Below are positions 1 to 64,000 of a stretch of 64,000 nt of DNA, one piece after another. Source of the stretch: a virus. Under the pieces are notes generated by a model, which made no database searches, was not told the DNA's origin, and worked only from the letters and a program-made list of their open reading frames with translations. Every line of letters begins with the position of its first letter. The first letter of the stretch is position 1. The position numbers and the translations under genes are program-made. The stretch spans positions 124,001 to 188,000 of IMG/VR virus record IMGVR_UViG_3300021963_000023; one strand, given 5' to 3'.

Positions 1-1
1 A

Positions 2-2248
2 ATATGTAGCATTGACAAAACAGGTATTGATTTCACAGTAGATGGAAATAGAGAAAAAATAATTAAAGCTCAAAATACTAAATTGGAGGCTTTAACTAAA
101 AATATGTTAGATAATAAAAATCTAAGAAAATTAGTTATTGGTAACCCAAAACAAATTGATGATTATATCATAAATGGATTTGTTGGTAAATCTAAATCAT
201 ATTTACCAAATCCATATAACGCGGGACAATTAACAACAGGTGTAACAGGAACAAATAAATTTATTGATTTATACATTGGACAACCTATTGAATTTTCAAC
301 ATATACCGGTGTAACAGCAAACAGATACAATAACATATATGCTGACTTTTTTAGAGTTAATAATATTGAAATAACGGAAGAGAATATCTACTCACATAGA
401 GAGCTTGCTAGAATATATGCTGGTTGGGTTAAAGATAATAAAGCAACCAATAATACTTTTATACCTACCAACGCATTATTTAAAACATATATAAAAACTG
501 AAATATTTGATCCACAGGATTCTAGAATTTCATTTTTTTTACAAAACCTTATAAAAAAGTTTAAAGATTTAGGTAAGGAAAAAAATAAAGAGAAAATAAC
601 ATTATACCATGGATATAACGAAGCTAAAACAACGAAATTAGATTTATATCAATATTTTAAATCGTTTAACGATAAGTGGATTGCTGGTAATGCGATTGGA
701 CAAAGACATTTAATGGATGAGTTTTTATTCTTAGATAGGGCTAATAGAGATATTGGTGATAAAGCATATGTAAGTTTAGAAAGAATTATTTCTCTAGGTA
801 GTGAGAAAAATGCAAAAATAGATTTATACAGTGCAATATCAACTTTGATACAGGGCACAAATTTTGATATGAGACCATTACCGGCTTACATTAATTTTTA
901 TGGTACCAATACTAGTAATAAAAAAAGAATTATACCATCTAAAAACTTAGCTAGAAATTTATTCGGAACATTTTTAGATGTTGACTATCAGGACTCATCA
1001 CCTAAAATCATATTACAATATATTAATAAGACATCTCAATACTTGGATATGTCTATAGTTAATAAGGACTATAAATTTAAGAGTGACAGTTTTGATATTA
1101 AGGATACAAATAATAATCCATTAATTGTTGAACCAAGAATATTCATGGAAACAGATACTGCTAATTCAAATAGGGTTGTATCTTTTGAAGTTAATTTTGG
1201 TGATCAAGCTCAGGGTGTTTTTAAAAGTATATCATTAGATCAAAGCACATATAAAAACACAACAGAAAGTGCCCTTGCTCAAGAAAGATTGGCAAGATCA
1301 CAAGGTGGTGGTGGATCACATTCCGTGGACATAGGATTATTTGACATTTATAAAACAGCATCATATCAATGTAGTGTTACTTGTATGGGTAATGTAATGT
1401 TACAACCAACAATGTATTTCTATTTAGCAAATGTTCCAATGTTTAATGGGACCTATTTAATATTTGATGTTAGTCACTCAATAAAAGCTGGACAATTTGA
1501 AACATCATTTACTGGTGTTAGAATTTCAAACAGCACGTTACCATCTCTTGATAGTACGTTTATGTCTAGTTATAGACCATTATTTAGTAGACTACTATCA
1601 TCTGCGGTTAAGAAGAAACAACAAAGTATTCAAAATCCCACAACAGAAAAAACAATTACAACCAAGGATAAACAAACTATTAGTATTGATCCAGGTTTCC
1701 CAGTTGGTGGCGAAGATCTAAATAAAATAATTATAAACCAATCTGGGTTGTTATATGATATTATACCATATAATGGTGCAAAAGTCGGTGGTGCAAATGA
1801 AAAGTATATTCAATACATTGAGCCTAAAAAGGGTGAATTCTGGCTTAGAACAAGGGTGGCATTATTTGGTGGTTCAAAATATGACCCAACAGGTGAATTA
1901 CAATTAATTAGTGGATGGAATGCTTATCCAAATGTTCTTAAAACATATAATGATATTAAAGACACCCTTTTTGATTATTATTCAGTAAGATTACAAATCA
2001 ACAATAATAAAGAAGAGATTTTTAAATATGATACGGAATTTCAGAACCCAGCTTTGGGTTTATCATACACTTTAATTACCGATATGAATCCATCTACCAA
2101 TAGATTTAATGGCCCAGTACATAACGGTCCAGCAATAAGTGATACTCAAGCTGGAGAGTATGGTATGTCAATGTGTGCTAAACTGATGAAAAAATTAAAA
2201 CTAAAGGAAGGGGATGTGGTGTATTTTAGGTTAATTAAAAGAAAATAG
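2..2248 (+). CDS. Baseplate hub-like structural protein (5' end outside window)
   Basis: The reading frame is open from the first base, so the gene starts upstream of the window; a TTG at 83 is not needed as a start. About 749 codons are visible. In the middle (nt about 1320-1540) is a block ending in FNGTYLIFDVSHSI and FETSFTGVRI. This resembles the pattern in tail hub proteins of the gpD/gp27 type (a beta domain in which a fixed point is followed by 'G.Y.V..V.H.i....f.T.f.g.ri'). The rest is Asn/Thr/Tyr-rich, as in other virion proteins here. It lies just upstream of small virion-like genes. The hub assignment rests on this one motif and the large size; another tail or baseplate protein is possible. 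Confidence 0.5.
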   Translation: MCSIDKTGIDFTVDGNREKIIKAQNTKLEALTKNMLDNKNLRKLVIGNPKQIDDYIINGFVGKSKSYLPNPYNAGQLTTGVTGTNKFIDLYIGQPIEFSTYTGVTANRYNNIYADFFRVNNIEITEENIYSHRELARIYAGWVKDNKATNNTFIPTNALFKTYIKTEIFDPQDSRISFFLQNLIKKFKDLGKEKNKEKITLYHGYNEAKTTKLDLYQYFKSFNDKWIAGNAIGQRHLMDEFLFLDRANRDIGDKAYVSLERIISLGSEKNAKIDLYSAISTLIQGTNFDMRPLPAYINFYGTNTSNKKRIIPSKNLARNLFGTFLDVDYQDSSPKIILQYINKTSQYLDMSIVNKDYKFKSDSFDIKDTNNNPLIVEPRIFMETDTANSNRVVSFEVNFGDQAQGVFKSISLDQSTYKNTTESALAQERLARSQGGGGSHSVDIGLFDIYKTASYQCSVTCMGNVMLQPTMYFYLANVPMFNGTYLIFDVSHSIKAGQFETSFTGVRISNSTLPSLDSTFMSSYRPLFSRLLSSAVKKKQQSIQNPTTEKTITTKDKQTISIDPGFPVGGEDLNKIIINQSGLLYDIIPYNGAKVGGANEKYIQYIEPKKGEFWLRTRVALFGGSKYDPTGELQLISGWNAYPNVLKTYNDIKDTLFDYYSVRLQINNNKEEIFKYDTEFQNPALGLSYTLITDMNPSTNRFNGPVHNGPAISDTQAGEYGMSMCAKLMKKLKLKEGDVVYFRLIKRK

Positions 2249-2260
2249 TAAATATTGAAG

Positions 2261-2268
2261 TATTTATT
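2261..2268 (+). promoter_or_regulatory. Late-promoter-like motif (variant)
   Basis: TATTTATT followed by AGTAT lies 18 nt before the start at 2287. It is a one-base variant of the TATTTATA motif found before several tail genes. Confidence 0.25.
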
Positions 2269-2286
2269 AGTATATATTTTAACATT

Positions 2287-2484
2287 ATGGAAAAAATAAA
2301 TAAATCGGTAGATCAGTTCTTAAACCCAAAGGTTTCAAGACAAGTATCAAATGACTCAATGGAGAGAGAAGAATGTGATTTACAAACTGGCGAATGCTAT
2401 GTTATTAGATCAAAAGATGGTATCGTTGAAAGAATAAATAAAAAATACATTACCGAAGACGGTAGACAACTATTACAAGACTAA
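2287..2484 (+). CDS. Small hypothetical protein, 65 aa
   Basis: No family recognised. It is a short, charged, soluble protein with two cysteines in the stretch ECDLQTGECY, followed by a predicted beta hairpin (YVIRSKDGIVERINKKYI). It ends 4 nt before the next gene and is probably co-transcribed with it. The ATG follows an AT-rich leader without a Shine-Dalgarno sequence. The position between a baseplate-like gene and a coiled-coil virion-like gene suggests a virion or assembly role, but this is inference only. Confidence 0.6.
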   Translation: MEKINKSVDQFLNPKVSRQVSNDSMEREECDLQTGECYVIRSKDGIVERINKKYITEDGRQLLQD

Positions 2485-2488
2485 TACT

Positions 2489-3130
2489 ATGTTAGAACAA
2501 AAACTTTTGGAAGAAATAAATAGATATAAATCTATTAACAAAAACGCAAAATCACTTTATGTGATTAATGAGCAAGAATTACCAGCAGCTCCAGCACCTG
2601 AAGATGCTGCGCCAATAGAACCAGGTATGGATGCACTTCCAATGCCCCCAGCTGCACCATTAGAACCAGGAGCGGAAGCGTTACCAGATTCACCGGAAAC
2701 TAGTAGTACAGAAGAAGTTGATGTTACAGATTTAGTTAACATGACTAAAAACATTAAAAATGAGTTAGAAACATCAAAAGGTGAACACGGTAATGTTTTG
2801 CAACAAATGGACGCTGTATTCAGTAAACTAGATGATCTTGAAATGAAATTGGGTAATATGGATGCTGTTATAGCAAAAATTGACCAATTGGGTACCAAGG
2901 TAGACGGAATGAAACCTCAAACCCCTCAAGAAAAATTAGAAATGCGTTCTTTAGATTCATATCCATTTAACGAAAAACCTCAAGAGTTCTTCGCGCATAA
3001 GCAACAAGAAATGAGAGCTAGTGGGAAAAACGAATATGTTTTAACCAAAAGCGACATTCAAAACTACTCTAAAGAAGACTTAACACAATCATTTAACCCT
3101 TTTGAAGATGAAGAACAATCTCAGTTCTAA
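2489..3130 (+). CDS. Pro/Ala-rich coiled-coil protein, probably virion-associated
   Basis: 213 aa in three parts: a short N-terminal helix (residues 1-25), a Pro/Ala/Glu-rich linker (about 30-75, with LPAAPAPEDAAPIEPG-like steps), and a long heptad-like region (about 80-145, LDDLEMKLGNMDAVIAKIDQL) typical of a parallel coiled coil. The C-terminal part is polar and ends in FNPFEDEEQSQF. The 3' end overlaps the next gene by 29 nt in another frame. No enzyme motif is visible. A structural or scaffold-like role fits the composition, but I recognise no family. Confidence 0.6.
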   Translation: MLEQKLLEEINRYKSINKNAKSLYVINEQELPAAPAPEDAAPIEPGMDALPMPPAAPLEPGAEALPDSPETSSTEEVDVTDLVNMTKNIKNELETSKGEHGNVLQQMDAVFSKLDDLEMKLGNMDAVIAKIDQLGTKVDGMKPQTPQEKLEMRSLDSYPFNEKPQEFFAHKQQEMRASGKNEYVLTKSDIQNYSKEDLTQSFNPFEDEEQSQF

Positions 3131-3488
3131 TGTAAACTTATTCCTAGGGTTGCAATGCCAATTTAAGATAATGCATTGGCAAACAAAGGGTTATGCTAGA
3201 CATCAAGCATTTGGTAACATTTATGATACCCTAGACGGCCTAATAGACACATATGTTGAGGTATCAATGGGTAAATTTGGTAGATTCGTTTTAGATGAGT
3301 CAACTAGAAATATTGAAATATTTAACTTACAAGATATTGAAATCGTTAAGTTTATTCAAAAAATAAAACAATTTTTAATTGATTTAGGTAAGGAATTATC
3401 CCCAGAAAGCGACACTGACTTATTAAATATAAAAGACGAAATGCTTGCTGAAGTTAATAAATTGGCATATCTTTTGACCTTAGAATAG
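3102..3488 (+). CDS. Dps/ferritin-like small helical protein
   Basis: 128 aa, mainly helical. Residues 25-53 carry H25-W-Q-T-K-G, H34, D49 and E53, within HWQTKGYARHQAFG and LDGLIDTYVE. Dps proteins have the ferroxidase set His, His, Asp, Glu in the same order ('HWN.KG....H ... D...E'). Here the second His to Asp spacing (15) and Asp to Glu spacing (4) match Dps, while the first His pair is 3 residues closer. The protein is shorter than Dps (about 160 aa) and lacks a long N-terminal tail. It is related to a family of uncharacterised phage proteins (possibly DUF5856). Iron or DNA binding is inferred. The start overlaps the preceding gene; Met3 is an alternative start. Confidence 0.55.
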   Translation: MKMKNNLSSNVNLFLGLQCQFKIMHWQTKGYARHQAFGNIYDTLDGLIDTYVEVSMGKFGRFVLDESTRNIEIFNLQDIEIVKFIQKIKQFLIDLGKELSPESDTDLLNIKDEMLAEVNKLAYLLTLE

Positions 3489-3518
3489 TAATATAAAAAT
3501 ATTTTAAAAATAATTGAG

Positions 3519-3545
3519 ACCGGATTTTTTAATCCGGTTTTTTTT
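3519..3545 (+). terminator. Rho-independent terminator
   Basis: A perfect 8-bp stem ACCGGATT / AATCCGGT with a TTTT loop is followed by seven T. It closes the Dps-like gene's transcript and insulates the gp32-like gene. Confidence 0.9.
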
Positions 3546-3590
3546 ATGTATATTTTGATATAAGATTTTTAACAATTAAAAAAAACTATC

Positions 3591-4427
3591 ATGGCAACAG
3601 TAGATTCAGTACTTGCACAGTACGAAAAAAACAAAAACGCTACAAGTAGCAACGCAAACAAAATGTCGAGTGAAGACAGATTGAAAAGGTATTTCACAAC
3701 AGTCCTTCCTAAGGGAGTTAAATCTGGTGAAAAACGTATCAGAATTTTACCAACAGTAGATGGTGAAACACCATTTAAAGAAGGTTATTTCCACGAAATT
3801 CAAATTGATGGTAATTGGACTAAATTATATGATCCAGCTCAAGAAGGTAAACGTTCACCTTTGAATGAGGTTAAGGATGCATTATATGCAACTAAGGTTC
3901 AATCTGACGCTGAATTAGCTCGTCAATATCGTTCACGTAAGTTCTATATCGTTAAGGTTATCGATAGAGACAATGAGCAAGACGGACCAAAATTCTGGAG
4001 ATTTAAACATAACGCCAAAGGAGATGGTATTATGGATAAGATATTCCCGGTTTTCCAAAAGAAAGGTGACATTACTGATGTTCAAACAGGTAGAGATATC
4101 ACATTATTCTTAGCATTAACTAAATCTGGTAATGGTAAAGAATATACATCGATTAATTCGGTTATGCCAGAAGATCCATCTCCACTTCATGAAGATGCTG
4201 CTCAAGCTAGCGCATGGGTTAACGAGGAAACAACATGGAATGATGTTTATTCTAAAAAACCAGAAGAGTATCTAGAAATGGTAGCTAAAGGTGAGACACC
4301 AACTTGGGATACTGAAAACAAAAAGTGGGCGTCTAATTCTCAAGGTGAGGTGGTTTTTAGTGCACCTTCAGCGCCTATTGAAGACCCTCAAGAAGAAGAG
4401 GAAACAGATGAGAACTTACCGTTCTAA
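3591..4427 (+). CDS. 32: Single-stranded DNA-binding protein, gp32-like
   Basis: 278 aa. It binds ssDNA at the phage fork and during recombination. The N-terminal LAST-like basic region, the central OB-type domain (residues about 35-185, with KRIRILPTVDGETPFKEGYFHEI and FWRFKHNAKGDGIMDKIFP) and the acidic tail ending in EEEETDENLPF follow the gp32 plan. The tail ends in the LPF/IPF-like tip used by SSBs to recruit partners. T4 gp32 has a His/Cys3 zinc site; this protein contains no cysteine at all, so the zinc site is absent. It is first in the replication block, after a terminator, with an A-rich leader in place of a ribosome binding site. Confidence 0.88.
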   Translation: MATVDSVLAQYEKNKNATSSNANKMSSEDRLKRYFTTVLPKGVKSGEKRIRILPTVDGETPFKEGYFHEIQIDGNWTKLYDPAQEGKRSPLNEVKDALYATKVQSDAELARQYRSRKFYIVKVIDRDNEQDGPKFWRFKHNAKGDGIMDKIFPVFQKKGDITDVQTGRDITLFLALTKSGNGKEYTSINSVMPEDPSPLHEDAAQASAWVNEETTWNDVYSKKPEEYLEMVAKGETPTWDTENKKWASNSQGEVVFSAPSAPIEDPQEEEETDENLPF

Positions 4428-4437
4428 ATTAATTAAA

Positions 4438-4463
4438 GGGGTGGAGATAACGTCAGAAGCCCC
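4438..4463 (+). other. Possible hairpin upstream of uvsX
   Basis: GGGGT (4438-4442) can pair with GCCCC (4459-4463) across a 16-nt loop, in the 55-nt gap between the gp32-like and uvsX genes, followed by ATTTT. It could be a weak attenuator or a translational operator. The stem is short. Confidence 0.25.
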
Positions 4464-4482
4464 ATTTTAAAAAAACTATAAA

Positions 4483-5496
4483 ATGGCTATTAAGAAAAAA
4501 CAATTTAGCGACGAAGATATTCTAAAGGAATTTTCGACTAAGACAAAGTATAAAGAAACTAACCACTATTATTGCGGTCAACCATTCTTGGATGCTTGTG
4601 GTATGCCAGGTCCAGTTATGGGTGGTATTAATATGTTCTTAGGTCACTCTAACTCTTCTAAAACAACAGCAATGATTTTAGCTGCGGCTGATGCTCAAAA
4701 AAAGGGGCACCTACCTGTCTTTATTATTACTGAGAAGAAGTGGAATTGGGAACATGCGGTTCAATTAGGTCTTCAAGCTGAACAAGATGAAGATGGAGAA
4801 TGGCACGGTAATTTTATCTTTAATGACGGGTTTGATTACATTGAAGAAATCACTGAATTTATTAACAAATTGATTGATGCTCAAGCTAGTGGTAAACTTA
4901 ACAAATCAATATTAATTTGTTGGGACTCTGTTGGATCTGTACCATGTAAAATGACATTTGAAGGTAAAGGCGGTAAACAACATAATGCTTCTGCTTTAGC
5001 TGATAAAATTGGAATGGGAATTCATTCTAGAATTTCTAAATCAAAGAAAGAAGATTATCCAACAAAAGAAAATCCATTATATGTAACCATGATTGTTGTT
5101 AACCAACCGTGGGTGGAACTTCCAGATAATCCATTTGGACAACCAGAGATTAAAGCGAAGGGTGGCGAAGCGTTATGGTTAGCATCTTCAATTGTATTCT
5201 TATTTGGTAATCAAAAGAAAGCTGGTATCAATCACATTGATGCAGTTAAAGGTGGTAGAAAAGTTACATATGCAATCAGAACTAAAATCTCAATTCTTAA
5301 AAACCACGTAAATGGTTTAGCATATAGAGATGGTAAGATTATTGCTGTACCACAAGGATACATTCATGATACTAAAGAAGCTTTAGAAATTTATAAAAAA
5401 GATTATTCTGATTATTGGAATAAAGTTCTTAGTGGGTTTGGTGAAGGTGATATCGTGTTCTCAGAGTCTGAAGATGAAGAGATTGGAGGCGAATAG
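4483..5496 (+). CDS. uvsX: UvsX/RecA-type recombinase
   Basis: 337 aa. It forms filaments on ssDNA and catalyses strand exchange for recombination-dependent replication. Walker A is GHSNSSKTT (residues 54-62), unusual for Ser-Ser in place of the Gly before Lys, as seen in UvsX-type proteins. Walker B is SILICWDSVGS (about 147-157). The L2-type region and the MIVVNQPW segment follow, then an acidic C-terminus. It lies directly after the gp32-like gene and before the 5' exonuclease gene, which fits a recombination and replication operon. The start ATG follows an A-rich leader. Confidence 0.9.
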   Translation: MAIKKKQFSDEDILKEFSTKTKYKETNHYYCGQPFLDACGMPGPVMGGINMFLGHSNSSKTTAMILAAADAQKKGHLPVFIITEKKWNWEHAVQLGLQAEQDEDGEWHGNFIFNDGFDYIEEITEFINKLIDAQASGKLNKSILICWDSVGSVPCKMTFEGKGGKQHNASALADKIGMGIHSRISKSKKEDYPTKENPLYVTMIVVNQPWVELPDNPFGQPEIKAKGGEALWLASSIVFLFGNQKKAGINHIDAVKGGRKVTYAIRTKISILKNHVNGLAYRDGKIIAVPQGYIHDTKEALEIYKKDYSDYWNKVLSGFGEGDIVFSESEDEEIGGE

Positions 5497-5502
5497 GAAA
5501 TT

Positions 5503-5510
5503 TTATATTG
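5503..5510 (+). promoter_or_regulatory. Early/middle-promoter-like motif
   Basis: TTATATTG lies 25 nt before the 5' exonuclease start. It is one of several TTATATT motifs in front of non-structural genes. Confidence 0.3.
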
Positions 5511-5535
5511 TTTAACATTTAACACAACAGACGAA

Positions 5536-6561
5536 ATGTCTAACACATTATTGGTTGATGGAGATAATTTATTAACCATAGGTTTCTACGGACAAAAGAA
5601 TAGATTTTATAAGGGTCAACATATTGGGGGTTTATTCCACTTTATTGACACCCTTAGAAGATCTTTCGAAACATATCAGTTAGACAAAATTTGTGTATTT
5701 TGGGATGGTAAAGAAGGCTCTCTATCTAGAAAGAAAATTTACCATCACTACAAAGAAAACAGAAAGCAAAGAAACAGAACGGAAGAGGAAATTAATTCAT
5801 ATCAATATCAAAGAAATAGAATTAAAAAATACCTAGAAGAATTATACGTTAGGCAAGCCGAATTTGAATACTGTGAATCTGATGATTGTATTGCTTTCTA
5901 TGCTCAAACTTCCCCAACAGAAAAGAAAATAGTTTATTCTTCTGATAGAGACCTCGTACAATTAATTAATGATGAGGTTATATTATACAATCCATCTCAT
6001 AGAAAGGTGTATTCTAAAAATGACATGATGCCTTATGATCATGAAGAAGTACTAATCGAAAACGTAAAGCTCATAAAAATATTATGTGGCGATCCATCTG
6101 ACAACATATTTGGTATTAAAAATTTGGGAATAAAAAGACTCATTAGCCTCTTTCCTGAAATTAAAACAAAACAGTTAACCTTACAAGAAGTAAGAAATCA
6201 AGGTAATTTAATATTTGAATCTGATAAAGAGAATAAATTAATTCAAAACTTCCTAACTGGTGTTACTAAACTAGGTGTTTTTGGAGATGAATTCTTTGAG
6301 ATAAATAATAAAATGGTTTGTCTAGATGATCCAATATTAACAGATGAAGCCAAAATAGGTATCATATCCTTGATTAAGGAGAATTTGGACTCAGAAGGTA
6401 GGTCATATAAGAACACCATGAAGATGATGATGGAAGATGGTTTATTCAGCATATTACCTAAAGCGGATGATTCTTGGATAAAATTCCTAAACCCATTTCT
6501 AAGGTTAACACAGATAGAAAAAAATAAAAAAAAAATAATAAAATTTAATATTAAAAAGTAA
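5536..6561 (+). CDS. rnh: RNase H / 5'-3' flap exonuclease (T4 Rnh-like)
   Basis: 341 aa. It removes RNA primers and 5' flaps from lagging-strand fragments. Acidic metal ligands of the PIN/FEN fold are visible: LLVDGDN (D8, D10), VFWDGKEG, CESDDCI, SSDRDLVQL, then the helix-hairpin-helix region LCGDPSDNIFGIKNLG. The C-terminus is Lys-rich (KNKKKIIKFNIKK) and is encoded partly by an A10 run, where a sequencing error or slippage would alter the last residues only. It is a little longer than T4 RNase H (305 aa). It lies between uvsX and an unknown gene in the replication block. Confidence 0.87.
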   Translation: MSNTLLVDGDNLLTIGFYGQKNRFYKGQHIGGLFHFIDTLRRSFETYQLDKICVFWDGKEGSLSRKKIYHHYKENRKQRNRTEEEINSYQYQRNRIKKYLEELYVRQAEFEYCESDDCIAFYAQTSPTEKKIVYSSDRDLVQLINDEVILYNPSHRKVYSKNDMMPYDHEEVLIENVKLIKILCGDPSDNIFGIKNLGIKRLISLFPEIKTKQLTLQEVRNQGNLIFESDKENKLIQNFLTGVTKLGVFGDEFFEINNKMVCLDDPILTDEAKIGIISLIKENLDSEGRSYKNTMKMMMEDGLFSILPKADDSWIKFLNPFLRLTQIEKNKKKIIKFNIKK

Positions 6562-6566
6562 CATTT

Positions 6567-7016
6567 ATGAATAGTAACTTACAAGACCCAAACAAATTTG
6601 AGTTTTTACTAACATTAGACGGGAATATCATTTGTCAAAGATTTTTCAATGTCAGAGATTATAATCCAAGAACCAGAAGATCAATAAATTTACATGAAGA
6701 AGTAAAATTTATTTGTACGGAAATTTCAGACGATTTAAAAATAAAAAGTTCCGATTATTTGAGTGAAAATCAGGCATTTTTTATGAATAACGACATTGTG
6801 GAAGACCCCAAAGAATTGGATGAGCAGTATTTTTTGTTGCAAATTAAACAAGGCGACGAGGTATTTATTGAAAGAATATTCCCTGCCCATTACTATCACC
6901 CAAAGGTTAGATATGCGGTAGATATCAGACCAAAACTGAGGAAGATTTTGGGAGATTTAACTGAAGTTTTGTCACTTAGTGATCCTGAGACGACTTACCT
7001 TCAGTACAAGCTTTAA
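6567..7016 (+). CDS. Unknown protein with an internal tandem duplication
   Basis: 149 aa. Two similar halves are visible: residues about 11-48 (FEFLLTLDGNIICQRFF ... RRSINLHEEVKFI) and about 85-128 (YFLLQIKQGDEVFIERIFP ... RYAVDIRPKLRKIL). Each has a beta strand, an Arg-Phe/Ile-Phe pair, a Tyr/Pro step, and a helix. I recognise no family. It lies 5 nt after the exonuclease gene and 30 nt before the helicase gene, so a role in replication (for example helicase loading, as for T4 gp59) is possible from context only; there is no sequence evidence for it. Confidence 0.65.
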   Translation: MNSNLQDPNKFEFLLTLDGNIICQRFFNVRDYNPRTRRSINLHEEVKFICTEISDDLKIKSSDYLSENQAFFMNNDIVEDPKELDEQYFLLQIKQGDEVFIERIFPAHYYHPKVRYAVDIRPKLRKILGDLTEVLSLSDPETTYLQYKL

Positions 7017-7046
7017 TTTTTATTAATAATTTGAAATAACATATAT

Positions 7047-8432
7047 ATGAATGACATAAATTTTGGTCACTTAGGGGCTAACTATCAGTTATCTTTACTT
7101 AAGCTGATCATTGAAGACAGGAAGTTTTCGGAAACAATAATCGAGGTCATAGAGCCTGACTATTTTGATAATAGTGGAATGAAATTTATCGTTCAAAATA
7201 TAAAAGAATATTTTGAGACTTATGGTAAGACTGTGCCACAGTATAATGCGATCGAGGAACAAATAAAGGCTGAAAGCATTTCCGATACTAACAGAAAGTC
7301 AAATCTTGACATGTTATTAAATATTAAAAACCACGTCATTGAACTAGGAAGCATTCCCGGTACCAAGGATAGGGCTATAAAATTCTGTAAACAACAAGTA
7401 GTAAAGAAGGCAATTAAGAAAATTGAGGAAATTACTAAAAGGGGTGACTTTGAACAGTATAGTACTATTGAGAAAATTATTCAAGATGCCCTTCAGGTTG
7501 GCGTTATGGATCATGAAATCGAAGATGTGTTTGATAATGTCTTAATGGCACTACAAGCAGACAATAGAAGACCAATTCCAACGGGAGTTAATGGTATTGA
7601 TGGGTTATTAGATGGTGGATTAGGTAGAGGCGAATTAGGGGTTGTATTAGCTCCAACCGGTACCGGTAAAACAACATTATTAACCAAATTTTCAAATGAG
7701 GCATACAATTCTGGATACAATGTTGTACAGATATTTTTTGAAGATAACATTAATAACATTAAAAGAAAGCACTTTACAATTTGGACCGGTATATCTCCCA
7801 AGGATCAACCATTAGAAGCAGAGAAGATTGAAGAAATCGTTGCTGAAAGAAGAAAAGAATCCAAGGGTGAACTTAGGTTATTAAAACTACCAAGTGATTC
7901 TGTTACAATTTCTGAAATAAAATCTAAATTAAGAAAGCTACAATCTGATGGATTTAGAATAGATTTAGTAACTTTGGATTATGTTGATTGTATCACCCCA
8001 GAAAAAACGAATTATAATGAAGAGTGGAAAGGGGATGGGGCTATTATGAGACAGTTAGAATCCATGACATCTGAATTTGATGTGGCTATTTGGACAGCAA
8101 CACAAGGTAATAGAGAATCTATTAAAAGTGAGGTTGTAACAACAGATCAAATGGGTGGGTCAATTAAAAAAGCACAAATTGGTCACGTTGTTTTATCTAT
8201 TGGTAAAACGATAGAACAAAAAGAACAGAATCTGGCAACAATAACACTTTTAAAATCTAGAATAGGAAGAGATGGGGTAATTTTTAATAACTGCAAATTT
8301 AACAATGAGTTCTTAACTATTGACACAGATTTTCAAAATACATTACTTGGCTATAAAGAAGAAAAAGAAGAGCAAAAGAGAAACAGAACTAGCACTGTTT
8401 ACCAACAATTCTTAGAAAAAAATACAAACTAA
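7047..8432 (+). CDS. 41: Replicative DNA helicase, DnaB/gp41-like
   Basis: 461 aa. It is the 5'-3' hexameric helicase that unwinds the fork ahead of the polymerase and works with the gp61-type primase encoded at 40835. It has an N-terminal helical domain (1-150), then a RecA-type core opened by [17 protein letters not shown]. Walker A is APTGTGKTT (about 202-210), Walker B is [10 protein letters not shown], and a Gln sensor region ([10 protein letters not shown]) and [14 protein letters not shown] follow. The tail is basic and charged. Length and motifs match DnaB-family helicases. It lies in the replication block upstream of nrdB. Confidence 0.9.
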
Positions 8433-8442
8433 AAATAAAAAA

Positions 8443-9420
8443 ATGACAGAAAAAATTTTAATGGACAATCCGGGACGTTTCGTTCTTTTCCCAATTCAGC
8501 ATGATGATTTATGGAGATTATTTAAGCAACAAGAAGCATGCTTTTGGACAGCAGAAGAAATTGATCTTGGACAAGATATATATGATTGGGACAACAAACT
8601 AAATGCTGATGAACAACATTTTGTAAAACATGTTTTGGCTTTTTTTGCGGCATCAGACGGAATTGTAAATGAAAATTTAGCAATGAATTTTGTTAATGAG
8701 GTTCAATATACTGAGGCAAAGTTTTTCTACTCATTTCAAATGATGATGGAAAACATTCACAGTGAAACATATTCATTGTTAATTGACTCATATATTAAAG
8801 ATAAAGAAGAACAACATAAATTGTTTAATGCTATTGATACTATACCAGCAATTAAGAAAAAAGCTGACTGGGCAATCAAATGGATTAATTCAGAATCATT
8901 TGTTGATAGACTAGTGGCATTTGCTGCGGTTGAAGGTATATTCTTTTCTGGTTCATTCTGTTCAATCTTCTGGTTAAAAAAACGTGGTTTAATGCCAGGT
9001 TTAACATTCTCTAATGAATTAATTTCTCGTGACGAGGGTATGCATTGTGATTATGCTTGTCATTTATTTAATAACCATATTGAAAAGAAAATATCAGAGA
9101 AAAGAGTTAAGGAGATTATTTGTGGAGCATTAGAAATTGAAAAGGAATTTATATTAGAAGCTTTACCAGTCCGTTTAATTGGTATGAATTCTGAATTAAT
9201 GGGTCAATACTTAGAATTTGTTACTGACAGATTGTTAGTTGCTTTAGGTTGTTCTAAAGTTTACAATTCAGAAAACCCATTTGACTTTATGCAAAATATT
9301 GCGTTACAGGGTAAAACAAACTTTTTTGAAAAAAGAGTTGCTGAATATCAAAAGGCTGGTGTAAATAAAACAAACGAGTCAGAAGATTTAAATTCTGCAT
9401 TTGGTGATGTTGATTTCTAA
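8443..9420 (+). CDS. nrdB: Ribonucleoside-diphosphate reductase beta subunit (class Ia)
   Basis: 325 aa. It holds the diiron-tyrosyl radical cofactor for NrdA and so supplies dNTPs. Ligands are intact: D72 ([11 protein letters not shown]), E103 and H106 with radical Tyr Y110 (MENIHSETY), E in [12 protein letters not shown], and E/H in SRDEGMHCD. The sequence tracks eukaryotic R2 closely, including [19 protein letters not shown] and the [13 protein letters not shown] segment. The C-terminus ending GDVDF corresponds to the peptide that docks on the alpha subunit. It is 21 nt upstream of nrdA. Confidence 0.96.
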
Positions 9421-9441
9421 AAAAAATAATAGAATAGAAAA

Positions 9442-11871
9442 ATGAAAGTATTAAAGAGAGACGGTACGTTAGAAGAAATGAGATATGACAAAATCACTAA
9501 AAGAATTAGTGCAATTTGTGATGATTTAAATATGGATTATGTTGATCCAACATTCATAACATTAAAAGTTACTTCAGGAATTTATGATGGGATATCAACA
9601 ACTGAATTAGATGTGCTAGCTGCAGAAACCGCTGCAGCTATGGTAACCACACATCCAGATTATGCGAAATTGGCGGGAAGATTAGCGGTTACCAATTTAC
9701 ACAAAACAACACCAAAGAAATTCTCTCAAGCAATTAAGGAATTGCATTCATTTATTGAACCCAAAACTGGTAAGGAATCATCATTGATTGATGATAATGT
9801 TTACAAGTTTGTTATGGAAAATAAAGAAGTGATTGATGGGGCTATTGTTTTTAATAGGGATTTTGATTTTGAATATTTTGGTTTCAAGACGTTGGAAAGA
9901 TCATATCTATTAAAGATTGCAGACAGAGTTGTTGAAAGACCACAGTATCTATATATGCGAGTTGCTGTTGGTATTTGTGGTGGTGATGTGCAAATGGCAC
10001 TTAGAATTTATGATGATTTATCACAACATTTTTATACTCACGCAACACCAACATTATTTAACGCAGGGACTAAAAGAGCACAAATGTCTTCTTGTTTTTT
10101 AATCGGGAATAAAGGTGATGATATTGATGGTTTATTTGATACTATTAAAGACGTTGCAAAGATTTCTAAGTGGGCAGGAGGAATTGGTTTACACGTTCAT
10201 GATGTTAGAGCTAAAGGTTCATATATCAAGGGAACCGGTGGACAGTCTGACGGTTTATTACCAATGATGAAAACATATAACGAAGTTGCTCGTTGGATTA
10301 ACCAAGGAGGAAAACGTAAAGGTTCATTTGCAGTATACCTTGAACCATGGCACGCCGACATTTTTGAATTTATTGATTTAAGAAAAAATCATGGTAAAGA
10401 AGAAATGAGAGCAAGAGATTTATTCTTGGCTATGTGGACACCAGATTTATTTATGCAGCGTGTTGAATCAGATGGTGACTGGTCATTATTCTCTCCAGAC
10501 GAAGCGCCTGGCTTATCTGAGGTATATGATAGCCCAGAAAACAAAGCATTCACTATATTGTATGAATCTTACGAACAACAAGGTTTAGCTAGAAAAACCA
10601 TTAAAGCTAGAAAGTTAATGGATGCAATATTAACTGCACAAATAGAAACTGGAACACCTTATATGTTATATAAAGATCCGGCTAACTATAAATCAAATCA
10701 AAAAAATCTAGGTACAATTAAATCATCTAATTTATGTACTGAGATTATTGAATATAGTTCACCAACTGAACAAGCGGTTTGTAATCTAGCTTCAATTGCT
10801 TTACCAAAATATATTATAAATGGTGTGTTTAGTCATGAGATGTTATATGAGTACACATATCAAGTTGTAAAGAACTTAAATAATGTTATTAACTTAAATT
10901 TCTACCCAACAGAAGAAACAAAAACATCTAACTTTAAACATAGACCAATTGGTTTGGGTGTTCAAGGGTTAGCCGATGTTTTTTGTATGTTAGGTTTACC
11001 ATTTGAAAGTGAAGATGCTGACGTTTTACAGACAGATATATTTGAGACAATTTATTTTGCAGCAATGACATCATCAAATGATTTAGCAAAAGAATATGGT
11101 CCTTATGAATCTATTGTTGGTTCACCAATTGAAAAGGGTGTGTTTCAATTTGAAATGTGGGGATTAAAAGATAAAGATTTATCTGGTAGATGGGATTGGA
11201 AAAAATTAAGAAAAGAGGTTGTTAACAATGGTGTTAGAAATTCTTTATTAATTGCTCCTATGCCTACAGCATCAACTGCACAAATTCTTGGTAATAACGA
11301 AGCTTTTGAACCATTCACAACTAATATGTATTCAAGAAGAACATTAGGTGGCGAGTTTATCGTTGTGAACAAACATTTAGTTAACGAACTTCTAAATTTA
11401 GGTTTATGGAATGAAGAACTTAAAAGAAAGTTGATAATGGAAAATGGTTCAATTCAAAACATACCAGAAATTCCTGTACAAATAAAAGAGGTATATAAGA
11501 CTGTTTGGGAAATGTCTCAAAAGAGAATTTTACAAATGGCCGCAAATAGAAGTGTGTTTATTGACCAATCTCAATCATTGAACTTATTTATTGATAACGC
11601 AACAAAACCAAAGTTATTGGCTGCCCATTTATTTGGTTGGAAACTTGGATTAAAAACCGGTATGTATTATTTAAGAACCAGATCAGCGGTTGATGCCATT
11701 AAAGGGTTAGGTATTGATACATCTGCAGCAAAGCCTACAGAAACTCAATTACCTTCGGTAACGTACCAAACAACACAAAAATCAATAATAAGTGAAGATA
11801 CACCTGAAGCGGTAATGACCAATGAAAGACCAACAGACTCTCCGTTTGATTGTGAGGGATGTGGATCATAA
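9442..11871 (+). CDS. nrdA: Ribonucleoside-diphosphate reductase alpha subunit (class Ia)
   Basis: 809 aa, full length. It reduces NDPs to dNDPs in the cytoplasm with NrdB. The N-terminal ATP-cone (residues 1-95, VLKRDGTLEEMRYDKI) indicates allosteric activity control. Catalytic cysteines are C218 (SSCFLIG), C432 (NLCTEI) and C447 (AVCNLAS). MPTASTAQILGNNEAFEP and the tyrosines in GMYYLRTR complete the radical path. The C-terminal CEGCGS pair is the thiol shuttle that thioredoxin or glutaredoxin (61178, 61485) could recharge. It is last in the replication block, before a strong terminator. Confidence 0.97.
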   Translation: MKVLKRDGTLEEMRYDKITKRISAICDDLNMDYVDPTFITLKVTSGIYDGISTTELDVLAAETAAAMVTTHPDYAKLAGRLAVTNLHKTTPKKFSQAIKELHSFIEPKTGKESSLIDDNVYKFVMENKEVIDGAIVFNRDFDFEYFGFKTLERSYLLKIADRVVERPQYLYMRVAVGICGGDVQMALRIYDDLSQHFYTHATPTLFNAGTKRAQMSSCFLIGNKGDDIDGLFDTIKDVAKISKWAGGIGLHVHDVRAKGSYIKGTGGQSDGLLPMMKTYNEVARWINQGGKRKGSFAVYLEPWHADIFEFIDLRKNHGKEEMRARDLFLAMWTPDLFMQRVESDGDWSLFSPDEAPGLSEVYDSPENKAFTILYESYEQQGLARKTIKARKLMDAILTAQIETGTPYMLYKDPANYKSNQKNLGTIKSSNLCTEIIEYSSPTEQAVCNLASIALPKYIINGVFSHEMLYEYTYQVVKNLNNVINLNFYPTEETKTSNFKHRPIGLGVQGLADVFCMLGLPFESEDADVLQTDIFETIYFAAMTSSNDLAKEYGPYESIVGSPIEKGVFQFEMWGLKDKDLSGRWDWKKLRKEVVNNGVRNSLLIAPMPTASTAQILGNNEAFEPFTTNMYSRRTLGGEFIVVNKHLVNELLNLGLWNEELKRKLIMENGSIQNIPEIPVQIKEVYKTVWEMSQKRILQMAANRSVFIDQSQSLNLFIDNATKPKLLAAHLFGWKLGLKTGMYYLRTRSAVDAIKGLGIDTSAAKPTETQLPSVTYQTTQKSIISEDTPEAVMTNERPTDSPFDCEGCGS

Positions 11872-11920
11872 GATAATGGGTAATACCCATAAAGTACTAT
11901 TTTTGGTTTAGCGACCTTTT

Positions 11921-11956
11921 TCGCGACATTTTTTAATTAAAGTGTCGCGATTTTTT
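11921..11956 (+). terminator. Rho-independent terminator after nrdA
   Basis: A perfect 8-bp stem TCGCGACA (11921-11928) / TGTCGCGA (11943-11950) is followed by six T. It separates the replication block from the late tail block. Confidence 0.9.
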
Positions 11957-11982
11957 ATTTATATTCATTTTAGTATTGTTTA

Positions 11983-11990
11983 TATTTATT
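11983..11990 (+). promoter_or_regulatory. Late-promoter-like motif before gp25 gene
   Basis: TATTTATT (within TATATTTATT) ends 3 nt before the ATG at 11994. It opens the tail block directly after the terminator. Transcription from it would give a leaderless or nearly leaderless mRNA. Confidence 0.4.
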
Positions 11991-11993
11991 GGT

Positions 11994-12446
11994 ATGGCTA
12001 CAAGGTATGGATTAGACTTTCCGTTTAGAGATAGTACACTAGGTGACTATGTTAGAATGACCCTAACAAGAGACGAAGAAATTCGTGCTAACTTGATTCA
12101 TTTATTATTGACCAGAAAGGGTAGTAGATATTTTTTACCTGATTTTGGAACAAGACTATATGATTATATATTTGATATGAACGATGTGGTGACATATAAT
12201 AGTATTGAAGATGAGATTAGAGAAAGTATTAAAACCTATATCCCTAATTTAGAAATAAACTCAATAAAAATAACAAACCCAGAATTAGATCCCACAGAGG
12301 AGTCGAGTATTAGTGAAGATGAGGACATTAGATTATTTAGAACTGGTGATTCGTCCACAAAACCATATACCGCTAAAATAAGGATTGATTACACAACAAA
12401 CAACGGAGCTTTCTCTAGTTCAGACTTCGTAATTATTAATATCTAA
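11994..12446 (+). CDS. 25: Baseplate wedge protein, gp25-like
   Basis: 150 aa from ATG 11994; a TTG at 11976 would add six unlikely residues inside the promoter region. It belongs to the GPW/gp25 family, the lysozyme-like fold that joins the baseplate wedge to the sheath. The family signature is seen in MATRYGLDFPFRDS, LTRDEEIRANLIHLLLTRKG and RYFLPDFGTRLYDYIFD, then IRESIKTYIPNLEINSIKI. Stop and next start are separated by 1 nt (gp6-like gene), the same order (25, 6) as in T4. Confidence 0.92.
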   Translation: MATRYGLDFPFRDSTLGDYVRMTLTRDEEIRANLIHLLLTRKGSRYFLPDFGTRLYDYIFDMNDVVTYNSIEDEIRESIKTYIPNLEINSIKITNPELDPTEESSISEDEDIRLFRTGDSSTKPYTAKIRIDYTTNNGAFSSSDFVIINI

Positions 12447-12447
12447 T

Positions 12448-14280
12448 ATGAGCAAAAAAATAGCATATACCAATAGAGATTTCGCCGGTTTAAGACAGGA
12501 CCTAGTAAATTTTACTAAAGAATATTATCCTGATATAATTCAGAATACTAATGACGCATCAATATATTCAGTATTGTTGGATTTGAATGCAGCAATTGCA
12601 GACAATCTACACTTTCATATTGATAGAGTTTGGCAAGAAACGATGCTTGATTTCGCACAACAAAAACAGTCGTTATTTCATATAGCTAAAACTTATGGAA
12701 TCAGAATTCCAGGATCTAGACCTTCAGTTGCATTATGCGATTTCAGCATAAATGTACCAGCAAAGGGTGATAAAGATGATGATAGATACGAAGGTATTTT
12801 AAGAGCCGGGGCTCAAGTTTCTGGAGGCGGTCAAATATTTGAAACAATTTCTGATATTGATTTTTCAAACCCATTCAACGAAAAGGGTGAAACAAATAGA
12901 TTAAAAATACCAAACTTTGATAATAATAATAAGTTAATTTCATATACCATTACCAAAAGAGAACCGGTTGTAAATGGAGTAACAAAAATATTTAGAAAAG
13001 CTATAAGTCAAAGAGACCAAAAGCCTTTTGTTAAAATTTATTTACCAGAAAAGAACGTTCTTGGTGTAACAACAATTATTCATAAAGAAGGAACCTCATT
13101 TGCTGGTAACCCCACAAGTAGTGAATTTATCACAGAACAAAATAAATGGTACGAAGTGCAATCTTTAGTTCAGGACAAAGTGTTTGTTCCTAGCAAAACT
13201 GCGGTGTCGGATAAAAAGAATTTTAAAGCTGGTGAATATATTAGAGTTAATAATAAATTTATAACAGAATATACACCAGAAGGGTTTTTCTTTTTAACCT
13301 TTGGCTCTGGTAATGTTGATCCACTAGATAATTTAGACAATTATATTACAAATAACCTAAAGGTTAATCTATCAACATATTTGAATAATATGTCATTAGG
13401 CGCAATACCAAAACAAGACACAACTCTATTCATCAAATATCGAATTGGAGGCGGTAAAGAGAGTAATTTAGGGGTTGGGGTGATAAACAACATAGAGAAC
13501 GTTGATTTTAGTATAAATGGCCCAAATCAGACTGTAAATGACCAAGTTCTACAATCTTTGGTTGTTACAAATATAACCCCAGCAGTTGGTGGATCTGATC
13601 AACCGGTATTAGAAGAGTTAAGAGGGATGATTGCATATAATTTTGCGGCTCAAAATAGAGCGGTAACATTAAATGACTATAAATCTATGATTGAAACCAT
13701 GCCATCTACATATGGGGCACCGGCCAAAGTTAATGTTATGGAAGAGGATAACAAGGTTAGAATCAAGTTGTTGTCATATGATGAGAATGGTAATTTAACC
13801 GACGTTGTGTCAAACACCTTAAAACAAAACATTGTATCATATCTTTCTGAATTTAGAATGATTAATGATTATATTGATATTGTTAGCGGTGAAGTAATTG
13901 ATCTAGGACTACAAATAGATATTCTCTTAGATAAGAACCAAAACCAAACAGAAGTACTTCGTGAAATCATCGGGGCTACCACATCTTATTTCTCAATTGA
14001 CAAAAGAAAAATGGGAGATCCATTATTTGTTGGTGAATTAATGAAAGAAGTAAATAACGTTCCTGGTGTTGTCAATGTTATTGATGTTAGAGTTTATAAT
14101 AAGATTGGTGGGGAATATTCATCATCTCAGGTTACTCAAAGCTACAAAGATGCTATTACTAAAGAAATTGCTCAAAGCAATATGACAGTATATATGAAAT
14201 CAAATCAAATATTTCAAATTAGATTCCCTCAAAAAGATATACAAATTAGGGTTATAACATTAGGAACGACTACATATTAA
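12448..14280 (+). CDS. 6: Baseplate wedge protein, gp6/J-like
   Basis: 610 aa. It forms the inner iris of the baseplate. The N-terminus (YTNRDFAGLRQDLVNFTKEYYPD, then a conserved segment naming NDASIYSVLLDLNAAIADNL) is typical of gp6 of T4-like phages. The J-type region with GGGKESNLGVGVI, AQNRAVTLNDYKSMIETMP and the C-terminal VNNVPGVVNVIDVRV matches the baseplate J family. It directly follows gp25. Confidence 0.9.
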   Translation: MSKKIAYTNRDFAGLRQDLVNFTKEYYPDIIQNTNDASIYSVLLDLNAAIADNLHFHIDRVWQETMLDFAQQKQSLFHIAKTYGIRIPGSRPSVALCDFSINVPAKGDKDDDRYEGILRAGAQVSGGGQIFETISDIDFSNPFNEKGETNRLKIPNFDNNNKLISYTITKREPVVNGVTKIFRKAISQRDQKPFVKIYLPEKNVLGVTTIIHKEGTSFAGNPTSSEFITEQNKWYEVQSLVQDKVFVPSKTAVSDKKNFKAGEYIRVNNKFITEYTPEGFFFLTFGSGNVDPLDNLDNYITNNLKVNLSTYLNNMSLGAIPKQDTTLFIKYRIGGGKESNLGVGVINNIENVDFSINGPNQTVNDQVLQSLVVTNITPAVGGSDQPVLEELRGMIAYNFAAQNRAVTLNDYKSMIETMPSTYGAPAKVNVMEEDNKVRIKLLSYDENGNLTDVVSNTLKQNIVSYLSEFRMINDYIDIVSGEVIDLGLQIDILLDKNQNQTEVLREIIGATTSYFSIDKRKMGDPLFVGELMKEVNNVPGVVNVIDVRVYNKIGGEYSSSQVTQSYKDAITKEIAQSNMTVYMKSNQIFQIRFPQKDIQIRVITLGTTTY

Positions 14281-14326
14281 CGGATATTTTACTTATCTTT
14301 TTCTTAATGGAAAACGTATGAGTTTC

Positions 14327-14334
14327 TATTTATA
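14327..14334 (+). promoter_or_regulatory. Late-promoter-like motif
   Basis: TATTTATA followed by GTTAAT, then ATG at 14341 (6 nt gap). It precedes the 1397-residue tail protein. Confidence 0.4.
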
Positions 14335-14340
14335 GTTAAT

Positions 14341-17300
14341 ATGATTCAGAAGCACAGAATTAATACACAATTACAGACGGACAAAAAGGTTGTTGTTGAA
14401 CTTAAGCAAGATTATGATCTTTTAGAGATCTTATCTTTAAAATTCACACAACAAGACGCTTATACCTCTTTATGTGCCGATTATGGTGTTGTTTGTGGTA
14501 GAATTACAGCAAACAATGGATTAGGTGTACCTAACGCTAGAGTTTCCATATTGGTTCCGTTATCAGATAAGGATGTGCTAGATCCGGTGGTTTCTGCTCT
14601 TTATCCATACAAATTATCAAGTGATAAGAATGCGGATGGTTATCGTTACAATTTACTACCAGCTAGAAAGCAACACGGTGGTCACACCCCAACAGGAACA
14701 TTTTTTGATCAAACAGATATATTAAGTAGAGAAGAATACCTTGAGGTATTTGAAAAATATTACAGATATACAGTTAAAACTAATTCTTCTGGTGATTTTA
14801 TGATCTGGGGAGTCCCATTAGGCGAACAACAATTACATGTTGATGTTGATTTATCAGATATGGGTTGTTTTTCTTTAAGACCCTTTGATTTTATAAGACT
14901 AGGTGAAGATGAAAACAAATTTGATAGATTTTTTAAATTTAAATCAGACACAGATTTAGACGGACTACCACAAATTGTTTCTTTTAATCAAACTGTAGAT
15001 ATTGCACCATTTTGGGGTAATGTTGATTTATGTCAAATTGGTATAACAAGGACAGATTTTGATTTGTCTAATTATGGTATTAAAATCGACCCTGTTTCAT
15101 TATTGTTGATCTCAACAGTAACCGATTCAAATGATGATGCGGTTAAAAGAAGTGGTGTAATTAGAAGAAAAAGTGGTTATAAATGTAATCTACAAACTAG
15201 TGATGGTAAAATTGAGGGTGTTAGGTTTACAGGAAAAAAAGTAAAAGGATCTGATGGTGTTACTTTATACCCAGAGTTAGAATATTTTAGTCCAGGTACA
15301 ATTGAAGAAGATGGTTCATCTATGGCTGTTGTATCAATGAACCTCGATTATATGTACACGAATGAGTTTGGTGAACAAGAATATACAAATGATTCAAATA
15401 AAGGTATAGCAACATCAGCAGTATCAAGATTTAAAATATCATTAAGTGATTCATCTCAAGGGTCAACCAAGGGTACAACATCTGCCGTTTATTTAACACC
15501 AAATATTAGAGAATTTAACAAGTATACTACTGGGGTGGCTAGTGAATATAGTGAAGCTATTTTATCTTCATATGTGTTTTCTGACGTTTTTGAAGATTAT
15601 TTAAAAGTACTAACACCAGATGGTGTTACACTAGAACCCTTAACAACGGGAGAAAGAAATCATAAAAAAGATTTAATTTTAGGTATAAATAATAATAACA
15701 TACCAGAAGATTATTTTTATAAATTTATCTATGGTAAGGTATACACGCCAACCTCTTTTCAGGGTTCACATTATGAGGTATCAGGAGTTGAAAGTTTCTT
15801 CGGGGCAACAAGAAGAGACGCATTTTTAGGTTTAAAAGAAATAAGACCTAATGTAGAAGATGATTGTACCGGAACAACAAACTATATACCAACAAACTTT
15901 GCATTCAGAAATAGAATAAAATTTTCGTTATTAGTTTCACAAGTATTATTATTTGTGCAATTTATTTTTTCAATTATATTAATAAAATTTGCGGAATTAA
16001 CTGGTAGTTTTTTCTGGACAGTGTCACAAGTTTTTTATGATATATATTTTGGTTGGCCATTTAACTGGAGACCATTTGAAAGATTTTCAGAACAACTAAA
16101 AGATTTAGCATATAGACTTTCAGATAGACTTACACAACAATTGTCTTTAACAATATATCCAGATTGTGAAGAATGTACAACAGATGATTCTGGAATTGTT
16201 AAAGACATTTCTAGTTCTAACAATTATTGTAGAATTGGTGAAGCTAATTTTCTTACCTCTGCTCCAGAATTATTGGGTGTTAAAAAGGTCTTATTAGTAA
16301 TCCCCAATACGTTATCGTCCAGTAGATATAAAAATCTATCAACAGATACCACACTTTTACCCGATAGATTTACCGGTCAATTTGCTAAAGATAATGAAGG
16401 TGGATGTAGTGGAACAACATCACCATCATATTCTGCATTAAATGGCCTTTCAGCATTAACAGCGACAATTCCTGACGACCCATCATCAAATTATAGATAT
16501 TATGCTGAATTTTATTCATCACCAACGTCCGGAACAGGTGGTTCTTTTACTCCGTTTATCGGTGCAATGAAAAACGTTCAAACTGATGCTTCAGATTTTA
16601 AAATAGAATCTTACTCGTATCCAAGTGGTGATCCCTTTCTTGATGTTTTTATGCCAACCATAATAACAAATGGAGGAGGTACTACTTCAGGTGGGGCCAA
16701 ATATATTGTTTTTTCAACACAAGAATGGTTAGATATAACTGGTGTTAACTTACAAGAATCTGGTATTTTACCTAATAACACAACAATAAGAATTTATGAT
16801 AGAGCAACAATTAAAGACCCTTCATTAGTTGGTACAACTTTAGATATTGAAACTGGTTGTCAAAAATATGATAAATTTTATAATGAAAGTAATGCTTATA
16901 AATATTTCTTTGGTACTGGAGCATATGGTTCACCAACAGATCCATTAAATCCACCAACATATTCAACTGGTTATCTTGAACAGTCAACTGCAACAGCACC
17001 AAGTGGTGCACATTCATTATTATCAACAATTTCTGGTGGGGCATCTACTAGAAGATTACCATATAAGCAATCATGGAGAAAAATCTCTAATTCAACATAT
17101 GATAGAAAAACAAAATCTGGATTAAGTGAGATAAGAGATGGTGTGTTTACTATTATTCCAGTAATTGATGGCGAGACAAAAAATGGAAGTCTTTTATTAG
17201 AGTGGTACAGAAGAAAACGTGTCGGCTTATTTTTCTGTGGTGGTATAACTAACTATTCATATATTGATAATTGGTTACATGGTTTATTATATTTCTTTAA

Positions 17301-18534
17301 ATTTGATTATAGAATTAAATGGGATGATATTGGTGTTTTAGATTTAAACCAACGAGGTTCAAAATATCCAAGAGAATTGGTTTTCTTTAATGTATTAGAT
17401 CAAAAGTTCTATTATAGAAGCACACCATATAATCCTACTACACAGACATTTATTGGTCAATCATATTCTGGATATAAAGAAATTCTACACCCTACAACAT
17501 TATATGACGTTGGTGTAAGAGATGAATTTTTTGATGAAATATGTTTTGATCCTATGGTAGACCCGAATTGTTCTGTTATTAGAGATCTAACAACAACATC
17601 ATATCAAGATCCCGGAAATGTAATTGAACACGTTATTAATTATAGAATGGATGTTTCTGCAGCAAAAGCGGATGTTGATACTTTCTTTACAAATAGTGGT
17701 TATAGTTTTGGTAATGTTATGGATGGTGATGCGTTACAATTAATATCAATAAATTGTGAAGCCGGTATTGAAGCGTTTGATTTGGATACCGTTCATTATT
17801 TTATGTTTAATGGCGAATTATTAGACCCAGAAGATACAACAAATATGGCCTATTTTAAACGTGGATCTAGTTGGGGGCCAACACCTATTGATTTTAAATT
17901 AGATCAAAATGGTGTATTGGTTAGATATTGTTTAAATTATAGATTAGGTGATTACACACAAAAAGTTCCTTTCTTTTTATGGGATAAAAAGGGTGAAGAA
18001 TTTGGCGCTGATGATGATCAACTATGGGATAGAACATCAATAGGTGTTCAAAAACTACAAAGAATGTTTTCAATTGGTTCTACAAGTAGCACAACAACAA
18101 ATTATTTAATGCCAGATGGTGAAGAGGAATACTTAATAAAACCAATGACAAGGGCTCACGATACAATTCCATTCTTAGGAAATTACCCAGATATGTTAGA
18201 AAGATTTGAAGTAATTGTTAGTGGGCAAACACCATCGAACCCTACAAGGTATGTTGAAGGTGATCTTTGGTTAAATGTAATATCGGGTACAACCAAGGAC
18301 CCAATAACAGGTAACATACATGTTATGGTTAGTGGTGCTTGGTCTTCAGCAATACCATATGTTAAAAATAGTAACGAAACATTTATATTTAAAACTGCTA
18401 AAAATTATTCTGGAAACAAACAAGTATTGTCAACACCATTTCATTTCTATTTTGGATTAAGACCAGGAAGTTCGTCTTATGATAAGTTTATAAAATATTA
18501 CGGGCCTAAAGGTGCGTTTACATCAGGAGAATAA
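14341..18534 (+). CDS. Very large baseplate/tail structural protein (gp7 position)
   Basis: 1397 aa. The N-terminal part has a carboxypeptidase-regulatory-like beta sandwich: GRITANNGLGVPNARVSILV (about 50-75), an insertion, then YYRYTVKTNSSGDFMIWGVP and LHVDVDLSDMG (about 140-180). Near residues 525-560 is a long hydrophobic stretch (FSLLVSQVLLFVQFIFSIIL) followed by aromatic residues, odd for a soluble tail protein. A Cys pair CEEC follows at about 605. Its position after gp25-gp6 is that of the T4 wedge protein gp7, but I see no motif that proves homology. The stop overlaps the next start (TAATG). Confidence 0.7.
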   Translation: MIQKHRINTQLQTDKKVVVELKQDYDLLEILSLKFTQQDAYTSLCADYGVVCGRITANNGLGVPNARVSILVPLSDKDVLDPVVSALYPYKLSSDKNADGYRYNLLPARKQHGGHTPTGTFFDQTDILSREEYLEVFEKYYRYTVKTNSSGDFMIWGVPLGEQQLHVDVDLSDMGCFSLRPFDFIRLGEDENKFDRFFKFKSDTDLDGLPQIVSFNQTVDIAPFWGNVDLCQIGITRTDFDLSNYGIKIDPVSLLLISTVTDSNDDAVKRSGVIRRKSGYKCNLQTSDGKIEGVRFTGKKVKGSDGVTLYPELEYFSPGTIEEDGSSMAVVSMNLDYMYTNEFGEQEYTNDSNKGIATSAVSRFKISLSDSSQGSTKGTTSAVYLTPNIREFNKYTTGVASEYSEAILSSYVFSDVFEDYLKVLTPDGVTLEPLTTGERNHKKDLILGINNNNIPEDYFYKFIYGKVYTPTSFQGSHYEVSGVESFFGATRRDAFLGLKEIRPNVEDDCTGTTNYIPTNFAFRNRIKFSLLVSQVLLFVQFIFSIILIKFAELTGSFFWTVSQVFYDIYFGWPFNWRPFERFSEQLKDLAYRLSDRLTQQLSLTIYPDCEECTTDDSGIVKDISSSNNYCRIGEANFLTSAPELLGVKKVLLVIPNTLSSSRYKNLSTDTTLLPDRFTGQFAKDNEGGCSGTTSPSYSALNGLSALTATIPDDPSSNYRYYAEFYSSPTSGTGGSFTPFIGAMKNVQTDASDFKIESYSYPSGDPFLDVFMPTIITNGGGTTSGGAKYIVFSTQEWLDITGVNLQESGILPNNTTIRIYDRATIKDPSLVGTTLDIETGCQKYDKFYNESNAYKYFFGTGAYGSPTDPLNPPTYSTGYLEQSTATAPSGAHSLLSTISGGASTRRLPYKQSWRKISNSTYDRKTKSGLSEIRDGVFTIIPVIDGETKNGSLLLEWYRRKRVGLFFCGGITNYSYIDNWLHGLLYFFKFDYRIKWDDIGVLDLNQRGSKYPRELVFFNVLDQKFYYRSTPYNPTTQTFIGQSYSGYKEILHPTTLYDVGVRDEFFDEICFDPMVDPNCSVIRDLTTTSYQDPGNVIEHVINYRMDVSAAKADVDTFFTNSGYSFGNVMDGDALQLISINCEAGIEAFDLDTVHYFMFNGELLDPEDTTNMAYFKRGSSWGPTPIDFKLDQNGVLVRYCLNYRLGDYTQKVPFFLWDKKGEEFGADDDQLWDRTSIGVQKLQRMFSIGSTSSTTTNYLMPDGEEEYLIKPMTRAHDTIPFLGNYPDMLERFEVIVSGQTPSNPTRYVEGDLWLNVISGTTKDPITGNIHVMVSGAWSSAIPYVKNSNETFIFKTAKNYSGNKQVLSTPFHFYFGLRPGSSSYDKFIKYYGPKGAFTSGE

Positions 18535-20288
18535 TGGAAAAGAAACAAATTATATTACCGGAAAAACGTTATGTTAAAGCACCCATTCAAGACGAGGTAG
18601 TTCGTATTGGGTTAGAAACAACTGAAGAATTATTACGCGAAGGTGATAGAAGTATTATTTTAGATTTGGAAGAATTATTTTCTGACGAAAGAAATGAAAG
18701 TAAGAATTATAAAATATATGGTAAGATAAAGATGGTTTTCAGAAACATGTATAGAGGTGAAGCCGTATATCCAAATTTACAGGATTATCTTTATTTACAT
18801 GGTGATGGTGGTTCAACAAACGATTGGAGTGGATATCTAGCTTATGATGAATTTGCATTTATAAGAAGAGATACATATAAACAAGATATTGATATTCCTG
18901 TTGTTAGCGGATCAACATATGGTACATACAACCATAACCAATTGACCACAGTACCAACAAGACCAGTCAATAAACACCAATCTATTTCTAATATGAACGC
19001 ACCATATCATAATTGGAATTTATATTTGAGTTATGTTTATTCTGGTGACACCACTTTCCCAATGAAATATACATTAAGTGGAGCAACAAAGGTTGAGGGA
19101 ACAAATATTAAAACATTTGTTAGTGGAGATGGTATTCCTTGTAGAGTTGAAAGTAAAACCGGTTATTATAAATTAATATCACCAATTAAACATGGTGTTA
19201 ATAATGGTGAGTTTGTTATCATTAGTGGAAAAACATATTCTGTTTCAAGTTTAGGCGATGACAAGTATGATTCTGAGAATTATGTTATTAATTTAAATAA
19301 AGCAGGATTTAGTGGTGTTACATTACCTGGTGTTATAACAATCAAGAGATGTATTGATGAAAGAAATATAACCGGAACCACATCAACATATTATGTTCAC
19401 AAACATAAAACATTAACAAAATCAACTGATTATATTTTAGATAAAGCTGGGTTTGAAAGTACAATTTTTGAAGAAGAAAAAAAATTATTATTTGAAAGTT
19501 TTGACGGTCACAACGATTTACTAGTTGAAAGAAATAGGATGGAGTCTTTAATATTTGATTTTAAAGATTATTTTATTTTAACTGGATTAACAAATAATTT
19601 AGGCTACACTCCTAGTGATGTTTATGTAACTACCATATTTAGAAACGGTTCTGGATATTTTGAATACCCGCCAAAGAATGGTTATAAATTTCATTTACAT
19701 AATGAATGGATAGACAACCATTTTGCACAAACCACAGGAATAACTGATTCATCAATGACTAAAAGTAGTTGGACGGTAAGTGGAACAACATTTTATTCTG
19801 GTAACTCATTAAGTGTTGGATCAATACTAACTGGTGCTTTTGTTGAATATAATCCTAGTGAATTAAAAGAAAGAATTATTTCTGAATCTATACATAAATT
19901 AGAGATACCAACAAATATATTTAATCACGAACAAGCTCAAACAGTTACCGGGTTCACTGGTAGTACATCAACAAATAAAATGGGGTTATATTATTACCCA
20001 CATAACAGAATTAAACTTAGACAATTATCTGGTTATATAGAAACATCTAGCACAACAAATATTGCTGATCTACCAGATAACGCAAGATATTTTCCAGATC
20101 AAGGATTATGGAAATGGAGAGATGTTTTTGATCATGGATATATAGATGAAGATGGTAATGGTACCGATTACCCGTTTGTAAATAATCAACATTATGTTAA
20201 AACTGATATAAATTTTTATTTTGGAAACGAAAGAGAGTATAATAATAAAACAGATGGGTTTAAAGGATTTGGTGACGTAAATTGTTAA
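18534..20288 (+). CDS. Tail/baseplate structural protein, unknown family
   Basis: 584 aa, start ATG overlapping the stop of the preceding gene by one base. It begins with a charged helix (LETTEELLREGDRSIILDLEELF), then a long Gly/Ser/Thr/Tyr-rich region with many short beta-type segments (VSGSTYGTYNHNQ, YTLSGATKVEG) and a C-terminal part rich in Asn/Asp. No known domain recognised. Translational coupling and position after gp25-gp6 point to a baseplate or fibre-attachment role. Confidence 0.65.
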   Translation: MEKKQIILPEKRYVKAPIQDEVVRIGLETTEELLREGDRSIILDLEELFSDERNESKNYKIYGKIKMVFRNMYRGEAVYPNLQDYLYLHGDGGSTNDWSGYLAYDEFAFIRRDTYKQDIDIPVVSGSTYGTYNHNQLTTVPTRPVNKHQSISNMNAPYHNWNLYLSYVYSGDTTFPMKYTLSGATKVEGTNIKTFVSGDGIPCRVESKTGYYKLISPIKHGVNNGEFVIISGKTYSVSSLGDDKYDSENYVINLNKAGFSGVTLPGVITIKRCIDERNITGTTSTYYVHKHKTLTKSTDYILDKAGFESTIFEEEKKLLFESFDGHNDLLVERNRMESLIFDFKDYFILTGLTNNLGYTPSDVYVTTIFRNGSGYFEYPPKNGYKFHLHNEWIDNHFAQTTGITDSSMTKSSWTVSGTTFYSGNSLSVGSILTGAFVEYNPSELKERIISESIHKLEIPTNIFNHEQAQTVTGFTGSTSTNKMGLYYYPHNRIKLRQLSGYIETSSTTNIADLPDNARYFPDQGLWKWRDVFDHGYIDEDGNGTDYPFVNNQHYVKTDINFYFGNEREYNNKTDGFKGFGDVNC

Positions 20289-20289
20289 A

Positions 20290-21117
20290 ATGAAAATATT
20301 ATATAAAAATATTGATCAATCTTTGGTTTTTAATCCAGAAACAGAATTTAGAACAAATGCTGGCTGGGAAGAAAATTTTGCGGAAACACAAGATGCTTTA
20401 CTTAAATCTATTATTAACCCTTCCGAAAATTATGAAACGATTAGATATATTCACGAACCATATAATGTTTCCTTATCTGGTATAACAACATTACAATGTG
20501 ATATTTGGCTTTATTTTAATTTTCTTAACGGTAGTAACACATATACAAATGGTTTAGATTATAACTTTGTTGGTATTAGCCCACAAGAAAATGCTAAATT
20601 ATTAAAACATACTGTTAATAGTTTTTTTAGATTAGAATTTTATACAACACCATATAGAGAAACACAAAAATTGGTTTTTGCTAAAAACCTATCAATTCCA
20701 TTAGGCCAAAAAGTTTTCGATAACAATATAAAGGATAGAATTTTTATTCCTGTGTTTAATGGTAACAATTATAGAAATACTGAAAATATGTATTTGTTTT
20801 GGTTCCCAGACAATACGGTTTATACTGGAACCACTTTCTACATGACAGCCAGATTCTTCAATGCTGAAGATGGAACAATTCTTAGATTTTTAAATAGAGA
20901 TTTAACAGTTAATAATTCTGGCTTAATAGACGGAACTAGAGTTGGGGTAAACTCAAACCCAGTTAATTTTTATGAGATGAATCCGAACGTTAGTACAAAC
21001 CCAGAAGAAAATGTTTACTATAGGGTCACATTCAAGAGACCCGAACACACATATATAATAATGAGAGGTCTTGGTGGTAATTGTGATTTCACAGGAGGAT
21101 ATGCAATAAAACAATAA
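20290..21117 (+). CDS. Tail structural protein, unknown family
   Basis: 275 aa, 1 nt after the preceding stop. The central part resembles other baseplate-peripheral proteins in composition (YETIRYIHEPYNVSLSGITTLQCD, LQCDIWLYFNFLNGSN), with aromatic and Asn-rich beta segments and a conserved-looking end PEHTYIIMRGLGGNCDFTGG. I cannot name the family. It is co-transcribed with its neighbours in a tightly packed late block. Confidence 0.6.
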   Translation: MKILYKNIDQSLVFNPETEFRTNAGWEENFAETQDALLKSIINPSENYETIRYIHEPYNVSLSGITTLQCDIWLYFNFLNGSNTYTNGLDYNFVGISPQENAKLLKHTVNSFFRLEFYTTPYRETQKLVFAKNLSIPLGQKVFDNNIKDRIFIPVFNGNNYRNTENMYLFWFPDNTVYTGTTFYMTARFFNAEDGTILRFLNRDLTVNNSGLIDGTRVGVNSNPVNFYEMNPNVSTNPEENVYYRVTFKRPEHTYIIMRGLGGNCDFTGGYAIKQ

Positions 21118-21118
21118 A

Positions 21119-22261
21119 ATGAAAAAATTAAAATACGAAATATTAAGAAAAAACATTTTAAGTGTATCCCTAATATCACTTACAAGTAAGAACTGGACGT
21201 CAAGTGAAAATGCTACTATCCCTTGGACTGGTACAACATATATTGGCCCAGCTATTGGAGATGTTGTTTATAACAACAATATCATATCACCGTTAGTTAA
21301 GGGTTATTATAAATGGAACGGAACGACCTGGGTTTTGACCACAAAACAAAATGCTTATGATGATTACAATTTACCTCTATTCTTAGAAGCAAAAGCTGAT
21401 GAATTGGGGGTGATGGTTGGTTTTGATGGTGAGATTGAACAAGCGGAACAACTGTGTAATTTTGTTTATACCGCTAATACAGGAAATACCCTTACTGTAT
21501 ATAACTCAGCTAGTAATATAAAACTAAAAAGAATTATCGACGCCACATTTAGAATTAATTGGGGTGACGGATCGGCGACTCAATCTATAGGTATTTTAAG
21601 CGGTTTAACGAAGACTTATTCAACAGCTGGTACAAAGTCCGTTTCTATAACAATGACGGCCCCATGGAAGACAGAAACGGTCACAAAAGACATTAAGTTA
21701 CCATTAACTAGTAACACACCTACAGATCTAGCTTCTTTCACATATACTGGCTCGACATTACCATATTTTAATGTTACAGGTCAGACTTATTTACAGTCTG
21801 GTAGAACCCAGAATTATAATAACAATTATGATTATTCTGGAAATTCTTTTACAGGAACAACAACATTTTTGGCTTTAGGTAAAAGTAGAAAAATTGAGAA
21901 AAAATTATATGGTGGTAACACATACAGTGGTGTTACTGGAACAACAATTGCAATTGAGGGAACAACATATAATTGTGACAAGTATGTAATAGATGGCTTA
22001 ACATACCTTGATTTATCTGATGGAACAACGTATATTACTGGCAATACAGCAACATTTTTATCAGAAGCTCAATTCACCAAAAAATTAACCAGAAATGAAC
22101 ATTACTTAGGATTTGTATCAGAACCGGTTGTTTATTCTGACATTTTTGTTGAGAGAGGAAAAATGGGAGTGTCTGAATTTAACCTAAGATTAGGAGAAAT
22201 TGATAACATAGGAGAATTAGATATCTATGGAAATGGATTTTTTCTTGTGAAAAAACAATAA
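21119..22261 (+). CDS. Tail structural protein with a PKD-like domain
   Basis: 380 aa, 1 nt after the preceding stop. Residues about 140-185 contain FRINWGDGSATQSIG and LTKTYSTAGTKSVSITM. The 'WGDG ... Y...G...V...' pattern is the hallmark of PKD-type Ig-like folds used in surface adhesion and phage tail proteins. The C-terminal 60 residues (EAQFTKKLTRNEHYLGFVSEP) are more ordered and may dock to the baseplate. The whole-protein function is not recognised. Confidence 0.6.
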   Translation: MKKLKYEILRKNILSVSLISLTSKNWTSSENATIPWTGTTYIGPAIGDVVYNNNIISPLVKGYYKWNGTTWVLTTKQNAYDDYNLPLFLEAKADELGVMVGFDGEIEQAEQLCNFVYTANTGNTLTVYNSASNIKLKRIIDATFRINWGDGSATQSIGILSGLTKTYSTAGTKSVSITMTAPWKTETVTKDIKLPLTSNTPTDLASFTYTGSTLPYFNVTGQTYLQSGRTQNYNNNYDYSGNSFTGTTTFLALGKSRKIEKKLYGGNTYSGVTGTTIAIEGTTYNCDKYVIDGLTYLDLSDGTTYITGNTATFLSEAQFTKKLTRNEHYLGFVSEPVVYSDIFVERGKMGVSEFNLRLGEIDNIGELDIYGNGFFLVKKQ

Positions 22262-22266
22262 AATTA

Positions 22267-22274
22267 TATTTATA
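22267..22274 (+). promoter_or_regulatory. Late-promoter-like motif
   Basis: TATTTATA, 11 nt before ATG 22286, in the 24-nt gap between two tail genes. Confidence 0.35.
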
Positions 22275-22285
22275 AATAAAAGAAC

Positions 22286-23200
22286 ATGGCAGTAGGAAGT
22301 TACGGAACAATAAGACCGGCAGATGTGTCCCCAGAAGATGTAGAAATTATACTTCATTATGTGGCCAATAGAGCATCAACAACAGAACCAACATTAACAA
22401 AGTTGGATTCCGCTGATATTTTAACTCCAGTTTTTCATAATTCTGGAACCGGTGGAACATCTGGTACAGAAATTTTAGGTGGTTTATACAATCTTAGACT
22501 AAATAGTGACACATTTAGCGATTTAGGAATATATACATTACACCTTAGACCGAAGCAAATTAGAACTGAAATTACCGATTGTGGTGTTTTAGCATCACTA
22601 CCATCTGTCAGAGGATTGGTTATAGATTTGGGTAATGTTTTAACTGACGATAGAAATAATTTTGTTCCACAGGGTCTTGTTGGATATAGAGTTGAATATA
22701 TTGATAAATCAAACTCAAAAAAAGTTCCTAATTTTTATAGAATTGTCACATCTTCTTTTTATTGTGAACCAGTAACAACAAATTTAACAAATAGCACACA
22801 AAAAGCTATTAGATATAGATATTCAGATGCACCTACCAATTTGGTATTTTTAACCCTTACACCGTCTTCTGCACCTAGCAATCGACCAAATGTAACACCG
22901 TTCATTGGGGAGCCATCACAAAACATTATTTTAACTAACAGTTACTTTAACCCAACAACGGTTGAAGTTGAAATGGTTGAGCATGATGCATCAACACTTG
23001 CACACGCACTTTATGGTAATCAAAGTAAGGCGTTAAATTCTGGCGTTTATACAATTTATGACAAGAATAACAGTAACGCAATTTATAAACAGTTCAATCT
23101 TTATGAGGTTAAAGATGATCTTAACGAAACTCTATATGAAATTCGCGAAGAAAAAACTGATATAGACCAAACATTAAACTTTGACGATATTACCGAATAA
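22286..23200 (+). CDS. Tail structural protein, unknown family
   Basis: 304 aa. The N-terminus (MAVGSYGTIRPADVSPEDVEI) looks like an interaction arm, followed by beta-rich Thr/Ser/Asn segments and an acidic C-terminus (EIREEKTDIDQTLNFDDITE). No domain recognised. Its stop overlaps the start of the 1615-residue protein (TAATG), so the two products are probably made together and may form one complex. Confidence 0.6.
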   Translation: MAVGSYGTIRPADVSPEDVEIILHYVANRASTTEPTLTKLDSADILTPVFHNSGTGGTSGTEILGGLYNLRLNSDTFSDLGIYTLHLRPKQIRTEITDCGVLASLPSVRGLVIDLGNVLTDDRNNFVPQGLVGYRVEYIDKSNSKKVPNFYRIVTSSFYCEPVTTNLTNSTQKAIRYRYSDAPTNLVFLTLTPSSAPSNRPNVTPFIGEPSQNIILTNSYFNPTTVEVEMVEHDASTLAHALYGNQSKALNSGVYTIYDKNNSNAIYKQFNLYEVKDDLNETLYEIREEKTDIDQTLNFDDITE

Positions 23201-26200
23201 TGGCAACAAAAAAAGTACCAAGTCAGGCTGCTAGTGGTTTCGAAACTTTTAGCGACAGTATTGTTGGAAGACAAATTACTGACGGTACTAGTCAATTAAC
23301 TAATACCAATTTTGCTCTAGATAGAGTTATTCCTGAAAAAGATGCGAAAAGTTTTAAAACGGCACCATTTTCTGATTTTCTTACATTAGAAGATCTTAAA
23401 ATAGAAAATGACGTTCCAACGACTGTCAAACAATCTAGTGGAGAAAAAAGACCAATAAGATTCAACCCAAATAAAACGGAGGGTTCAAAATCTTTATTTG
23501 GATCTCTTAGAGAACGTATTAGGGTATCGGTTGGTAGAATTCTTAAAAACTATCCAGCTGCAATTTATGTTGATTCAAGTGGTTTATCATCAACGTCAGA
23601 TTATTCAGCTGAAAATATTGTTTTTAATGCAACAAGTAATAAAACAACTTTTAATGTTAAATCAAGTAAATTCTTTAATCCATTTGATATAGTTTTATCT
23701 AAACCAACAGCAAATGATTTATTAACAGTTGATAACACAATTAGAAATTTATTCTCATCATATAACAAATATTCAATTATTATAAATGGTGAGGCATATA
23801 ATGTTTCAAAATATAGTGAGCCAACAACAAATAATATAATATCATTAGAAGTTTATGGGAAACCATTTACTGGTTCAACATATTCTACTAGCTATATTAT
23901 TAGACCAAACGATGCTGTTGTTGAAGAGTTTTATCTTGGGTTAGATGACTTAGAACAAACATTATTAAACAGGGATACATATCCAATATTTCAAGCATCA
24001 TTTAAAGTACCTAGAACTAGTTTAGATGAAACAAGAACAGACTTAATTAACGTTCTTGTTGAATGGCCAGTTTCTAATGATGGATGGAATCCACAAACAA
24101 CAGGTTTAAAATTTGATGCATATATAACTAGATTAAATGATCTTGCAACAGAAATTGATGATTATAAATCAAATTTAGTAACAAGATTTTTAGTTGCACC
24201 ACAATTATTTGAATTTGATACAGAAGATCAAAAAGTTGATAAAATTTTTCAACTATATGGTCAAAGTTTTGACAAGGTTAAATCCTTTATTGACAATATT
24301 GCATACATGAGAAATGTGTCATATGATTCAATAAACAATATACCAGATGTTTTTCTTAAAAATTTAGCAAATACATTAGGTTTAAATACCATTAATTTAT
24401 TTGATCAAAAAACATTAGAAGAACAAATATACAAAGCGTCTAAATCGGTTTATAACGGTTCATCAATCGGTAAAAACTTAGTGGATGGTGAATTAGAATT
24501 TTATAGAAGATTATTAGTTAATCTTGCTTTTATATATAAATCAAAAGGAACAAGAAGTAGTATTGAATTTTTCTTAAAATTCATTGGTGCTCCAGATCCT
24601 ATGGTTAAGATTAATGAGTACGTATACAATGTAAAAACTGCTCTTTCAAAAACATCAGTTGAAGATGATATCTTTAATGTTATCAATAATGTTGCTGTAA
24701 CCAATAAGGTAACATTTAATTCAACAACATATAAGTATAATTTAAGCGCTGCCACTGGGTTAACAAGTTTTAGTAATACTACTGACTACCCAATAGATAG
24801 TGACACTTATTTACCAAAAACACCAACAACAAATCAGGATAATATATTTTTCCAAATGGGTTCTGGTTGGCATAATGTTAGTTTAGATCACAGATCTTCA
24901 GATATTATAGATACGGATAGTTCTAAAGGTACCTTTGTGGATGGTGAATTTATATTAACAGGTAGAACAAAAACAATATTAACCAAATCAAAACCATATT
25001 CTTATGGTGAAGAGTTTTTTGATATATACAGAACTTTTCCTGGTTTAGATTATGGATATACATTAGAAAGTAAGATTGATAATGTTAAAAGTCAGGTTGT
25101 TGATGATTTAACTGGAACTGGATTAGTTTTAAATAGAAAAAATATTAGTGTATTTGTTAGCCCAGCTAACGCAAGTAACTATGACATTTGGAGAAAATCA
25201 AGAGAATTAGAAGTAGTATTTGGAAATAATAGTTTAGAGGTACAGAGTGAAATAAGTTTTGCAGAATATCTTGATAATACTTTTTCAACACAAGTAATCA
25301 ATTCAAATTTAGTAAAATATAAGAAAAATTATATTCATCTAGAAGATGTATATCAAGATTATATTAATCAATTGGTATCTTCTGGATATACACCATATGA
25401 TTTTATTGATTCAACAGACTTTGTTAATCAAATGAGCCCTTATTGGTCAAATGTTTTAGAACAAATAATACCAGCAACCACATTATGGATGGGTGGTAAC
25501 TTGATTGAAAACAACATATTTGCAAGACCCAAATATGCATATAGAAAACCATGTAAACCAATTGAAATAATTGAAAATCTTTATCCAAATTTTGAAACAT
25601 TTATTGAAGAAGATTTGGAAACTATTGTGGGTGATCCAAATAATCTTAGAGGTTTAATATATTTTACTGGCGTTACGTTTACATTAAAAATGGACATTGA
25701 TGGTATTGAATATAGTGGCACAACATCTCAAGTTAAAATAACCGGAAATACCTTGTTTGATACTGGGTATACTGCAACCAATAGTTGTGGTGTTTTGGCG
25801 AGTTCATCAACAACAATACCATTAATTTGTGATTATAAAAATTGGATTAAATTAAATTTAACAACAACTAAGAATCTTTGGAAAACGGCCGTTATTAATT
25901 TAGTTAATAAAATCAATTCAACATATAACGAACCTATTGCGGGCCACATACCAACTGTATCACCATATAGTGGTGTTACTTATGGTTGTACTTCACTTCC
26001 TGGTGGTTGTAATGGTTATACACAATTAATATCATATGAGTTTTTTACAGATAATGATGGTATTGAAAAGGTTAAATTTATTGCACATAGTAATTCGGAC
26101 TGTTCAGAAAAAAGATATTTAGATTTTTATTTTGATGCAAAATATGATTATAGCGATCCAAGGTGTAGCTTAGATATTGAATTTACAACAGTTTGTCCTG

Positions 26201-28047
26201 ACGGTGTTAATTATCCGGTTTATACTGGATCTACAGCATGTAAATTAAAATCTGATGTTATAGTTAATATTACGGGTGCAACTATTCAATCTGGGGAAAC
26301 TTACGATTGGGGAATTTATATTCAAAGAAGAGGTATTCCTGGAATAAACTCTTATAATGGTTATCATCCAACATATAGTGATACAACTTTAGCCAAGGTT
26401 AGTGGAACAACATGTCAATTTAAAATATCTAATGTTTACGAAGATGAAGAAATTGATTTATTATTTACTGACGCCGCTAACTGTGATAAAAAAATTAAAA
26501 TAAAAGGTTTAGCATTACAATATGTTGAGTTTCCAACAGAGTCACCAGATCAACCAACAGTAATTAATACCGGATTTACAATACATCCAAAAATACAATA
26601 TAGAAATTCATATAACTATGGATTAAAACATGATACAAAAGTATTGGTTGTAAGTGGTGCAACAATTAACGGATCAACAACCTCTGCTAATATTCAGACT
26701 TATATTAGTGCTGGAACATTAGTTAAAAAAGATGTTAAAGATTTAGTTGCTGGAAACGTTATTGTTTCTGCAACTTATTCATCTTGTTCAACACTATCAA
26801 GTACTTCATTTGAAATTGCTAAATTGAATAATAATTATTCATTCTCATATTCTTATACAACATATACAATATCTGATATTGACTTTTTAGGATCAGTTAA
26901 AACCAGTGTTATTAGTGGAAGAACCGTTAGTGGTACAACAATAGTATTTGAAGTTTTACCAACAACTAAATTTAGAATTTACACAAATAAAAACGTTAAT
27001 GAAACCACAGGATTAATAACAAAAAGAAGTGGCTACGCATTTGACAATAGATCACCAGAATTTTTACAAATTAAACCAGAGACGCCAATTGAACCATGTT
27101 GTGATTATCCTTCAGATTATTATGATACTGGTGATTATATTATAACAGAGAAGGGCCAACTTATTGAAGTTATTTCGGTTGATTTAAATTACTGTGATAT
27201 CAATATGTATTATAACATAAACATCACTACTGCAACATCAACTAGCCCAACTAATTTAATTACATTTAATGGTAATTCAAATTATTTAGCATTAGTTGAA
27301 CATCAATATATTGGATTTAATAGATTGGATGCATCATTACAACAATACTATGTTGATAATGTTTGTTGTACAGAAACACCATCAATTGCTTCATTAGAAA
27401 GAAATTATTCAAACTTATGTAGTGGAAACAACGCATATAATTGTGTTGGTTCATATCCAATTATAACACCAGCACCAACAAGAACACCAAACCCAACACC
27501 AACACCTAGTCCATCGGGAACGCCTGGGCCAACACCAACAAGAACCCCAACACCAACACCAAGCGCTAGTTCAACTCCAACACCAACACCAAGTTCTTCT
27601 CCAACCCCAACCCCATCGGTTACGGCAGCGGGTGACTTCTGTGCTGATATTGTGTTTACTGGACCGACAGCAACTCCAACAGCAACTGCAAATTTATTAT
27701 TTAGAATTAATTGGTCTATTAAGGGTGGCTCGTCTTCTGGTTTAGAAATTCTATCAGTATCCTCCGCAGTATTATTAAGTGAATCTTCATCAGGGGTTGA
27801 TAGAACTGGGTTTATCGATGTTACCCTATCAGATTTACCGTATACTGTAACTGGTAGGTGGAATAGTGGTTCGGGTAATATTGTAAGATATAATATTTGT
27901 GATATTACAAACGGAGGAGAAATATTCACCAGTAGTGCAATTAACAATATGAATATGGAAGAATCACACACGGTTTCTCCAACACCATATGAAATAAAAG
28001 TTAGTGTTGTAGGACAAAATAACACACCTATGTCATGCCCAATATAA
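23200..28047 (+). CDS. Giant tail protein with a C-terminal Pro/Thr linker and terminal domain
   Basis: 1615 aa. The N-terminal 700 residues are Tyr/Asn-rich with helices (LRERIRVSVGRILKNYPAA, YKSKGTRSSIEFFLKFIGAP) that resemble the conserved part of large T4-like tail proteins. The middle part holds many Cys residues and short beta repeats. From about residue 1420 (nt 27460-27625) a linker rich in TPTPTPS steps joins a last domain of about 140 aa (GDFCADIVFTG ... NNTPMSCPI). The linker type links it to the following fibre genes. Probably a baseplate-to-fibre connector. Confidence 0.65.
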   Translation: MATKKVPSQAASGFETFSDSIVGRQITDGTSQLTNTNFALDRVIPEKDAKSFKTAPFSDFLTLEDLKIENDVPTTVKQSSGEKRPIRFNPNKTEGSKSLFGSLRERIRVSVGRILKNYPAAIYVDSSGLSSTSDYSAENIVFNATSNKTTFNVKSSKFFNPFDIVLSKPTANDLLTVDNTIRNLFSSYNKYSIIINGEAYNVSKYSEPTTNNIISLEVYGKPFTGSTYSTSYIIRPNDAVVEEFYLGLDDLEQTLLNRDTYPIFQASFKVPRTSLDETRTDLINVLVEWPVSNDGWNPQTTGLKFDAYITRLNDLATEIDDYKSNLVTRFLVAPQLFEFDTEDQKVDKIFQLYGQSFDKVKSFIDNIAYMRNVSYDSINNIPDVFLKNLANTLGLNTINLFDQKTLEEQIYKASKSVYNGSSIGKNLVDGELEFYRRLLVNLAFIYKSKGTRSSIEFFLKFIGAPDPMVKINEYVYNVKTALSKTSVEDDIFNVINNVAVTNKVTFNSTTYKYNLSAATGLTSFSNTTDYPIDSDTYLPKTPTTNQDNIFFQMGSGWHNVSLDHRSSDIIDTDSSKGTFVDGEFILTGRTKTILTKSKPYSYGEEFFDIYRTFPGLDYGYTLESKIDNVKSQVVDDLTGTGLVLNRKNISVFVSPANASNYDIWRKSRELEVVFGNNSLEVQSEISFAEYLDNTFSTQVINSNLVKYKKNYIHLEDVYQDYINQLVSSGYTPYDFIDSTDFVNQMSPYWSNVLEQIIPATTLWMGGNLIENNIFARPKYAYRKPCKPIEIIENLYPNFETFIEEDLETIVGDPNNLRGLIYFTGVTFTLKMDIDGIEYSGTTSQVKITGNTLFDTGYTATNSCGVLASSSTTIPLICDYKNWIKLNLTTTKNLWKTAVINLVNKINSTYNEPIAGHIPTVSPYSGVTYGCTSLPGGCNGYTQLISYEFFTDNDGIEKVKFIAHSNSDCSEKRYLDFYFDAKYDYSDPRCSLDIEFTTVCPDGVNYPVYTGSTACKLKSDVIVNITGATIQSGETYDWGIYIQRRGIPGINSYNGYHPTYSDTTLAKVSGTTCQFKISNVYEDEEIDLLFTDAANCDKKIKIKGLALQYVEFPTESPDQPTVINTGFTIHPKIQYRNSYNYGLKHDTKVLVVSGATINGSTTSANIQTYISAGTLVKKDVKDLVAGNVIVSATYSSCSTLSSTSFEIAKLNNNYSFSYSYTTYTISDIDFLGSVKTSVISGRTVSGTTIVFEVLPTTKFRIYTNKNVNETTGLITKRSGYAFDNRSPEFLQIKPETPIEPCCDYPSDYYDTGDYIITEKGQLIEVISVDLNYCDINMYYNINITTATSTSPTNLITFNGNSNYLALVEHQYIGFNRLDASLQQYYVDNVCCTETPSIASLERNYSNLCSGNNAYNCVGSYPIITPAPTRTPNPTPTPSPSGTPGPTPTRTPTPTPSASSTPTPTPSSSPTPTPSVTAAGDFCADIVFTGPTATPTATANLLFRINWSIKGGSSSGLEILSVSSAVLLSESSSGVDRTGFIDVTLSDLPYTVTGRWNSGSGNIVRYNICDITNGGEIFTSSAINNMNMEESHTVSPTPYEIKVSVVGQNNTPMSCPI
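27460..27625 (+). repeat. Pro/Thr-linker minisatellite in the giant tail gene
   Basis: Degenerate repeats of (ACACCA)n and variants encode TP steps with Ser, Arg and Gly. The same low-complexity DNA recurs in the next fibre genes. Confidence 0.85.
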
Positions 28048-28062
28048 AATTAAAATAAATAA

Positions 28063-29772
28063 ATGTTAACAACCTTTACATATAGCGGGCATTATAACGG
28101 AAAACCTTCATGGCAAGGTAGTCTAAGCGGCGTTACATGTAATGTAAGATGGAATGGTACTGATTATTGGACAATAACATCGTGGCCATATGGTGGTGAA
28201 CCCAAGAATTATACAACAACAAATTCTCCGAGCAGTGGTTGGGTTATTAGTGGAACTACTAGTGTTAGTTCAATTACCCTTAATTTAGGTAGTTGTCCAC
28301 TACCACCTACTTCTACACCAACAAGAACACCAACACCAACACCATCGTCAAGTCCAACACCAACTCCAAGTGTGACACCTAATTGTAATTTCGGTGTGGG
28401 AGTAGTTGTATTAACAGCAACACCAACACCAACACCATCCGCAACTCCAAACTGTAATTTCGGTGTGGGAGTAGTTGTATTAACAGCAACACCAACGCCA
28501 ACAATAAGTCCTTCAACAACACCTAGTCCAACACCATCTGCTACACCTAATTGTAATTTTGGTGTGGGGGTAGTGGTATTAACTGCAACACCAACGCCAA
28601 CCCCGTCATCAAGCAGTACACCAACACCAACACCATCTGCCACACCTAATTGTAATTTTAATGTGGGGGTTTTTGTTGCAACTCCAACTCCAACAGCTAG
28701 TAACTCACCAAGTCCAACCCCTAGTACAACACCTAGTCCAACACCATCTGCTACACCTAATTGTGATTTTAATGTTGGTGTGATTGTATTAACAGCAACC
28801 CCAACTCCGTCAGCAAGTTCAACACCAATTCCTACTCCAACACCATCATCAAGCAGTACTCCGACTCCAACACCATCCGCAACTCCAAATTGTGATTTTG
28901 GTGTGGGTGTGATTGTATTAACCGCAACACCAACCCCAAGTGCTACACCATCACCAACTCCTAGTACTACACCAAGTCCTAGTGCAACACCATCACCAAC
29001 TCCGAGCGCAACTCCTAATTGCGATTTTGGAGTAGATATACTTGTTTTAACGGCAACGCCAACACCAACACAATCAGCAACACCAAATCCAACACCGAGT
29101 CCTAGCCCATCATCAACACCGGAACCAACACCATCCGCAACAGCAAATTGTGATTTTAATGTTGATGTATTTGTGGCAACACCTACACCAACAGCAACTA
29201 TTGCGCCAACACCAACACCGTCGTCGACACCATTCCCAACAAGTACACCAACAACAACACCTAGTCCAACACCAACAACAACTGTTGATTGTGCTTTGGA
29301 TACAACAGTTAATCCAGAGTTAACTGAGGTGGTAAACTGTTTAGCTAGTATGGAATTTATTGTTCAATACAGCCCAACTTTGGGGCCATGCCCTGGTGGT
29401 CATCAATGTAATGCCGCAACATTTTACTTAAGAGGTAATAACGTTACAATTGGTACAGTTTATTTAAGTAATAATGGATTTACCGATCAGCTTAATTACC
29501 CACCTGGAATTACTAGTGGCTTAGCTAGATATAATTCATTAACATTAACAACACAACAAGCTCAAAATATTGCTGCATCGTCAACTGGTGGTAACATAAG
29601 TTTCTCACTTGTTTGTGCAACACCAATAAATGTAAACTATGGTTATGGTTTTGGAGGTTGCCACACAAACGTAACTTGGATTACATTAAAACTTAATAAT
29701 GAAACAATCTATAGTGGTTGTCCAAATAATAATTTCTTAACTATAAACCCATGTACTGGGGTAATATCATAA
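28063..29772 (+). CDS. Modular tail fibre/adhesin with eight Cys-Pro/Thr repeats
   Basis: 569 aa. The N-terminal domain (1-85) is beta-rich with Trp ([20 protein letters not shown]). Residues about 86-410 contain eight copies of the unit NC(N/D)F(G/N)V(G/D)VxVLTATPT separated by TP/SP-rich linkers. The unit starts lie at nt 28381, 28450, 28549, 28648, 28759, 28888, 29017 and 29146, the last four spaced 129 nt. The C-terminal domain (about 410-569, [19 protein letters not shown] to the end) has many Cys and Asn residues and is likely the binding head. There is one Cys per repeat, which could form interchain disulfides. Host receptor binding is inferred. Confidence 0.7.
28309..29289 (+). repeat. 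Tandem Cys/Pro-Thr repeat array
   Basis: Eight coding units with a short beta-strand core and a variable TP/SP linker. An exact 44-nt repeat occurs at 28384-28427 and 28453-28496. Older copies differ mainly at synonymous positions, so the protein sequence of the core is under selection. Confidence 0.9.
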
Positions 29773-29773
29773 T

Positions 29774-30052
29774 ATGGAAGTAATAATAACAAATAAAATT
29801 TTAACATATACAAATAACAATTATACCATTGATATAAATGATTTATTTACATTAAATAATACTATGGTTATGGTTAAAGAACTATTTACTTTAAACGATG
29901 AAATGTATATTAGCTATATTGATGATCAAGGTAATGGTTTGTTAATCGAGAAAGCAAATGATTTTATCGAAAATAATAAAAACTATTTTAATAGTGTAAC
30001 AAAATCGTTAATCACAACAAATAATGAATCAAATTGTGGTTGTGGTTGCTAA
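29774..30052 (+). CDS. Small protein with Cys-rich C-terminus
   Basis: 92 aa, 1 nt after the preceding fibre gene and 12 nt before the next. It has beta/helix segments (ILTYTNNNYTIDINDLFTLN, KELFTLNDEMYISYIDDQG), with the word LFTLN/LFTLND repeated at about 20-residue spacing, and ends in SNCGCGC. Possibly a fibre chaperone or accessory subunit, judged only by its position between two fibre genes. The C-terminal CGCGC could coordinate metal or form disulfides. Confidence 0.55.
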   Translation: MEVIITNKILTYTNNNYTIDINDLFTLNNTMVMVKELFTLNDEMYISYIDDQGNGLLIEKANDFIENNKNYFNSVTKSLITTNNESNCGCGC

Positions 30053-30064
30053 AAATAAATAATA

Positions 30065-33000
30065 ATGGCAAAGAAGTTTTATGTAAAGATTGTTTCTGGT
30101 ACTGATGCTGGTCCTTATAATATTTATTATGATCAGGTTAATTCAGCAAATCTTGCAACCAATTTCGATACGTCATTTATTGCCAGTGGTGTTACACGTA
30201 GTGAATTAATATCAAGCTTAGGTGTACACATTAGCGTTCCAGATGGTGCAGTTAAAATAATTGTTTATAATACGAATAGTAGAGTAATTGCGGAGTGCCA
30301 ATCAAATATTGATGAAACTTTTCTACCAACTCCATTACCAACACCAACGCCTTCGCCTAGTCCTTCACCAAGCCCAAGTCCTAGCCCTTCGCCAACTCCG
30401 AGTGCAACTCCGAATTGTGATTTTGGGGTAGATATTATTGTATTAACTGCAACACCTACACCAACTCCGTCCACAACACCAAATGCTACACCAGGCCCAA
30501 CGGCAGGACCAACTCCAGCACCAACATCAACACCAAGTTCAACACCTTCACCAACAACTAATTGTGCATTTTTAATTAATACAACAGTTAATCATGCGCC
30601 AACAGATATATCGTTAAGTCACAATAGAATAAATGAAAATTCAGCAATTGGAACACTAGTTGGTTATTTATCAACAACATCAGGTGATAGTGGTGATATA
30701 CACGCATATTCTGTGGTAAATTCAGCCCCTTTTAGTATTATTAGTGATGGATTATATAGTTCAATATCGTTCAATTATGAGGTAGCAACTTCATATACAG
30801 TGGCAATCCGCACCACTGATAGTGTTGGTCAAACATATGATAAACAATTTACGGTTTATGTTGATAATGTTAATGAGGCGCCATATGGTATAAACATTTC
30901 TGGATCAATACCTGAGAATAGTTCAATAGGAACAACCGCAGGTACGTTATCTACTTTAGATCCGGATGCTGGCGATACATTTACATATAGTTTTATTAAT
31001 ACCGGTTCATATCCGGATAATAATAGTTTTAATTTATCTTCTGGTGGAGTATTAACATCAACAGCTGTTTTTGATCTTGAAACAAAAAGTTCATATCTAT
31101 TAAATGTAAGAACAACAGATTCTGGAGGTTTAACATATGATGGTCTTGTGTCTGTATCAGTAACTAATGTCAATGAACCACCAACAGGAATTGATTTATC
31201 ATCATCTTCAATATCTGAAAATGTTCCAACGGGAACTACCATTGGTACCCTTTCAACATATGATCCCGATGCTGGTGATACATTTACATATACCCTTATT
31301 GATCCTCTTCAATATCCAGACAATGTAAATTTTACAATTACAGGGGCGGTTTTAAAATCTAAATCTGTATTTAATTATGAGACAAAAGATACATACCTTA
31401 TAGGAGTTAGGTCAACAGATGCTTTAGGTTCATATGCTGATGAATTAATATATATTTACATAACAGATGTTGTTATAACGGCATCTAGGTCTTCAACAAA
31501 TGTCACTTGTAATGGTGGATCAGATGGTACAATAACAATATCTAGTATTGTTGGTGGGACTGGTAGTTACACATATTCAAAAAATGGTAGTACCTATCAA
31601 TCAAGTAATGTATTTACAGGTTTAACAGCTCAAACATATGCATTATATGTTAAAGATTCATATGGTGAAGTTGGTCAATTAACATCTCTAGCAATAACAC
31701 AACCAACAATAGTAAGTTTTACAGCAACTGGAACAGCACCAACGTGTAATGGTGGTTCAGATGGTTCAATAACATTATCTAGTGTTAGTGGAGGTGTTTC
31801 GCCATACACGTATTCTAAAGATGGTTCAACATATCAATCTGGTTTATCATTTACAGGTTTAACAAATGGTACGTATACAACATATGTTAAAGATGCTAGT
31901 GGATGTGTTAGAACAAATACCACTGGTTTAAATAGAACACAAGTAAGCGCAACAATATCACAATCAAATGTGGCATGTTACAATGGAACAACAGGTTCAA
32001 TTACAGTAAGTAGCGGTACTGGTGGATCAGGGTCCGGTTATCAATCAAAAATTGGTTCTGGAGGAACATATGCGAATTTACCAGTAACATATTCTAGTTT
32101 ATCTTCTGGTGCATATACAATATTTGTTAAAGATAGTTCTGATTGTGTTAATAGTTTTAGTATAACAATAACTCAACCAGCGACTCCAGTTAGTGCTAAT
32201 CCAGATACGAATATCGCACCAACTTGTTACAACGATAGTGATGGACAAGTTGCGTTTTATGGTAGTGGAGGAACATCACCATATACATATTCAATAGATG
32301 GTACAAATTATCAATCTAGTTATATATTCAGCAATTTATCAAATGGTAATTATACTGGTTATGTGAAAGATGCTAATGGTTGTATTGCAACAATTGTAAG
32401 AAATATTAATAGAAGTGCACCATCAGCATCATATAGTATTAGTAATGTTTCATGTAATGGTGGATCAAATGGTTCAATAGTTGTAAGTAGCGGTACTGGT
32501 GGATCAGGGGCTGGTTATCAAGCCAAAAAAGGTTCTGGAGGAACATATGCAAGTTTACCAGTAACCTATTCTAGTTTATCTGCGGGAACGTATACAATAT
32601 ATATTAAAGATAATTCAGGTTGTATTCAAACATACAATCAAACAATAACACAACCAAGTGCTGTATCAATATCGGTATCTGGTACAAATCCAACATGTTG
32701 GAACGGTAGTAATGGTTCAGTATCTGCTTCAGGTTCTGGCGGAACGGGTAGTTACACTTATTCAAAAGATGGAACAAACTATCAATCTAGCGGAACTTTT
32801 AGTAGTTTGGGTACTGGATATTATACAATCTATGTTAAAGACAGCAATGGTTGTATAACATATGATTATGTGTTATTATCTAAATCCGAACCAAATGCAA
32901 CAATATCTGTAACCAATCCAGTTTGTAACGCAGGAACGGGAACGATCGTTGTTTCTGGTGGTTCTGGAGGTTCAGGTTCGGGATACCAAGCAAAAAATGG

Positions 33001-34186
33001 TTCTGGTGGTACGTATGCGAACTTACCAGTAACCTATTCATCATTAGGTGGTGGCGCGTATACAATTTTCATTAAAGATGGCGCTGGTTGTGAACAATCA
33101 TATTCAGCAACTGTAACCATACCATCGGCAGTATCTGGTTCTTTTATTGGTGCGTCTTTTCCAACTTGTTCTTATTCATCAAATGGATCATTAACAGTTC
33201 AAGGTGGTGGCGGTACACCAAACGCATCCGGATACAAATATTCTATTAGTAGTAATGGTGGTTCATATTCCGCATATACCATATTTAAATCGTCACATAC
33301 GTTTAGTAGTTTAGTAAGTGGTAGTCACTCAATAATAGTTTTAGATAATGAGAGTTGTTATACAATTATTACATATAACCTAACAGTATCTGCTCCAGAA
33401 CTTGGAACAGTAACAACTACAAACGTTACTTGTAATGGTGGTTCAAATGGTGAAATTTCTGTGGTAAGTTTAATAGGTGGGTCATCACCTAGACAAGTTT
33501 CAATAGATGGAGAGACATTTCATTATCCACCTAAAGCATTTAGTAGTTTATATGCTGGGGAATATACATTATATGTAAGAGACGGGAATGGTTGTGAGAG
33601 TCAATATTACAGAACAATAAGTCAACCAAGCGCGCAAACAGTATCATTAAGTGTTGTAACAGCCCCAACCTGTGCAAGTGGTGTTGATGGAGTTATGGCT
33701 TTATCTTCTTCTGGTGGTGTGTTCCCTAAAACATATCGATTATATGAGGATACATCATTCCCTTATAATACTTGTGGAGGGGACTTGATTGGTACATATG
33801 GAACGGGTACATATGGTACAACATTTAATGTATCTGATTTAACTCCTGGAGGGTATTGTTTAGAAGTAACGGATGCGAATGGTTGTGTAACTAATAGTGG
33901 GGTGGTTGTATTAACACAATCTGCGGTTTATTACGCTTATCAAGTAATTAGATGTTCTAATGGTCAATATTCATCAATGACATCACCACATTTATTACCT
34001 AGTCAATTCTTAGGTGGCCTCAAGGCTGTTAAAATTAATGATGTATGTTGGCAGATCGATTATTATGCGACGACAACCTGTACACAAGAGACCCTTCATT
34101 TAATTGATGGTGAATATTCAGGATATTACGAAACATGTACTAGTTGTACAAGTGGTGGGCCTGGAGGAGGACAACAATACTTATAA
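30065..34186 (+). CDS. Giant modular adhesin: attachment domain, Pro/Thr linker, cadherin-like and SprB-like repeats
   Basis: 1373 aa. Order: N-terminal attachment-like domain (1-90), Pro/Thr/Ser linker (about 90-165) with a ninth copy of the NCDFGVD-VLTATPT unit, three cadherin-like repeats (about 178-468; each with 'N..P..i.....i.EN...GT..G.LS..D.D.GD...Y'), ten SprB-type repeats (about 470-1285; TCNGGSDGTI, GGTGSYTYSKNG, Y.LYVKD..GC, ITQP), and an 85-residue Cys-rich end. SprB repeats are known from flavobacterial gliding adhesins. No signal peptide is seen, consistent with a virion protein. A long side or tail fibre is the likely role. Confidence 0.75.
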   Translation: MAKKFYVKIVSGTDAGPYNIYYDQVNSANLATNFDTSFIASGVTRSELISSLGVHISVPDGAVKIIVYNTNSRVIAECQSNIDETFLPTPLPTPTPSPSPSPSPSPSPSPTPSATPNCDFGVDIIVLTATPTPTPSTTPNATPGPTAGPTPAPTSTPSSTPSPTTNCAFLINTTVNHAPTDISLSHNRINENSAIGTLVGYLSTTSGDSGDIHAYSVVNSAPFSIISDGLYSSISFNYEVATSYTVAIRTTDSVGQTYDKQFTVYVDNVNEAPYGINISGSIPENSSIGTTAGTLSTLDPDAGDTFTYSFINTGSYPDNNSFNLSSGGVLTSTAVFDLETKSSYLLNVRTTDSGGLTYDGLVSVSVTNVNEPPTGIDLSSSSISENVPTGTTIGTLSTYDPDAGDTFTYTLIDPLQYPDNVNFTITGAVLKSKSVFNYETKDTYLIGVRSTDALGSYADELIYIYITDVVITASRSSTNVTCNGGSDGTITISSIVGGTGSYTYSKNGSTYQSSNVFTGLTAQTYALYVKDSYGEVGQLTSLAITQPTIVSFTATGTAPTCNGGSDGSITLSSVSGGVSPYTYSKDGSTYQSGLSFTGLTNGTYTTYVKDASGCVRTNTTGLNRTQVSATISQSNVACYNGTTGSITVSSGTGGSGSGYQSKIGSGGTYANLPVTYSSLSSGAYTIFVKDSSDCVNSFSITITQPATPVSANPDTNIAPTCYNDSDGQVAFYGSGGTSPYTYSIDGTNYQSSYIFSNLSNGNYTGYVKDANGCIATIVRNINRSAPSASYSISNVSCNGGSNGSIVVSSGTGGSGAGYQAKKGSGGTYASLPVTYSSLSAGTYTIYIKDNSGCIQTYNQTITQPSAVSISVSGTNPTCWNGSNGSVSASGSGGTGSYTYSKDGTNYQSSGTFSSLGTGYYTIYVKDSNGCITYDYVLLSKSEPNATISVTNPVCNAGTGTIVVSGGSGGSGSGYQAKNGSGGTYANLPVTYSSLGGGAYTIFIKDGAGCEQSYSATVTIPSAVSGSFIGASFPTCSYSSNGSLTVQGGGGTPNASGYKYSISSNGGSYSAYTIFKSSHTFSSLVSGSHSIIVLDNESCYTIITYNLTVSAPELGTVTTTNVTCNGGSNGEISVVSLIGGSSPRQVSIDGETFHYPPKAFSSLYAGEYTLYVRDGNGCESQYYRTISQPSAQTVSLSVVTAPTCASGVDGVMALSSSGGVFPKTYRLYEDTSFPYNTCGGDLIGTYGTGTYGTTFNVSDLTPGGYCLEVTDANGCVTNSGVVVLTQSAVYYAYQVIRCSNGQYSSMTSPHLLPSQFLGGLKAVKINDVCWQIDYYATTTCTQETLHLIDGEYSGYYETCTSCTSGGPGGGQQYL
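30590..31470 (+). repeat. Three cadherin-like repeats (coding)
   Basis: Each unit of about 95 residues begins with NHAPTDI, NEAPYGI or NEPPTGI and contains ENS..GT..G.LST, and in units 2 and 3 DPDAGDTFTY. These match the calcium-binding cadherin-like adhesion repeat. Confidence 0.75.
31474..33925 (+). repeat. Ten SprB-type repeats, partly in alternating pairs (coding)
   Basis: Conserved Cys codons of the 'TCNGG'-like start lie near 31507, 31744, 31977, 32224, 32454, 32695, 32925, 33169, 33432 and 33671 (period about 230-260 nt). Repeats 3, 5 and 7 share GSGGTYANLPVTYSSL, while 2, 4 and 6 share the YTYSKDGTNYQSS type. An exact 27-nt match at 32006-32032 and 32483-32509 shows a 477-nt two-repeat unit. 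Confidence 0.85.
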
Positions 34187-34205
34187 AAAAAACAAAATAA
34201 ACAGA

Positions 34206-34213
34206 TATTTATA
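34206..34213 (+). promoter_or_regulatory. Late-promoter-like motif
   Basis: TATTTATA, 16 nt before ATG 34230, in the 43-nt gap after the giant adhesin. Confidence 0.35.
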
Positions 34214-34229
34214 ATAAAAAAAGAAGACA

Positions 34230-34805
34230 ATGCAAATTACATTCACATTAAGTCCAAGTTATACAGGATCAACATACGTTGCTGGTCCTTTTAATATTTC
34301 AGGTACAACCAGCGCAGGAACAACCTATTGGTTAGTAACTGGTGTTACAAAATCACAATTAACAACTGGTCACACAATAACCACAGCATATGAAACTCTA
34401 ACAGGTGGAACTATTGCTAGTACTGGAACATGCACAACAACTCAACCATGGTATGTTACAACACCATCACCGACACCGACACCAACAGCAACAGAAAGTG
34501 GTGTAGCATTAACAGCGGTAGGGCTTCAAGGTCCATATCAAACTTGTGCAAACGCATGTTCAGCATATAATTCAAACCCGTCATTTACACAATTCTATAT
34601 GACAACAAATGACTTTAATGGATTGGCGTCACTTAATGGCACATTGTACACACAAAATATTGCTAGTCCAAGTAACTATGTAAATGCTGGATGGTATTAT
34701 CATAATTCTAGTTATATTATAGAGGTTGGGCAAAGTGGTGTTGTTCAGGCTACTATGTATCAATGTCAACCAAATGGACAATGCGGCGGAGGTGTTATAA
34801 ATTAA
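34230..34805 (+). CDS. Short modular tail fibre protein
   Basis: 191 aa: an N-terminal domain (1-75), a short TPSPTPTPTATE linker (about 78-90) and a C-terminal Cys-rich domain (about 95-191) ending in QCGGGVIN. The N-terminus (AGPFNISG ... TGVTKSQLTTG) is similar to that of the 30065 adhesin (AGPYNIYY ... SGVTRSELISS), so both may plug into the same virion socket. The C-terminal part is the likely binding module. Followed by a strong terminator. Confidence 0.65.
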   Translation: MQITFTLSPSYTGSTYVAGPFNISGTTSAGTTYWLVTGVTKSQLTTGHTITTAYETLTGGTIASTGTCTTTQPWYVTTPSPTPTPTATESGVALTAVGLQGPYQTCANACSAYNSNPSFTQFYMTTNDFNGLASLNGTLYTQNIASPSNYVNAGWYYHNSSYIIEVGQSGVVQATMYQCQPNGQCGGGVIN

Positions 34806-34828
34806 TTAGGTTCAATTTTAATATTATT

Positions 34829-34856
34829 AAAACCCCTTTATTTAAAGGGGTTTTTT
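34829..34856 (+). terminator. Rho-independent terminator
   Basis: A perfect stem AAAACCCCTTTA / TAAAGGGGTTTT with a TT loop runs into six T. It splits the fibre cassette into two transcription units. Confidence 0.92.
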
Positions 34857-34876
34857 ATTTAAATTTTTAATTATTG

Positions 34877-34884
34877 TATTTATA
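34877..34884 (+). promoter_or_regulatory. Late-promoter-like motif
   Basis: TATTTATA followed by GTAAT, then ATG at 34890 (5 nt gap), 20 nt after a terminator. This is the clearest isolated example of the motif, since nothing else can start this transcript. Confidence 0.5.
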
Positions 34885-34889
34885 GTAAT

Positions 34890-36503
34890 ATGGGATTAAA
34901 CATAAGATTATACGGGATAAATTCACCGAAGGCTTTTACCTTATCATATAAAACTGGTAAAACTGCTGGTAATGAGTCTGTTATAGCAACAGGGTACACA
35001 TCTTATGGTTCATTATATCCCACTAGTATATCAAGAAATTATACAAATGATCCAATTATTTTTACAAATGCATCTTTTGATACACAATATTGGTTTAAGT
35101 TAACATATACTGGAGATACTGGTGATGTAAATTATTACGTTCAAAATATATTTACAAATGAAGCTGAAGTTTATGATAATTGTATAAATTGTTGTTACTT
35201 CCCTAATGTTGGAACAGCATCTTTTGTACCACCACCAACTGCAACACCAGCCGCCACACCAGGACCAACACCAGGACCAACACCAGGACCAACACCAGGA
35301 CCAACACCAGGTGCTACACCAGCAGCTACACCAGCCGCAACTCCTGCAGCTACCCCTGCAGCAACACCAGCTCCAACGGCAACGGCAACGACACCAGGAG
35401 CAACACCAGGACCAACAGCGGGACCAACTCCTGGGCCAACAGCGGGAGCAACACCACTGCCAACACCAACAGTTACTGCAACAGCATTACCTGGAACTTG
35501 TTATACTATGGTTTTCCCAACATCAGTTACAACTTTTGACGGAAAAACATTATATATAAATTATCAAAAAACAGATGATACATATGCTTCTTGGCCATAT
35601 TCACAATATGAAGATTCTGGATCAAACAGCCCTAGCATAACAATTAAAATATGTTCTAAAACATATCCAACTCTTAAATATGGTCCATCAGGTGATCAAC
35701 TTGTACCGGATGCGAACTTTACTATTACTTCTGGTGCAGGTTGTACAACTAGCACCAATTGCGGAGGTAGCGATCCAGTAACACCACCACCAACAGCAAC
35801 AGCCCCAGTAATTACGAATGCTAGTGGTGATTGTTATAAATGGTCAGTTAGTGATGGAAATAGTAATTCAGGAATGACAGTAACGTATACACCGTTAAAT
35901 ACTAACACACCAATAACAACTAATGTTAACATGGTTGAAAGTGATACACAATATTATTATATATGTTCTAAAACTATAGCGGATTTCAGATCGGGTGGTA
36001 ACCAAACAGTATTCCCATCAATACAAGATGGAACATGTAGTTTAGTTGATGGGGTATTTAGTGGTTGTCAAACACCTGCACCAGGACCAACACCAGGACC
36101 AACACCAGGATCAACACCAGCACCAACGCCAACACAAACGGCAGCACCAGGAACACCATGTATTTCAATAACCGAATATTCGTCACAACAGAATACTGAA
36201 TGTCTACTTAATACTGTACCATATTATTATACCACAATTACAGCATTATTAACCAATGGTAATGGTAATGCAATGAATGCTGTTGGTGATGTGTATGCTT
36301 ATGTTAGTGTTACGGAAAATTTCCTTTATCAGCAGGAAAGAACAGTTAATTATGATATTAAAATATTGAATGGAACAAGTTCAGCACAACTTACCGTTGT
36401 AACAGAAATACCAGTAGATAATGGACAAGGTAATTGTGAAAATGAAAGAAGAACAATAAATTCTTATAGTACACAGGCTGGATACAGTATATGTACACCT
36501 TAA
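34890..36503 (+). CDS. Modular tail fibre protein with PGPT/PAAT linkers
   Basis: 537 aa: N-terminal beta domain (1-110, IRLYGINSPKAFTLSYKTGK) ending in a CINCC cluster, a linker of TPGP and TPAA steps (about 112-200), domain 2 (about 200-295, GTCYTMVFPTSV), a short linker, domain 3 (about 305-390, CYKWSVSDGNSNSG), a second TPGP linker (about 395-420) and a C-terminal domain. Domains 2 and 3 look like tandem copies (CY-x(n)-TYA/YTP ... YICSKT/KICSKTYP ... F.I..G). The linker vocabulary (Gly/Ala) differs from the Ser-rich linkers upstream. Receptor binding is inferred. Confidence 0.65.
   Translation: MGLNIRLYGINSPKAFTLSYKTGKTAGNESVIATGYTSYGSLYPTSISRNYTNDPIIFTNASFDTQYWFKLTYTGDTGDVNYYVQNIFTNEAEVYDNCINCCYFPNVGTASFVPPPTATPAATPGPTPGPTPGPTPGPTPGATPAATPAATPAATPAATPAPTATATTPGATPGPTAGPTPGPTAGATPLPTPTVTATALPGTCYTMVFPTSVTTFDGKTLYINYQKTDDTYASWPYSQYEDSGSNSPSITIKICSKTYPTLKYGPSGDQLVPDANFTITSGAGCTTSTNCGGSDPVTPPPTATAPVITNASGDCYKWSVSDGNSNSGMTVTYTPLNTNTPITTNVNMVESDTQYYYICSKTIADFRSGGNQTVFPSIQDGTCSLVDGVFSGCQTPAPGPTPGPTPGSTPAPTPTQTAAPGTPCISITEYSSQQNTECLLNTVPYYYTTITALLTNGNGNAMNAVGDVYAYVSVTENFLYQQERTVNYDIKILNGTSSAQLTVVTEIPVDNGQGNCENERRTINSYSTQAGYSICTP
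35227..35495 (+). repeat. TPGP/TPAA linker minisatellite
   Basis: Tandem 12-nt units, ACACCAGGACCA and ACACCAGCWGCW types, encode TPGP and TPAA. Two more arrays lie at 36076-36147 and, in the next gene, 36781-36975. Confidence 0.9.
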
Positions 36504-36522
36504 TAATAAAATTAAAAAAAGA

Positions 36523-36530
36523 TATTTATA
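36523..36530 (+). promoter_or_regulatory. Late-promoter-like motif
   Basis: TATTTATA followed by GTAT, then ATG at 36535 (4 nt gap), in the 31-nt gap between two fibre genes. Confidence 0.45.
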
Positions 36531-36534
36531 GTAT

Positions 36535-37698
36535 ATGGCATATACAGCATTAGTAGGTTTAGGATCACAAATTGGTGTGGGAATTACATCGGTAAAATTA
36601 TATCAATGTGGTACTAATTGTACTAGCTGTACGTCAATAACAAACTATACTAATGTTGCTGTTTCATCTTTTAATTCACCGGGCTTATTGGTTACAGGAA
36701 TAACTGATGGTTCAACATGTATTAAAGCAGAACCAGTTGGTGTTTGTAGCGGCTCAACACAGTGTATTATAGTTTCTGGTATACCAGGACCAACACCTAG
36801 TCCAACAGTACCTCCAGCAACACCAGGAACAACACCAGCAGCTACACCAGCAGCTACACCAGCACCTACACCAGCTCCAACGGCAACAGTAACAACACCT
36901 GGTGCAACACCAGCTCCAACGGCAACGGCAACAGTACCAGCCGCAACACCAACACCAACAGCAACGGCGTTACCTGGTTGTGGTTCTACAGTAACCGGCA
37001 CTTACAATCTAAGTGGATTTACAACACAAACAGTTAATTTAAATTTCTCTGGAGCTGTGAATGGTGGACTGATTACTGTACATTATACAGCAAATTCAAG
37101 ACCTGATAGATTCTCAATTAAAAAGAACGGATTAAGTATTGTTGCAAATAGTGGATGGGTTGGTTCAGACTCTAATTATTCAGGGCCATGGGATCTAAAT
37201 GGAATAGAGGATGCAGATGGTGACGGTTACATGACGTTTACTTATGACAATTCAGCAACTTACCAATTATTAGTTGATGTGGGTAATGCAAACCCATCTA
37301 ATATTTTAGATGATTCTTGGTCTGTAACATTTAACTGTGCTCCAGGACCAACACCAACACCAACAACACCACCACTTTATGGTTATTTCAGAAGTACAAA
37401 TAGAACACTTACCAGTGAATTCTGTGTAAACCCTGGATTCATAACAAGTGCACAGTGGTATAGTACGGGAAGTACCTTAAGTACCGCAATTGGATATAAT
37501 ATAGTTTATTCAGACACAAATTACACGGTATTTAATGGAAGTAGTTTATGGTATGCCGTAACTCAAGATGGTTCGTTTAACACATACACCGGTGGACAAT
37601 TTAACGCAGTTCAAATTGATTCAAATGGGTATATTATTTCAACAGCACTTATAAATTGTAGCAGCGGCGGAGGCGGCGGTGGTGGTGGTTTAACATAA
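36535..37698 (+). CDS. Modular tail fibre protein with Gly tail
   Basis: 387 aa: N-terminal Cys-rich beta domain (1-80, KLYQCGTNCTSC), TPAA/TPTA linker (about 83-147), a middle domain (about 150-265, with a FTYDNSATYQLLVDVG beta-sandwich-like stretch resembling calcium-dependent binding domains), a short PTPTPTTPP linker and a C-terminal domain that ends in a run of seven Gly then LT. The architecture repeats that of the previous gene with different heads. The Gly-rich tip recalls the tips of other phage adhesins, but that comparison is only inference. Confidence 0.62.
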   Translation: MAYTALVGLGSQIGVGITSVKLYQCGTNCTSCTSITNYTNVAVSSFNSPGLLVTGITDGSTCIKAEPVGVCSGSTQCIIVSGIPGPTPSPTVPPATPGTTPAATPAATPAPTPAPTATVTTPGATPAPTATATVPAATPTPTATALPGCGSTVTGTYNLSGFTTQTVNLNFSGAVNGGLITVHYTANSRPDRFSIKKNGLSIVANSGWVGSDSNYSGPWDLNGIEDADGDGYMTFTYDNSATYQLLVDVGNANPSNILDDSWSVTFNCAPGPTPTPTTPPLYGYFRSTNRTLTSEFCVNPGFITSAQWYSTGSTLSTAIGYNIVYSDTNYTVFNGSSLWYAVTQDGSFNTYTGGQFNAVQIDSNGYIISTALINCSSGGGGGGGGLT

Positions 37699-37715
37699 AA
37701 TTAATGATATAAAAT

Positions 37716-39836
37716 ATGAGCTTTTTAAATAGTAATAATTCAGAGTTCTTGTCAGCAAGAATAACAAAAAAGGGTAGACAATCTATCGCTGAAGGTAATT
37801 TTAATATAAAATATTTTCAGATTGGAGATTCCGAATTTGACTATAATGTTAAATTTGGTGGATTTACCGGTGCAATAACTGGTGGGACAAGAGCTCCACA
37901 TCAAAGAATATTGGCACCAGTTGATGGTGATCAACATGTTAAATATCCTTACTTAATAGATGCAAATGAATTATTAAACTTTGGTAATGCTGCACAACAA
38001 TCATATGTTGACACATTAAAAAATCCAATGGGGCCAGCGGGATTTGTTTCACAATATATTCCATATAATGCTAGTCCATGTACTGGATCAACGGTTGAAT
38101 GTTTAAGTAAAAAAATAGATTTATCTGTAATTGGTGGCGGAAGTATTTTATCGGTTACCGGTGCAACAGATTTTTCTGAATGTCAATATATTACATTAGT
38201 TTTTAAAGCAGATTTTGTTGGATCGGAATATACTATAAGTGGAAACACTCAAAGTTTAGTTTATAAAATAAGTGGCACCAGTACAAATGAAATTTATTTG
38301 GATAGAAATATGCCAAATTTTTCAGGTCAAACAGGAACCGTTAGAGTTGTATGTAACAAATGTAAATTAGATCATCCACAAGATACATTAGTCGCTGATG
38401 TTTGTTCACCACTTCAACCGGATAATTTAGCACAACACGATCCATGGCAATTAGAATTAGTTTGGACAGAAGAACCAGCTGGTTTGGATACAACATCCGA
38501 TGATGAATATATTTCCGGATATACTGGTTCACAACTTGCATCATTAAAAGAATATCTTGGATATACCACAAATACTGGACAAACATTTACAAATACAACT
38601 GGTGGAACAATAACTAATCCAACTTCGTATACAAATACATTTGGAGAAAAAATTGATATAACACCATCTAAACAAAGAGCTATCGCTGTTATTCATTATT
38701 CTGAATTGGGGGACATTGTTAATGACCCAGAAAGATTTTTTAAATATGATGACTATATAGCTCATGGAACACTAGATAACGAAACATTATATGGAGAACA
38801 AATATCTGATGCGGAATATTTCCAGGTTTATATCCCATTTTTATTATATCATAGAAATACCGGTTCTACAATTGGAGCAGTATTTACTATGGGTACAACT
38901 GATTATTATGTATCATCGGCTTTAAATACAAAACCCAATACTAACAATCTTAAATTTAGATATCTAGTAGATCAACAAGGTGTTAATGTTGGTAAAGTTT
39001 TTGTTGATAAAAAAATTATTGTTTTTGATGATCAAGAATTAGTTGCTGCTTTAGATTATAAATCAAATAGAAAATGGACATTACCTGCACCAAGGTTTAG
39101 TACAGTACCGGTTGACTTACCAACGTTCTATGATTTAGATCAAGTAATTTCAACAGGTCAAACTGCTTGGGTAACATACATGTTTCAAAATACATCTACA
39201 ACAGGTATCACTGGTATGCATTGCAATTACTATGGTGAAATTACCGGATCAACAAATTCTAACATTGGATTTAAATTTAATACTGGTGAATTCAAATTTT
39301 TAAGTAGCACTTCTCAATTTGATGGATTTACTGCTAATAAGTTTTATGGTTTAGTACAAGTTACAACAACAGGTCAACGGCCATCTCCTAACGGTTGGAA
39401 AAGAATCGATTTAACATCTCAAATTTCTGGACATACTGTTGGTAATTTAATAAATAAAGTAAACATGTGTGGTTATCAGTTTGTAGTTACTGGCGATATG
39501 GTTAGTGCTGGATCAATATATGATTTAGAATCGTTCTTAGGTGGTTTACCAGATAAAACGCAAACAACCTTACCACAATTTGGTGACACTCAACCATTTC
39601 CAGGTAGTATAAAGTTAACTAGAGCAACAGACGTGCAAGTTTTAAATTTCATGGTAAATCTACCATCATCTCAATTTATTACAACGCAAAACCCTACCTA
39701 CGTAACAGGACAACAAAAAAGAATTACTGAAGTTGCTTTATTAAATGATAATAAAGAACCATTAGTAATGGCTAAATGTCCAAAACCAGTTCAAAGAATT
39801 GGAAATCAAGTATTTTCTGTTAGGTTGGATTTCTAA
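37716..39836 (+). CDS. Tail-collar/fibre-like structural protein
   Basis: 706 aa. The N-terminus (SARITKKGRQSIAEGNFNIKYFQIGDSEFDY) matches the 'l.. aGr..la.g....I..fa.GD..' pattern of phage tail-collar fibre proteins (DUF3751-like). The C-terminus (KRITEVALLNDNKEPLVMAK ... NQVFSVRLDF) resembles the matching end of such proteins. The middle is Thr/Gly/Asn-rich. It is last in the late block, 40 nt before the resolvase gene. A baseplate or fibre-network role is likely; the exact T4 counterpart is unclear. Confidence 0.6.
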   Translation: MSFLNSNNSEFLSARITKKGRQSIAEGNFNIKYFQIGDSEFDYNVKFGGFTGAITGGTRAPHQRILAPVDGDQHVKYPYLIDANELLNFGNAAQQSYVDTLKNPMGPAGFVSQYIPYNASPCTGSTVECLSKKIDLSVIGGGSILSVTGATDFSECQYITLVFKADFVGSEYTISGNTQSLVYKISGTSTNEIYLDRNMPNFSGQTGTVRVVCNKCKLDHPQDTLVADVCSPLQPDNLAQHDPWQLELVWTEEPAGLDTTSDDEYISGYTGSQLASLKEYLGYTTNTGQTFTNTTGGTITNPTSYTNTFGEKIDITPSKQRAIAVIHYSELGDIVNDPERFFKYDDYIAHGTLDNETLYGEQISDAEYFQVYIPFLLYHRNTGSTIGAVFTMGTTDYYVSSALNTKPNTNNLKFRYLVDQQGVNVGKVFVDKKIIVFDDQELVAALDYKSNRKWTLPAPRFSTVPVDLPTFYDLDQVISTGQTAWVTYMFQNTSTTGITGMHCNYYGEITGSTNSNIGFKFNTGEFKFLSSTSQFDGFTANKFYGLVQVTTTGQRPSPNGWKRIDLTSQISGHTVGNLINKVNMCGYQFVVTGDMVSAGSIYDLESFLGGLPDKTQTTLPQFGDTQPFPGSIKLTRATDVQVLNFMVNLPSSQFITTQNPTYVTGQQKRITEVALLNDNKEPLVMAKCPKPVQRIGNQVFSVRLDF

Positions 39837-39876
39837 AAGGCTTTACAATAATTTTATTTTTCCATATAATTGATAT

Positions 39877-40479
39877 ATGGAAGTAAAACTTAAAAATAAG
39901 TCCAAAATCCTTGGACTAGACATTAGTACAAAAACTATTGGGTTTGCATTATTTGATTTAACAGGTAAGAATTTGTTAGAGTTAACACATTTTTCGCCTA
40001 AGATTAAACCACAACCTGAAGACAAATTAGAAGAACTCCTTAAGAAAGCAGAAGCTTTTCATAAAAAGCTAGAAGATTATAAAGACATGGGTATAATTAA
40101 GGTTATTATCGAAGAACCTTTATTAAATTCAAATAACGTCTATACTGTGGGCACACTACTACGTTACAACACAATGGTATGTAGATCTGTTTATGATATT
40201 TTTGGTATTGTACCAACTTTTATTTCCACATATAATGCAAGAAAATATGCATTTCCTGATTTAGTTGGGCCAAATGATAAAGGTAGAAATGTTTTATTTG
40301 GTGGTTACGCAAAAGACATTGATAAGAAACATGTTATTTGGGAACACGTAAATGCTGTATGCCCAGATGTTAAATGGTTATATGGTAAATTAAATGCATT
40401 AAAGAAAGAAAATTATGATATGGCTGATGCAGCGACTGCTGTTATTGGTCACATTAATATGTTAAAAGCAACAGAATAA
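39877..40479 (+). CDS. RuvC-like Holliday junction resolvase
   Basis: 200 aa, RNase H-like fold. It cleaves four-way junctions to debranch replicated DNA before packaging. Acidic metal ligands are in the expected places: D in KILGLDISTKTIGFALFD, E in VIIEEPL, and D in NYDMADAATAVIGHI near the C-terminus. Length (RuvC about 170 aa) and motif order fit. T4 uses the unrelated gp49 for this step, so this is a replacement. It begins a non-structural block with primase, gp46 and gp47. Confidence 0.82.
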   Translation: MEVKLKNKSKILGLDISTKTIGFALFDLTGKNLLELTHFSPKIKPQPEDKLEELLKKAEAFHKKLEDYKDMGIIKVIIEEPLLNSNNVYTVGTLLRYNTMVCRSVYDIFGIVPTFISTYNARKYAFPDLVGPNDKGRNVLFGGYAKDIDKKHVIWEHVNAVCPDVKWLYGKLNALKKENYDMADAATAVIGHINMLKATE

Positions 40480-40500
40480 ATTTATATAAAAAAAAATAAA

Positions 40501-40704
40501 ATGACAGAGCAAAAAACGTTTAAAAGAATGACTGACGGTAAGATCGTCTTAGAGGATGTAATTTATGATAGTAGTTTTGGTAAAAGATCAATGATAACAA
40601 ATCCAAACACGGGTAATAGAATTGACTCGATTAAAATAGGTGAAACATCATATTATCCGGTTGGCCAGGTAAAGAAAAAAAATACGGCAACCAATGTTTC
40701 ATAA
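40501..40704 (+). CDS. Small hypothetical protein, 67 aa
   Basis: Basic, with predicted short strands (FKRMTDGKIVLEDVIYDSSF, SIKIGETSYYPVGQVKKK). No family recognised. It lies 21 nt after the resolvase gene and just upstream of the small-RNA candidate. Probably an early small protein. Confidence 0.55.
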   Translation: MTEQKTFKRMTDGKIVLEDVIYDSSFGKRSMITNPNTGNRIDSIKIGETSYYPVGQVKKKNTATNVS

Positions 40705-40710
40705 CTAAAT

Positions 40711-40807
40711 AAAATTTACTTATATTTAAGTAAGTAGGCGGAAATGTAGTGAATAACTGCATTTTGGTTGGTTCCCCAGAGGGTGGTGTCTCTGGGGATT
40801 TTTTTTT
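40711..40807 (+). ncRNA. Candidate small RNA with two hairpins and terminator
   Basis: The gap holds, in order, a promoter-like TTATATTTA (40720-40728), a hairpin AAATGTAGT (40742-40750) / ACTGCATTT (40756-40764) with loop GAATA and one G-U pair, and a terminator hairpin TCCCCAGAG (40773-40781) / CTCTGGGGA (40790-40798) followed by nine T. It has no open reading frame of note. The promoter-to-terminator unit is about 75-80 nt. It could instead be the 3' UTR of the 67-aa gene. Confidence 0.45.
40773..40807 (+). terminator. Rho-independent terminator
   Basis: A 9-bp perfect stem TCCCCAGAG / CTCTGGGGA with an 8-nt loop and nine T. It closes the small-RNA candidate. Confidence 0.93.
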
Positions 40808-40834
40808 GTCAAATATTTTATCTATATTTAAACC

Positions 40835-41776
40835 ATGGCCAAAATTGACACCGAATTCGAACCTATTATTGAAATCCTGGAAGATATGCTAGGAGATTAC
40901 AAGATGCATAATGACAACAAGGGTCAGATATCCTTTGATTGTCCAGTGTGTTCCCATGAAATCAAGGGATTAGACGAAGGTGATGGTAAGGGCAATCTAG
41001 AAATAAATTACAAATTGGGGGTATATAAATGTTGGTCTTGTAGTGAAACAAATAATACAAAAGGCCAATTATATCGACTTATTAAAAAATATGGTAATAA
41101 GAAACAGATTCAGTTTTATGAATTAATGAGACCAGAAGAAGTTGATCCCACATTACCTAAACCAAAGATACTCAGAGGATTACCTAAAGAATTTATTTCA
41201 TTTGCAACAGTATCGTTAGGGTTGAAGCTAACACATTATTATAAGAAAGCATACAATTACATCAGAAGTAGAAACATAACTGATGAAATGTTAGTAAAAT
41301 ATAACATTGGATTTGCATATGATGGTGAATATGCTAATAGAATCATTATCCCATCATATGATTCAGAGAATAAATTAAATTATTTTATTGCTAGGTCATA
41401 TATCCCTAGAACTAAAATGAAATATAAAAATCCTGATGTTCAAAAAGAGGTTATTATTTTTAATGAACATTTAATTAACTGGGACAAACCAATTTATTTA
41501 GTTGAAGGTGCTTTTGATAGTATTTTTGTTCCAAATTCAATACCGTTATTAGGTAAAGTGATGGGTGAATTTTTATATTCTAAAATATATGAAAAAGCAA
41601 AAGAATTAATAATAGTATTAGATGGGGATGCGTGGAATGACGCAGAAAGATTATTTCATAGGTTAAATAATGGGAAACTATTTTTAAAAGTATGGGTAGT
41701 TAAAATGCCAGAAGATAAAGATATAGCCGACTTACAAGGAAATTTTGAAAATTTAAATAAAATACAATTAGACTAA
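40835..41776 (+). CDS. 61: DNA primase, gp61/DnaG-like
   Basis: 313 aa. It makes RNA primers with the gp41-type helicase. The N-terminal zinc-binding module has C36, C39 (DCPVCSHE) and C66, C69 (YKCWSCSE). A DnaG catalytic core follows (YIRSRNITDEMLVKYNIGFA, NRIIIPSYD). The TOPRIM acidic residues are in YLVEGAFDS (about 222) and IIVLDGDAWNDA (about 258-268). Full length for a T4-type primase. A CTATATTTA promoter-like motif ends 4 nt before ATG. Confidence 0.9.
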   Translation: MAKIDTEFEPIIEILEDMLGDYKMHNDNKGQISFDCPVCSHEIKGLDEGDGKGNLEINYKLGVYKCWSCSETNNTKGQLYRLIKKYGNKKQIQFYELMRPEEVDPTLPKPKILRGLPKEFISFATVSLGLKLTHYYKKAYNYIRSRNITDEMLVKYNIGFAYDGEYANRIIIPSYDSENKLNYFIARSYIPRTKMKYKNPDVQKEVIIFNEHLINWDKPIYLVEGAFDSIFVPNSIPLLGKVMGEFLYSKIYEKAKELIIVLDGDAWNDAERLFHRLNNGKLFLKVWVVKMPEDKDIADLQGNFENLNKIQLD

Positions 41777-41777
41777 C

Positions 41778-42545
41778 ATGGATTTACTATTAGAATTAAA
41801 CAAATTTGATCACATCAAGTATCATGACGAACCTCACCATTATTATATTGGTGATCGATTGTTAACATCTGCCACAACATTTATTGGGCAGTTTAAAAAC
41901 AAATTCGATAGTGATGGTCAATCAGAAAAATATGCAAACAAGCATGGTTTAGTAAAGGAAGAGGTGCTTGCTGAATGGGATCATAAAAGAGATTATAGCA
42001 CAATTAAAGGTAGTGCTGTGCATGATTATGCTGAGAACCATTGGAACAACAAAATATTTCCATACGATCCGGCCCCAGCATTAAACAGATTTGGTGAGGA
42101 TATTGTTAAGCCAGCATATGACAAGTGTGTTAAACTATTTGATCAATTCTATCAAGATAGCCGTGCTAATCTAGTACCAATTAAAAATGAGTTTATTGTT
42201 GGCGATGAAGAGTTAGGTGTTTGTGGAATGATAGATCAATTGTTTTGGAATAAAAAAACAAATCAGTTACAAATCTGGGATTGGAAAACAAATAAAGCAA
42301 TTAACACTAAGAGTGCCTTTGGTAATAGATTCAAAAGACCAATCTCACACCTAGAAGAATGTGAATTCAATAGCTATAGCTTACAGACAAGTCTTTACAA
42401 ATATATGATTGAAAAAAATACCAACCTTAAGATTGGTGATTTATATTTCGTTTGGTTCTTTGAAGGAAACGAGACATACAAAGTATTCAAATGTCTAGAT
42501 ATGCGTAAAGAAATTGAGGATATGTTTAAATACGGAGCATCATGA
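41778..42545 (+). CDS. PD-(D/E)XK superfamily exonuclease (Cas4/RecB-like)
   Basis: 255 aa. Motifs of the fold are visible: GSAVHDYAE (H82, E86), E138 in IKNEFIVGDEELGVCGMID, D153, then WDWKT (D168, K170), and a Q/Y motif in SYSLQTSLYKYMIE. No iron-sulfur Cys cluster of Cas4 is seen. It sits between primase and gp47 and overlaps the gp47 start by 4 nt (ATGA), which supports a role in recombination or end processing. Substrate is not known. Confidence 0.82.
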   Translation: MDLLLELNKFDHIKYHDEPHHYYIGDRLLTSATTFIGQFKNKFDSDGQSEKYANKHGLVKEEVLAEWDHKRDYSTIKGSAVHDYAENHWNNKIFPYDPAPALNRFGEDIVKPAYDKCVKLFDQFYQDSRANLVPIKNEFIVGDEELGVCGMIDQLFWNKKTNQLQIWDWKTNKAINTKSAFGNRFKRPISHLEECEFNSYSLQTSLYKYMIEKNTNLKIGDLYFVWFFEGNETYKVFKCLDMRKEIEDMFKYGAS

Positions 42546-43360
42546 TAAAAAAAATAATACACATTGCGGATTTACATATTCGCACAATACAAATGCATGA
42601 TTTGTATAAAGAACAGTTTGAAAAACTGTTAGATGAATTAAGTGTAAAATTCTTAGAATGGACAGATGAAGGTATATCGCACAACGAAATTAGAATTATT
42701 ATTGCAGGTGACATCGCACATCAAAAAATTAATATCTCGAATGAGCAACTTCTTTTAACTAGTTGGTTCTTAAGAGAATTAACTCGTTTTGGTAAAGTTG
42801 TTATTATTCCAGGTAATCATGATTTCTTAGAGAACAACACCCAAAGATTGGATAGTATCACACCTGTTGTTGAGCTATTAGACAATGATAATATTTTTTA
42901 CTTTAAAGATATGGGAGTTTATCCTGATGTAAATGTTAACTGGGTTGTGTATTCACTATATCAACACAATCAGAGGCCAGAGTTTAAGAATACAGAAGAT
43001 AAATTGAACGTTGGTTTATTTCATGGCGCAATTCAAGGGATGTCAACCGATCTTGGTTTTAAATTCGAAGATGGATATGACCGTTTAAACTTTGTTGGTT
43101 TGGATTTACTACTATGTGGTGATATTCATAAAAGACAAACATTTAAACTACCTGGTGGTGGATTGGCTGTGATGATTGGATCATTAATACAACAAAACTT
43201 TGGTGAAACAATTAATCATCATGGGTATGGTGTATATGATGTTGATACAAATGAGTATCAATTTAGCAATTTGCAAAATGATAAACCTTTTATGCATTTC
43301 AGCATATCAGATATAAAAGATATAGAAAATGAAAAAGAAAATCTCATTAATGCTGGATGA
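42542..43360 (+). CDS. 47: Recombination nuclease subunit gp47 (SbcD/Mre11-like)
   Basis: 272 aa metallophosphoesterase that pairs with gp46. Metal ligands: D10 and H12 (IADLHIRT), D57 (AGDIAHQ), N92-H93 (PGNHDF), H161 (LFHGAIQG) and D194/H196 (CGDIHKRQ). It resects DNA ends for UvsX-dependent recombination. It is shorter than T4 gp47 (339 aa), lacking most of the C-terminal cap. It overlaps the upstream exonuclease (ATGA) and the downstream coiled-coil gene by 32 nt. Confidence 0.92.
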   Translation: MIKKIIHIADLHIRTIQMHDLYKEQFEKLLDELSVKFLEWTDEGISHNEIRIIIAGDIAHQKINISNEQLLLTSWFLRELTRFGKVVIIPGNHDFLENNTQRLDSITPVVELLDNDNIFYFKDMGVYPDVNVNWVVYSLYQHNQRPEFKNTEDKLNVGLFHGAIQGMSTDLGFKFEDGYDRLNFVGLDLLLCGDIHKRQTFKLPGGGLAVMIGSLIQQNFGETINHHGYGVYDVDTNEYQFSNLQNDKPFMHFSISDIKDIENEKENLINAG

Positions 43361-43787
43361 TGAATTTGTCCGTTATTGTGAATTAAATAAAATTCTTGAT
43401 GTTGATTCCCTTGCTAAGAAAACATTTCAAAGAGGATTCACCATTCTTAAATTTGGTGAAACACCGGTAACATCAAAAGGTAAAGAAACAATTATTGAAA
43501 AAGAGGTTATAGTTGAAGTTGAGAAGATTGTTGAAGTGGAAAAAATTATTGAGATAATAAAAGAAGTTCCAGTACAAATGAAAGGTGATACTCAGATAAT
43601 AACGAAAGAGATAATAAAAGAAGTTCCTATTGAGAAGATAATTTTCAATGATGAGGAAAACAACAAGTTAAAAGAAGAAAATAAAAAATTAAAAGATGAA
43701 TTAAATAAAATCACAGAATCCCTTGAAAAAATGAATAAAGCGAAATATCTTAAGGGAAGTGATCTTAATAATTTGTACGAAGAATAA
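43329..43787 (+). CDS. Coiled-coil protein between gp47 and gp46
   Basis: 152 aa. The N-terminal 45 residues form a small predicted helical domain (LDDEFVRYCELNKILDVDSL). Then comes a run of Val/Ile-Glu-Lys words (EKIVEVEKIIEIIKEVPV) and a C-terminal coiled coil (NNKLKEENKKLKDELNKI). The overlap with gp47 and its place before gp46 suggest it may link or regulate the Mre11/Rad50-like pair. That is context only. Confidence 0.6.
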   Translation: MKKKISLMLDDEFVRYCELNKILDVDSLAKKTFQRGFTILKFGETPVTSKGKETIIEKEVIVEVEKIVEVEKIIEIIKEVPVQMKGDTQIITKEIIKEVPIEKIIFNDEENNKLKEENKKLKDELNKITESLEKMNKAKYLKGSDLNNLYEE

Positions 43788-43798
43788 AAATTAAATAT

Positions 43799-44113
43799 AT
43801 GATTAGTATTATTGTTTTGTGGGCGTTCATTGGATATGGCATGACCACTATTTTAGTTTATGGTTCAATTTTTGATATGCCAAGAGCATGGATAAAAAAA
43901 AACTCAAAGTTTTTTGGGGATTTGATTAAATGCGTAATGTGCACATCAACATGGGTTGGGTTTTTTATGTCGATATGCCTAGGTGGATTAACCACAAGAA
44001 TTTTAGACACTCATTGGGCACCATCAATATTTTTTGATGGTTTAGCTACTTGTGGAATGGTCTGGGCTATTAACGGGATTATCGAATTTTTTGAAGAATC
44101 CAGAATTAAGTAA
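43799..44113 (+). CDS. Small inner-membrane protein with CVMC motif
   Basis: 104 aa with three hydrophobic segments (about 2-22, 48-64 and 80-96). KCVMCTSTWVGF resembles the 'C..C...W.g' motif of DUF1360-type membrane proteins. The charged segment DMPRAWIKKNSKFFGDL lies between TM1 and TM2. No known function; located inside the recombination block between gp47 and gp46. Confidence 0.55.
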   Translation: MISIIVLWAFIGYGMTTILVYGSIFDMPRAWIKKNSKFFGDLIKCVMCTSTWVGFFMSICLGGLTTRILDTHWAPSIFFDGLATCGMVWAINGIIEFFEESRIK

Positions 44114-44150
44114 TTTTGGTTTTTTAAACTTAAAAATGTAATTTTAAATT

Positions 44151-46487
44151 ATGAGCAATCCTTTTATAAAAGTTGAATGGGAAGACGTTTCGGAAAACTT
44201 TACACCGGAGCGCGTTAAGCGCGTTAAAACATACTTTCAAACAAAGTATAACACAACGCATGTACAAGTTATAACCAAAACGTTAAGCCAAAAGCAAGAC
44301 ACCAGACTTAAAACTCTAGAGGTTAGTGATAACATATTGGACAATCAGTTTCAAAAGAAATTAATGAAAGATTTCTTAACAGAGAATGATGTTCAAATTA
44401 AATGGGAACTAGTTGATAGATTAGATAATCGTGTTAATGCAGAAATAAATAAAGAAAATGAAAACAAAGTTAGATACAATAAGTGGTTTATTAAAAAAGT
44501 TGAATTCTCCAATTTTCTTTCCTTTGGTGATAATAACGCTATTGATTTTACAAGTCTGGGCGGGATTACGGTAATTGAATCTAATCCTAGAAACTTTGGT
44601 GGTAAGTCAACGTCTAGTGTTGATCTATTAATGTTTTTGTTTTTTAATTCAACAACCAAAACAAAAACTAACGCTGAGATTTTTAATAAATTTACTGATG
44701 TTGATACCGTGTCTGTTAAAGGATACATTACAATCGATGGAGATGAATATGTTATTGTTAGAACATTAACAAGAAAGAAATCAAGATCTGGTGATTATAC
44801 AGTTAAAAGTGAATTGGAATTCTTTAAAGAAAAAGAAGATGGTGAATTAGAAAATTTAACTGGAGAACAAAGAAGAGAGACCGAAACATTTATTGCATCA
44901 GCAATTGGAACAGAAGAAGATTTTTTATCTACTATTCTTACAACAGGATACAACCTAGAAGAACTTATAGAATCTAAACCAACAGCTAGAGGTCAAATTC
45001 TAACTAAATTTTTGGGATTAGAATCTTTAAAACAAAAAGAAGAGGTATGTAGAAACATCTATAATGACTGGGCCAAAAAATTAATTGGTAACACATATAA
45101 TGTTACTCAGTTACAAAATGACATTATCACCTATAATGAAAATATAGTTACTTCTAACAATGAAATAACAACGCATACTAGATTATTGGGTGAATATGGA
45201 ACTACACACAAACATTTAGAAGAGAGAAAAGAACACATCTTAGGATTAAGATCTAATGATATTGACCAGGAATTAATTAGAACCAATCCAGCGTCAGTAG
45301 AAAAAGAAATAGGTCAATTAAATTCCCTAAAAGCTTCTAGTCAACAAAACGCTGATGCCATTCTTATTGTAGAACCATCACAATACTACTTAGAGGCTGA
45401 TCATAAAACTGCTCAAAAAGAATTGAACGATTTATTGGTTGAAGGTAAGGTAACATTTGATAATATTGGTAGAAGCGAAAAATCTATTAAACAGTTCGAA
45501 GAAGGTAAAACCTGCCCAACATGTAATCGCGCATTAGATGAGGTTGATCATACTGAGGAAATTGCAAAACTTAGACAAGACATTGAAGATCTTAAGAAAA
45601 AACAAGACGAGTTAAAAGTTTCCGCTGATGAAGTGCAATCCAAGGTTACTGCGTTTAGTGTTCTTAAAGAGGAGTTTGATACTTACGAAAGAAATAAACT
45701 TCGTAAAGAGAGATATGAATTAGAAGTTGAGCAGAAACAAGTTGAGATAAACGCTAAACAACTTAAGTTAGACAACTATGAATCCAATCGAAAAAAATTA
45801 GAAGACAATCAAAAGATAGATACCGAATTGGTTACATTAAAAAGTCAGATAGAAAGTATAAATGGCGATATCAGAATTTCAAATACAACCATTGAGAGAA
45901 ATAAAAATAATATCACATCAATGGATGAAAAAATTGGTATTGCTAATGATCTAATTGCTAAAATTAAAGCTGAAGAAGAACTACAAGGTGTGTTTAAAAC
46001 ATATCTATTAGTTTATGGTAAGAATGGTATATCAAAAACAATCTTGAAGAATATGATACCGCTTATCAATCAGGAATTAAGTAGATTATTATCTGAAAGC
46101 TGTTACTTTATTTTAGAGCTGAACATTAATGATAAAAATGAGTTGGATTTCATAATGATTGACTCTGAAACAAGAATTATTAAACCATTGAACGCTGGAT
46201 CTGGCTATGAAAGAACAATCGCATCATTGGCATTAAGAAGCGTTTTAACGAAGGTTTCTTCTTTACCTAAGCCGAACATCGTTGTGATGGATGAAGTCTT
46301 TGGTAAGGTCGCAGATGAGAATCTAGAGATGGTTGGGGAGTTCTTCAAGAAGATCAAGAATTACTTTGAACATATCTTCGTTATTTCACATAACCCATTG
46401 ATTAGAAATTGGTCAGATAACCTGATTATGATTAAGAAAGAGGAAAACGTATCATCAATAGAATACATTTCCACCAAAATTTCTTAA
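44151..46487 (+). CDS. 46: Recombination ATPase gp46 (SbcC/Rad50-like) with N-terminal extension
   Basis: 778 aa. The ABC-type ATPase halves flank a long coiled coil. Walker A is NPRNFGGKST (145-154), the zinc hook is CPTC (455-458), the signature region is LNAGSGYERTIASLALRS and Walker B is NIVVMDEVFGKV. T4 gp46 starts almost at its first beta strand, but here about 112 residues precede the equivalent WFIKKVEFSNFLSFGDNN. This extension is charged, with predicted helices (TPERVKRVKTYFQTKY), and could bind DNA or gp47. Confidence 0.93.
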   Translation: MSNPFIKVEWEDVSENFTPERVKRVKTYFQTKYNTTHVQVITKTLSQKQDTRLKTLEVSDNILDNQFQKKLMKDFLTENDVQIKWELVDRLDNRVNAEINKENENKVRYNKWFIKKVEFSNFLSFGDNNAIDFTSLGGITVIESNPRNFGGKSTSSVDLLMFLFFNSTTKTKTNAEIFNKFTDVDTVSVKGYITIDGDEYVIVRTLTRKKSRSGDYTVKSELEFFKEKEDGELENLTGEQRRETETFIASAIGTEEDFLSTILTTGYNLEELIESKPTARGQILTKFLGLESLKQKEEVCRNIYNDWAKKLIGNTYNVTQLQNDIITYNENIVTSNNEITTHTRLLGEYGTTHKHLEERKEHILGLRSNDIDQELIRTNPASVEKEIGQLNSLKASSQQNADAILIVEPSQYYLEADHKTAQKELNDLLVEGKVTFDNIGRSEKSIKQFEEGKTCPTCNRALDEVDHTEEIAKLRQDIEDLKKKQDELKVSADEVQSKVTAFSVLKEEFDTYERNKLRKERYELEVEQKQVEINAKQLKLDNYESNRKKLEDNQKIDTELVTLKSQIESINGDIRISNTTIERNKNNITSMDEKIGIANDLIAKIKAEEELQGVFKTYLLVYGKNGISKTILKNMIPLINQELSRLLSESCYFILELNINDKNELDFIMIDSETRIIKPLNAGSGYERTIASLALRSVLTKVSSLPKPNIVVMDEVFGKVADENLEMVGEFFKKIKNYFEHIFVISHNPLIRNWSDNLIMIKKEENVSSIEYISTKIS

Positions 46488-46502
46488 TTTGAAAAACATT
46501 AA

Positions 46503-46510
46503 TTATATTT
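46503..46510 (+). promoter_or_regulatory. Early/middle-promoter-like motif
   Basis: TTATATTT, followed by G, lies 19 nt before the clpP-like start. The TATATTTG at 46504-46511 also fits the Bacteroidota -7 consensus TAnnTTTG. Confidence 0.35.
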
Positions 46511-46529
46511 GCTTAAACAATTAATAGAT

Positions 46530-47201
46530 ATGACACCTAAAGATTTAAATAGTTTTGGTCTATATGCTAAAGACCGTGGGATTAGTTCCCTTGATATGCA
46601 TTATTTTAATAAGAATGTAGAAAATAGTTTAACACCATATATTCTTGAAGAAAGAACTTTGAATGTTACTGTTATGGATGTATTCAGCCGATTGATGATG
46701 GAAAGAATTATATGGGTGGCCGGTGAAGTTAATGACCATATGTCTACGGTTGTGCAAGCTCAATTAATGTTTCTGGATAGTTTAGACAACAATGATATCA
46801 CTATACATATTGATAGCCCAGGTGGTTCTGTTAAATCAGGGTTATCTATGGTTGATGTCATGGAGTACATTAAATCTGATATTAGAACAATCAATACCGG
46901 TATGGCAGCATCAATGGGATCTATCCTATTAGGTGCAGGAACAAAAGGTAAACGCGGATCATTGAGATTTTCTAGAACGATGCTACATCAATCATCTGGT
47001 GGGTTTAGAGGAAATATTCAAGATGCCAAAATTGATATGGTAGAGTGGGAAAAATTAAATAATATTTTATTTGATTTGTTAGGTACTTATTGTGGTAAGA
47101 CCGGTGATCAAGTTAAACAAGATGCCACTAGAGACTTATGGTTAGATTCTCAAGACGCTTTATCATATGGAATCATTGATGAAATAGTTAAGAAGAAATA
47201 A
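46530..47201 (+). CDS. ClpP-like serine protease
   Basis: 223 aa from ATG 46530 (a TTG at 46509 lies in the promoter-like sequence). The triad is intact: S128 (GMAASMGS), H153 (TMLHQSS) and D202 (ATRDLWL). The spacings 25 and 49 equal those of E. coli ClpP (97-122-171). IHIDSPGGSVKSG is the oxyanion region. It lacks a visible pro-peptide of bacterial type. It could degrade host proteins with host ClpX, or serve in head maturation as some phage ClpP-like proteases do. No ClpX is seen here. Confidence 0.9.
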   Translation: MTPKDLNSFGLYAKDRGISSLDMHYFNKNVENSLTPYILEERTLNVTVMDVFSRLMMERIIWVAGEVNDHMSTVVQAQLMFLDSLDNNDITIHIDSPGGSVKSGLSMVDVMEYIKSDIRTINTGMAASMGSILLGAGTKGKRGSLRFSRTMLHQSSGGFRGNIQDAKIDMVEWEKLNNILFDLLGTYCGKTGDQVKQDATRDLWLDSQDALSYGIIDEIVKKK

Positions 47202-47230
47202 TAATTTTTTTATCTTCATTTTTTAGTCTG

Positions 47231-47262
47231 AGGGGAGTCTTAAAAAGGCTTCCCTTTTTTTT
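47231..47262 (+). terminator. Rho-independent terminator
   Basis: The stem AGGGGAGTC (47231-47239) / GGCTTCCCT (47247-47255), 9 bp with two wobble pairs, is followed by a T run. Confidence 0.85.
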
Positions 47263-47272
47263 ATTTTATTCA

Positions 47273-47378
47273 TATACTTATAATAGACCTTGTGGTTGAA
47301 GTCGAAGTGTCCTTGAGGCATTTGAGTTGGAATTGATACCAACGAATTCGGGTTCAAATACAAAAAAATATAAGGAAA
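47273..47378 (+). promoter_or_regulatory. Promoter and structured leader of the zinc-ribbon gene
   Basis: A promoter-like ACTTATAATAG (47276-47286) is followed by about 90 nt of leader with a less biased base composition. It includes a hairpin GTTGG / CCAAC with an 8-nt loop (about 47325-47342). Most leaders in this window are under 40 nt, so this one may hold an RNA regulatory element. I recognise no known riboswitch. Confidence 0.35.
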
Positions 47379-48182
47379 ATGAAAATAAGAATTTCAGCTA
47401 ACACTGGTCTATTCGCTACATCATTAGCAAGACCAGAGTCTTACATTACCAAGGGTAAAAAAAGACTTAAACAAAACACAGATACCGTTTATCTTAAAAA
47501 CGGGGATGAGTTCGAAATCGAACTTTACAATCCCACACAAAATAAAGTTTTAGCAAAAATCGAGTTGAATGGTAATTCCATTGGTAATGGTATTATACTT
47601 CGTCCTGGTGAACGTGTATTCCTAGAAAGGTACTTGGATGAGGCAAAGAAGTTTTTGTTCGACACGTATGTTGTAAACGGGGATAATAATGAAGTACAAC
47701 AAGCTATCGCCAACAATGGTGACGTTGTTATTAAATTCTATGATGAGGTAAAGATATCAACATATAATATTAATAGCGGTACCATAACACTTAATAACCC
47801 AAATTTTGGTTGGGGAAGTACAACAACTGGTAGTCCATGGTATGGTAATTCAACATTTACAACGTCAGGAACAAACGTGTATTATAATTCCACATTAACA
47901 AGTGGTACTAATTCATTTTTTAATAATGATAATAAAATAAAGAAATCATCAAGACAAGTTGAAACTGGTAGGGTGGAAAAAGGGATGGATTCAAGCCAAT
48001 CCTTTACGTATGATAATTCATCATTTAATACGTACCCATTGGCCACCAATTGGTGGAAAATTAAGCCAGAATCAACTAAGTTAAAAACCATAGAAGATTT
48101 GATCACATATTGCGGGGAATGCGGCAGTAAAAAGAAAAAAGATAACCATAAGTTTTGTCCACATTGCGGGTCAAAATTCTAA
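47379..48182 (+). CDS. Beta-rich protein with C-terminal zinc ribbon
   Basis: 267 aa. The N-terminal 130 residues are a beta domain (KIRISANTGLFATSLARPES, VLAKIELNGNSIGNGIILRP, LERYLDEAKKFLFDTYVV). The middle is Gly/Ser/Thr/Asn-rich (FGWGSTTTGSPWYGNS). The C-terminus has a zinc ribbon: YCGECGS then FCPHCGSKF. It is transcribed alone between two terminators, with a long leader. Partner and function are unknown; single-transcript control suggests a protein needed in quantity or at a set time. Confidence 0.7.
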   Translation: MKIRISANTGLFATSLARPESYITKGKKRLKQNTDTVYLKNGDEFEIELYNPTQNKVLAKIELNGNSIGNGIILRPGERVFLERYLDEAKKFLFDTYVVNGDNNEVQQAIANNGDVVIKFYDEVKISTYNINSGTITLNNPNFGWGSTTTGSPWYGNSTFTTSGTNVYYNSTLTSGTNSFFNNDNKIKKSSRQVETGRVEKGMDSSQSFTYDNSSFNTYPLATNWWKIKPESTKLKTIEDLITYCGECGSKKKKDNHKFCPHCGSKF

Positions 48183-48207
48183 TAAATTAATCACAAGGTC
48201 TTACTTT

Positions 48208-48231
48208 GAGGTCGCTTTTCGCGACCTCTTT
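48208..48231 (+). terminator. Terminator-like hairpin
   Basis: A perfect 8-bp stem GAGGTCGC / GCGACCTC with a TTTTC loop, then only TTTG. The T run is short and runs directly into the next promoter-like motif. Confidence 0.65.
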
Positions 48232-48232
48232 G

Positions 48233-48240
48233 TATTTATA
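48233..48240 (+). promoter_or_regulatory. Late-promoter-like motif
   Basis: TATTTATA followed by GTAAAA, 13 nt before ATG 48254. It is the only exact copy outside the tail block and sits before a lysis-like membrane cassette. Confidence 0.4.
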
Positions 48241-48253
48241 GTAAAAGATAAAC

Positions 48254-48592
48254 ATGAAGACCAACAAAACAAACATTTTATTAGTATTAATAGCTTGTTT
48301 AGCGGCATATAGTATTTTCCAAGGAAGTAAGATTAGAACCGATGTAGCCGGATATAATACTAAAATTGATTCGCTTCAAACTCAAATTGACTCAGTTCAG
48401 ATAGTCAATGAAAAATTAACTGAACAAATTTTTACTATTGATAAGGAGATCGATAAAGTAGATGCCAATGTCAATAATGTAACTAAAAACATAACTATTA
48501 TTAAAAACCAAACAAATGAAAAAATTGATTCTGTTAGCAATTATAACTTTAGTGACCTTGAAAAGTTTTTCACAGACCGTTACAAAAACTAA
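48254..48592 (+). CDS. Inner-membrane coiled-coil protein, i-spanin-like
   Basis: 112 aa: N-terminal membrane anchor (residues 7-24, ILLVLIACLAAYSIFQ), then a coiled coil (YNTKIDSLQTQIDSVQIV, VNEKLTEQIFTIDKEID). That layout is the Rz-type i-spanin, which links inner to outer membrane to finish lysis. Its 3' end overlaps the next membrane gene by 77 nt in another frame, as spanin pairs often do. No conserved sequence proves this, so the call rests on topology and nesting. Confidence 0.5.
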   Translation: MKTNKTNILLVLIACLAAYSIFQGSKIRTDVAGYNTKIDSLQTQIDSVQIVNEKLTEQIFTIDKEIDKVDANVNNVTKNITIIKNQTNEKIDSVSNYNFSDLEKFFTDRYKN

Positions 48593-48932
48593 CGTAGACA
48601 CTATCGTGGCGTTAAAAGTGCCAGTAGCAAAGCTTGTAATAAAAGACTTAATTAAAGGTGATGGTGCAATAGCTGAGATCCACGAATTAACCAAGGTTGT
48701 ATCATTAAAGGATGAGCAAATTGGGTTATTTAAACAAAAAGACTCCCTAAAAGACCAGAAAATTGGTAACCTAGAGGTTATCATCACTAAGAAAGATGAA
48801 CAATTTTCCTTAGAAAGAATGAAGTCTGAAAGTTTATTAAAAGAATTAAAAGGTCAAAGAACAAAAACGTTCTTTTATAAGGTTGGATCATTTGTTGGGA
48901 TTATAGCAACATCATTATTATTGCTTAAGTAA
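48516..48932 (+). CDS. Secreted coiled-coil protein with C-terminal TM (nested)
   Basis: 138 aa. The N-terminus is a signal peptide (MKKLILLAIITLVTLKSFSQ), ending in the SFSQ seen in Bacteroidota secreted proteins. It has no lipobox Cys. A coiled coil follows (LKDEQIGLFKQKDSLKDQKI), with a C-terminal TM (VGSFVGIIATSLLLLK). Signal plus C-terminal TM resembles a unimolecular-spanin-like or membrane-bridging layout. It begins inside the previous gene. Confidence 0.55.
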   Translation: MKKLILLAIITLVTLKSFSQTVTKTNVDTIVALKVPVAKLVIKDLIKGDGAIAEIHELTKVVSLKDEQIGLFKQKDSLKDQKIGNLEVIITKKDEQFSLERMKSESLLKELKGQRTKTFFYKVGSFVGIIATSLLLLK

Positions 48933-48933
48933 T

Positions 48934-49578
48934 ATGAAAAAATTATTAGACGTTCGTAATATTTTAATAGTAACATTAGCAGCATCCACGGCGCTGGTGG
49001 CTATAAATCCAAGGGGAATTATGCCAAACAGAACGGTGTATCATCAAAAAATAGACTCTATTCCTTATCCTGTCCATGATACTGTTCCCTATGAGGTTCA
49101 GGTCGAGGTAGAAGTTGAGGTCCCAGTTGAGGTTCAAGTTGAGAAACTAGTTGAAGTTCCGGTGTATCAAAAAATTGATACCGCTGAGATTTTAAAGGTA
49201 TACACAGCAAAAACCGAACATAAAGATGTTATTAAACTTCCAAATAATCAAGGAACCGTTGCTGTTACTGATGTTATTTCTGAAAATAAGGTGGTATCTA
49301 GAACTATTGATAGTGAAATTAAACCCAAAACGGTTAAGGATACCATTTATACCCAAGAACCACCTAAAACAACTTATTATTTAGGGTTTGATGGTAAATT
49401 TGACGACCCTAACTATATTAAACTTCTTGGAGTTGGCTTTATAATTAAAGACAAAAAAGAAAGAATTTATAGAATCACTGGCGGTGTTGAAAATAGGATC
49501 TCAATAGATAGAACAACCGGTGGTTTCACTCCATATATTGGTGGTGGGGTTTACTGGAAAATCGGCAGTAAAAAATAA
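48934..49578 (+). CDS. Membrane-anchored protein with Val-Glu repeats
   Basis: 214 aa: N-terminal TM anchor (about 9-24, ILIVTLAASTALVAIN), an extended Val/Glu/Pro repeat segment (about 50-78, EVQVEVEVEVPVEVQVEK), and a C-terminal beta domain (about 125-214, TTYYLGFDGKFDDP, TPYIGGGVYWKIGSKK) resembling a small outer-membrane-type barrel fragment. It is 1 nt after the previous gene and completes a three-gene envelope cassette. Function unknown; envelope bridging or lysis fits. Confidence 0.6.
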   Translation: MKKLLDVRNILIVTLAASTALVAINPRGIMPNRTVYHQKIDSIPYPVHDTVPYEVQVEVEVEVPVEVQVEKLVEVPVYQKIDTAEILKVYTAKTEHKDVIKLPNNQGTVAVTDVISENKVVSRTIDSEIKPKTVKDTIYTQEPPKTTYYLGFDGKFDDPNYIKLLGVGFIIKDKKERIYRITGGVENRISIDRTTGGFTPYIGGGVYWKIGSKK

Positions 49579-49611
49579 TTTAACATCTCTGTATTAAGAT
49601 GAATTTTATAC

Positions 49612-49620
49612 TTATATTTG
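49612..49620 (+). promoter_or_regulatory. Promoter-like motif TTATATTTG
   Basis: Ends 3 nt before ATG 49624. It includes TATATTTG, which matches the Bacteroidota -7 element TAnnTTTG. No clear -33 TTG is seen. Confidence 0.4.
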
Positions 49621-49623
49621 GGT

Positions 49624-50073
49624 ATGGGTTCATATATCCTTTTCATTTTTGGGGCGTTTGAAGATCACGACGATCTTGAATTTTTCTGTTTAGAGCACTT
49701 CACCAAGGTATCTGAATCTGGAATCAAATTTGTTATTGAAAGCGGTGGAAATTGTGTTATCATCTTTGATACTGAAAAAGATAAGGAAACACTATCTAAA
49801 GACGTTAAGGAAACGTTATCAATTGAACATATTAAATTTTATTTAATGTTTGAAAAAGACAAGGTGTTTCTTGCTGAATTACCCGAAAATCTAAATAATT
49901 TCATTTTTAAACCTGCAGAAACGGAAGACGATGACTCAATACCGTTCAAAATTAAAATAACATATATTGATACAAACTATGATTTGGACGACATATTAGA
50001 TAAGATCCAAGTCACCGGTATTGAGAGTTTAACAGAAGGAGAAAAAAAATTCTTGGACGAATTTGGAAAATAA
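49624..50073 (+). CDS. Hypothetical protein with DUF6576-like C-terminus
   Basis: 149 aa from ATG 49624 (the TTG at 49618 overlaps the promoter motif). It has an N-terminal alpha/beta part (YILFIFGAFEDHDDLEFFC), then an acidic linker and a last helix pair: DDILDKIQVTGIESLTEGEK then KFLDEFGK. This end resembles the short C-terminal module 'DeILDKI...G..SLT..Ek.fL' attached to rhomboid-type proteins of Bacteroidota (DUF6576). No rhomboid part is present. Role unknown. Confidence 0.55.
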   Translation: MGSYILFIFGAFEDHDDLEFFCLEHFTKVSESGIKFVIESGGNCVIIFDTEKDKETLSKDVKETLSIEHIKFYLMFEKDKVFLAELPENLNNFIFKPAETEDDDSIPFKIKITYIDTNYDLDDILDKIQVTGIESLTEGEKKFLDEFGK

Positions 50074-50111
50074 ATTTATTTTACGTATTTTAGCATAATA
50101 ATAACCTCTAC

Positions 50112-50924
50112 ATGAAAAAGTCTGCACCCATCGTTAAAACTGAAGAAATTCAGTACTACCTAAAGGATTTAAAGAGAATCCCTGTCATCTCTCACGAAAG
50201 AGAGTATGAAATTTTTAAAAGCTTAAAAGAAGACAAGGGTCTGAGTAAGACGGATCGACAGAAATTAATTGATGAGGTTATTACTGGTAACTTACGTTTT
50301 GTTATATCGGTGGCTAAAACATATCAGAATCAAGGATTAGATATTGGTGATTTAATATCTGAAGGTAATATTGGTTTAATAAAAGCAATTGAAAGATATG
50401 ATCTAACATCTGGATTTAAATTTATTTCATATGCGGTGTGGTGGATTAAACAACAGATATTATATTCATTAAATGAGTACTCAAGAACTATTAGAGTACC
50501 GTCTAATGTAATTCAAGATGCACAAAAAGCTAAAAAAATTGATGCTAAAGATGAGGACAAATATTTTATTGAATATTCTCAGGTTGCATTAACGGGTATC
50601 CCAACAACAATAGATTTATTCAGAGAAATAAATGAAGATGGTGACACATTAATAGAGATGATCGCCAACCCTAATTCTGAAATGCCAGATGCTATTGCGA
50701 ATAGTGCTGAAGATCTTAAGCATAGAATAAAGTATATGATGTCTTTTCTAGATGAAAGAGAACGGGCTATTATTGATGGTTATTTTGGACTACTTGGTAG
50801 TGAAAAAAATCTAGAAGATCTAGGTGAAGAGTTTGGTTGTACTAAAGAAAGAATTAGACAATTGAAGGATAAAGCAATAAAAAAACTTAGAAACGAGAGC
50901 TTTTCTCTCCTAAAATATTTATAA
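50112..50924 (+). CDS. RNA polymerase sigma-70 family sigma factor
   Basis: 270 aa. Region 1.2-like start (EIQYYLKDLKRIPVISHERE), region 2 (ITGNLRFVISVAKTYQNQGL, DIGDLISEGNIGLIKAIERYD, FKFISYAVWWIKQQI), region 3 (RTIRVPSNVIQDAQKAKKID), and region 4 with the HTH LEDLGEEFGCTKERIRQLKD. It has all of regions 2-4, unlike the short T4 gp55. It could direct host RNA polymerase to phage promoters, such as TATTTATA. It lies in the envelope/lysis-side region, 38 nt after the DUF6576-like gene. Confidence 0.92.
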   Translation: MKKSAPIVKTEEIQYYLKDLKRIPVISHEREYEIFKSLKEDKGLSKTDRQKLIDEVITGNLRFVISVAKTYQNQGLDIGDLISEGNIGLIKAIERYDLTSGFKFISYAVWWIKQQILYSLNEYSRTIRVPSNVIQDAQKAKKIDAKDEDKYFIEYSQVALTGIPTTIDLFREINEDGDTLIEMIANPNSEMPDAIANSAEDLKHRIKYMMSFLDERERAIIDGYFGLLGSEKNLEDLGEEFGCTKERIRQLKDKAIKKLRNESFSLLKYL

Positions 50925-50935
50925 ACTAAACAAAC

Positions 50936-51238
50936 ATGGAAAACATTATTGAATTAATAAAAAAACATAAGATTAAACTATTAACACTTTTAGTTGTAAT
51001 CTTCTTTTTTAAATCTTGTGGAGGCTCTCGTGATCTTAAAAATTTAAACAATAAACATAAGATTGAATTGGATGAGATTAAAAAAAATAATGAGTTAGAG
51101 AAAAATAAAGCATATAAAGAGGGACAAATTAATGCGTTTGATGTTGTCATTGATGACGTTTCAAAAATTGATAGACCACCTGTGTTAATGAATTTACATA
51201 ATAAGTGGATCAGTGATAGAGACAAAGTAAAAAAATAG
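50936..51238 (+). CDS. Small lipoprotein-like coiled-coil protein
   Basis: 100 aa. A hydrophobic N-terminal segment (LLTLLVVIFFFKSCGGS) ends in SCGG, a plausible lipobox of the Bacteroidota kind. A coiled-coil stretch follows (LNNKHKIELDEIKKNNELEK). If lipidated it could be an o-spanin-like partner of the membrane proteins at 48254 or 48516; if not, a type II membrane protein. Layout only. Confidence 0.5.
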   Translation: MENIIELIKKHKIKLLTLLVVIFFFKSCGGSRDLKNLNNKHKIELDEIKKNNELEKNKAYKEGQINAFDVVIDDVSKIDRPPVLMNLHNKWISDRDKVKK

Positions 51239-51243
51239 ATTAA

Positions 51244-52452
51244 ATGAAACATTGGATAGAGAAAAATTATAAAACATTAATAATTGCCGCGTTTTTGGTT
51301 CCGATCATTACTGTGGCAATTGTTTCTATTTCACACGTTACCAAATGGTATGGTATATCTAATCCAGTTAGCTGGGCTTTATATTTGTCTATTGGTATTG
51401 AAATAGCTGCGCTATCAGCATTAGCTGCAATATCTGCGAACATGGGTAACAAGGTATACTTCCCATTTGCGGTTGTGACAATAGTACAATTTATAGGTAA
51501 TATCTATTTTGCTTATTCATATATTGATATCAACGGACAACCATTTAAAGATTGGGTTGGTTTAGTTTCACCTCTAGTTGAATTTATGGGTGTTGAGGCA
51601 AACGACTTTGTGGGTCATAAAAGATTTCTTGCGTTTTTTGCTGGTGGTATGTTACCAATTATTTCTTTATCATTCCTTCACATGTTGGTCAAATTTACAG
51701 AAGAGGATAGAATGAGAGGGCTCGAAAATGATATTGATAAAAAAATTCAAGACAATGTTCTATCTGCTGATGTTGAAGATGAAAACAGTAGACTTAAATT
51801 ATCACAAAGAGATTTGGAAATCTTAGAAAAACATTTAGCTAATCCTAACCCACCAAATGAAGCACTAAAACAAGCGGCAGAAAAACATAGTGAGTTGTTT
51901 AAAGATAAACAAAGAGATTTGTTAGCTGAGATGATGCAAAATGATCAAGAGCTTGGTTTATATGATGAACCATTTGACAATCCATTAATTAAAGAAGATA
52001 AAGAAGATGTTTCTGATTGGGATGTAACCTTAATGGATGGATTAGATGAAGACGAATCATTCTTTACTGATGAGGAGATTGAAAATATTTTACAACAACA
52101 ACCAACAGAAGAGGAAGTACAACAAAATTTTTCCACTATAACCCCTAAAATTGAAAATAATTTCCAGCAAGATTTTGTTCCTGGGTTATCTGATGAGGAG
52201 GTAATGGAAATGAATCAAGATGAGTACGAAAGAAAATTAGATACAGATGATGATTTTGATGGGTTTGTTCCTGAACCATTTGCCACACCAGAAGAAGTTG
52301 AAAAATTTAATTTAGACGAATCAATTAAAGAATATTTTGATGAGAAGGAAGAAGACCCGGCAATAGAAATAATTGATAATGAGATTTTATCAGATGAGCT
52401 TTATGAAGAGGTTGACGATTCTGATGAGGATGACCTAAAAAAAAAATCATAG
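51244..52452 (+). CDS. Four-TM membrane protein with acidic cytoplasmic tail; -1 frameshift candidate
   Basis: 402 aa in the zero frame. TMs at about 12-32, 43-65, 72-92 and 133-157. Residues 170-402 are acidic and helical (EDRMRGLENDIDKKIQD, DEEIENILQQQPTEEEVQ). The zero-frame stop (52450) comes right after CTA-AAA-AAA-AAA, an A10 run. In the -1 frame the sequence stays open for 79 more codons (52446-52682), encoding a Pro/Thr-rich tail like the fibre linkers. So the full product is probably longer by slippage, or the run is mis-sequenced. Family not recognised. Confidence 0.7.
   Translation: MKHWIEKNYKTLIIAAFLVPIITVAIVSISHVTKWYGISNPVSWALYLSIGIEIAALSALAAISANMGNKVYFPFAVVTIVQFIGNIYFAYSYIDINGQPFKDWVGLVSPLVEFMGVEANDFVGHKRFLAFFAGGMLPIISLSFLHMLVKFTEEDRMRGLENDIDKKIQDNVLSADVEDENSRLKLSQRDLEILEKHLANPNPPNEALKQAAEKHSELFKDKQRDLLAEMMQNDQELGLYDEPFDNPLIKEDKEDVSDWDVTLMDGLDEDESFFTDEEIENILQQQPTEEEVQQNFSTITPKIENNFQQDFVPGLSDEEVMEMNQDEYERKLDTDDDFDGFVPEPFATPEEVEKFNLDESIKEYFDEKEEDPAIEIIDNEILSDELYEEVDDSDEDDLKKKS
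52437..52446 (+). promoter_or_regulatory. A10 slippery run at the frameshift
   Basis: The run reads CTA-AAA-AAA-AAA in the zero frame. It supports -1 ribosomal slippage or polymerase slippage. Confidence 0.6.
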
Positions 52453-52685
52453 AGAGTCCTTTACCTACAGAAACACCTTTACCCACGGAAACATTAAACC
52501 CAACTAGTACACCAGAACCAACTAGTACAATGTTTCCAACTGATACACCAGTACCAACGCCAACATTAACGGAGACGCCAACTCCAACACCAACAAATTT
52601 TGTTGAAGACACACCAAGGATATTAATTGGTGGTTTTAAAACGATACAAAGAAATGTTAGAAATTCTAGACGCAGGAGCTTTTAA
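52446..52685 (+). CDS. -1 frame Pro/Thr-rich extension of the four-TM protein
   Basis: 79 codons and a TAA. It reads as ESPLPTETPLPTETLN, then PTSTPEPTSTMFPTDTPVPT and a TPTPTNFVEDTPRILIGG segment, ending RNSRRRSF. No start codon lies before the Pro/Thr part in this frame, so it can only be made by shifting from the upstream gene (or an internal ATG at about 52530). It overlaps the next gene's start (52654). Pro/Thr words are rare outside the fibre genes of this window, so coding is likely. Confidence 0.65.
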   Translation: MIESPLPTETPLPTETLNPTSTPEPTSTMFPTDTPVPTPTLTETPTPTPTNFVEDTPRILIGGFKTIQRNVRNSRRRSF

Positions 52686-53268
52686 ACCCAAAACAAAAAA
52701 TAAGAAATATAAGAAATCACAAATCCTTTTATATGACACTAAAAGGAAATATGATGATTTTATTAAAATGTTAAAATATAGAAGAAATGGGAATTATGAT
52801 GACATCCCTCATTTTTGTGTTACAAAAAGTGGTAAGGTTTATAAAATATTGGACCCCGAATATTCTTCAACAACTTTTAACAATAATAATGTAGATCGAA
52901 AGCAAATTAAAATTGCGGTTGAAAATCTGGGGTGGTTAAATAAAAATACAATCACCGGGGTATATAACAACTGGATTAATGACCCATTTAGGGGCACGCC
53001 ACACGTTAGAGGATGGAGAGGATACTTCTATTGGGATTTGTACACAGAAGACCAATTAAACACCTTAGCTGAGCTTTGTTTTGTACTATGTGTTAAATAT
53101 AGTATTACCTATCGCTGCGTCCCATCGTCAGGATATATTGAAAACGCAAAAAACATTGATGGAATAGTCAGTAAATCAAATTTCTTTGATATTTATACAG
53201 ATATAAACCCTTCGTTTAATTTTAATATATTTGAAGAAAATGTCAAACAAGCAGAATCTAGGATATGA
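52654..53268 (+). CDS. Amidase-like (N-acetylmuramoyl-L-alanine amidase fold) protein
   Basis: 204 aa from ATG 52654; a TTG at 52627 is less likely. The layout follows amidase_2/T7-lysozyme proteins: IPHFCVTKSGKVYKILD (first His), IKIAVENLGWL, DLYTEDQLNTLAELCFVLCV (a helix packed on the core), SYTYR-like strand and the end SKSNFFDIYTDINPSF. The second zinc His expected in 'gH...' near SSGYIENAKNIDG is Tyr here, so the classical zinc site is not complete. It may be the endolysin or a structural relative. Confidence 0.5.
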   Translation: MLEILDAGAFKPKTKNKKYKKSQILLYDTKRKYDDFIKMLKYRRNGNYDDIPHFCVTKSGKVYKILDPEYSSTTFNNNNVDRKQIKIAVENLGWLNKNTITGVYNNWINDPFRGTPHVRGWRGYFYWDLYTEDQLNTLAELCFVLCVKYSITYRCVPSSGYIENAKNIDGIVSKSNFFDIYTDINPSFNFNIFEENVKQAESRI

Positions 53269-53728
53269 TGGTATAAAAAGGATGCTCAATACAATGAGAA
53301 CCCTTAGTGAAAACACAGCATCAAAAGCAATCCTAAAAGAAGAAGAAGAACAGAAAGTAAACAACTTAGTAATAGGTAATAACGTTGAAATCAAAGTCCA
53401 TAGCTCAGACCAACAAGATCTTGAGGTAACTGAGGAAGAAAAAAACTCCCTAAATCAATTAATTGAGAACTTTAAGACTCAGGTTAGCGAAATCGCATCC
53501 TTTGATGAGGGATTTAATATATACACCAATAGTGTTAGATTAGATGGCTCGGTAGGTGAGGATCTAGGCTTTGTATTTATTGCTGGTGAAGAAAGAGGCT
53601 TGTACATTAATGCTGATATGTTGAAAATGGATAACGAAATGGCTTCAGTATTGGAAAAACTAAATAAGTTTCAACACACATATGAAGATGTGGTTAATGA
53701 AATGATGAATACCAGAAAAACAAATTAA
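53240..53728 (+). CDS. Virion-associated-like hypothetical protein
   Basis: 162 aa from ATG 53240 (TTG 53231 is an alternative). It overlaps the amidase-like gene by 29 nt. N-terminal basic helix (LGYDGIKRMLNTMRTLSENT), acidic linker, then an alpha/beta part (VRLDGSVGEDLGFVFIAGEE) and C-terminal helix. No family recognised. The following genes suggest a head or internal protein set. Confidence 0.55.
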   Translation: MSNKQNLGYDGIKRMLNTMRTLSENTASKAILKEEEEQKVNNLVIGNNVEIKVHSSDQQDLEVTEEEKNSLNQLIENFKTQVSEIASFDEGFNIYTNSVRLDGSVGEDLGFVFIAGEERGLYINADMLKMDNEMASVLEKLNKFQHTYEDVVNEMMNTRKTN

Positions 53729-53729
53729 A

Positions 53730-53969
53730 ATGGCTTTAAATAACGAAGATAAAAAAGAGATAGAAAAAATTGTTAAGAAGGAAATTACAAACTTCTTAGA
53801 CACAACTAAAGCTCATGACATTGTTGTTAAAATCATTCAAAAAGAGCTGGGTGTTAGAAAAATCGATGATAAAATTATTGATCTATCAACTAAGGTTGTT
53901 GTTGAGTTGTTCAAGACTTTATGGCAAAGAAAAGGATTCTGGGAGTCTGCTCTTAAAAGCGTAAAATAA
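53730..53969 (+). CDS. Small helical hypothetical protein
   Basis: 79 aa, all-helical and charged (KKEIEKIVKKEITNFLDTT, KIIDLSTKVVVELFKTLWQR). It starts 1 nt after the previous gene; its last base is the first of the next ATG (TAATG). No family recognised. The coupling to the two neighbours suggests one functional unit, probably virion or assembly related. Confidence 0.6.
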   Translation: MALNNEDKKEIEKIVKKEITNFLDTTKAHDIVVKIIQKELGVRKIDDKIIDLSTKVVVELFKTLWQRKGFWESALKSVK

Positions 53970-55060
53970 TGCTAGAAAACGAAAAAAAATCAAAACCAAA
54001 TTTAAAAGGTGAGATGGATGAGCTACAAAGGGCTTCTCAAGATCTTAGCCGTGATTATGGTATTGATGTGGGTGTTAATGAATTAGTCAAAGCATTTAAT
54101 TCCTCAACAGAGGAAACAATCTCTAAAGATATTTGGGAAAAATTACAAAACACAGAATCCAATGAAGTAGAAAAGGGTGACTTTAAAGCCGTTGAGGAAA
54201 TCGCTAAAAAATATGATAAAACAAACCCTAAAATATTAGCAAAGGCTTTAAAATCAGGTAAGTACAATAGACCTTTAATTATTAATATAGGTGACAATTA
54301 CATTTTAGTTGCTGGTAACACAAGACTATGTACTGCTGCTGCTATGGGAATGAAACCCAAGGTGTTTATTGGTAAGGTTAATATAGGTGGTAATGATGTT
54401 GATATAAATGAGATAAAAAATCTAAAAGGTAATCAAAAAGACATGGTTTATGGAATAGTAAACATTGTTAAGAAGGTTGTTGATATGGATAATAGGAGAA
54501 AGATTGCTGATGACATGATTAAACAATTCAAAAGAGAGAACATTGATTTTAATTATGATGAATTTTTAAATATGTGTGGATGTAATAAAAAAGTGGAAGC
54601 CAAAGAAATGACTGGCGCTGATTCATCTGGAGCTTTTAGTGCTCCTGCTTTCGGTGGTAAAAAAACAGTTGTTAACAAAATACACAATATGACTGAGGAA
54701 GAAGAATTAGATGAGATAACCGATGCTAGTTCTTCTGGTTCATATGATGTACCATTGTTTGGTGGTACCAAGGGACGTAAAAACCCATTGAGTATTGGTG
54801 GACCGGATAGTATATATAAAGGTAGAGCAGTTAAGGATAAAAAATTTCCTAAATGGGGAGGACCCGGTGGTAAATTTGTTAAAATAAAAGACAAATGTAA
54901 AAAGTTTCCTTATTGTACACAAGGTGATATGAGTGCTTTAGATTTGATGGAATCACAAGAGATTAAATCAGCAATTGGGGAAACAGCAAAGAAATACGGG
55001 TTATCAAATAAAGAAGTTAGCGATTTAGTATTAAATCAGATTAAAGAGATATTTATTTAG
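53969..55060 (+). CDS. ParB-like N-terminal domain protein with repeated Gly motifs
   Basis: 363 aa. Residues about 80-130 (KYNRPLIINIGDNYILVAGN then TRLCTAAAMGMKPKVFIGKV) match the ParB/Srx-type fold, where 'G.tRl.aA...G' binds nucleotide. The C-terminal part carries two copies of a Gly/Ser motif (TGADSSGAFSAPAFGG and TDASSSGSYDVPLFGG) about 42 residues apart, then CKKFPYCTQGDMSALDL. The second half looks like a virion structural protein. An internal or head protein with an enzymatic or nucleotide-binding N-terminus is possible. Confidence 0.6.
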   Translation: MLENEKKSKPNLKGEMDELQRASQDLSRDYGIDVGVNELVKAFNSSTEETISKDIWEKLQNTESNEVEKGDFKAVEEIAKKYDKTNPKILAKALKSGKYNRPLIINIGDNYILVAGNTRLCTAAAMGMKPKVFIGKVNIGGNDVDINEIKNLKGNQKDMVYGIVNIVKKVVDMDNRRKIADDMIKQFKRENIDFNYDEFLNMCGCNKKVEAKEMTGADSSGAFSAPAFGGKKTVVNKIHNMTEEEELDEITDASSSGSYDVPLFGGTKGRKNPLSIGGPDSIYKGRAVKDKKFPKWGGPGGKFVKIKDKCKKFPYCTQGDMSALDLMESQEIKSAIGETAKKYGLSNKEVSDLVLNQIKEIFI

Positions 55061-55061
55061 T

Positions 55062-56603
55062 ATGGAAAACATAAATTTAAAAGATATTATTGAAGAGACC
55101 ATAAGAAAAGAGGTTAAAAGAGCTATTTTAGAGAGCACAACCCCTAAAGAAGTCTATATCATAAAAAATAAAAAGGGTGAACCAGTTGAAGTTTGTCAGA
55201 CTCAAGAAGAGGCTGAAGAAAAGAAAGCGGGATATGAATCAAAGCACCCAGAACAAGAATTAATAATAGAACCAGGTGAGGAACCAACGTTCGACGAATT
55301 AGACGCAATGTCAGAAAAATTAGATAACATGGAAAATACCGAAGAAAAATCAAAACAACATAAAGGCCATTTCACAATGGAACAAGTAATGAAATTAGCT
55401 GAAAAAGCTGGTGAAACAATGCCAGATGCGAAAGGAGATTTCGAAGAACTATGTGAAACACACGGTGAAAAAATCCCTGCACAAAATGTTTTTGATGTTT
55501 TAGAAGATTATGACATGTCAGAGTTAATGTCTAAGATTAAGGTTAAAAATGCAGAACCTAAAGAAGGGCAATTTATGTCTCCAGAAATATCTGTAGATGA
55601 GTTATATGGTAATCAAGATAACCTTGATGTTGATCACGATGGTGAAATTGAAGCAAGTGATTTAGCCGCATTGAGAAAAGGTGAGCATGCAGAAGAAGAG
55701 GACTGTGATGAGTGTGGTGGTGGATCAATGGAGGAAAGTAAAGGTAAAAAAACATATTACCACGTATTAGAAGATGGGGGTTATGGTGATATAGGGTATC
55801 AAGGTGTTTATGACACTGAAGAAGAGGCTAAAAGTAGAGTACATAGCTTAGCTGATATGTTCCCTAATTCTTCCTTTTATTTTGAAGCTTCAAATAGTGA
55901 AAAGGAACCTTATAGTGTTACGTCTTCAAAATATAATCCTGACGATGATATAGATGAGGAAGAAGCTGAGGTTTGTGAAACATGTGGTAAGGAAATGTGT
56001 GAGTGCGGTTCAGGAATTTATGAGTCTAAAAAATCAGTTAGATTAAGCGAATCTGAACTTGTTAAGTTAATTTCAGGTATGGTTAACGAAGCGGTACCAG
56101 GTTTAACTGCTTTCCAAAAAGCACACAAAGAAAGTGGATCACAAAACAAACAAGCCCTTTCAGATGTAGAAAAAAGAATTAAAGATTATTTGACATTCGA
56201 CGGTAATGATAACCCAGAATTTCCTGGGCATAACGAAGGTGATGTTGAAGCGAGACAATCCACTGGTGATGAGGCTGATGAGATTGCAGATAATAGAGGT
56301 GGTGGTTTAGAAGATTTAGATTATGATGTTGAACCATCAGATAAGTTTAAAGAAAGATTAGAAATGTCTCTTAAGGGTGATGTTAAAATGGGTAATGCTC
56401 AGAAAGACGTTGCGAACGTTATTCCTAGTGACTTAGGAGATAAGATGATCAAGAAGGTTAAAAGAAGAAAAGAAGCTAAAGAAGCGGCTCCTATGTATGT
56501 TAAAGACCCTGCTCCAATTAAGAATGTTAATGAATCAGCAGTAATATCTGAGGAAATTAAAAGAATGAAGGAGATGCTTATGTACAACAAAAAAACTCAA
56601 TAA
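55062..56603 (+). CDS. Acidic protein with EF-hand-like loop and Cys clusters
   Basis: 513 aa, strongly acidic. N-terminal helix (LKDIIEETIRKEVKRAILES). Residues about 188-205 (NLDVDHDGEIEASDLAALRK) form a calcium-binding EF-hand/dockerin loop with Asp at ligand positions. CDECGGG and CETCGKEMCEC follow as Cys clusters that could bind zinc. A SESELVKLISGMVNEAV stretch resembles recurrent virion-protein helices. It is coupled (1 nt) to the upstream gene. A large internal or assembly protein is likely. Confidence 0.55.
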   Translation: MENINLKDIIEETIRKEVKRAILESTTPKEVYIIKNKKGEPVEVCQTQEEAEEKKAGYESKHPEQELIIEPGEEPTFDELDAMSEKLDNMENTEEKSKQHKGHFTMEQVMKLAEKAGETMPDAKGDFEELCETHGEKIPAQNVFDVLEDYDMSELMSKIKVKNAEPKEGQFMSPEISVDELYGNQDNLDVDHDGEIEASDLAALRKGEHAEEEDCDECGGGSMEESKGKKTYYHVLEDGGYGDIGYQGVYDTEEEAKSRVHSLADMFPNSSFYFEASNSEKEPYSVTSSKYNPDDDIDEEEAEVCETCGKEMCECGSGIYESKKSVRLSESELVKLISGMVNEAVPGLTAFQKAHKESGSQNKQALSDVEKRIKDYLTFDGNDNPEFPGHNEGDVEARQSTGDEADEIADNRGGGLEDLDYDVEPSDKFKERLEMSLKGDVKMGNAQKDVANVIPSDLGDKMIKKVKRRKEAKEAAPMYVKDPAPIKNVNESAVISEEIKRMKEMLMYNKKTQ

Positions 56604-56628
56604 CGCTTTTTTTCCGTTTCTTTTATCC

Positions 56629-56636
56629 TTATATTA
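56629..56636 (+). promoter_or_regulatory. Early/middle-promoter-like motif
   Basis: TTATATTA, 10 nt before ATG 56647, after a T-rich stretch. No terminator hairpin is seen in front of it. Confidence 0.4.
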
Positions 56637-56646
56637 AAGGTATGTT

Positions 56647-57102
56647 ATGGATATGAGAAAAGATCAAAGTTATTTAGAGTTTATTGCATCTGAAAATTTT
56701 CGCAATCAAGCCGAAGTTTGGTATAAAGCCTATAATATTATTAGGGAAAAAACGGAATTATTTCATGATTTTGTTAACTCACTTTATGAGGCTATAGACG
56801 AGACCTATCTGGGTCAAGATATTGTTATCACCGAATATCAACAAAAACAACACTTTGAGTGGTGTTGGAAAAAAGTTATCCACAATTTCGAAAAAGAATC
56901 AATCTATTTCAAAGAAACCGGTCAACACTATTCATATATGTGGAACTTCTTTAATGAAGCTTACTATATGAATGACAATACACAAAACAGGATCAAAGAG
57001 TATTTCCGAAGATTATTCCAATTTGACTACAAGAAAACCAGATCCGAGCTTGATATGCTTACTGAAATTTATAAGATTTTAGATTCAAATATCAAAAAGT
57101 AG
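56647..57102 (+). CDS. Hypothetical protein rich in Trp and Tyr
   Basis: 151 aa, helical, with many aromatics (QQKQHFEWCWKKVIHNFEKE, YSYMWNFFNEAYYMNDN) and a basic end. No family recognised. First gene of a small-gene cluster behind an early-type motif. A host-modulating or early function is likely from location, not from sequence. Confidence 0.6.
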   Translation: MDMRKDQSYLEFIASENFRNQAEVWYKAYNIIREKTELFHDFVNSLYEAIDETYLGQDIVITEYQQKQHFEWCWKKVIHNFEKESIYFKETGQHYSYMWNFFNEAYYMNDNTQNRIKEYFRRLFQFDYKKTRSELDMLTEIYKILDSNIKK

Positions 57103-57144
57103 AAAAATATCTCGTTTTTCACTTTAAAAAACCAATATTTTTAA

Positions 57145-57151
57145 TTATATT
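57145..57151 (+). promoter_or_regulatory. Early/middle-promoter-like motif
   Basis: TTATATT within a T/A-rich 72-nt gap, 23 nt before ATG 57175. Confidence 0.3.
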
Positions 57152-57174
57152 TTATTAAATAAAACAAATTTTTA

Positions 57175-57363
57175 ATGGAAACTTTAAAGAAAATAAAAGA
57201 TTTGGTTGAAAAAATGTCCGTTGATACTGAGAAGGTTTTTACCAAAGGTAATCGAAGTGCATCTATACGCGCCAGAAAACATTCCCAAGAGCTTAAAGCT
57301 ATGATTGGAGTATACAGAAAAGAAATCTTAGAAGAAATAAAAAGACATGATGAAAATAGTTAG
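57175..57363 (+). CDS. Histone H1-like (Hc1-like) small basic protein
   Basis: 62 aa. It follows the pattern of bacterial Hc1-type histone H1-like proteins common in Bacteroidota: KVFTKGNRSASIRARKHSQE then LKAMIGVYRKEI, with 'KGN.sA..R.RK...eLK...' as the family word. Hc1 proteins bind and compact DNA. The pattern match is by eye and the protein is short. It may coat phage or host DNA. It overlaps the next gene's start by 17 nt. Confidence 0.6.
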   Translation: METLKKIKDLVEKMSVDTEKVFTKGNRSASIRARKHSQELKAMIGVYRKEILEEIKRHDENS

Positions 57364-57529
57364 CATATTTTTTTGCATACTTAGTGCCATATTTTTACTA
57401 AGGTATGTTTCACAGTTTTTACTTGCCCTGCGAGATGAAAACCCAAAACCAATAACGATTAATAAGGTTACTGAAATATTTATTTATATAGCAGTTTCCT
57501 ATATTATAACATTTTTAATCACATTATAG
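57347..57529 (+). CDS. Small two-TM membrane protein
   Basis: 60 aa with two hydrophobic segments (about 4-20, IVSIFFCILSAIFLLRY; 42-58, IFIYIAVSYIITFLI) linked by a charged loop. It starts inside the Hc1-like gene (Met1 or Met2); its last base is the first base of the next GTG. No family known. Confidence 0.55.
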   Translation: MMKIVSIFFCILSAIFLLRYVSQFLLALRDENPKPITINKVTEIFIYIAVSYIITFLITL

Positions 57530-58002
57530 TGTACGAATTAATTTCAAACCTCAGACCATATTTTCATTCATTAAGAGAAATAGACAGAAATGTTAGTTTA
57601 GATATAAAGATCCCAACAACATGGAGACTAGAACACGTACAACAGGTTGTTGGACAGTACAAGTCAATGTCATTAAAAGTTCAAGATAAAAACGATAAGT
57701 ATCAATTGGTATCGCTGGTATCATTAGCAACACAAGAAGGATATGATACAGCAAGATCTTGTGCCAGTGAAATCATTAAACACAATATTGAACTAGAACA
57801 AAAAGAAAAACTTTTTAAAGAAAAGGTTAGAGAACTAGAAATGTTATTTAGAAGTGAATCATTAGATAAATTAAAAGATATAAATTTTTTAGAAGAACAT
57901 GGGCAAGAAAATTCAACAGGGATTGGATTGGTTATCGAAGGAGATGGAGAAGGATCAAAAGGAGATCCAGAACCACAGAAAAAAGTTAGTACACCAGATT
58001 AA
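57529..58002 (+). CDS. Hypothetical protein, GTG start
   Basis: 157 aa. Starts with GTG, 1 nt overlap with the preceding stop (TAGTG). N-terminal helical domain (RPYFHSLREIDRNVSLDIKI, TTWRLEHVQQVVGQYKSMSL), a helical hairpin and a Gly/Glu-rich acidic tail (EGDGEGSKGDPEPQKKV). No family recognised. Its 3' part is overlapped by a 67-aa gene in another frame. Confidence 0.6.
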   Translation: MYELISNLRPYFHSLREIDRNVSLDIKIPTTWRLEHVQQVVGQYKSMSLKVQDKNDKYQLVSLVSLATQEGYDTARSCASEIIKHNIELEQKEKLFKEKVRELEMLFRSESLDKLKDINFLEEHGQENSTGIGLVIEGDGEGSKGDPEPQKKVSTPD

Positions 58003-58102
58003 ATCACTTGATAAGCGTGAGATGTTTGCAATAAAACCAAAAAAGAAAATATCTATTTGGGATAAGATATTAATTATTTTTGGATATGGAAAAAAAGGGT
58101 GA
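57899..58102 (+). CDS. Small basic protein overlapping the previous gene
   Basis: 67 aa, shares 104 nt with the 157-aa gene in a different frame. The C-terminal half (KREMFAIKPKKKISIWDKIL then IIFGYGKKG) looks like a short amphipathic/membrane-facing segment, so it is likely real, while the overlapped N-terminal part might be dispensable. A later start cannot be excluded. Confidence 0.45.
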   Translation: MGKKIQQGLDWLSKEMEKDQKEIQNHRKKLVHQIKSLDKREMFAIKPKKKISIWDKILIIFGYGKKG

Positions 58103-58319
58103 TCTATTTAATCAGCTAGCAATCATATCAGATTTGTTAGAGAAATGTAATTTAACTTCCGTAAGTCAAACTATTGTTATTGAAGTCCCAAAATCCGAAT
58201 TCGATAGAATATATAAAATAATACAATCAAAAGTTAGATTTACAGACGTCTTCCCAAAAGATAGTTTTAATGTTAAGATCGGTGTGGTTGATATTGTTTT
58301 TAATATGAGTAATGTCTAA
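58086..58319 (+). CDS. Small hypothetical protein
   Basis: 77 aa from ATG 58086 (TTG 58080 is weaker). Overlaps the previous gene's end by 17 nt. It has a helix then a beta/helix part (TIVIEVPKSEFDRIYKIIQS), perhaps a small alpha/beta fold. Its last 20 nt overlap the 3' end of the minus-strand gene. No family recognised. Confidence 0.55.
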   Translation: MEKKGDLFNQLAIISDLLEKCNLTSVSQTIVIEVPKSEFDRIYKIIQSKVRFTDVFPKDSFNVKIGVVDIVFNMSNV

Positions 58320-58977
58320 GAAGTTCGCTTCTTTTAAATCCACCGTTAATTTCTAAAACATCATACAAATATTTCTTATTAGCCTTAGTTACGGGTCTAG
58401 TAAAAATGAAATTGGCTTTACCTCTTGAAAGCATTTCAGTTCTCAGTAAAAGAAATAATCTTAATCCGTCGTTAATGTTTTTATTCTGATAAACCCAGAA
58501 TGTATTATCAACTTGTACAAAAATTTTATTATTTAAAATAAAAATTGTTCCTGGTTCTTTTATATCCCAAATAATATCAAACATCTCATCATAATGTATA
58601 TGTTTGTTTTGTTGACCATCATATATCTTCTCCTCTTCCCACCAAGGTATTAAATCTTTAATTCTATGGTTTTCAAATCCTTTACATGGATCAACCTCTT
58701 GATTTCTACCTAATTTATCTTGTCGAAAAACCTTTTCTTCTGTAGACCATCTATTTTTGGGGTATATCAATACTAATTCAAACTCTAATTTAGTTCTAGC
58801 TCTTCCTCTATTTTCAGCACAATATAATGGTTTTTCCTTAGCTTTACAGGTTCTCCAATATTCATGAATAGTCGTCAACTTACTAGAAGAGTGTAATATT
58901 TTTTTTCGTTTAAACGTCTTAGTTTTAGGGTCCATTATCATGACCACTATCATATATTTAGGTTTTTTACCACTCAT
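58300..58977 (-). CDS. Hypothetical protein on the minus strand
   Basis: 225 aa, the only sizeable minus-strand gene here. The N-terminus (KPKYMIVVMIMDPKTKTFKR) is beta-rich, followed by a helical/charged part and an Arg/Lys-rich end. Words such as YWRTCKAKEKPLYCAENRGR and FILNNKIFVQVDNTFWVYQN suggest a nucleic-acid-binding type composition but no motif. It is coupled to the 50-aa gene upstream by an ATGA overlap. Its 3' end overlaps the plus-strand gene by 20 nt. Confidence 0.65.
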   Translation of the reverse strand: MSGKKPKYMIVVMIMDPKTKTFKRKKILHSSSKLTTIHEYWRTCKAKEKPLYCAENRGRARTKLEFELVLIYPKNRWSTEEKVFRQDKLGRNQEVDPCKGFENHRIKDLIPWWEEEKIYDGQQNKHIHYDEMFDIIWDIKEPGTIFILNNKIFVQVDNTFWVYQNKNINDGLRLFLLLRTEMLSRGKANFIFTRPVTKANKKYLYDVLEINGGFKRSELLRHYSY

Positions 58978-59126
58978 ATTACTTTCTGAATAAGGGAATA
59001 GGCGCCATATCCGGCTAGGGCTAATAGAATAACCAAGACAATAATCGCAACTTTTTCAAAGGTGCCCATCTTGGTCATCATCTGATGTTTTAGTGATTTA
59101 TTTCCTTTACAATTATTACATCCCAT
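58974..59126 (-). CDS. Small single-TM protein on the minus strand
   Basis: 50 aa, read on the minus strand from ATG at 59126. The sequence begins MGCNNCKGNK (a CxxC pair), then a helical turn and one TM (VAIIVLVILLALAGYGAYSL). The stop overlaps the next gene's start (ATGA). With the 225-aa gene it forms a two-gene leftward unit. It could be a holin-like or anchor protein, but this is only a guess. Confidence 0.6.
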   Translation of the reverse strand: MGCNNCKGNKSLKHQMMTKMGTFEKVAIIVLVILLALAGYGAYSLIQKVI

Positions 59127-59186
59127 GGTAAAATATAAATAATTAATATTAAAAAAACAAATATTTTAGAATTTAAAAAAAAATAC

Positions 59187-59194
59187 TTATATTA
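59187..59194 (+). promoter_or_regulatory. Early/middle-promoter-like motif
   Basis: TTATATTA in the divergent gap, 62 nt before ATG 59257 of nusG. It would give a leader longer than most here. On the other strand the gap's rightmost part also has AT-rich sequence that could serve the leftward unit. Confidence 0.35.
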
Positions 59195-59256
59195 GTGTTA
59201 ATAAAATTGATGGATAGTAAAATATTTATCATAATTAGTAACTTAAATTTAATTTT

Positions 59257-59781
59257 ATGGGTAAATGGTATGTAATAAAGGTTATGCCAGGTAAGGAAAG
59301 ACAGTTATCTGAGCAATTCAACACTCAAATAACTATGGGTAACATTGGGTATATCAGTAGGTTTGTCTGCCCATTAGAAAAAGAGTTTGCTGTGGTTAAA
59401 AAGAAAAAAACAATAAGAGAAAAGGTAATATATAATGGTTATTTATATTTTGAGTCTGAGGTTTCACTGACAGACGACCAATTAAAGACAATAGCCGCAA
59501 ACCCATCTGTTATGGGTATGTTGGGTGACAGAACACCTAGAAGAATGAGAGAAAGCGATATTGATAAGATCTTAAAGGACGATACATTAGAAAAACATAA
59601 AGAAAGCAAAACATTAAAGTTTATTATAGGTGAACACGTTATTATTACATCTGGGCCATTTTCTTCTTTTAATGGTGTAATTACATCTTTAAAGGGTGAT
59701 AAGGTTGATTTAACAGTTAAGGTGTTTGGTAGAGAAACGTTGGTTGAGGTTAATATAGATCAAATTTCAAAAATATATTAA
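59257..59781 (+). CDS. nusG: NusG-like transcription factor
   Basis: 174 aa. NGN domain (1-100): GKWYVIKVMPGKERQL, VCPLEKEFAVVKKKKT, VIYNGYLYFESEV and VMGMLGDRTPRRM with conserved positions of NusG. KOW domain (about 125-174): IGEHVIITSGPFSSFNGVI and KVFGRETLVEVNIDQ. Close to the minimal bacterial NusG in length. It probably modifies phage transcription elongation or antitermination alongside the sigma factor at 50112. It is 1 nt before a small gene. Confidence 0.93.
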   Translation: MGKWYVIKVMPGKERQLSEQFNTQITMGNIGYISRFVCPLEKEFAVVKKKKTIREKVIYNGYLYFESEVSLTDDQLKTIAANPSVMGMLGDRTPRRMRESDIDKILKDDTLEKHKESKTLKFIIGEHVIITSGPFSSFNGVITSLKGDKVDLTVKVFGRETLVEVNIDQISKIY

Positions 59782-60075
59782 ATGGACATGGAGATTCTTG
59801 TTTATTTGCAGAGGGTTAAAAATTACTTAAAAACAAATGAAGAGGCCAATAAGTATTTCATTGGTAATTCGGATGTTGAAGAATTTTATAAACAATTGGC
59901 ATCAGTCTCTGTTGAAAACTTTGAAAAAAATGGGCAACCTGAATTAACAAAAGAGCAGTTTGAATTATTAAGAATTGCAGCTATTGCAACAACCATTAGC
60001 AAACAAAGAGTATTCTATAGTGATGATAAATTATTTTTATATTTAGACGACTATCCTGGAATTTGTATGAATTAA
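59782..60075 (+). CDS. Small hypothetical phage protein
   Basis: 97 aa, no gap after nusG. Helical (VYLQRVKNYLKTNEEANKYF, KEQFELLRIAAIATTISKQR). Similar-looking proteins occur in T4-like phages, but the function is unknown. Coupled to nusG, so a role with transcription or early takeover is possible. Confidence 0.65.
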   Translation: MDMEILVYLQRVKNYLKTNEEANKYFIGNSDVEEFYKQLASVSVENFEKNGQPELTKEQFELLRIAAIATTISKQRVFYSDDKLFLYLDDYPGICMN

Positions 60076-60099
60076 ATTTTAAAAATCAATTTATTTTCT

Positions 60100-60107
60100 T
60101 TATATTA
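60100..60107 (+). promoter_or_regulatory. Early/middle-promoter-like motif
   Basis: TTATATTA followed by GAGTT, then ATG at 60113 (5 nt gap). It would give a near-leaderless message. Confidence 0.4.
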
Positions 60108-60112
60108 GAGTT

Positions 60113-61174
60113 ATGAAACTACCCCAAGACTTTATTTTGTATGAAACTTCATATGGTAACGATATACCATGTGAACAGTTATTTCTAACGCATTTTAATG
60201 CAATACCATCGAAGCTCGCAAACAAAACGTTATATGATCCTAAAATAATGGATTACCTAAAAGAAAATGGGTTTATTGAAATGGTAAGGGTGTCTTCTTC
60301 AAAACGAGACGACAATTGTTGGGAATCTCTATTATTAAATGATGATAAAAAACTTTTCATAGACATCTCAACAAGAGCTGATAGTAAAAACGATTTAGTT
60401 GGTGTTGAGTTTATATACAATATAGCATTAGGGGAATTGGGTACTCAAATTAATTTAAATGAAATTAAAAAATTTGAGAGACAGAAAAGAAAAGCGAATA
60501 TTAATTTAGTTAAAAGTGAAATGGGTCATATGGATACTGAAGAATATGATTTACATATTCCAGATATTGATCTAAGATTAAACTATGGCGAAGAATTTAC
60601 TAAGGTAAATGATGTGATTGTTCAAAGGTTAAATAAACCAAATGACAAGGGAATTATTTTACTTCATGGAGATCCCGGAACCGGTAAGACTTCATATATA
60701 AAATACTTAACCAAATTAATTAAGGATAAGGTTATTTTATTTATTCCACCATCAATGGCGGAGATGTTATCTGAACCAAGTTTTATTCCATTTTTAATGG
60801 ATCACAGAAATAGTATTTTGATTATTGAAGACGCTGAAAGGGTTATCTCAGATAGAGAAGGTAATGGTTCACCAGCTGGTGTTTCAAACATATTAAACCT
60901 AACCGATGGAATCCTTGGGGATTGTTTGAATATCCAAGTTATTGCCACTTTTAACATGAAAAAGGAGAAAATCGATCAAGCGTTACTTAGAAAGGGTAGA
61001 TTAATTGCTGAGCATAAGTTTGAAAAATTATCAATAGAAGAAACCAACAAATTATTAAAACATTTAAAAAAAGATCACGTTTCAGAGGAAGGAATGGTAC
61101 TTTCTGATATATATAATATAGAAGTTGAAGTTCATAAATCAACTAAAAATAAAGGTACAAAAATAGGATTTTAA
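60113..61174 (+). CDS. AAA+ ATPase
   Basis: 353 aa. The ATPase domain is in the C-terminal half: Walker A HGDPGTGKTS (about 186-195), Walker B ILIIEDAERV, Sensor 1 VIATFNMKKE, and an Arg finger region ALLRKGRLI, as in Bcs1/FtsH-type AAA proteins. The N-terminal 170 residues form a helical/beta domain (LFLTHFNAIPSKLANKTLYD, VEFIYNIALGELGTQIN), perhaps substrate binding. Partners unknown; found upstream of thioredoxin. Confidence 0.85.
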   Translation: MKLPQDFILYETSYGNDIPCEQLFLTHFNAIPSKLANKTLYDPKIMDYLKENGFIEMVRVSSSKRDDNCWESLLLNDDKKLFIDISTRADSKNDLVGVEFIYNIALGELGTQINLNEIKKFERQKRKANINLVKSEMGHMDTEEYDLHIPDIDLRLNYGEEFTKVNDVIVQRLNKPNDKGIILLHGDPGTGKTSYIKYLTKLIKDKVILFIPPSMAEMLSEPSFIPFLMDHRNSILIIEDAERVISDREGNGSPAGVSNILNLTDGILGDCLNIQVIATFNMKKEKIDQALLRKGRLIAEHKFEKLSIEETNKLLKHLKKDHVSEEGMVLSDIYNIEVEVHKSTKNKGTKIGF

Positions 61175-61177
61175 ATT

Positions 61178-61483
61178 ATGGAAAATATTACATCAGAACA
61201 ATTAAAAAAATTACAATCAAACGGTGACGCAATTTTGGTGGACTACTTCGCCAAATGGTGTGGTCCATGCAAAACACTTATGCCAAGATTATCAGCATTA
61301 CAAAGTGAATACCCCAATATAAAGTTTGTTTCTATAGATGTGGATGAGAATATGCCACACGCTGTTGAAGCTGGTATCAGATCGGTACCAACAGTGATAT
61401 TTTATAAAGGTGAAGAACAGGTAGATCGCTCAACTGGTGCAAATGCTGATTCTTATTATAAAGATATTTTAAACACTTTATAA
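61178..61483 (+). CDS. Thioredoxin
   Basis: 101 aa, full thioredoxin fold with active site WCGPCK (C28, C31), LMPRLSALQSEYP and the cis-Pro in RSVPTVIFYKGEE. It reduces disulfides, for instance in the NrdA C-terminal shuttle (CEGCGS). 3 nt after the AAA gene, 1 nt before the glutaredoxin gene, so all three are one transcript. Confidence 0.95.
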   Translation: MENITSEQLKKLQSNGDAILVDYFAKWCGPCKTLMPRLSALQSEYPNIKFVSIDVDENMPHAVEAGIRSVPTVIFYKGEEQVDRSTGANADSYYKDILNTL

Positions 61484-61484
61484 A

Positions 61485-61757
61485 ATGCAATATACTGTTA
61501 ACATATTCACATTAGAAGGTTGTTCTCATTGTAAAACATTAAAAGAAGAACTAAAAAAACAATCAATACCCTATACTGAATTTGAGGTTAATAAATTTAG
61601 AAAGATTTATGACAGTATTTTAGCAATTACAAAAGAAGATGCGCTACCAACAGTATACTTACAAAATCCGGAGACAGACTCCGGTCCAGTTTTCGTTGCC
61701 GGCAGGGATTTTAACACAAAAGAGGAAGCAATAGAGAAGATTCGAAAATATATTTAG
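61485..61757 (+). CDS. Glutaredoxin-like protein
   Basis: 90 aa with the dithiol site CSHC (C13, C16) in LEGCSHCKTLKEEL, cis-Pro in DALPTVYL, and FVAGRDFNT after it. Likely a second electron donor to NrdA/NrdB. Directly after the thioredoxin gene and before a terminator. Confidence 0.9.
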   Translation: MQYTVNIFTLEGCSHCKTLKEELKKQSIPYTEFEVNKFRKIYDSILAITKEDALPTVYLQNPETDSGPVFVAGRDFNTKEEAIEKIRKYI

Positions 61758-61769
61758 AAAAAACTAGAA

Positions 61770-61795
61770 GGGATTTAAAAAAAATCCCTTTTTTT
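61770..61795 (+). terminator. Rho-independent terminator
   Basis: The stem GGGATTT (61770-61776) / AAATCCC (61782-61788), extendable by AA/TT, is followed by seven T. Confidence 0.9.
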
Positions 61796-61817
61796 ATGCC
61801 AAGAACTATAATAAAAG

Positions 61818-61825
61818 TATTTATG
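61818..61825 (+). promoter_or_regulatory. Late-promoter-like motif (variant)
   Basis: TATTTATG then TAAA, 20 nt before ATG 61845. It starts a late transcript right after the terminator. Confidence 0.35.
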
Positions 61826-61844
61826 TAAAAGACTTTACTTTTAC

Positions 61845-64000
61845 ATGGCTTTACAACAAATTAATTGGTTACAGATTGACACAACTACAGTCCCATCCGG
61901 ATCGGTAATAGATTTGGGTGCGATTTCTGGGTCTTTGCATGCAGTGTATGCTGATAACTTATTTATTTCTGGGCAAACCCTTCAACAATATATTGAAAAT
62001 TCTGGTACGGCCCAGTTAAACCTATATAGTGCGTCATTAAAGGCCGCAATTGAGACCACTGGGTCAAACCTTACAGTTAAGGGTAATCTCCTTGTTAAAG
62101 GGACTACAACGGCCGTTAATTCGACCACAGTTGCTATTGGAGATAACGTTATTGAGTTAAACGGTACCGAAGCAACAAATGGCGGTCTTTTAATTAAAGA
62201 TCCAACATCACCTAACACAATTTCTGGTTCCCTACTTTGGGACACAACTTTAGATTATTGGAAAGCGGGTCAATTAGGTAGCGAAGAGAGATTGATTAGA
62301 CAAAGTGATTTTACATCACTATCTTCTTCATTATCTAGCTCAATAAACACATTATCTGGTTCATTATCACATTCTATTAGTCTACTTTCGAGTTCACTAT
62401 CAAGTTCAATTACAATACTATCATCTTCATTTTCAGCATCTATTGCTAATTTAGAAGATACCAATATTTGGCAACCAACGGGGTCATTCTACGGAACTTC
62501 TCAAAATATTAAAATTACTGGTAGTGGAGCACTTCTTAACTCACCGGATGGTGCGGTTACAGGAAAATATGCATTAGAGGTTTCACAATCAATACATGCT
62601 GCCAATATAAATGTTGGTATTCCAACATCTAATGATTGGAAAACAAGTTTGGATGGTTCATATTTTAATAACTTTGATAAAAATACAGATGTTTCTGAAA
62701 TATTAAGATTTGTTGCTGGATTATTATCGGCTTCAGCTCCTGATGCGTCACCAAATACGAAGGGATATGGTGGTTATACAAAAAATAACGTTAACACCAC
62801 AACAGGTACGGTAACGGTTGGTAGTATTCCACAAAATTCAACGAACACAACAATCACTTACTTACAAGGTAAGGGATTTGCAACAACTGGAAGCACAATT
62901 TTTAGTGGTGTAACACCAATTTATACACAAACAAATTATGGTCACACATTCACAAGTGTATCATCAGGAACAACAATTGTATCATCTTCGGTTGATTCAC
63001 AATTATTTGGTTTAGGTACATTAAGTAGCGGTACTCCAACCTCGCTTAAAGTTTCGGGTTCATTTACTTTTAAGTTTAAAAATAATAGTTCAAAAACAGA
63101 TACATCAACATCAGGTTCACAATCTTTAATTACACAAACTGGTGCAGGAACAACGAGTGGAGTCTCGTTAGCAAGAATTAACACCGCAAATAACGCGGTA
63201 ATACCTCCAGCATATCAGGATGGTAAATTTGCAACAGTATTCTCACCATCATTATATGGTGCAAGCAGTGATGTTAGTTCAAGTGGATATTATCACATAT
63301 CAAGTTCAATTAGTATTGCGAGTGGATCGAGTCCATTTACCACACCAATTGATAGTTATACCGAAGTATTCTACGCACCATTAACAACAATATCAACAAA
63401 CATTCCGGCACAAACACCAACATTTAGTGGTGTAAGTGTTAATGCAATATCGGCGGTTTCTCGTTCATTGAGTGGAGCACCTTATTTAAGTTCAGCAACA
63501 TATACAATATCGGGGTCAGTATTAGGACTATTTAATCCTTTATATTATGCTGGTACGGGAATTACAACAATTACAGATTCAGATTCCTTAGTAACTGAGT
63601 CGGGCGGAATATTAACAGTATCAACTGCTGGAGGAACAATACAAACTGCAAATGCGGTTTATGATTCAACAGGTGTAACCGCTAGAAGTACAGGAACGGT
63701 ACCATATGAAACCGATATTGTAAAAGTATATACAACATCATCGTTTGTACCGGGTACATCTGACGAAAATATAAATCAAACAGGTTTAGGTACAACATCA
63801 TTCTCATTATATATTAATGGTTTGAATAAAGCGGGAAGTACAACAACAAACACATCAACAGTTTCATATCATACCGCAGGTAATTTTGGACAACCAGCAG
63901 CAAGTGGTAGTTTAGCTTATTATGGTAAGACACAGGGTACAGATACATCAACAACATTAGTTGAATCATTTACAGGAGAAAACAATAGACTACAAGTTAA
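61845..64000 (+). CDS. Long tail fibre protein (3' end outside window)
   Basis: 718 codons from ATG 61845, open to the end of the window. N-terminus (INWLQIDTTTVPSGSVIDLG) and a peptidase-like phage fibre element (NLLVKGTTTAVNSTTVAIGD then NVIELNG) are typical of T4-like fibre proteins. Residues about 150-205 form a Ser/Leu heptad coiled coil (TSLSSSLSSSINTLSGSL), which usually trimerises fibres. Then come Thr/Ser/Gly-rich beta repeats. It has no Pro/Thr linker, unlike the 28-37 kb fibre genes. Host binding is likely. Confidence 0.8.
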   Translation, partial: MALQQINWLQIDTTTVPSGSVIDLGAISGSLHAVYADNLFISGQTLQQYIENSGTAQLNLYSASLKAAIETTGSNLTVKGNLLVKGTTTAVNSTTVAIGDNVIELNGTEATNGGLLIKDPTSPNTISGSLLWDTTLDYWKAGQLGSEERLIRQSDFTSLSSSLSSSINTLSGSLSHSISLLSSSLSSSITILSSSFSASIANLEDTNIWQPTGSFYGTSQNIKITGSGALLNSPDGAVTGKYALEVSQSIHAANINVGIPTSNDWKTSLDGSYFNNFDKNTDVSEILRFVAGLLSASAPDASPNTKGYGGYTKNNVNTTTGTVTVGSIPQNSTNTTITYLQGKGFATTGSTIFSGVTPIYTQTNYGHTFTSVSSGTTIVSSSVDSQLFGLGTLSSGTPTSLKVSGSFTFKFKNNSSKTDTSTSGSQSLITQTGAGTTSGVSLARINTANNAVIPPAYQDGKFATVFSPSLYGASSDVSSSGYYHISSSISIASGSSPFTTPIDSYTEVFYAPLTTISTNIPAQTPTFSGVSVNAISAVSRSLSGAPYLSSATYTISGSVLGLFNPLYYAGTGITTITDSDSLVTESGGILTVSTAGGTIQTANAVYDSTGVTARSTGTVPYETDIVKVYTTSSFVPGTSDENINQTGLGTTSFSLYINGLNKAGSTTTNTSTVSYHTAGNFGQPAASGSLAYYGKTQGTDTSTTLVESFTGENNRLQV

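Follow-up and report, generated by a model that had tools for sequence, protein, structure and literature searches.

SprB repeats are best known from surface proteins of gliding bacteria, SprB itself being a gliding adhesin of F. johnsoniae and a T9SS substrate. In flavobacteria, gliding proteins including SprB and RemA have been reported or suggested to serve phage adsorption (PMC13288928, PMC7345892), and modular Ig-like adhesins which bind mucus and epithelium have been described in gut Bacteroidota phages (PMC13370021). No description of SprB repeats in a phage virion or structural protein was found in the open-access literature searched. Here, we characterized a SprB-repeat gene within a 64,000-nucleotide stretch of DNA (the window; positions 124,001 to 188,000 of virus record IMGVR_UViG_3300021963_000023, which has 251,149 bases in total). 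Unless stated otherwise, coordinates are those of the window and all features lie on the plus strand. We propose, with a probability of roughly 0.75, that the gene encodes an adhesin of the virion in which an Ig-type stalk of adjustable length carries a swappable receptor-binding tip, and that this adhesin is one of about six fibres of a contractile-tailed jumbo phage with a probable Bacteroidota host.

The open reading frame at 30065..34186 encodes a protein of 1373 residues. Its translation, Pfam matches and segmentation bore out the domain layout described in an initial annotation, which comprised an attachment domain, a Pro/Thr linker, three cadherin-like repeats and ten SprB-type repeats. 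The N-terminal anchor domain (residues 1-84, 30065..30316) is followed by a Pro/Thr/Ser-rich linker with a PNCDFGVD-type insert (residues 85-172, 30317..30580), a linker type common to the neighboring fibre genes. The cadherin-like repeats span residues 173-473 (30581..31483) and are additionally supported by sequence matches to solved cadherins. The SprB-type repeats, which make up a predicted stalk, span residues 474-1286 (31484..33922) as ten tandem units of 74-95 residues each. PF13573 (SprB) matched seven stretches of the protein (E=1.3e-31, 108.3 bits with a cut-off of 28) and PF00028 (Cadherin) matched two (E=1.3e-17, 64.4 bits with a cut-off of 28.8). Neither composition-matched shuffling nor reversal of the SprB region left any Pfam hit at E<=1, so that composition does not explain the SprB match, and the assignment of the repeats to the SprB type could be upheld. 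Further, the protein matched the virion structural protein family PHROG 26672 with E=2.6e-47. Within the array, repeats R3, R5 and R7 are 65-66% identical and alternate with R2, R4 and R6 (48-55%), a pattern that points to duplication of a two-repeat unit. In Caulobacter, Brevundimonas and Rhizobium phages, matches to the protein lay mainly in the cadherin stretch and were uninformative on SprB. We set aside the GVGV-rich ORFs that run antisense to the Pro/Thr linkers, regarding them as reading-frame artefacts.

Structure prediction, as recommended by the initial annotation, was more successful for the last SprB repeat than for the anchor. Repeat R10 was modelled at high confidence as an Ig-like beta-sandwich, whereas the AlphaFold model of the anchor reached only moderate confidence (pLDDT 71) and gave no significant or confident structural match in Foldseek. 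The anchor likewise had no Pfam hit. By inspection, the N-terminus of the protein, MAKKFYVKIVSGTDAGPYNIYYD, contains no hydrophobic stretch and no signal peptide. An NCBIfam search at E<=0.01 returned no T9SS C-terminal sorting domain (TIGR04131/TIGR04183) for the 1373-residue protein, while the same search detected such a domain in the bacterial SprB-repeat proteins L017 and L018 and in a protein of phage LR756502. A separate, Cys-rich C-terminal domain of 87 residues (residues 1287-1373, 33923..34183) had been missed by the initial annotation. Foldseek analysis of a model of R10 together with this domain returned generic Ig folds only, covering R10 and not the C-terminal domain, for which neither this search nor Pfam yielded a recognised binding fold or family.

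The genomic setting is that of a tail. The record carries a terminase gene at record position 72619 and a contractile sheath gene (PF04984) at record position 110767, and directly behind the latter, upstream of the window, a short gene resembles a tail tube gene by inspection of its sequence. The record is a contractile-tailed giant or jumbo phage (myovirus). In the window, a baseplate assembly protein gene (11994..12446; homologue of Immutovirus gp113, phmmer E=5.9e-12 to L076) is followed by a baseplate wedge or Baseplate_J-like protein gene (12448..14280; homologue of Immutovirus gp112, tblastn E=1e-38 over 99% of the query, with PF04865 just under the cut-off). Homology and synteny link both to genes of the cultured Flavobacterium phage Immutovirus immuto, whose own tail fibre and tail spike genes are found where the window has its fibre cassette. 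This cassette (23200-37698) contains about six genes of a common plan, in which a Pro/Thr-rich linker joins an N-terminal domain and a C-terminal end that are each distinct. Its first gene (23200..28047) encodes a 1615-residue putative baseplate/tail protein, whose large N-terminal part is joined to a C-terminal Pro/Thr linker and a tip from a shared pool (tip family 9, which recurs on another anchor). A second gene (28063..29772) combines a different anchor with long Pro/Thr linkers and a tip. Behind the adhesin gene lie a short fibre gene (34230..34805) with an anchor of family 3, a Pro/Thr linker and a tip, a fibre gene (34890..36503) with an anchor of family 1, Pro/Thr linkers and a tip, and a fibre gene (36535..37698) with an anchor of family 4, a Pro/Thr linker and a Gly-rich-ended tip. 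A conserved 706-residue protein (37716..39836), for which no match in a named phage was found, closes the fibre cassette in relatives, as judged by synteny. The adhesin gene is thus located behind the sheath and baseplate genes in the tail/baseplate module, and from this location a phage adhesin role is very likely, in line with the SprB-type phage adhesin proposed by the initial annotation.

We compared the adhesin with related fibres of other viral records. Because the repeat alignment was too diverse for a degenerate scan, we searched with a DNA pattern and with the whole array. SprB repeats were detected by pattern scan and PF13573 in 16 of the 18 viral records examined, most of which carry the same fibre, and four close relatives (72-82% identity) have retained the architecture with ten SprB and three cadherin repeats. 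A search with the N-terminal anchor returned 53 loci with 55 ORFs on viral contigs, some of these records being near-identical. The anchor-bearing proteins carry 0-14 SprB and 0-6 cadherin repeats, and many have no SprB repeats at all. Proteins with the window-type tip (MTSP...KINxxCYQIDY) differ in the same manner. This tip is found on stalks with four SprB and no cadherin repeats (L143, L144, L149), six SprB and three cadherin repeats (L145), ten SprB and three cadherin repeats (the window, L114-L117, L151) and ten SprB and six cadherin repeats (L122, L126). The occurrence of one tip behind such different stalks indicates that stalk length is free to vary, and these repeat counts show that it is adjusted by repeat gain and loss.

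The C-terminal domain is the most variable part of the adhesin. Between L064 and L065, identity is 0.99 in the anchor and mostly 0.6-0.89 along the stalk, and it drops to 0.14 in the last block. The L065 tip is instead 55% identical (E=3e-30) to the tip of the next gene, which has a different anchor. Among 13 records, we distinguished 10 anchor families and 20 tip families at E<1e-3, with single-linkage clustering on 85 residues for the tips, by which the Gly-rich tip family 0 may have been over-merged. Six of the tip families were seen with two or more anchors, and seven anchors with two or more tips. In comparisons of the window with its closest relatives, dS was 0.8-2.05 in the tip compared with about 0.3-0.8 in most of the gene, the low-complexity linker excepted. 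This raised synonymous divergence indicates that the tip was exchanged for a diverged allele, and that more than faster protein change is at work. Judging from these alignments, tips were shown to be swapped by recombination, both between allelic copies and between neighboring fibre genes with different anchors. Recombination is likewise visible further upstream in the gene: L001 and L004 have SprB repeats 1-2 in common (dS 0.04) while their anchors differ (dS 0.69), and L003 has a replaced block at SprB repeats 3-4. As read from these blocks, the SprB array itself is a mosaic.

A conserved N-terminal anchor and a variable, exchanged C-terminal tip were both seen, as in phage tail fibres. We infer that the adhesin is incorporated into the virion with its N-terminus inward. 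The conserved N-terminal domain would attach it to the tail or baseplate, the Pro/Thr linker would supply flexibility, and the cadherin and SprB repeats would form a long Ig-type stalk acting as a spacer. Ig-type stalks may be monomeric, and not homotrimeric as the shafts of T4-like long tail fibres are. The 87-residue C-terminal domain, which is replaced by unrelated domains in sister fibres, would by its exchange pattern be the receptor-binding tip, and a tip swap would alter host recognition while the stalk stays. Since one tip occurs on stalks of freely varying length and it is the tip that is exchanged, the tip most likely confers specificity, rather than the SprB repeats.

Capture of a host gene part was one of the options raised by the initial annotation, next to mimicry and binding to the host's own adhesive surface. 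The bacterial repeats of the same family reach about 50-60% identity per repeat, and the huge phage LR756502 carries a complete host-type T9SS adhesin with SprB repeats, both of which would favor the view that the window phage recently acquired part of such a gene from its host. The repeats themselves argue otherwise. Beyond the window's own close relatives, the best match of all ten window repeats was in another phage clade, with a negligible margin over bacteria for repeat 8 (0.42 compared with 0.41), whose nearest tree neighbor is bacterial. The repeat tree with bacterial SprB proteins that the initial annotation had recommended, built from 175 repeats on 71 columns with the sampled bacterial repeats, placed phage and bacterial repeats apart, their separation needing 10 changes compared with at least 44 when labels were shuffled. 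For 7 of the 10 window repeats, the nearest neighbor within L067 (clade B) was the repeat of the same number, whereas only 3 of the 10 matched in position in clade C (L070, L071). The array thus predates the split between clade B and the window's clade A and, compared with clade C, has been reshuffled. Orthologous repeats at matching positions in other phage clades, the shared anchor and the lack of T9SS signals date the acquisition to a time before these phages diverged. On the basis of the repeat tree, we rejected recent host capture, which we consider very unlikely. The SprB repeats are ultimately of a Bacteroidota surface-protein type but are a long-standing phage component.

Other explanations differ in what the protein binds or where it is displayed. 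A whisker- or head-type decorative fibre might bind environmental polymers such as mucus, polysaccharide or particles and not a host receptor, as the mucus- and epithelium-binding Ig-like repeat adhesins of gut Bacteroidota phages (PMC13370021) and the filing of PHROG 26672 under head and packaging would suggest. We regard this as unlikely because the gene lies in the baseplate/fibre cassette and not in a head module, and exchangeable tips fit host-receptor recognition better. It is more improbable still that host binding is a property of the SprB repeats themselves, through mimicry of the host's surface adhesins or through homotypic contact with SprB-type gliding adhesins. The occurrence of SprB repeats in surface proteins of the likely host phylum and the reports on SprB and RemA in flavobacterial phage adsorption (PMC13288928, PMC7345892) would speak for such binding. 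However, the same tip is found with 4 to 10 SprB repeats, many fibres with the same anchor have none, in similar sister phages the tip was exchanged while the repeats were conserved, and the window repeats are nearer to other phage repeats than to the sampled bacterial ones. Mimicry of, or binding to, the host's own SprB is unneeded as an explanation and has no positive support. A related idea, in which homotypic or lectin-like contacts between the SprB-type stalk and the moving SprB/RemA track of the host let gliding cells transport bound phages over their surface until the tip meets its receptor, is in our estimation very unlikely. Lastly, surface-type adhesive repeat domains, together with the precedent of a SprB protein with export signals on phage LR756502, could speak for display of the adhesin on the infected host cell, where it would serve superinfection exclusion or aggregation and would not be part of the virion. 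Without a signal peptide (by inspection) or a T9SS sorting domain, and with tail-module placement in relatives and an anchor family that several phage genes share, such display is hardly probable.

A virion fibre of this kind would be directed at a likely Bacteroidota host, in view of the repeat type, the scarcity of Shine-Dalgarno leaders and the relationship to Immutovirus. Of 198 sampled Bacteroidota genomes, 43 contained SprB repeats, compared with none of 14 control genomes. A Shine-Dalgarno-like leader precedes only 3 of 36 gene starts, and scarce leaders of this type are usual in Bacteroidota. A Bacteroidota-type promoter motif was not enriched (5 found, about 4 expected). At the baseplate gene, a Microcystis phage is about equally close as the Flavobacterium phage, and the Bacteroidota host named by the initial annotation, although consistent with these findings, therefore remains a likelihood and is not proven.

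The fibre family described here is widespread among large uncultured phages, and its anchor, stalk and tip each evolve as a module of their own. The likely receptor-binding part can be recognised by sequence alone in phages without a cultured host, and the modular tips offer a route to testing whether tip exchange tracks host range. Further, a repeat named after a gliding adhesin appears to be a general spacer unit in cells and phages, so that a SprB match alone indicates neither a gliding adhesin nor host mimicry.

In comparison with known systems, the adhesin shares with Bacteroidota SprB proteins the repeat family (PF13573), tandem arrays and the Ig-like sandwich predicted for R10, but a phage-specific N-terminal anchor and a C-terminal tip take the place of signal peptide and T9SS sorting domain. 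Like the Ig- and cadherin-repeat tail fibres of phages, such as the gut Bacteroidota phage adhesins (PMC13370021), it has a modular repeat shaft and is encoded in a structural module. Its shaft differs in consisting of SprB and cadherin repeats behind Pro/Thr linkers, and tips are exchanged between adjacent fibre genes with unrelated anchors. The position downstream of homologous baseplate genes is shared with gp101-gp104 (tail fibre/tail spike) of Immutovirus immuto, although no homology between these proteins and the window fibres was found. Polaribacter phage P12002S gp28, a phrog_26672 virion structural protein, also has a SprB-like repeat, and its gene follows the tape measure gene in the tail region; it is, however, a 679-residue siphophage protein with one repeat and a different architecture. 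The huge phage LR756502 encodes a protein with 13 SprB-type repeats (L074:6504-11513) which, unlike the window adhesin, starts like a signal peptide, contains a T9SS type B sorting domain (E=2.4e-13) and is apparently an exported cell-surface protein and not a tail fibre.

Strong exchange of tips, the predicted receptor-binding C-terminal domains, between neighbouring fibre genes was found in the compared loci L064/L065 and L063/L071, which suggests that the roughly 20 tip families form a pool shared across these phages. The former tip of the L001 homologue of window gene 28063-29772 is now fused to a different anchor. This homologue (L001:5407-9083) is interrupted by the insertion of a 404-aa gene that looks protease-like. 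Another inserted gene, of 214 aa, is located at L003:14387-15028, between two fibre genes that adjoin each other in the window.

In L144 and L149, the SprB fibre has just four repeats and its gene is placed upstream, not downstream, of the two conserved genes that encode 201 aa and 306 aa; the fibre cassette is relocated within the tail module in these two loci. As for linkers, the short motif PNC[DN]F[GN]V[DG] occurs many times in window gene 28063-29772, between Pro/Thr stretches, and is also present in linkers elsewhere; it is possible that it represents a small folded bead or a disulfide unit.

SprB repeats were also seen in two further proteins. The 115 kb viral contig G005, which carries RecA-, PhoH- and dUTPase-like genes, encodes a 1337-aa protein with six SprB repeats and a signal-peptide-like start (L072:7435-11445), in which a T9SS domain was looked for and none was found. 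The 1670-aa SprB-repeat protein of the 642-kb uncultured huge phage LR756502.1 (L074:6504-11513) likewise has a signal-peptide-like start, and TIGR04131 matches it at E=2.4e-13, which marks a T9SS type B sorting domain. Apparently, this protein is an exported, phage-borne surface adhesin of host type, and it could be argued that it is a more unexpected find than the fibre of the window.
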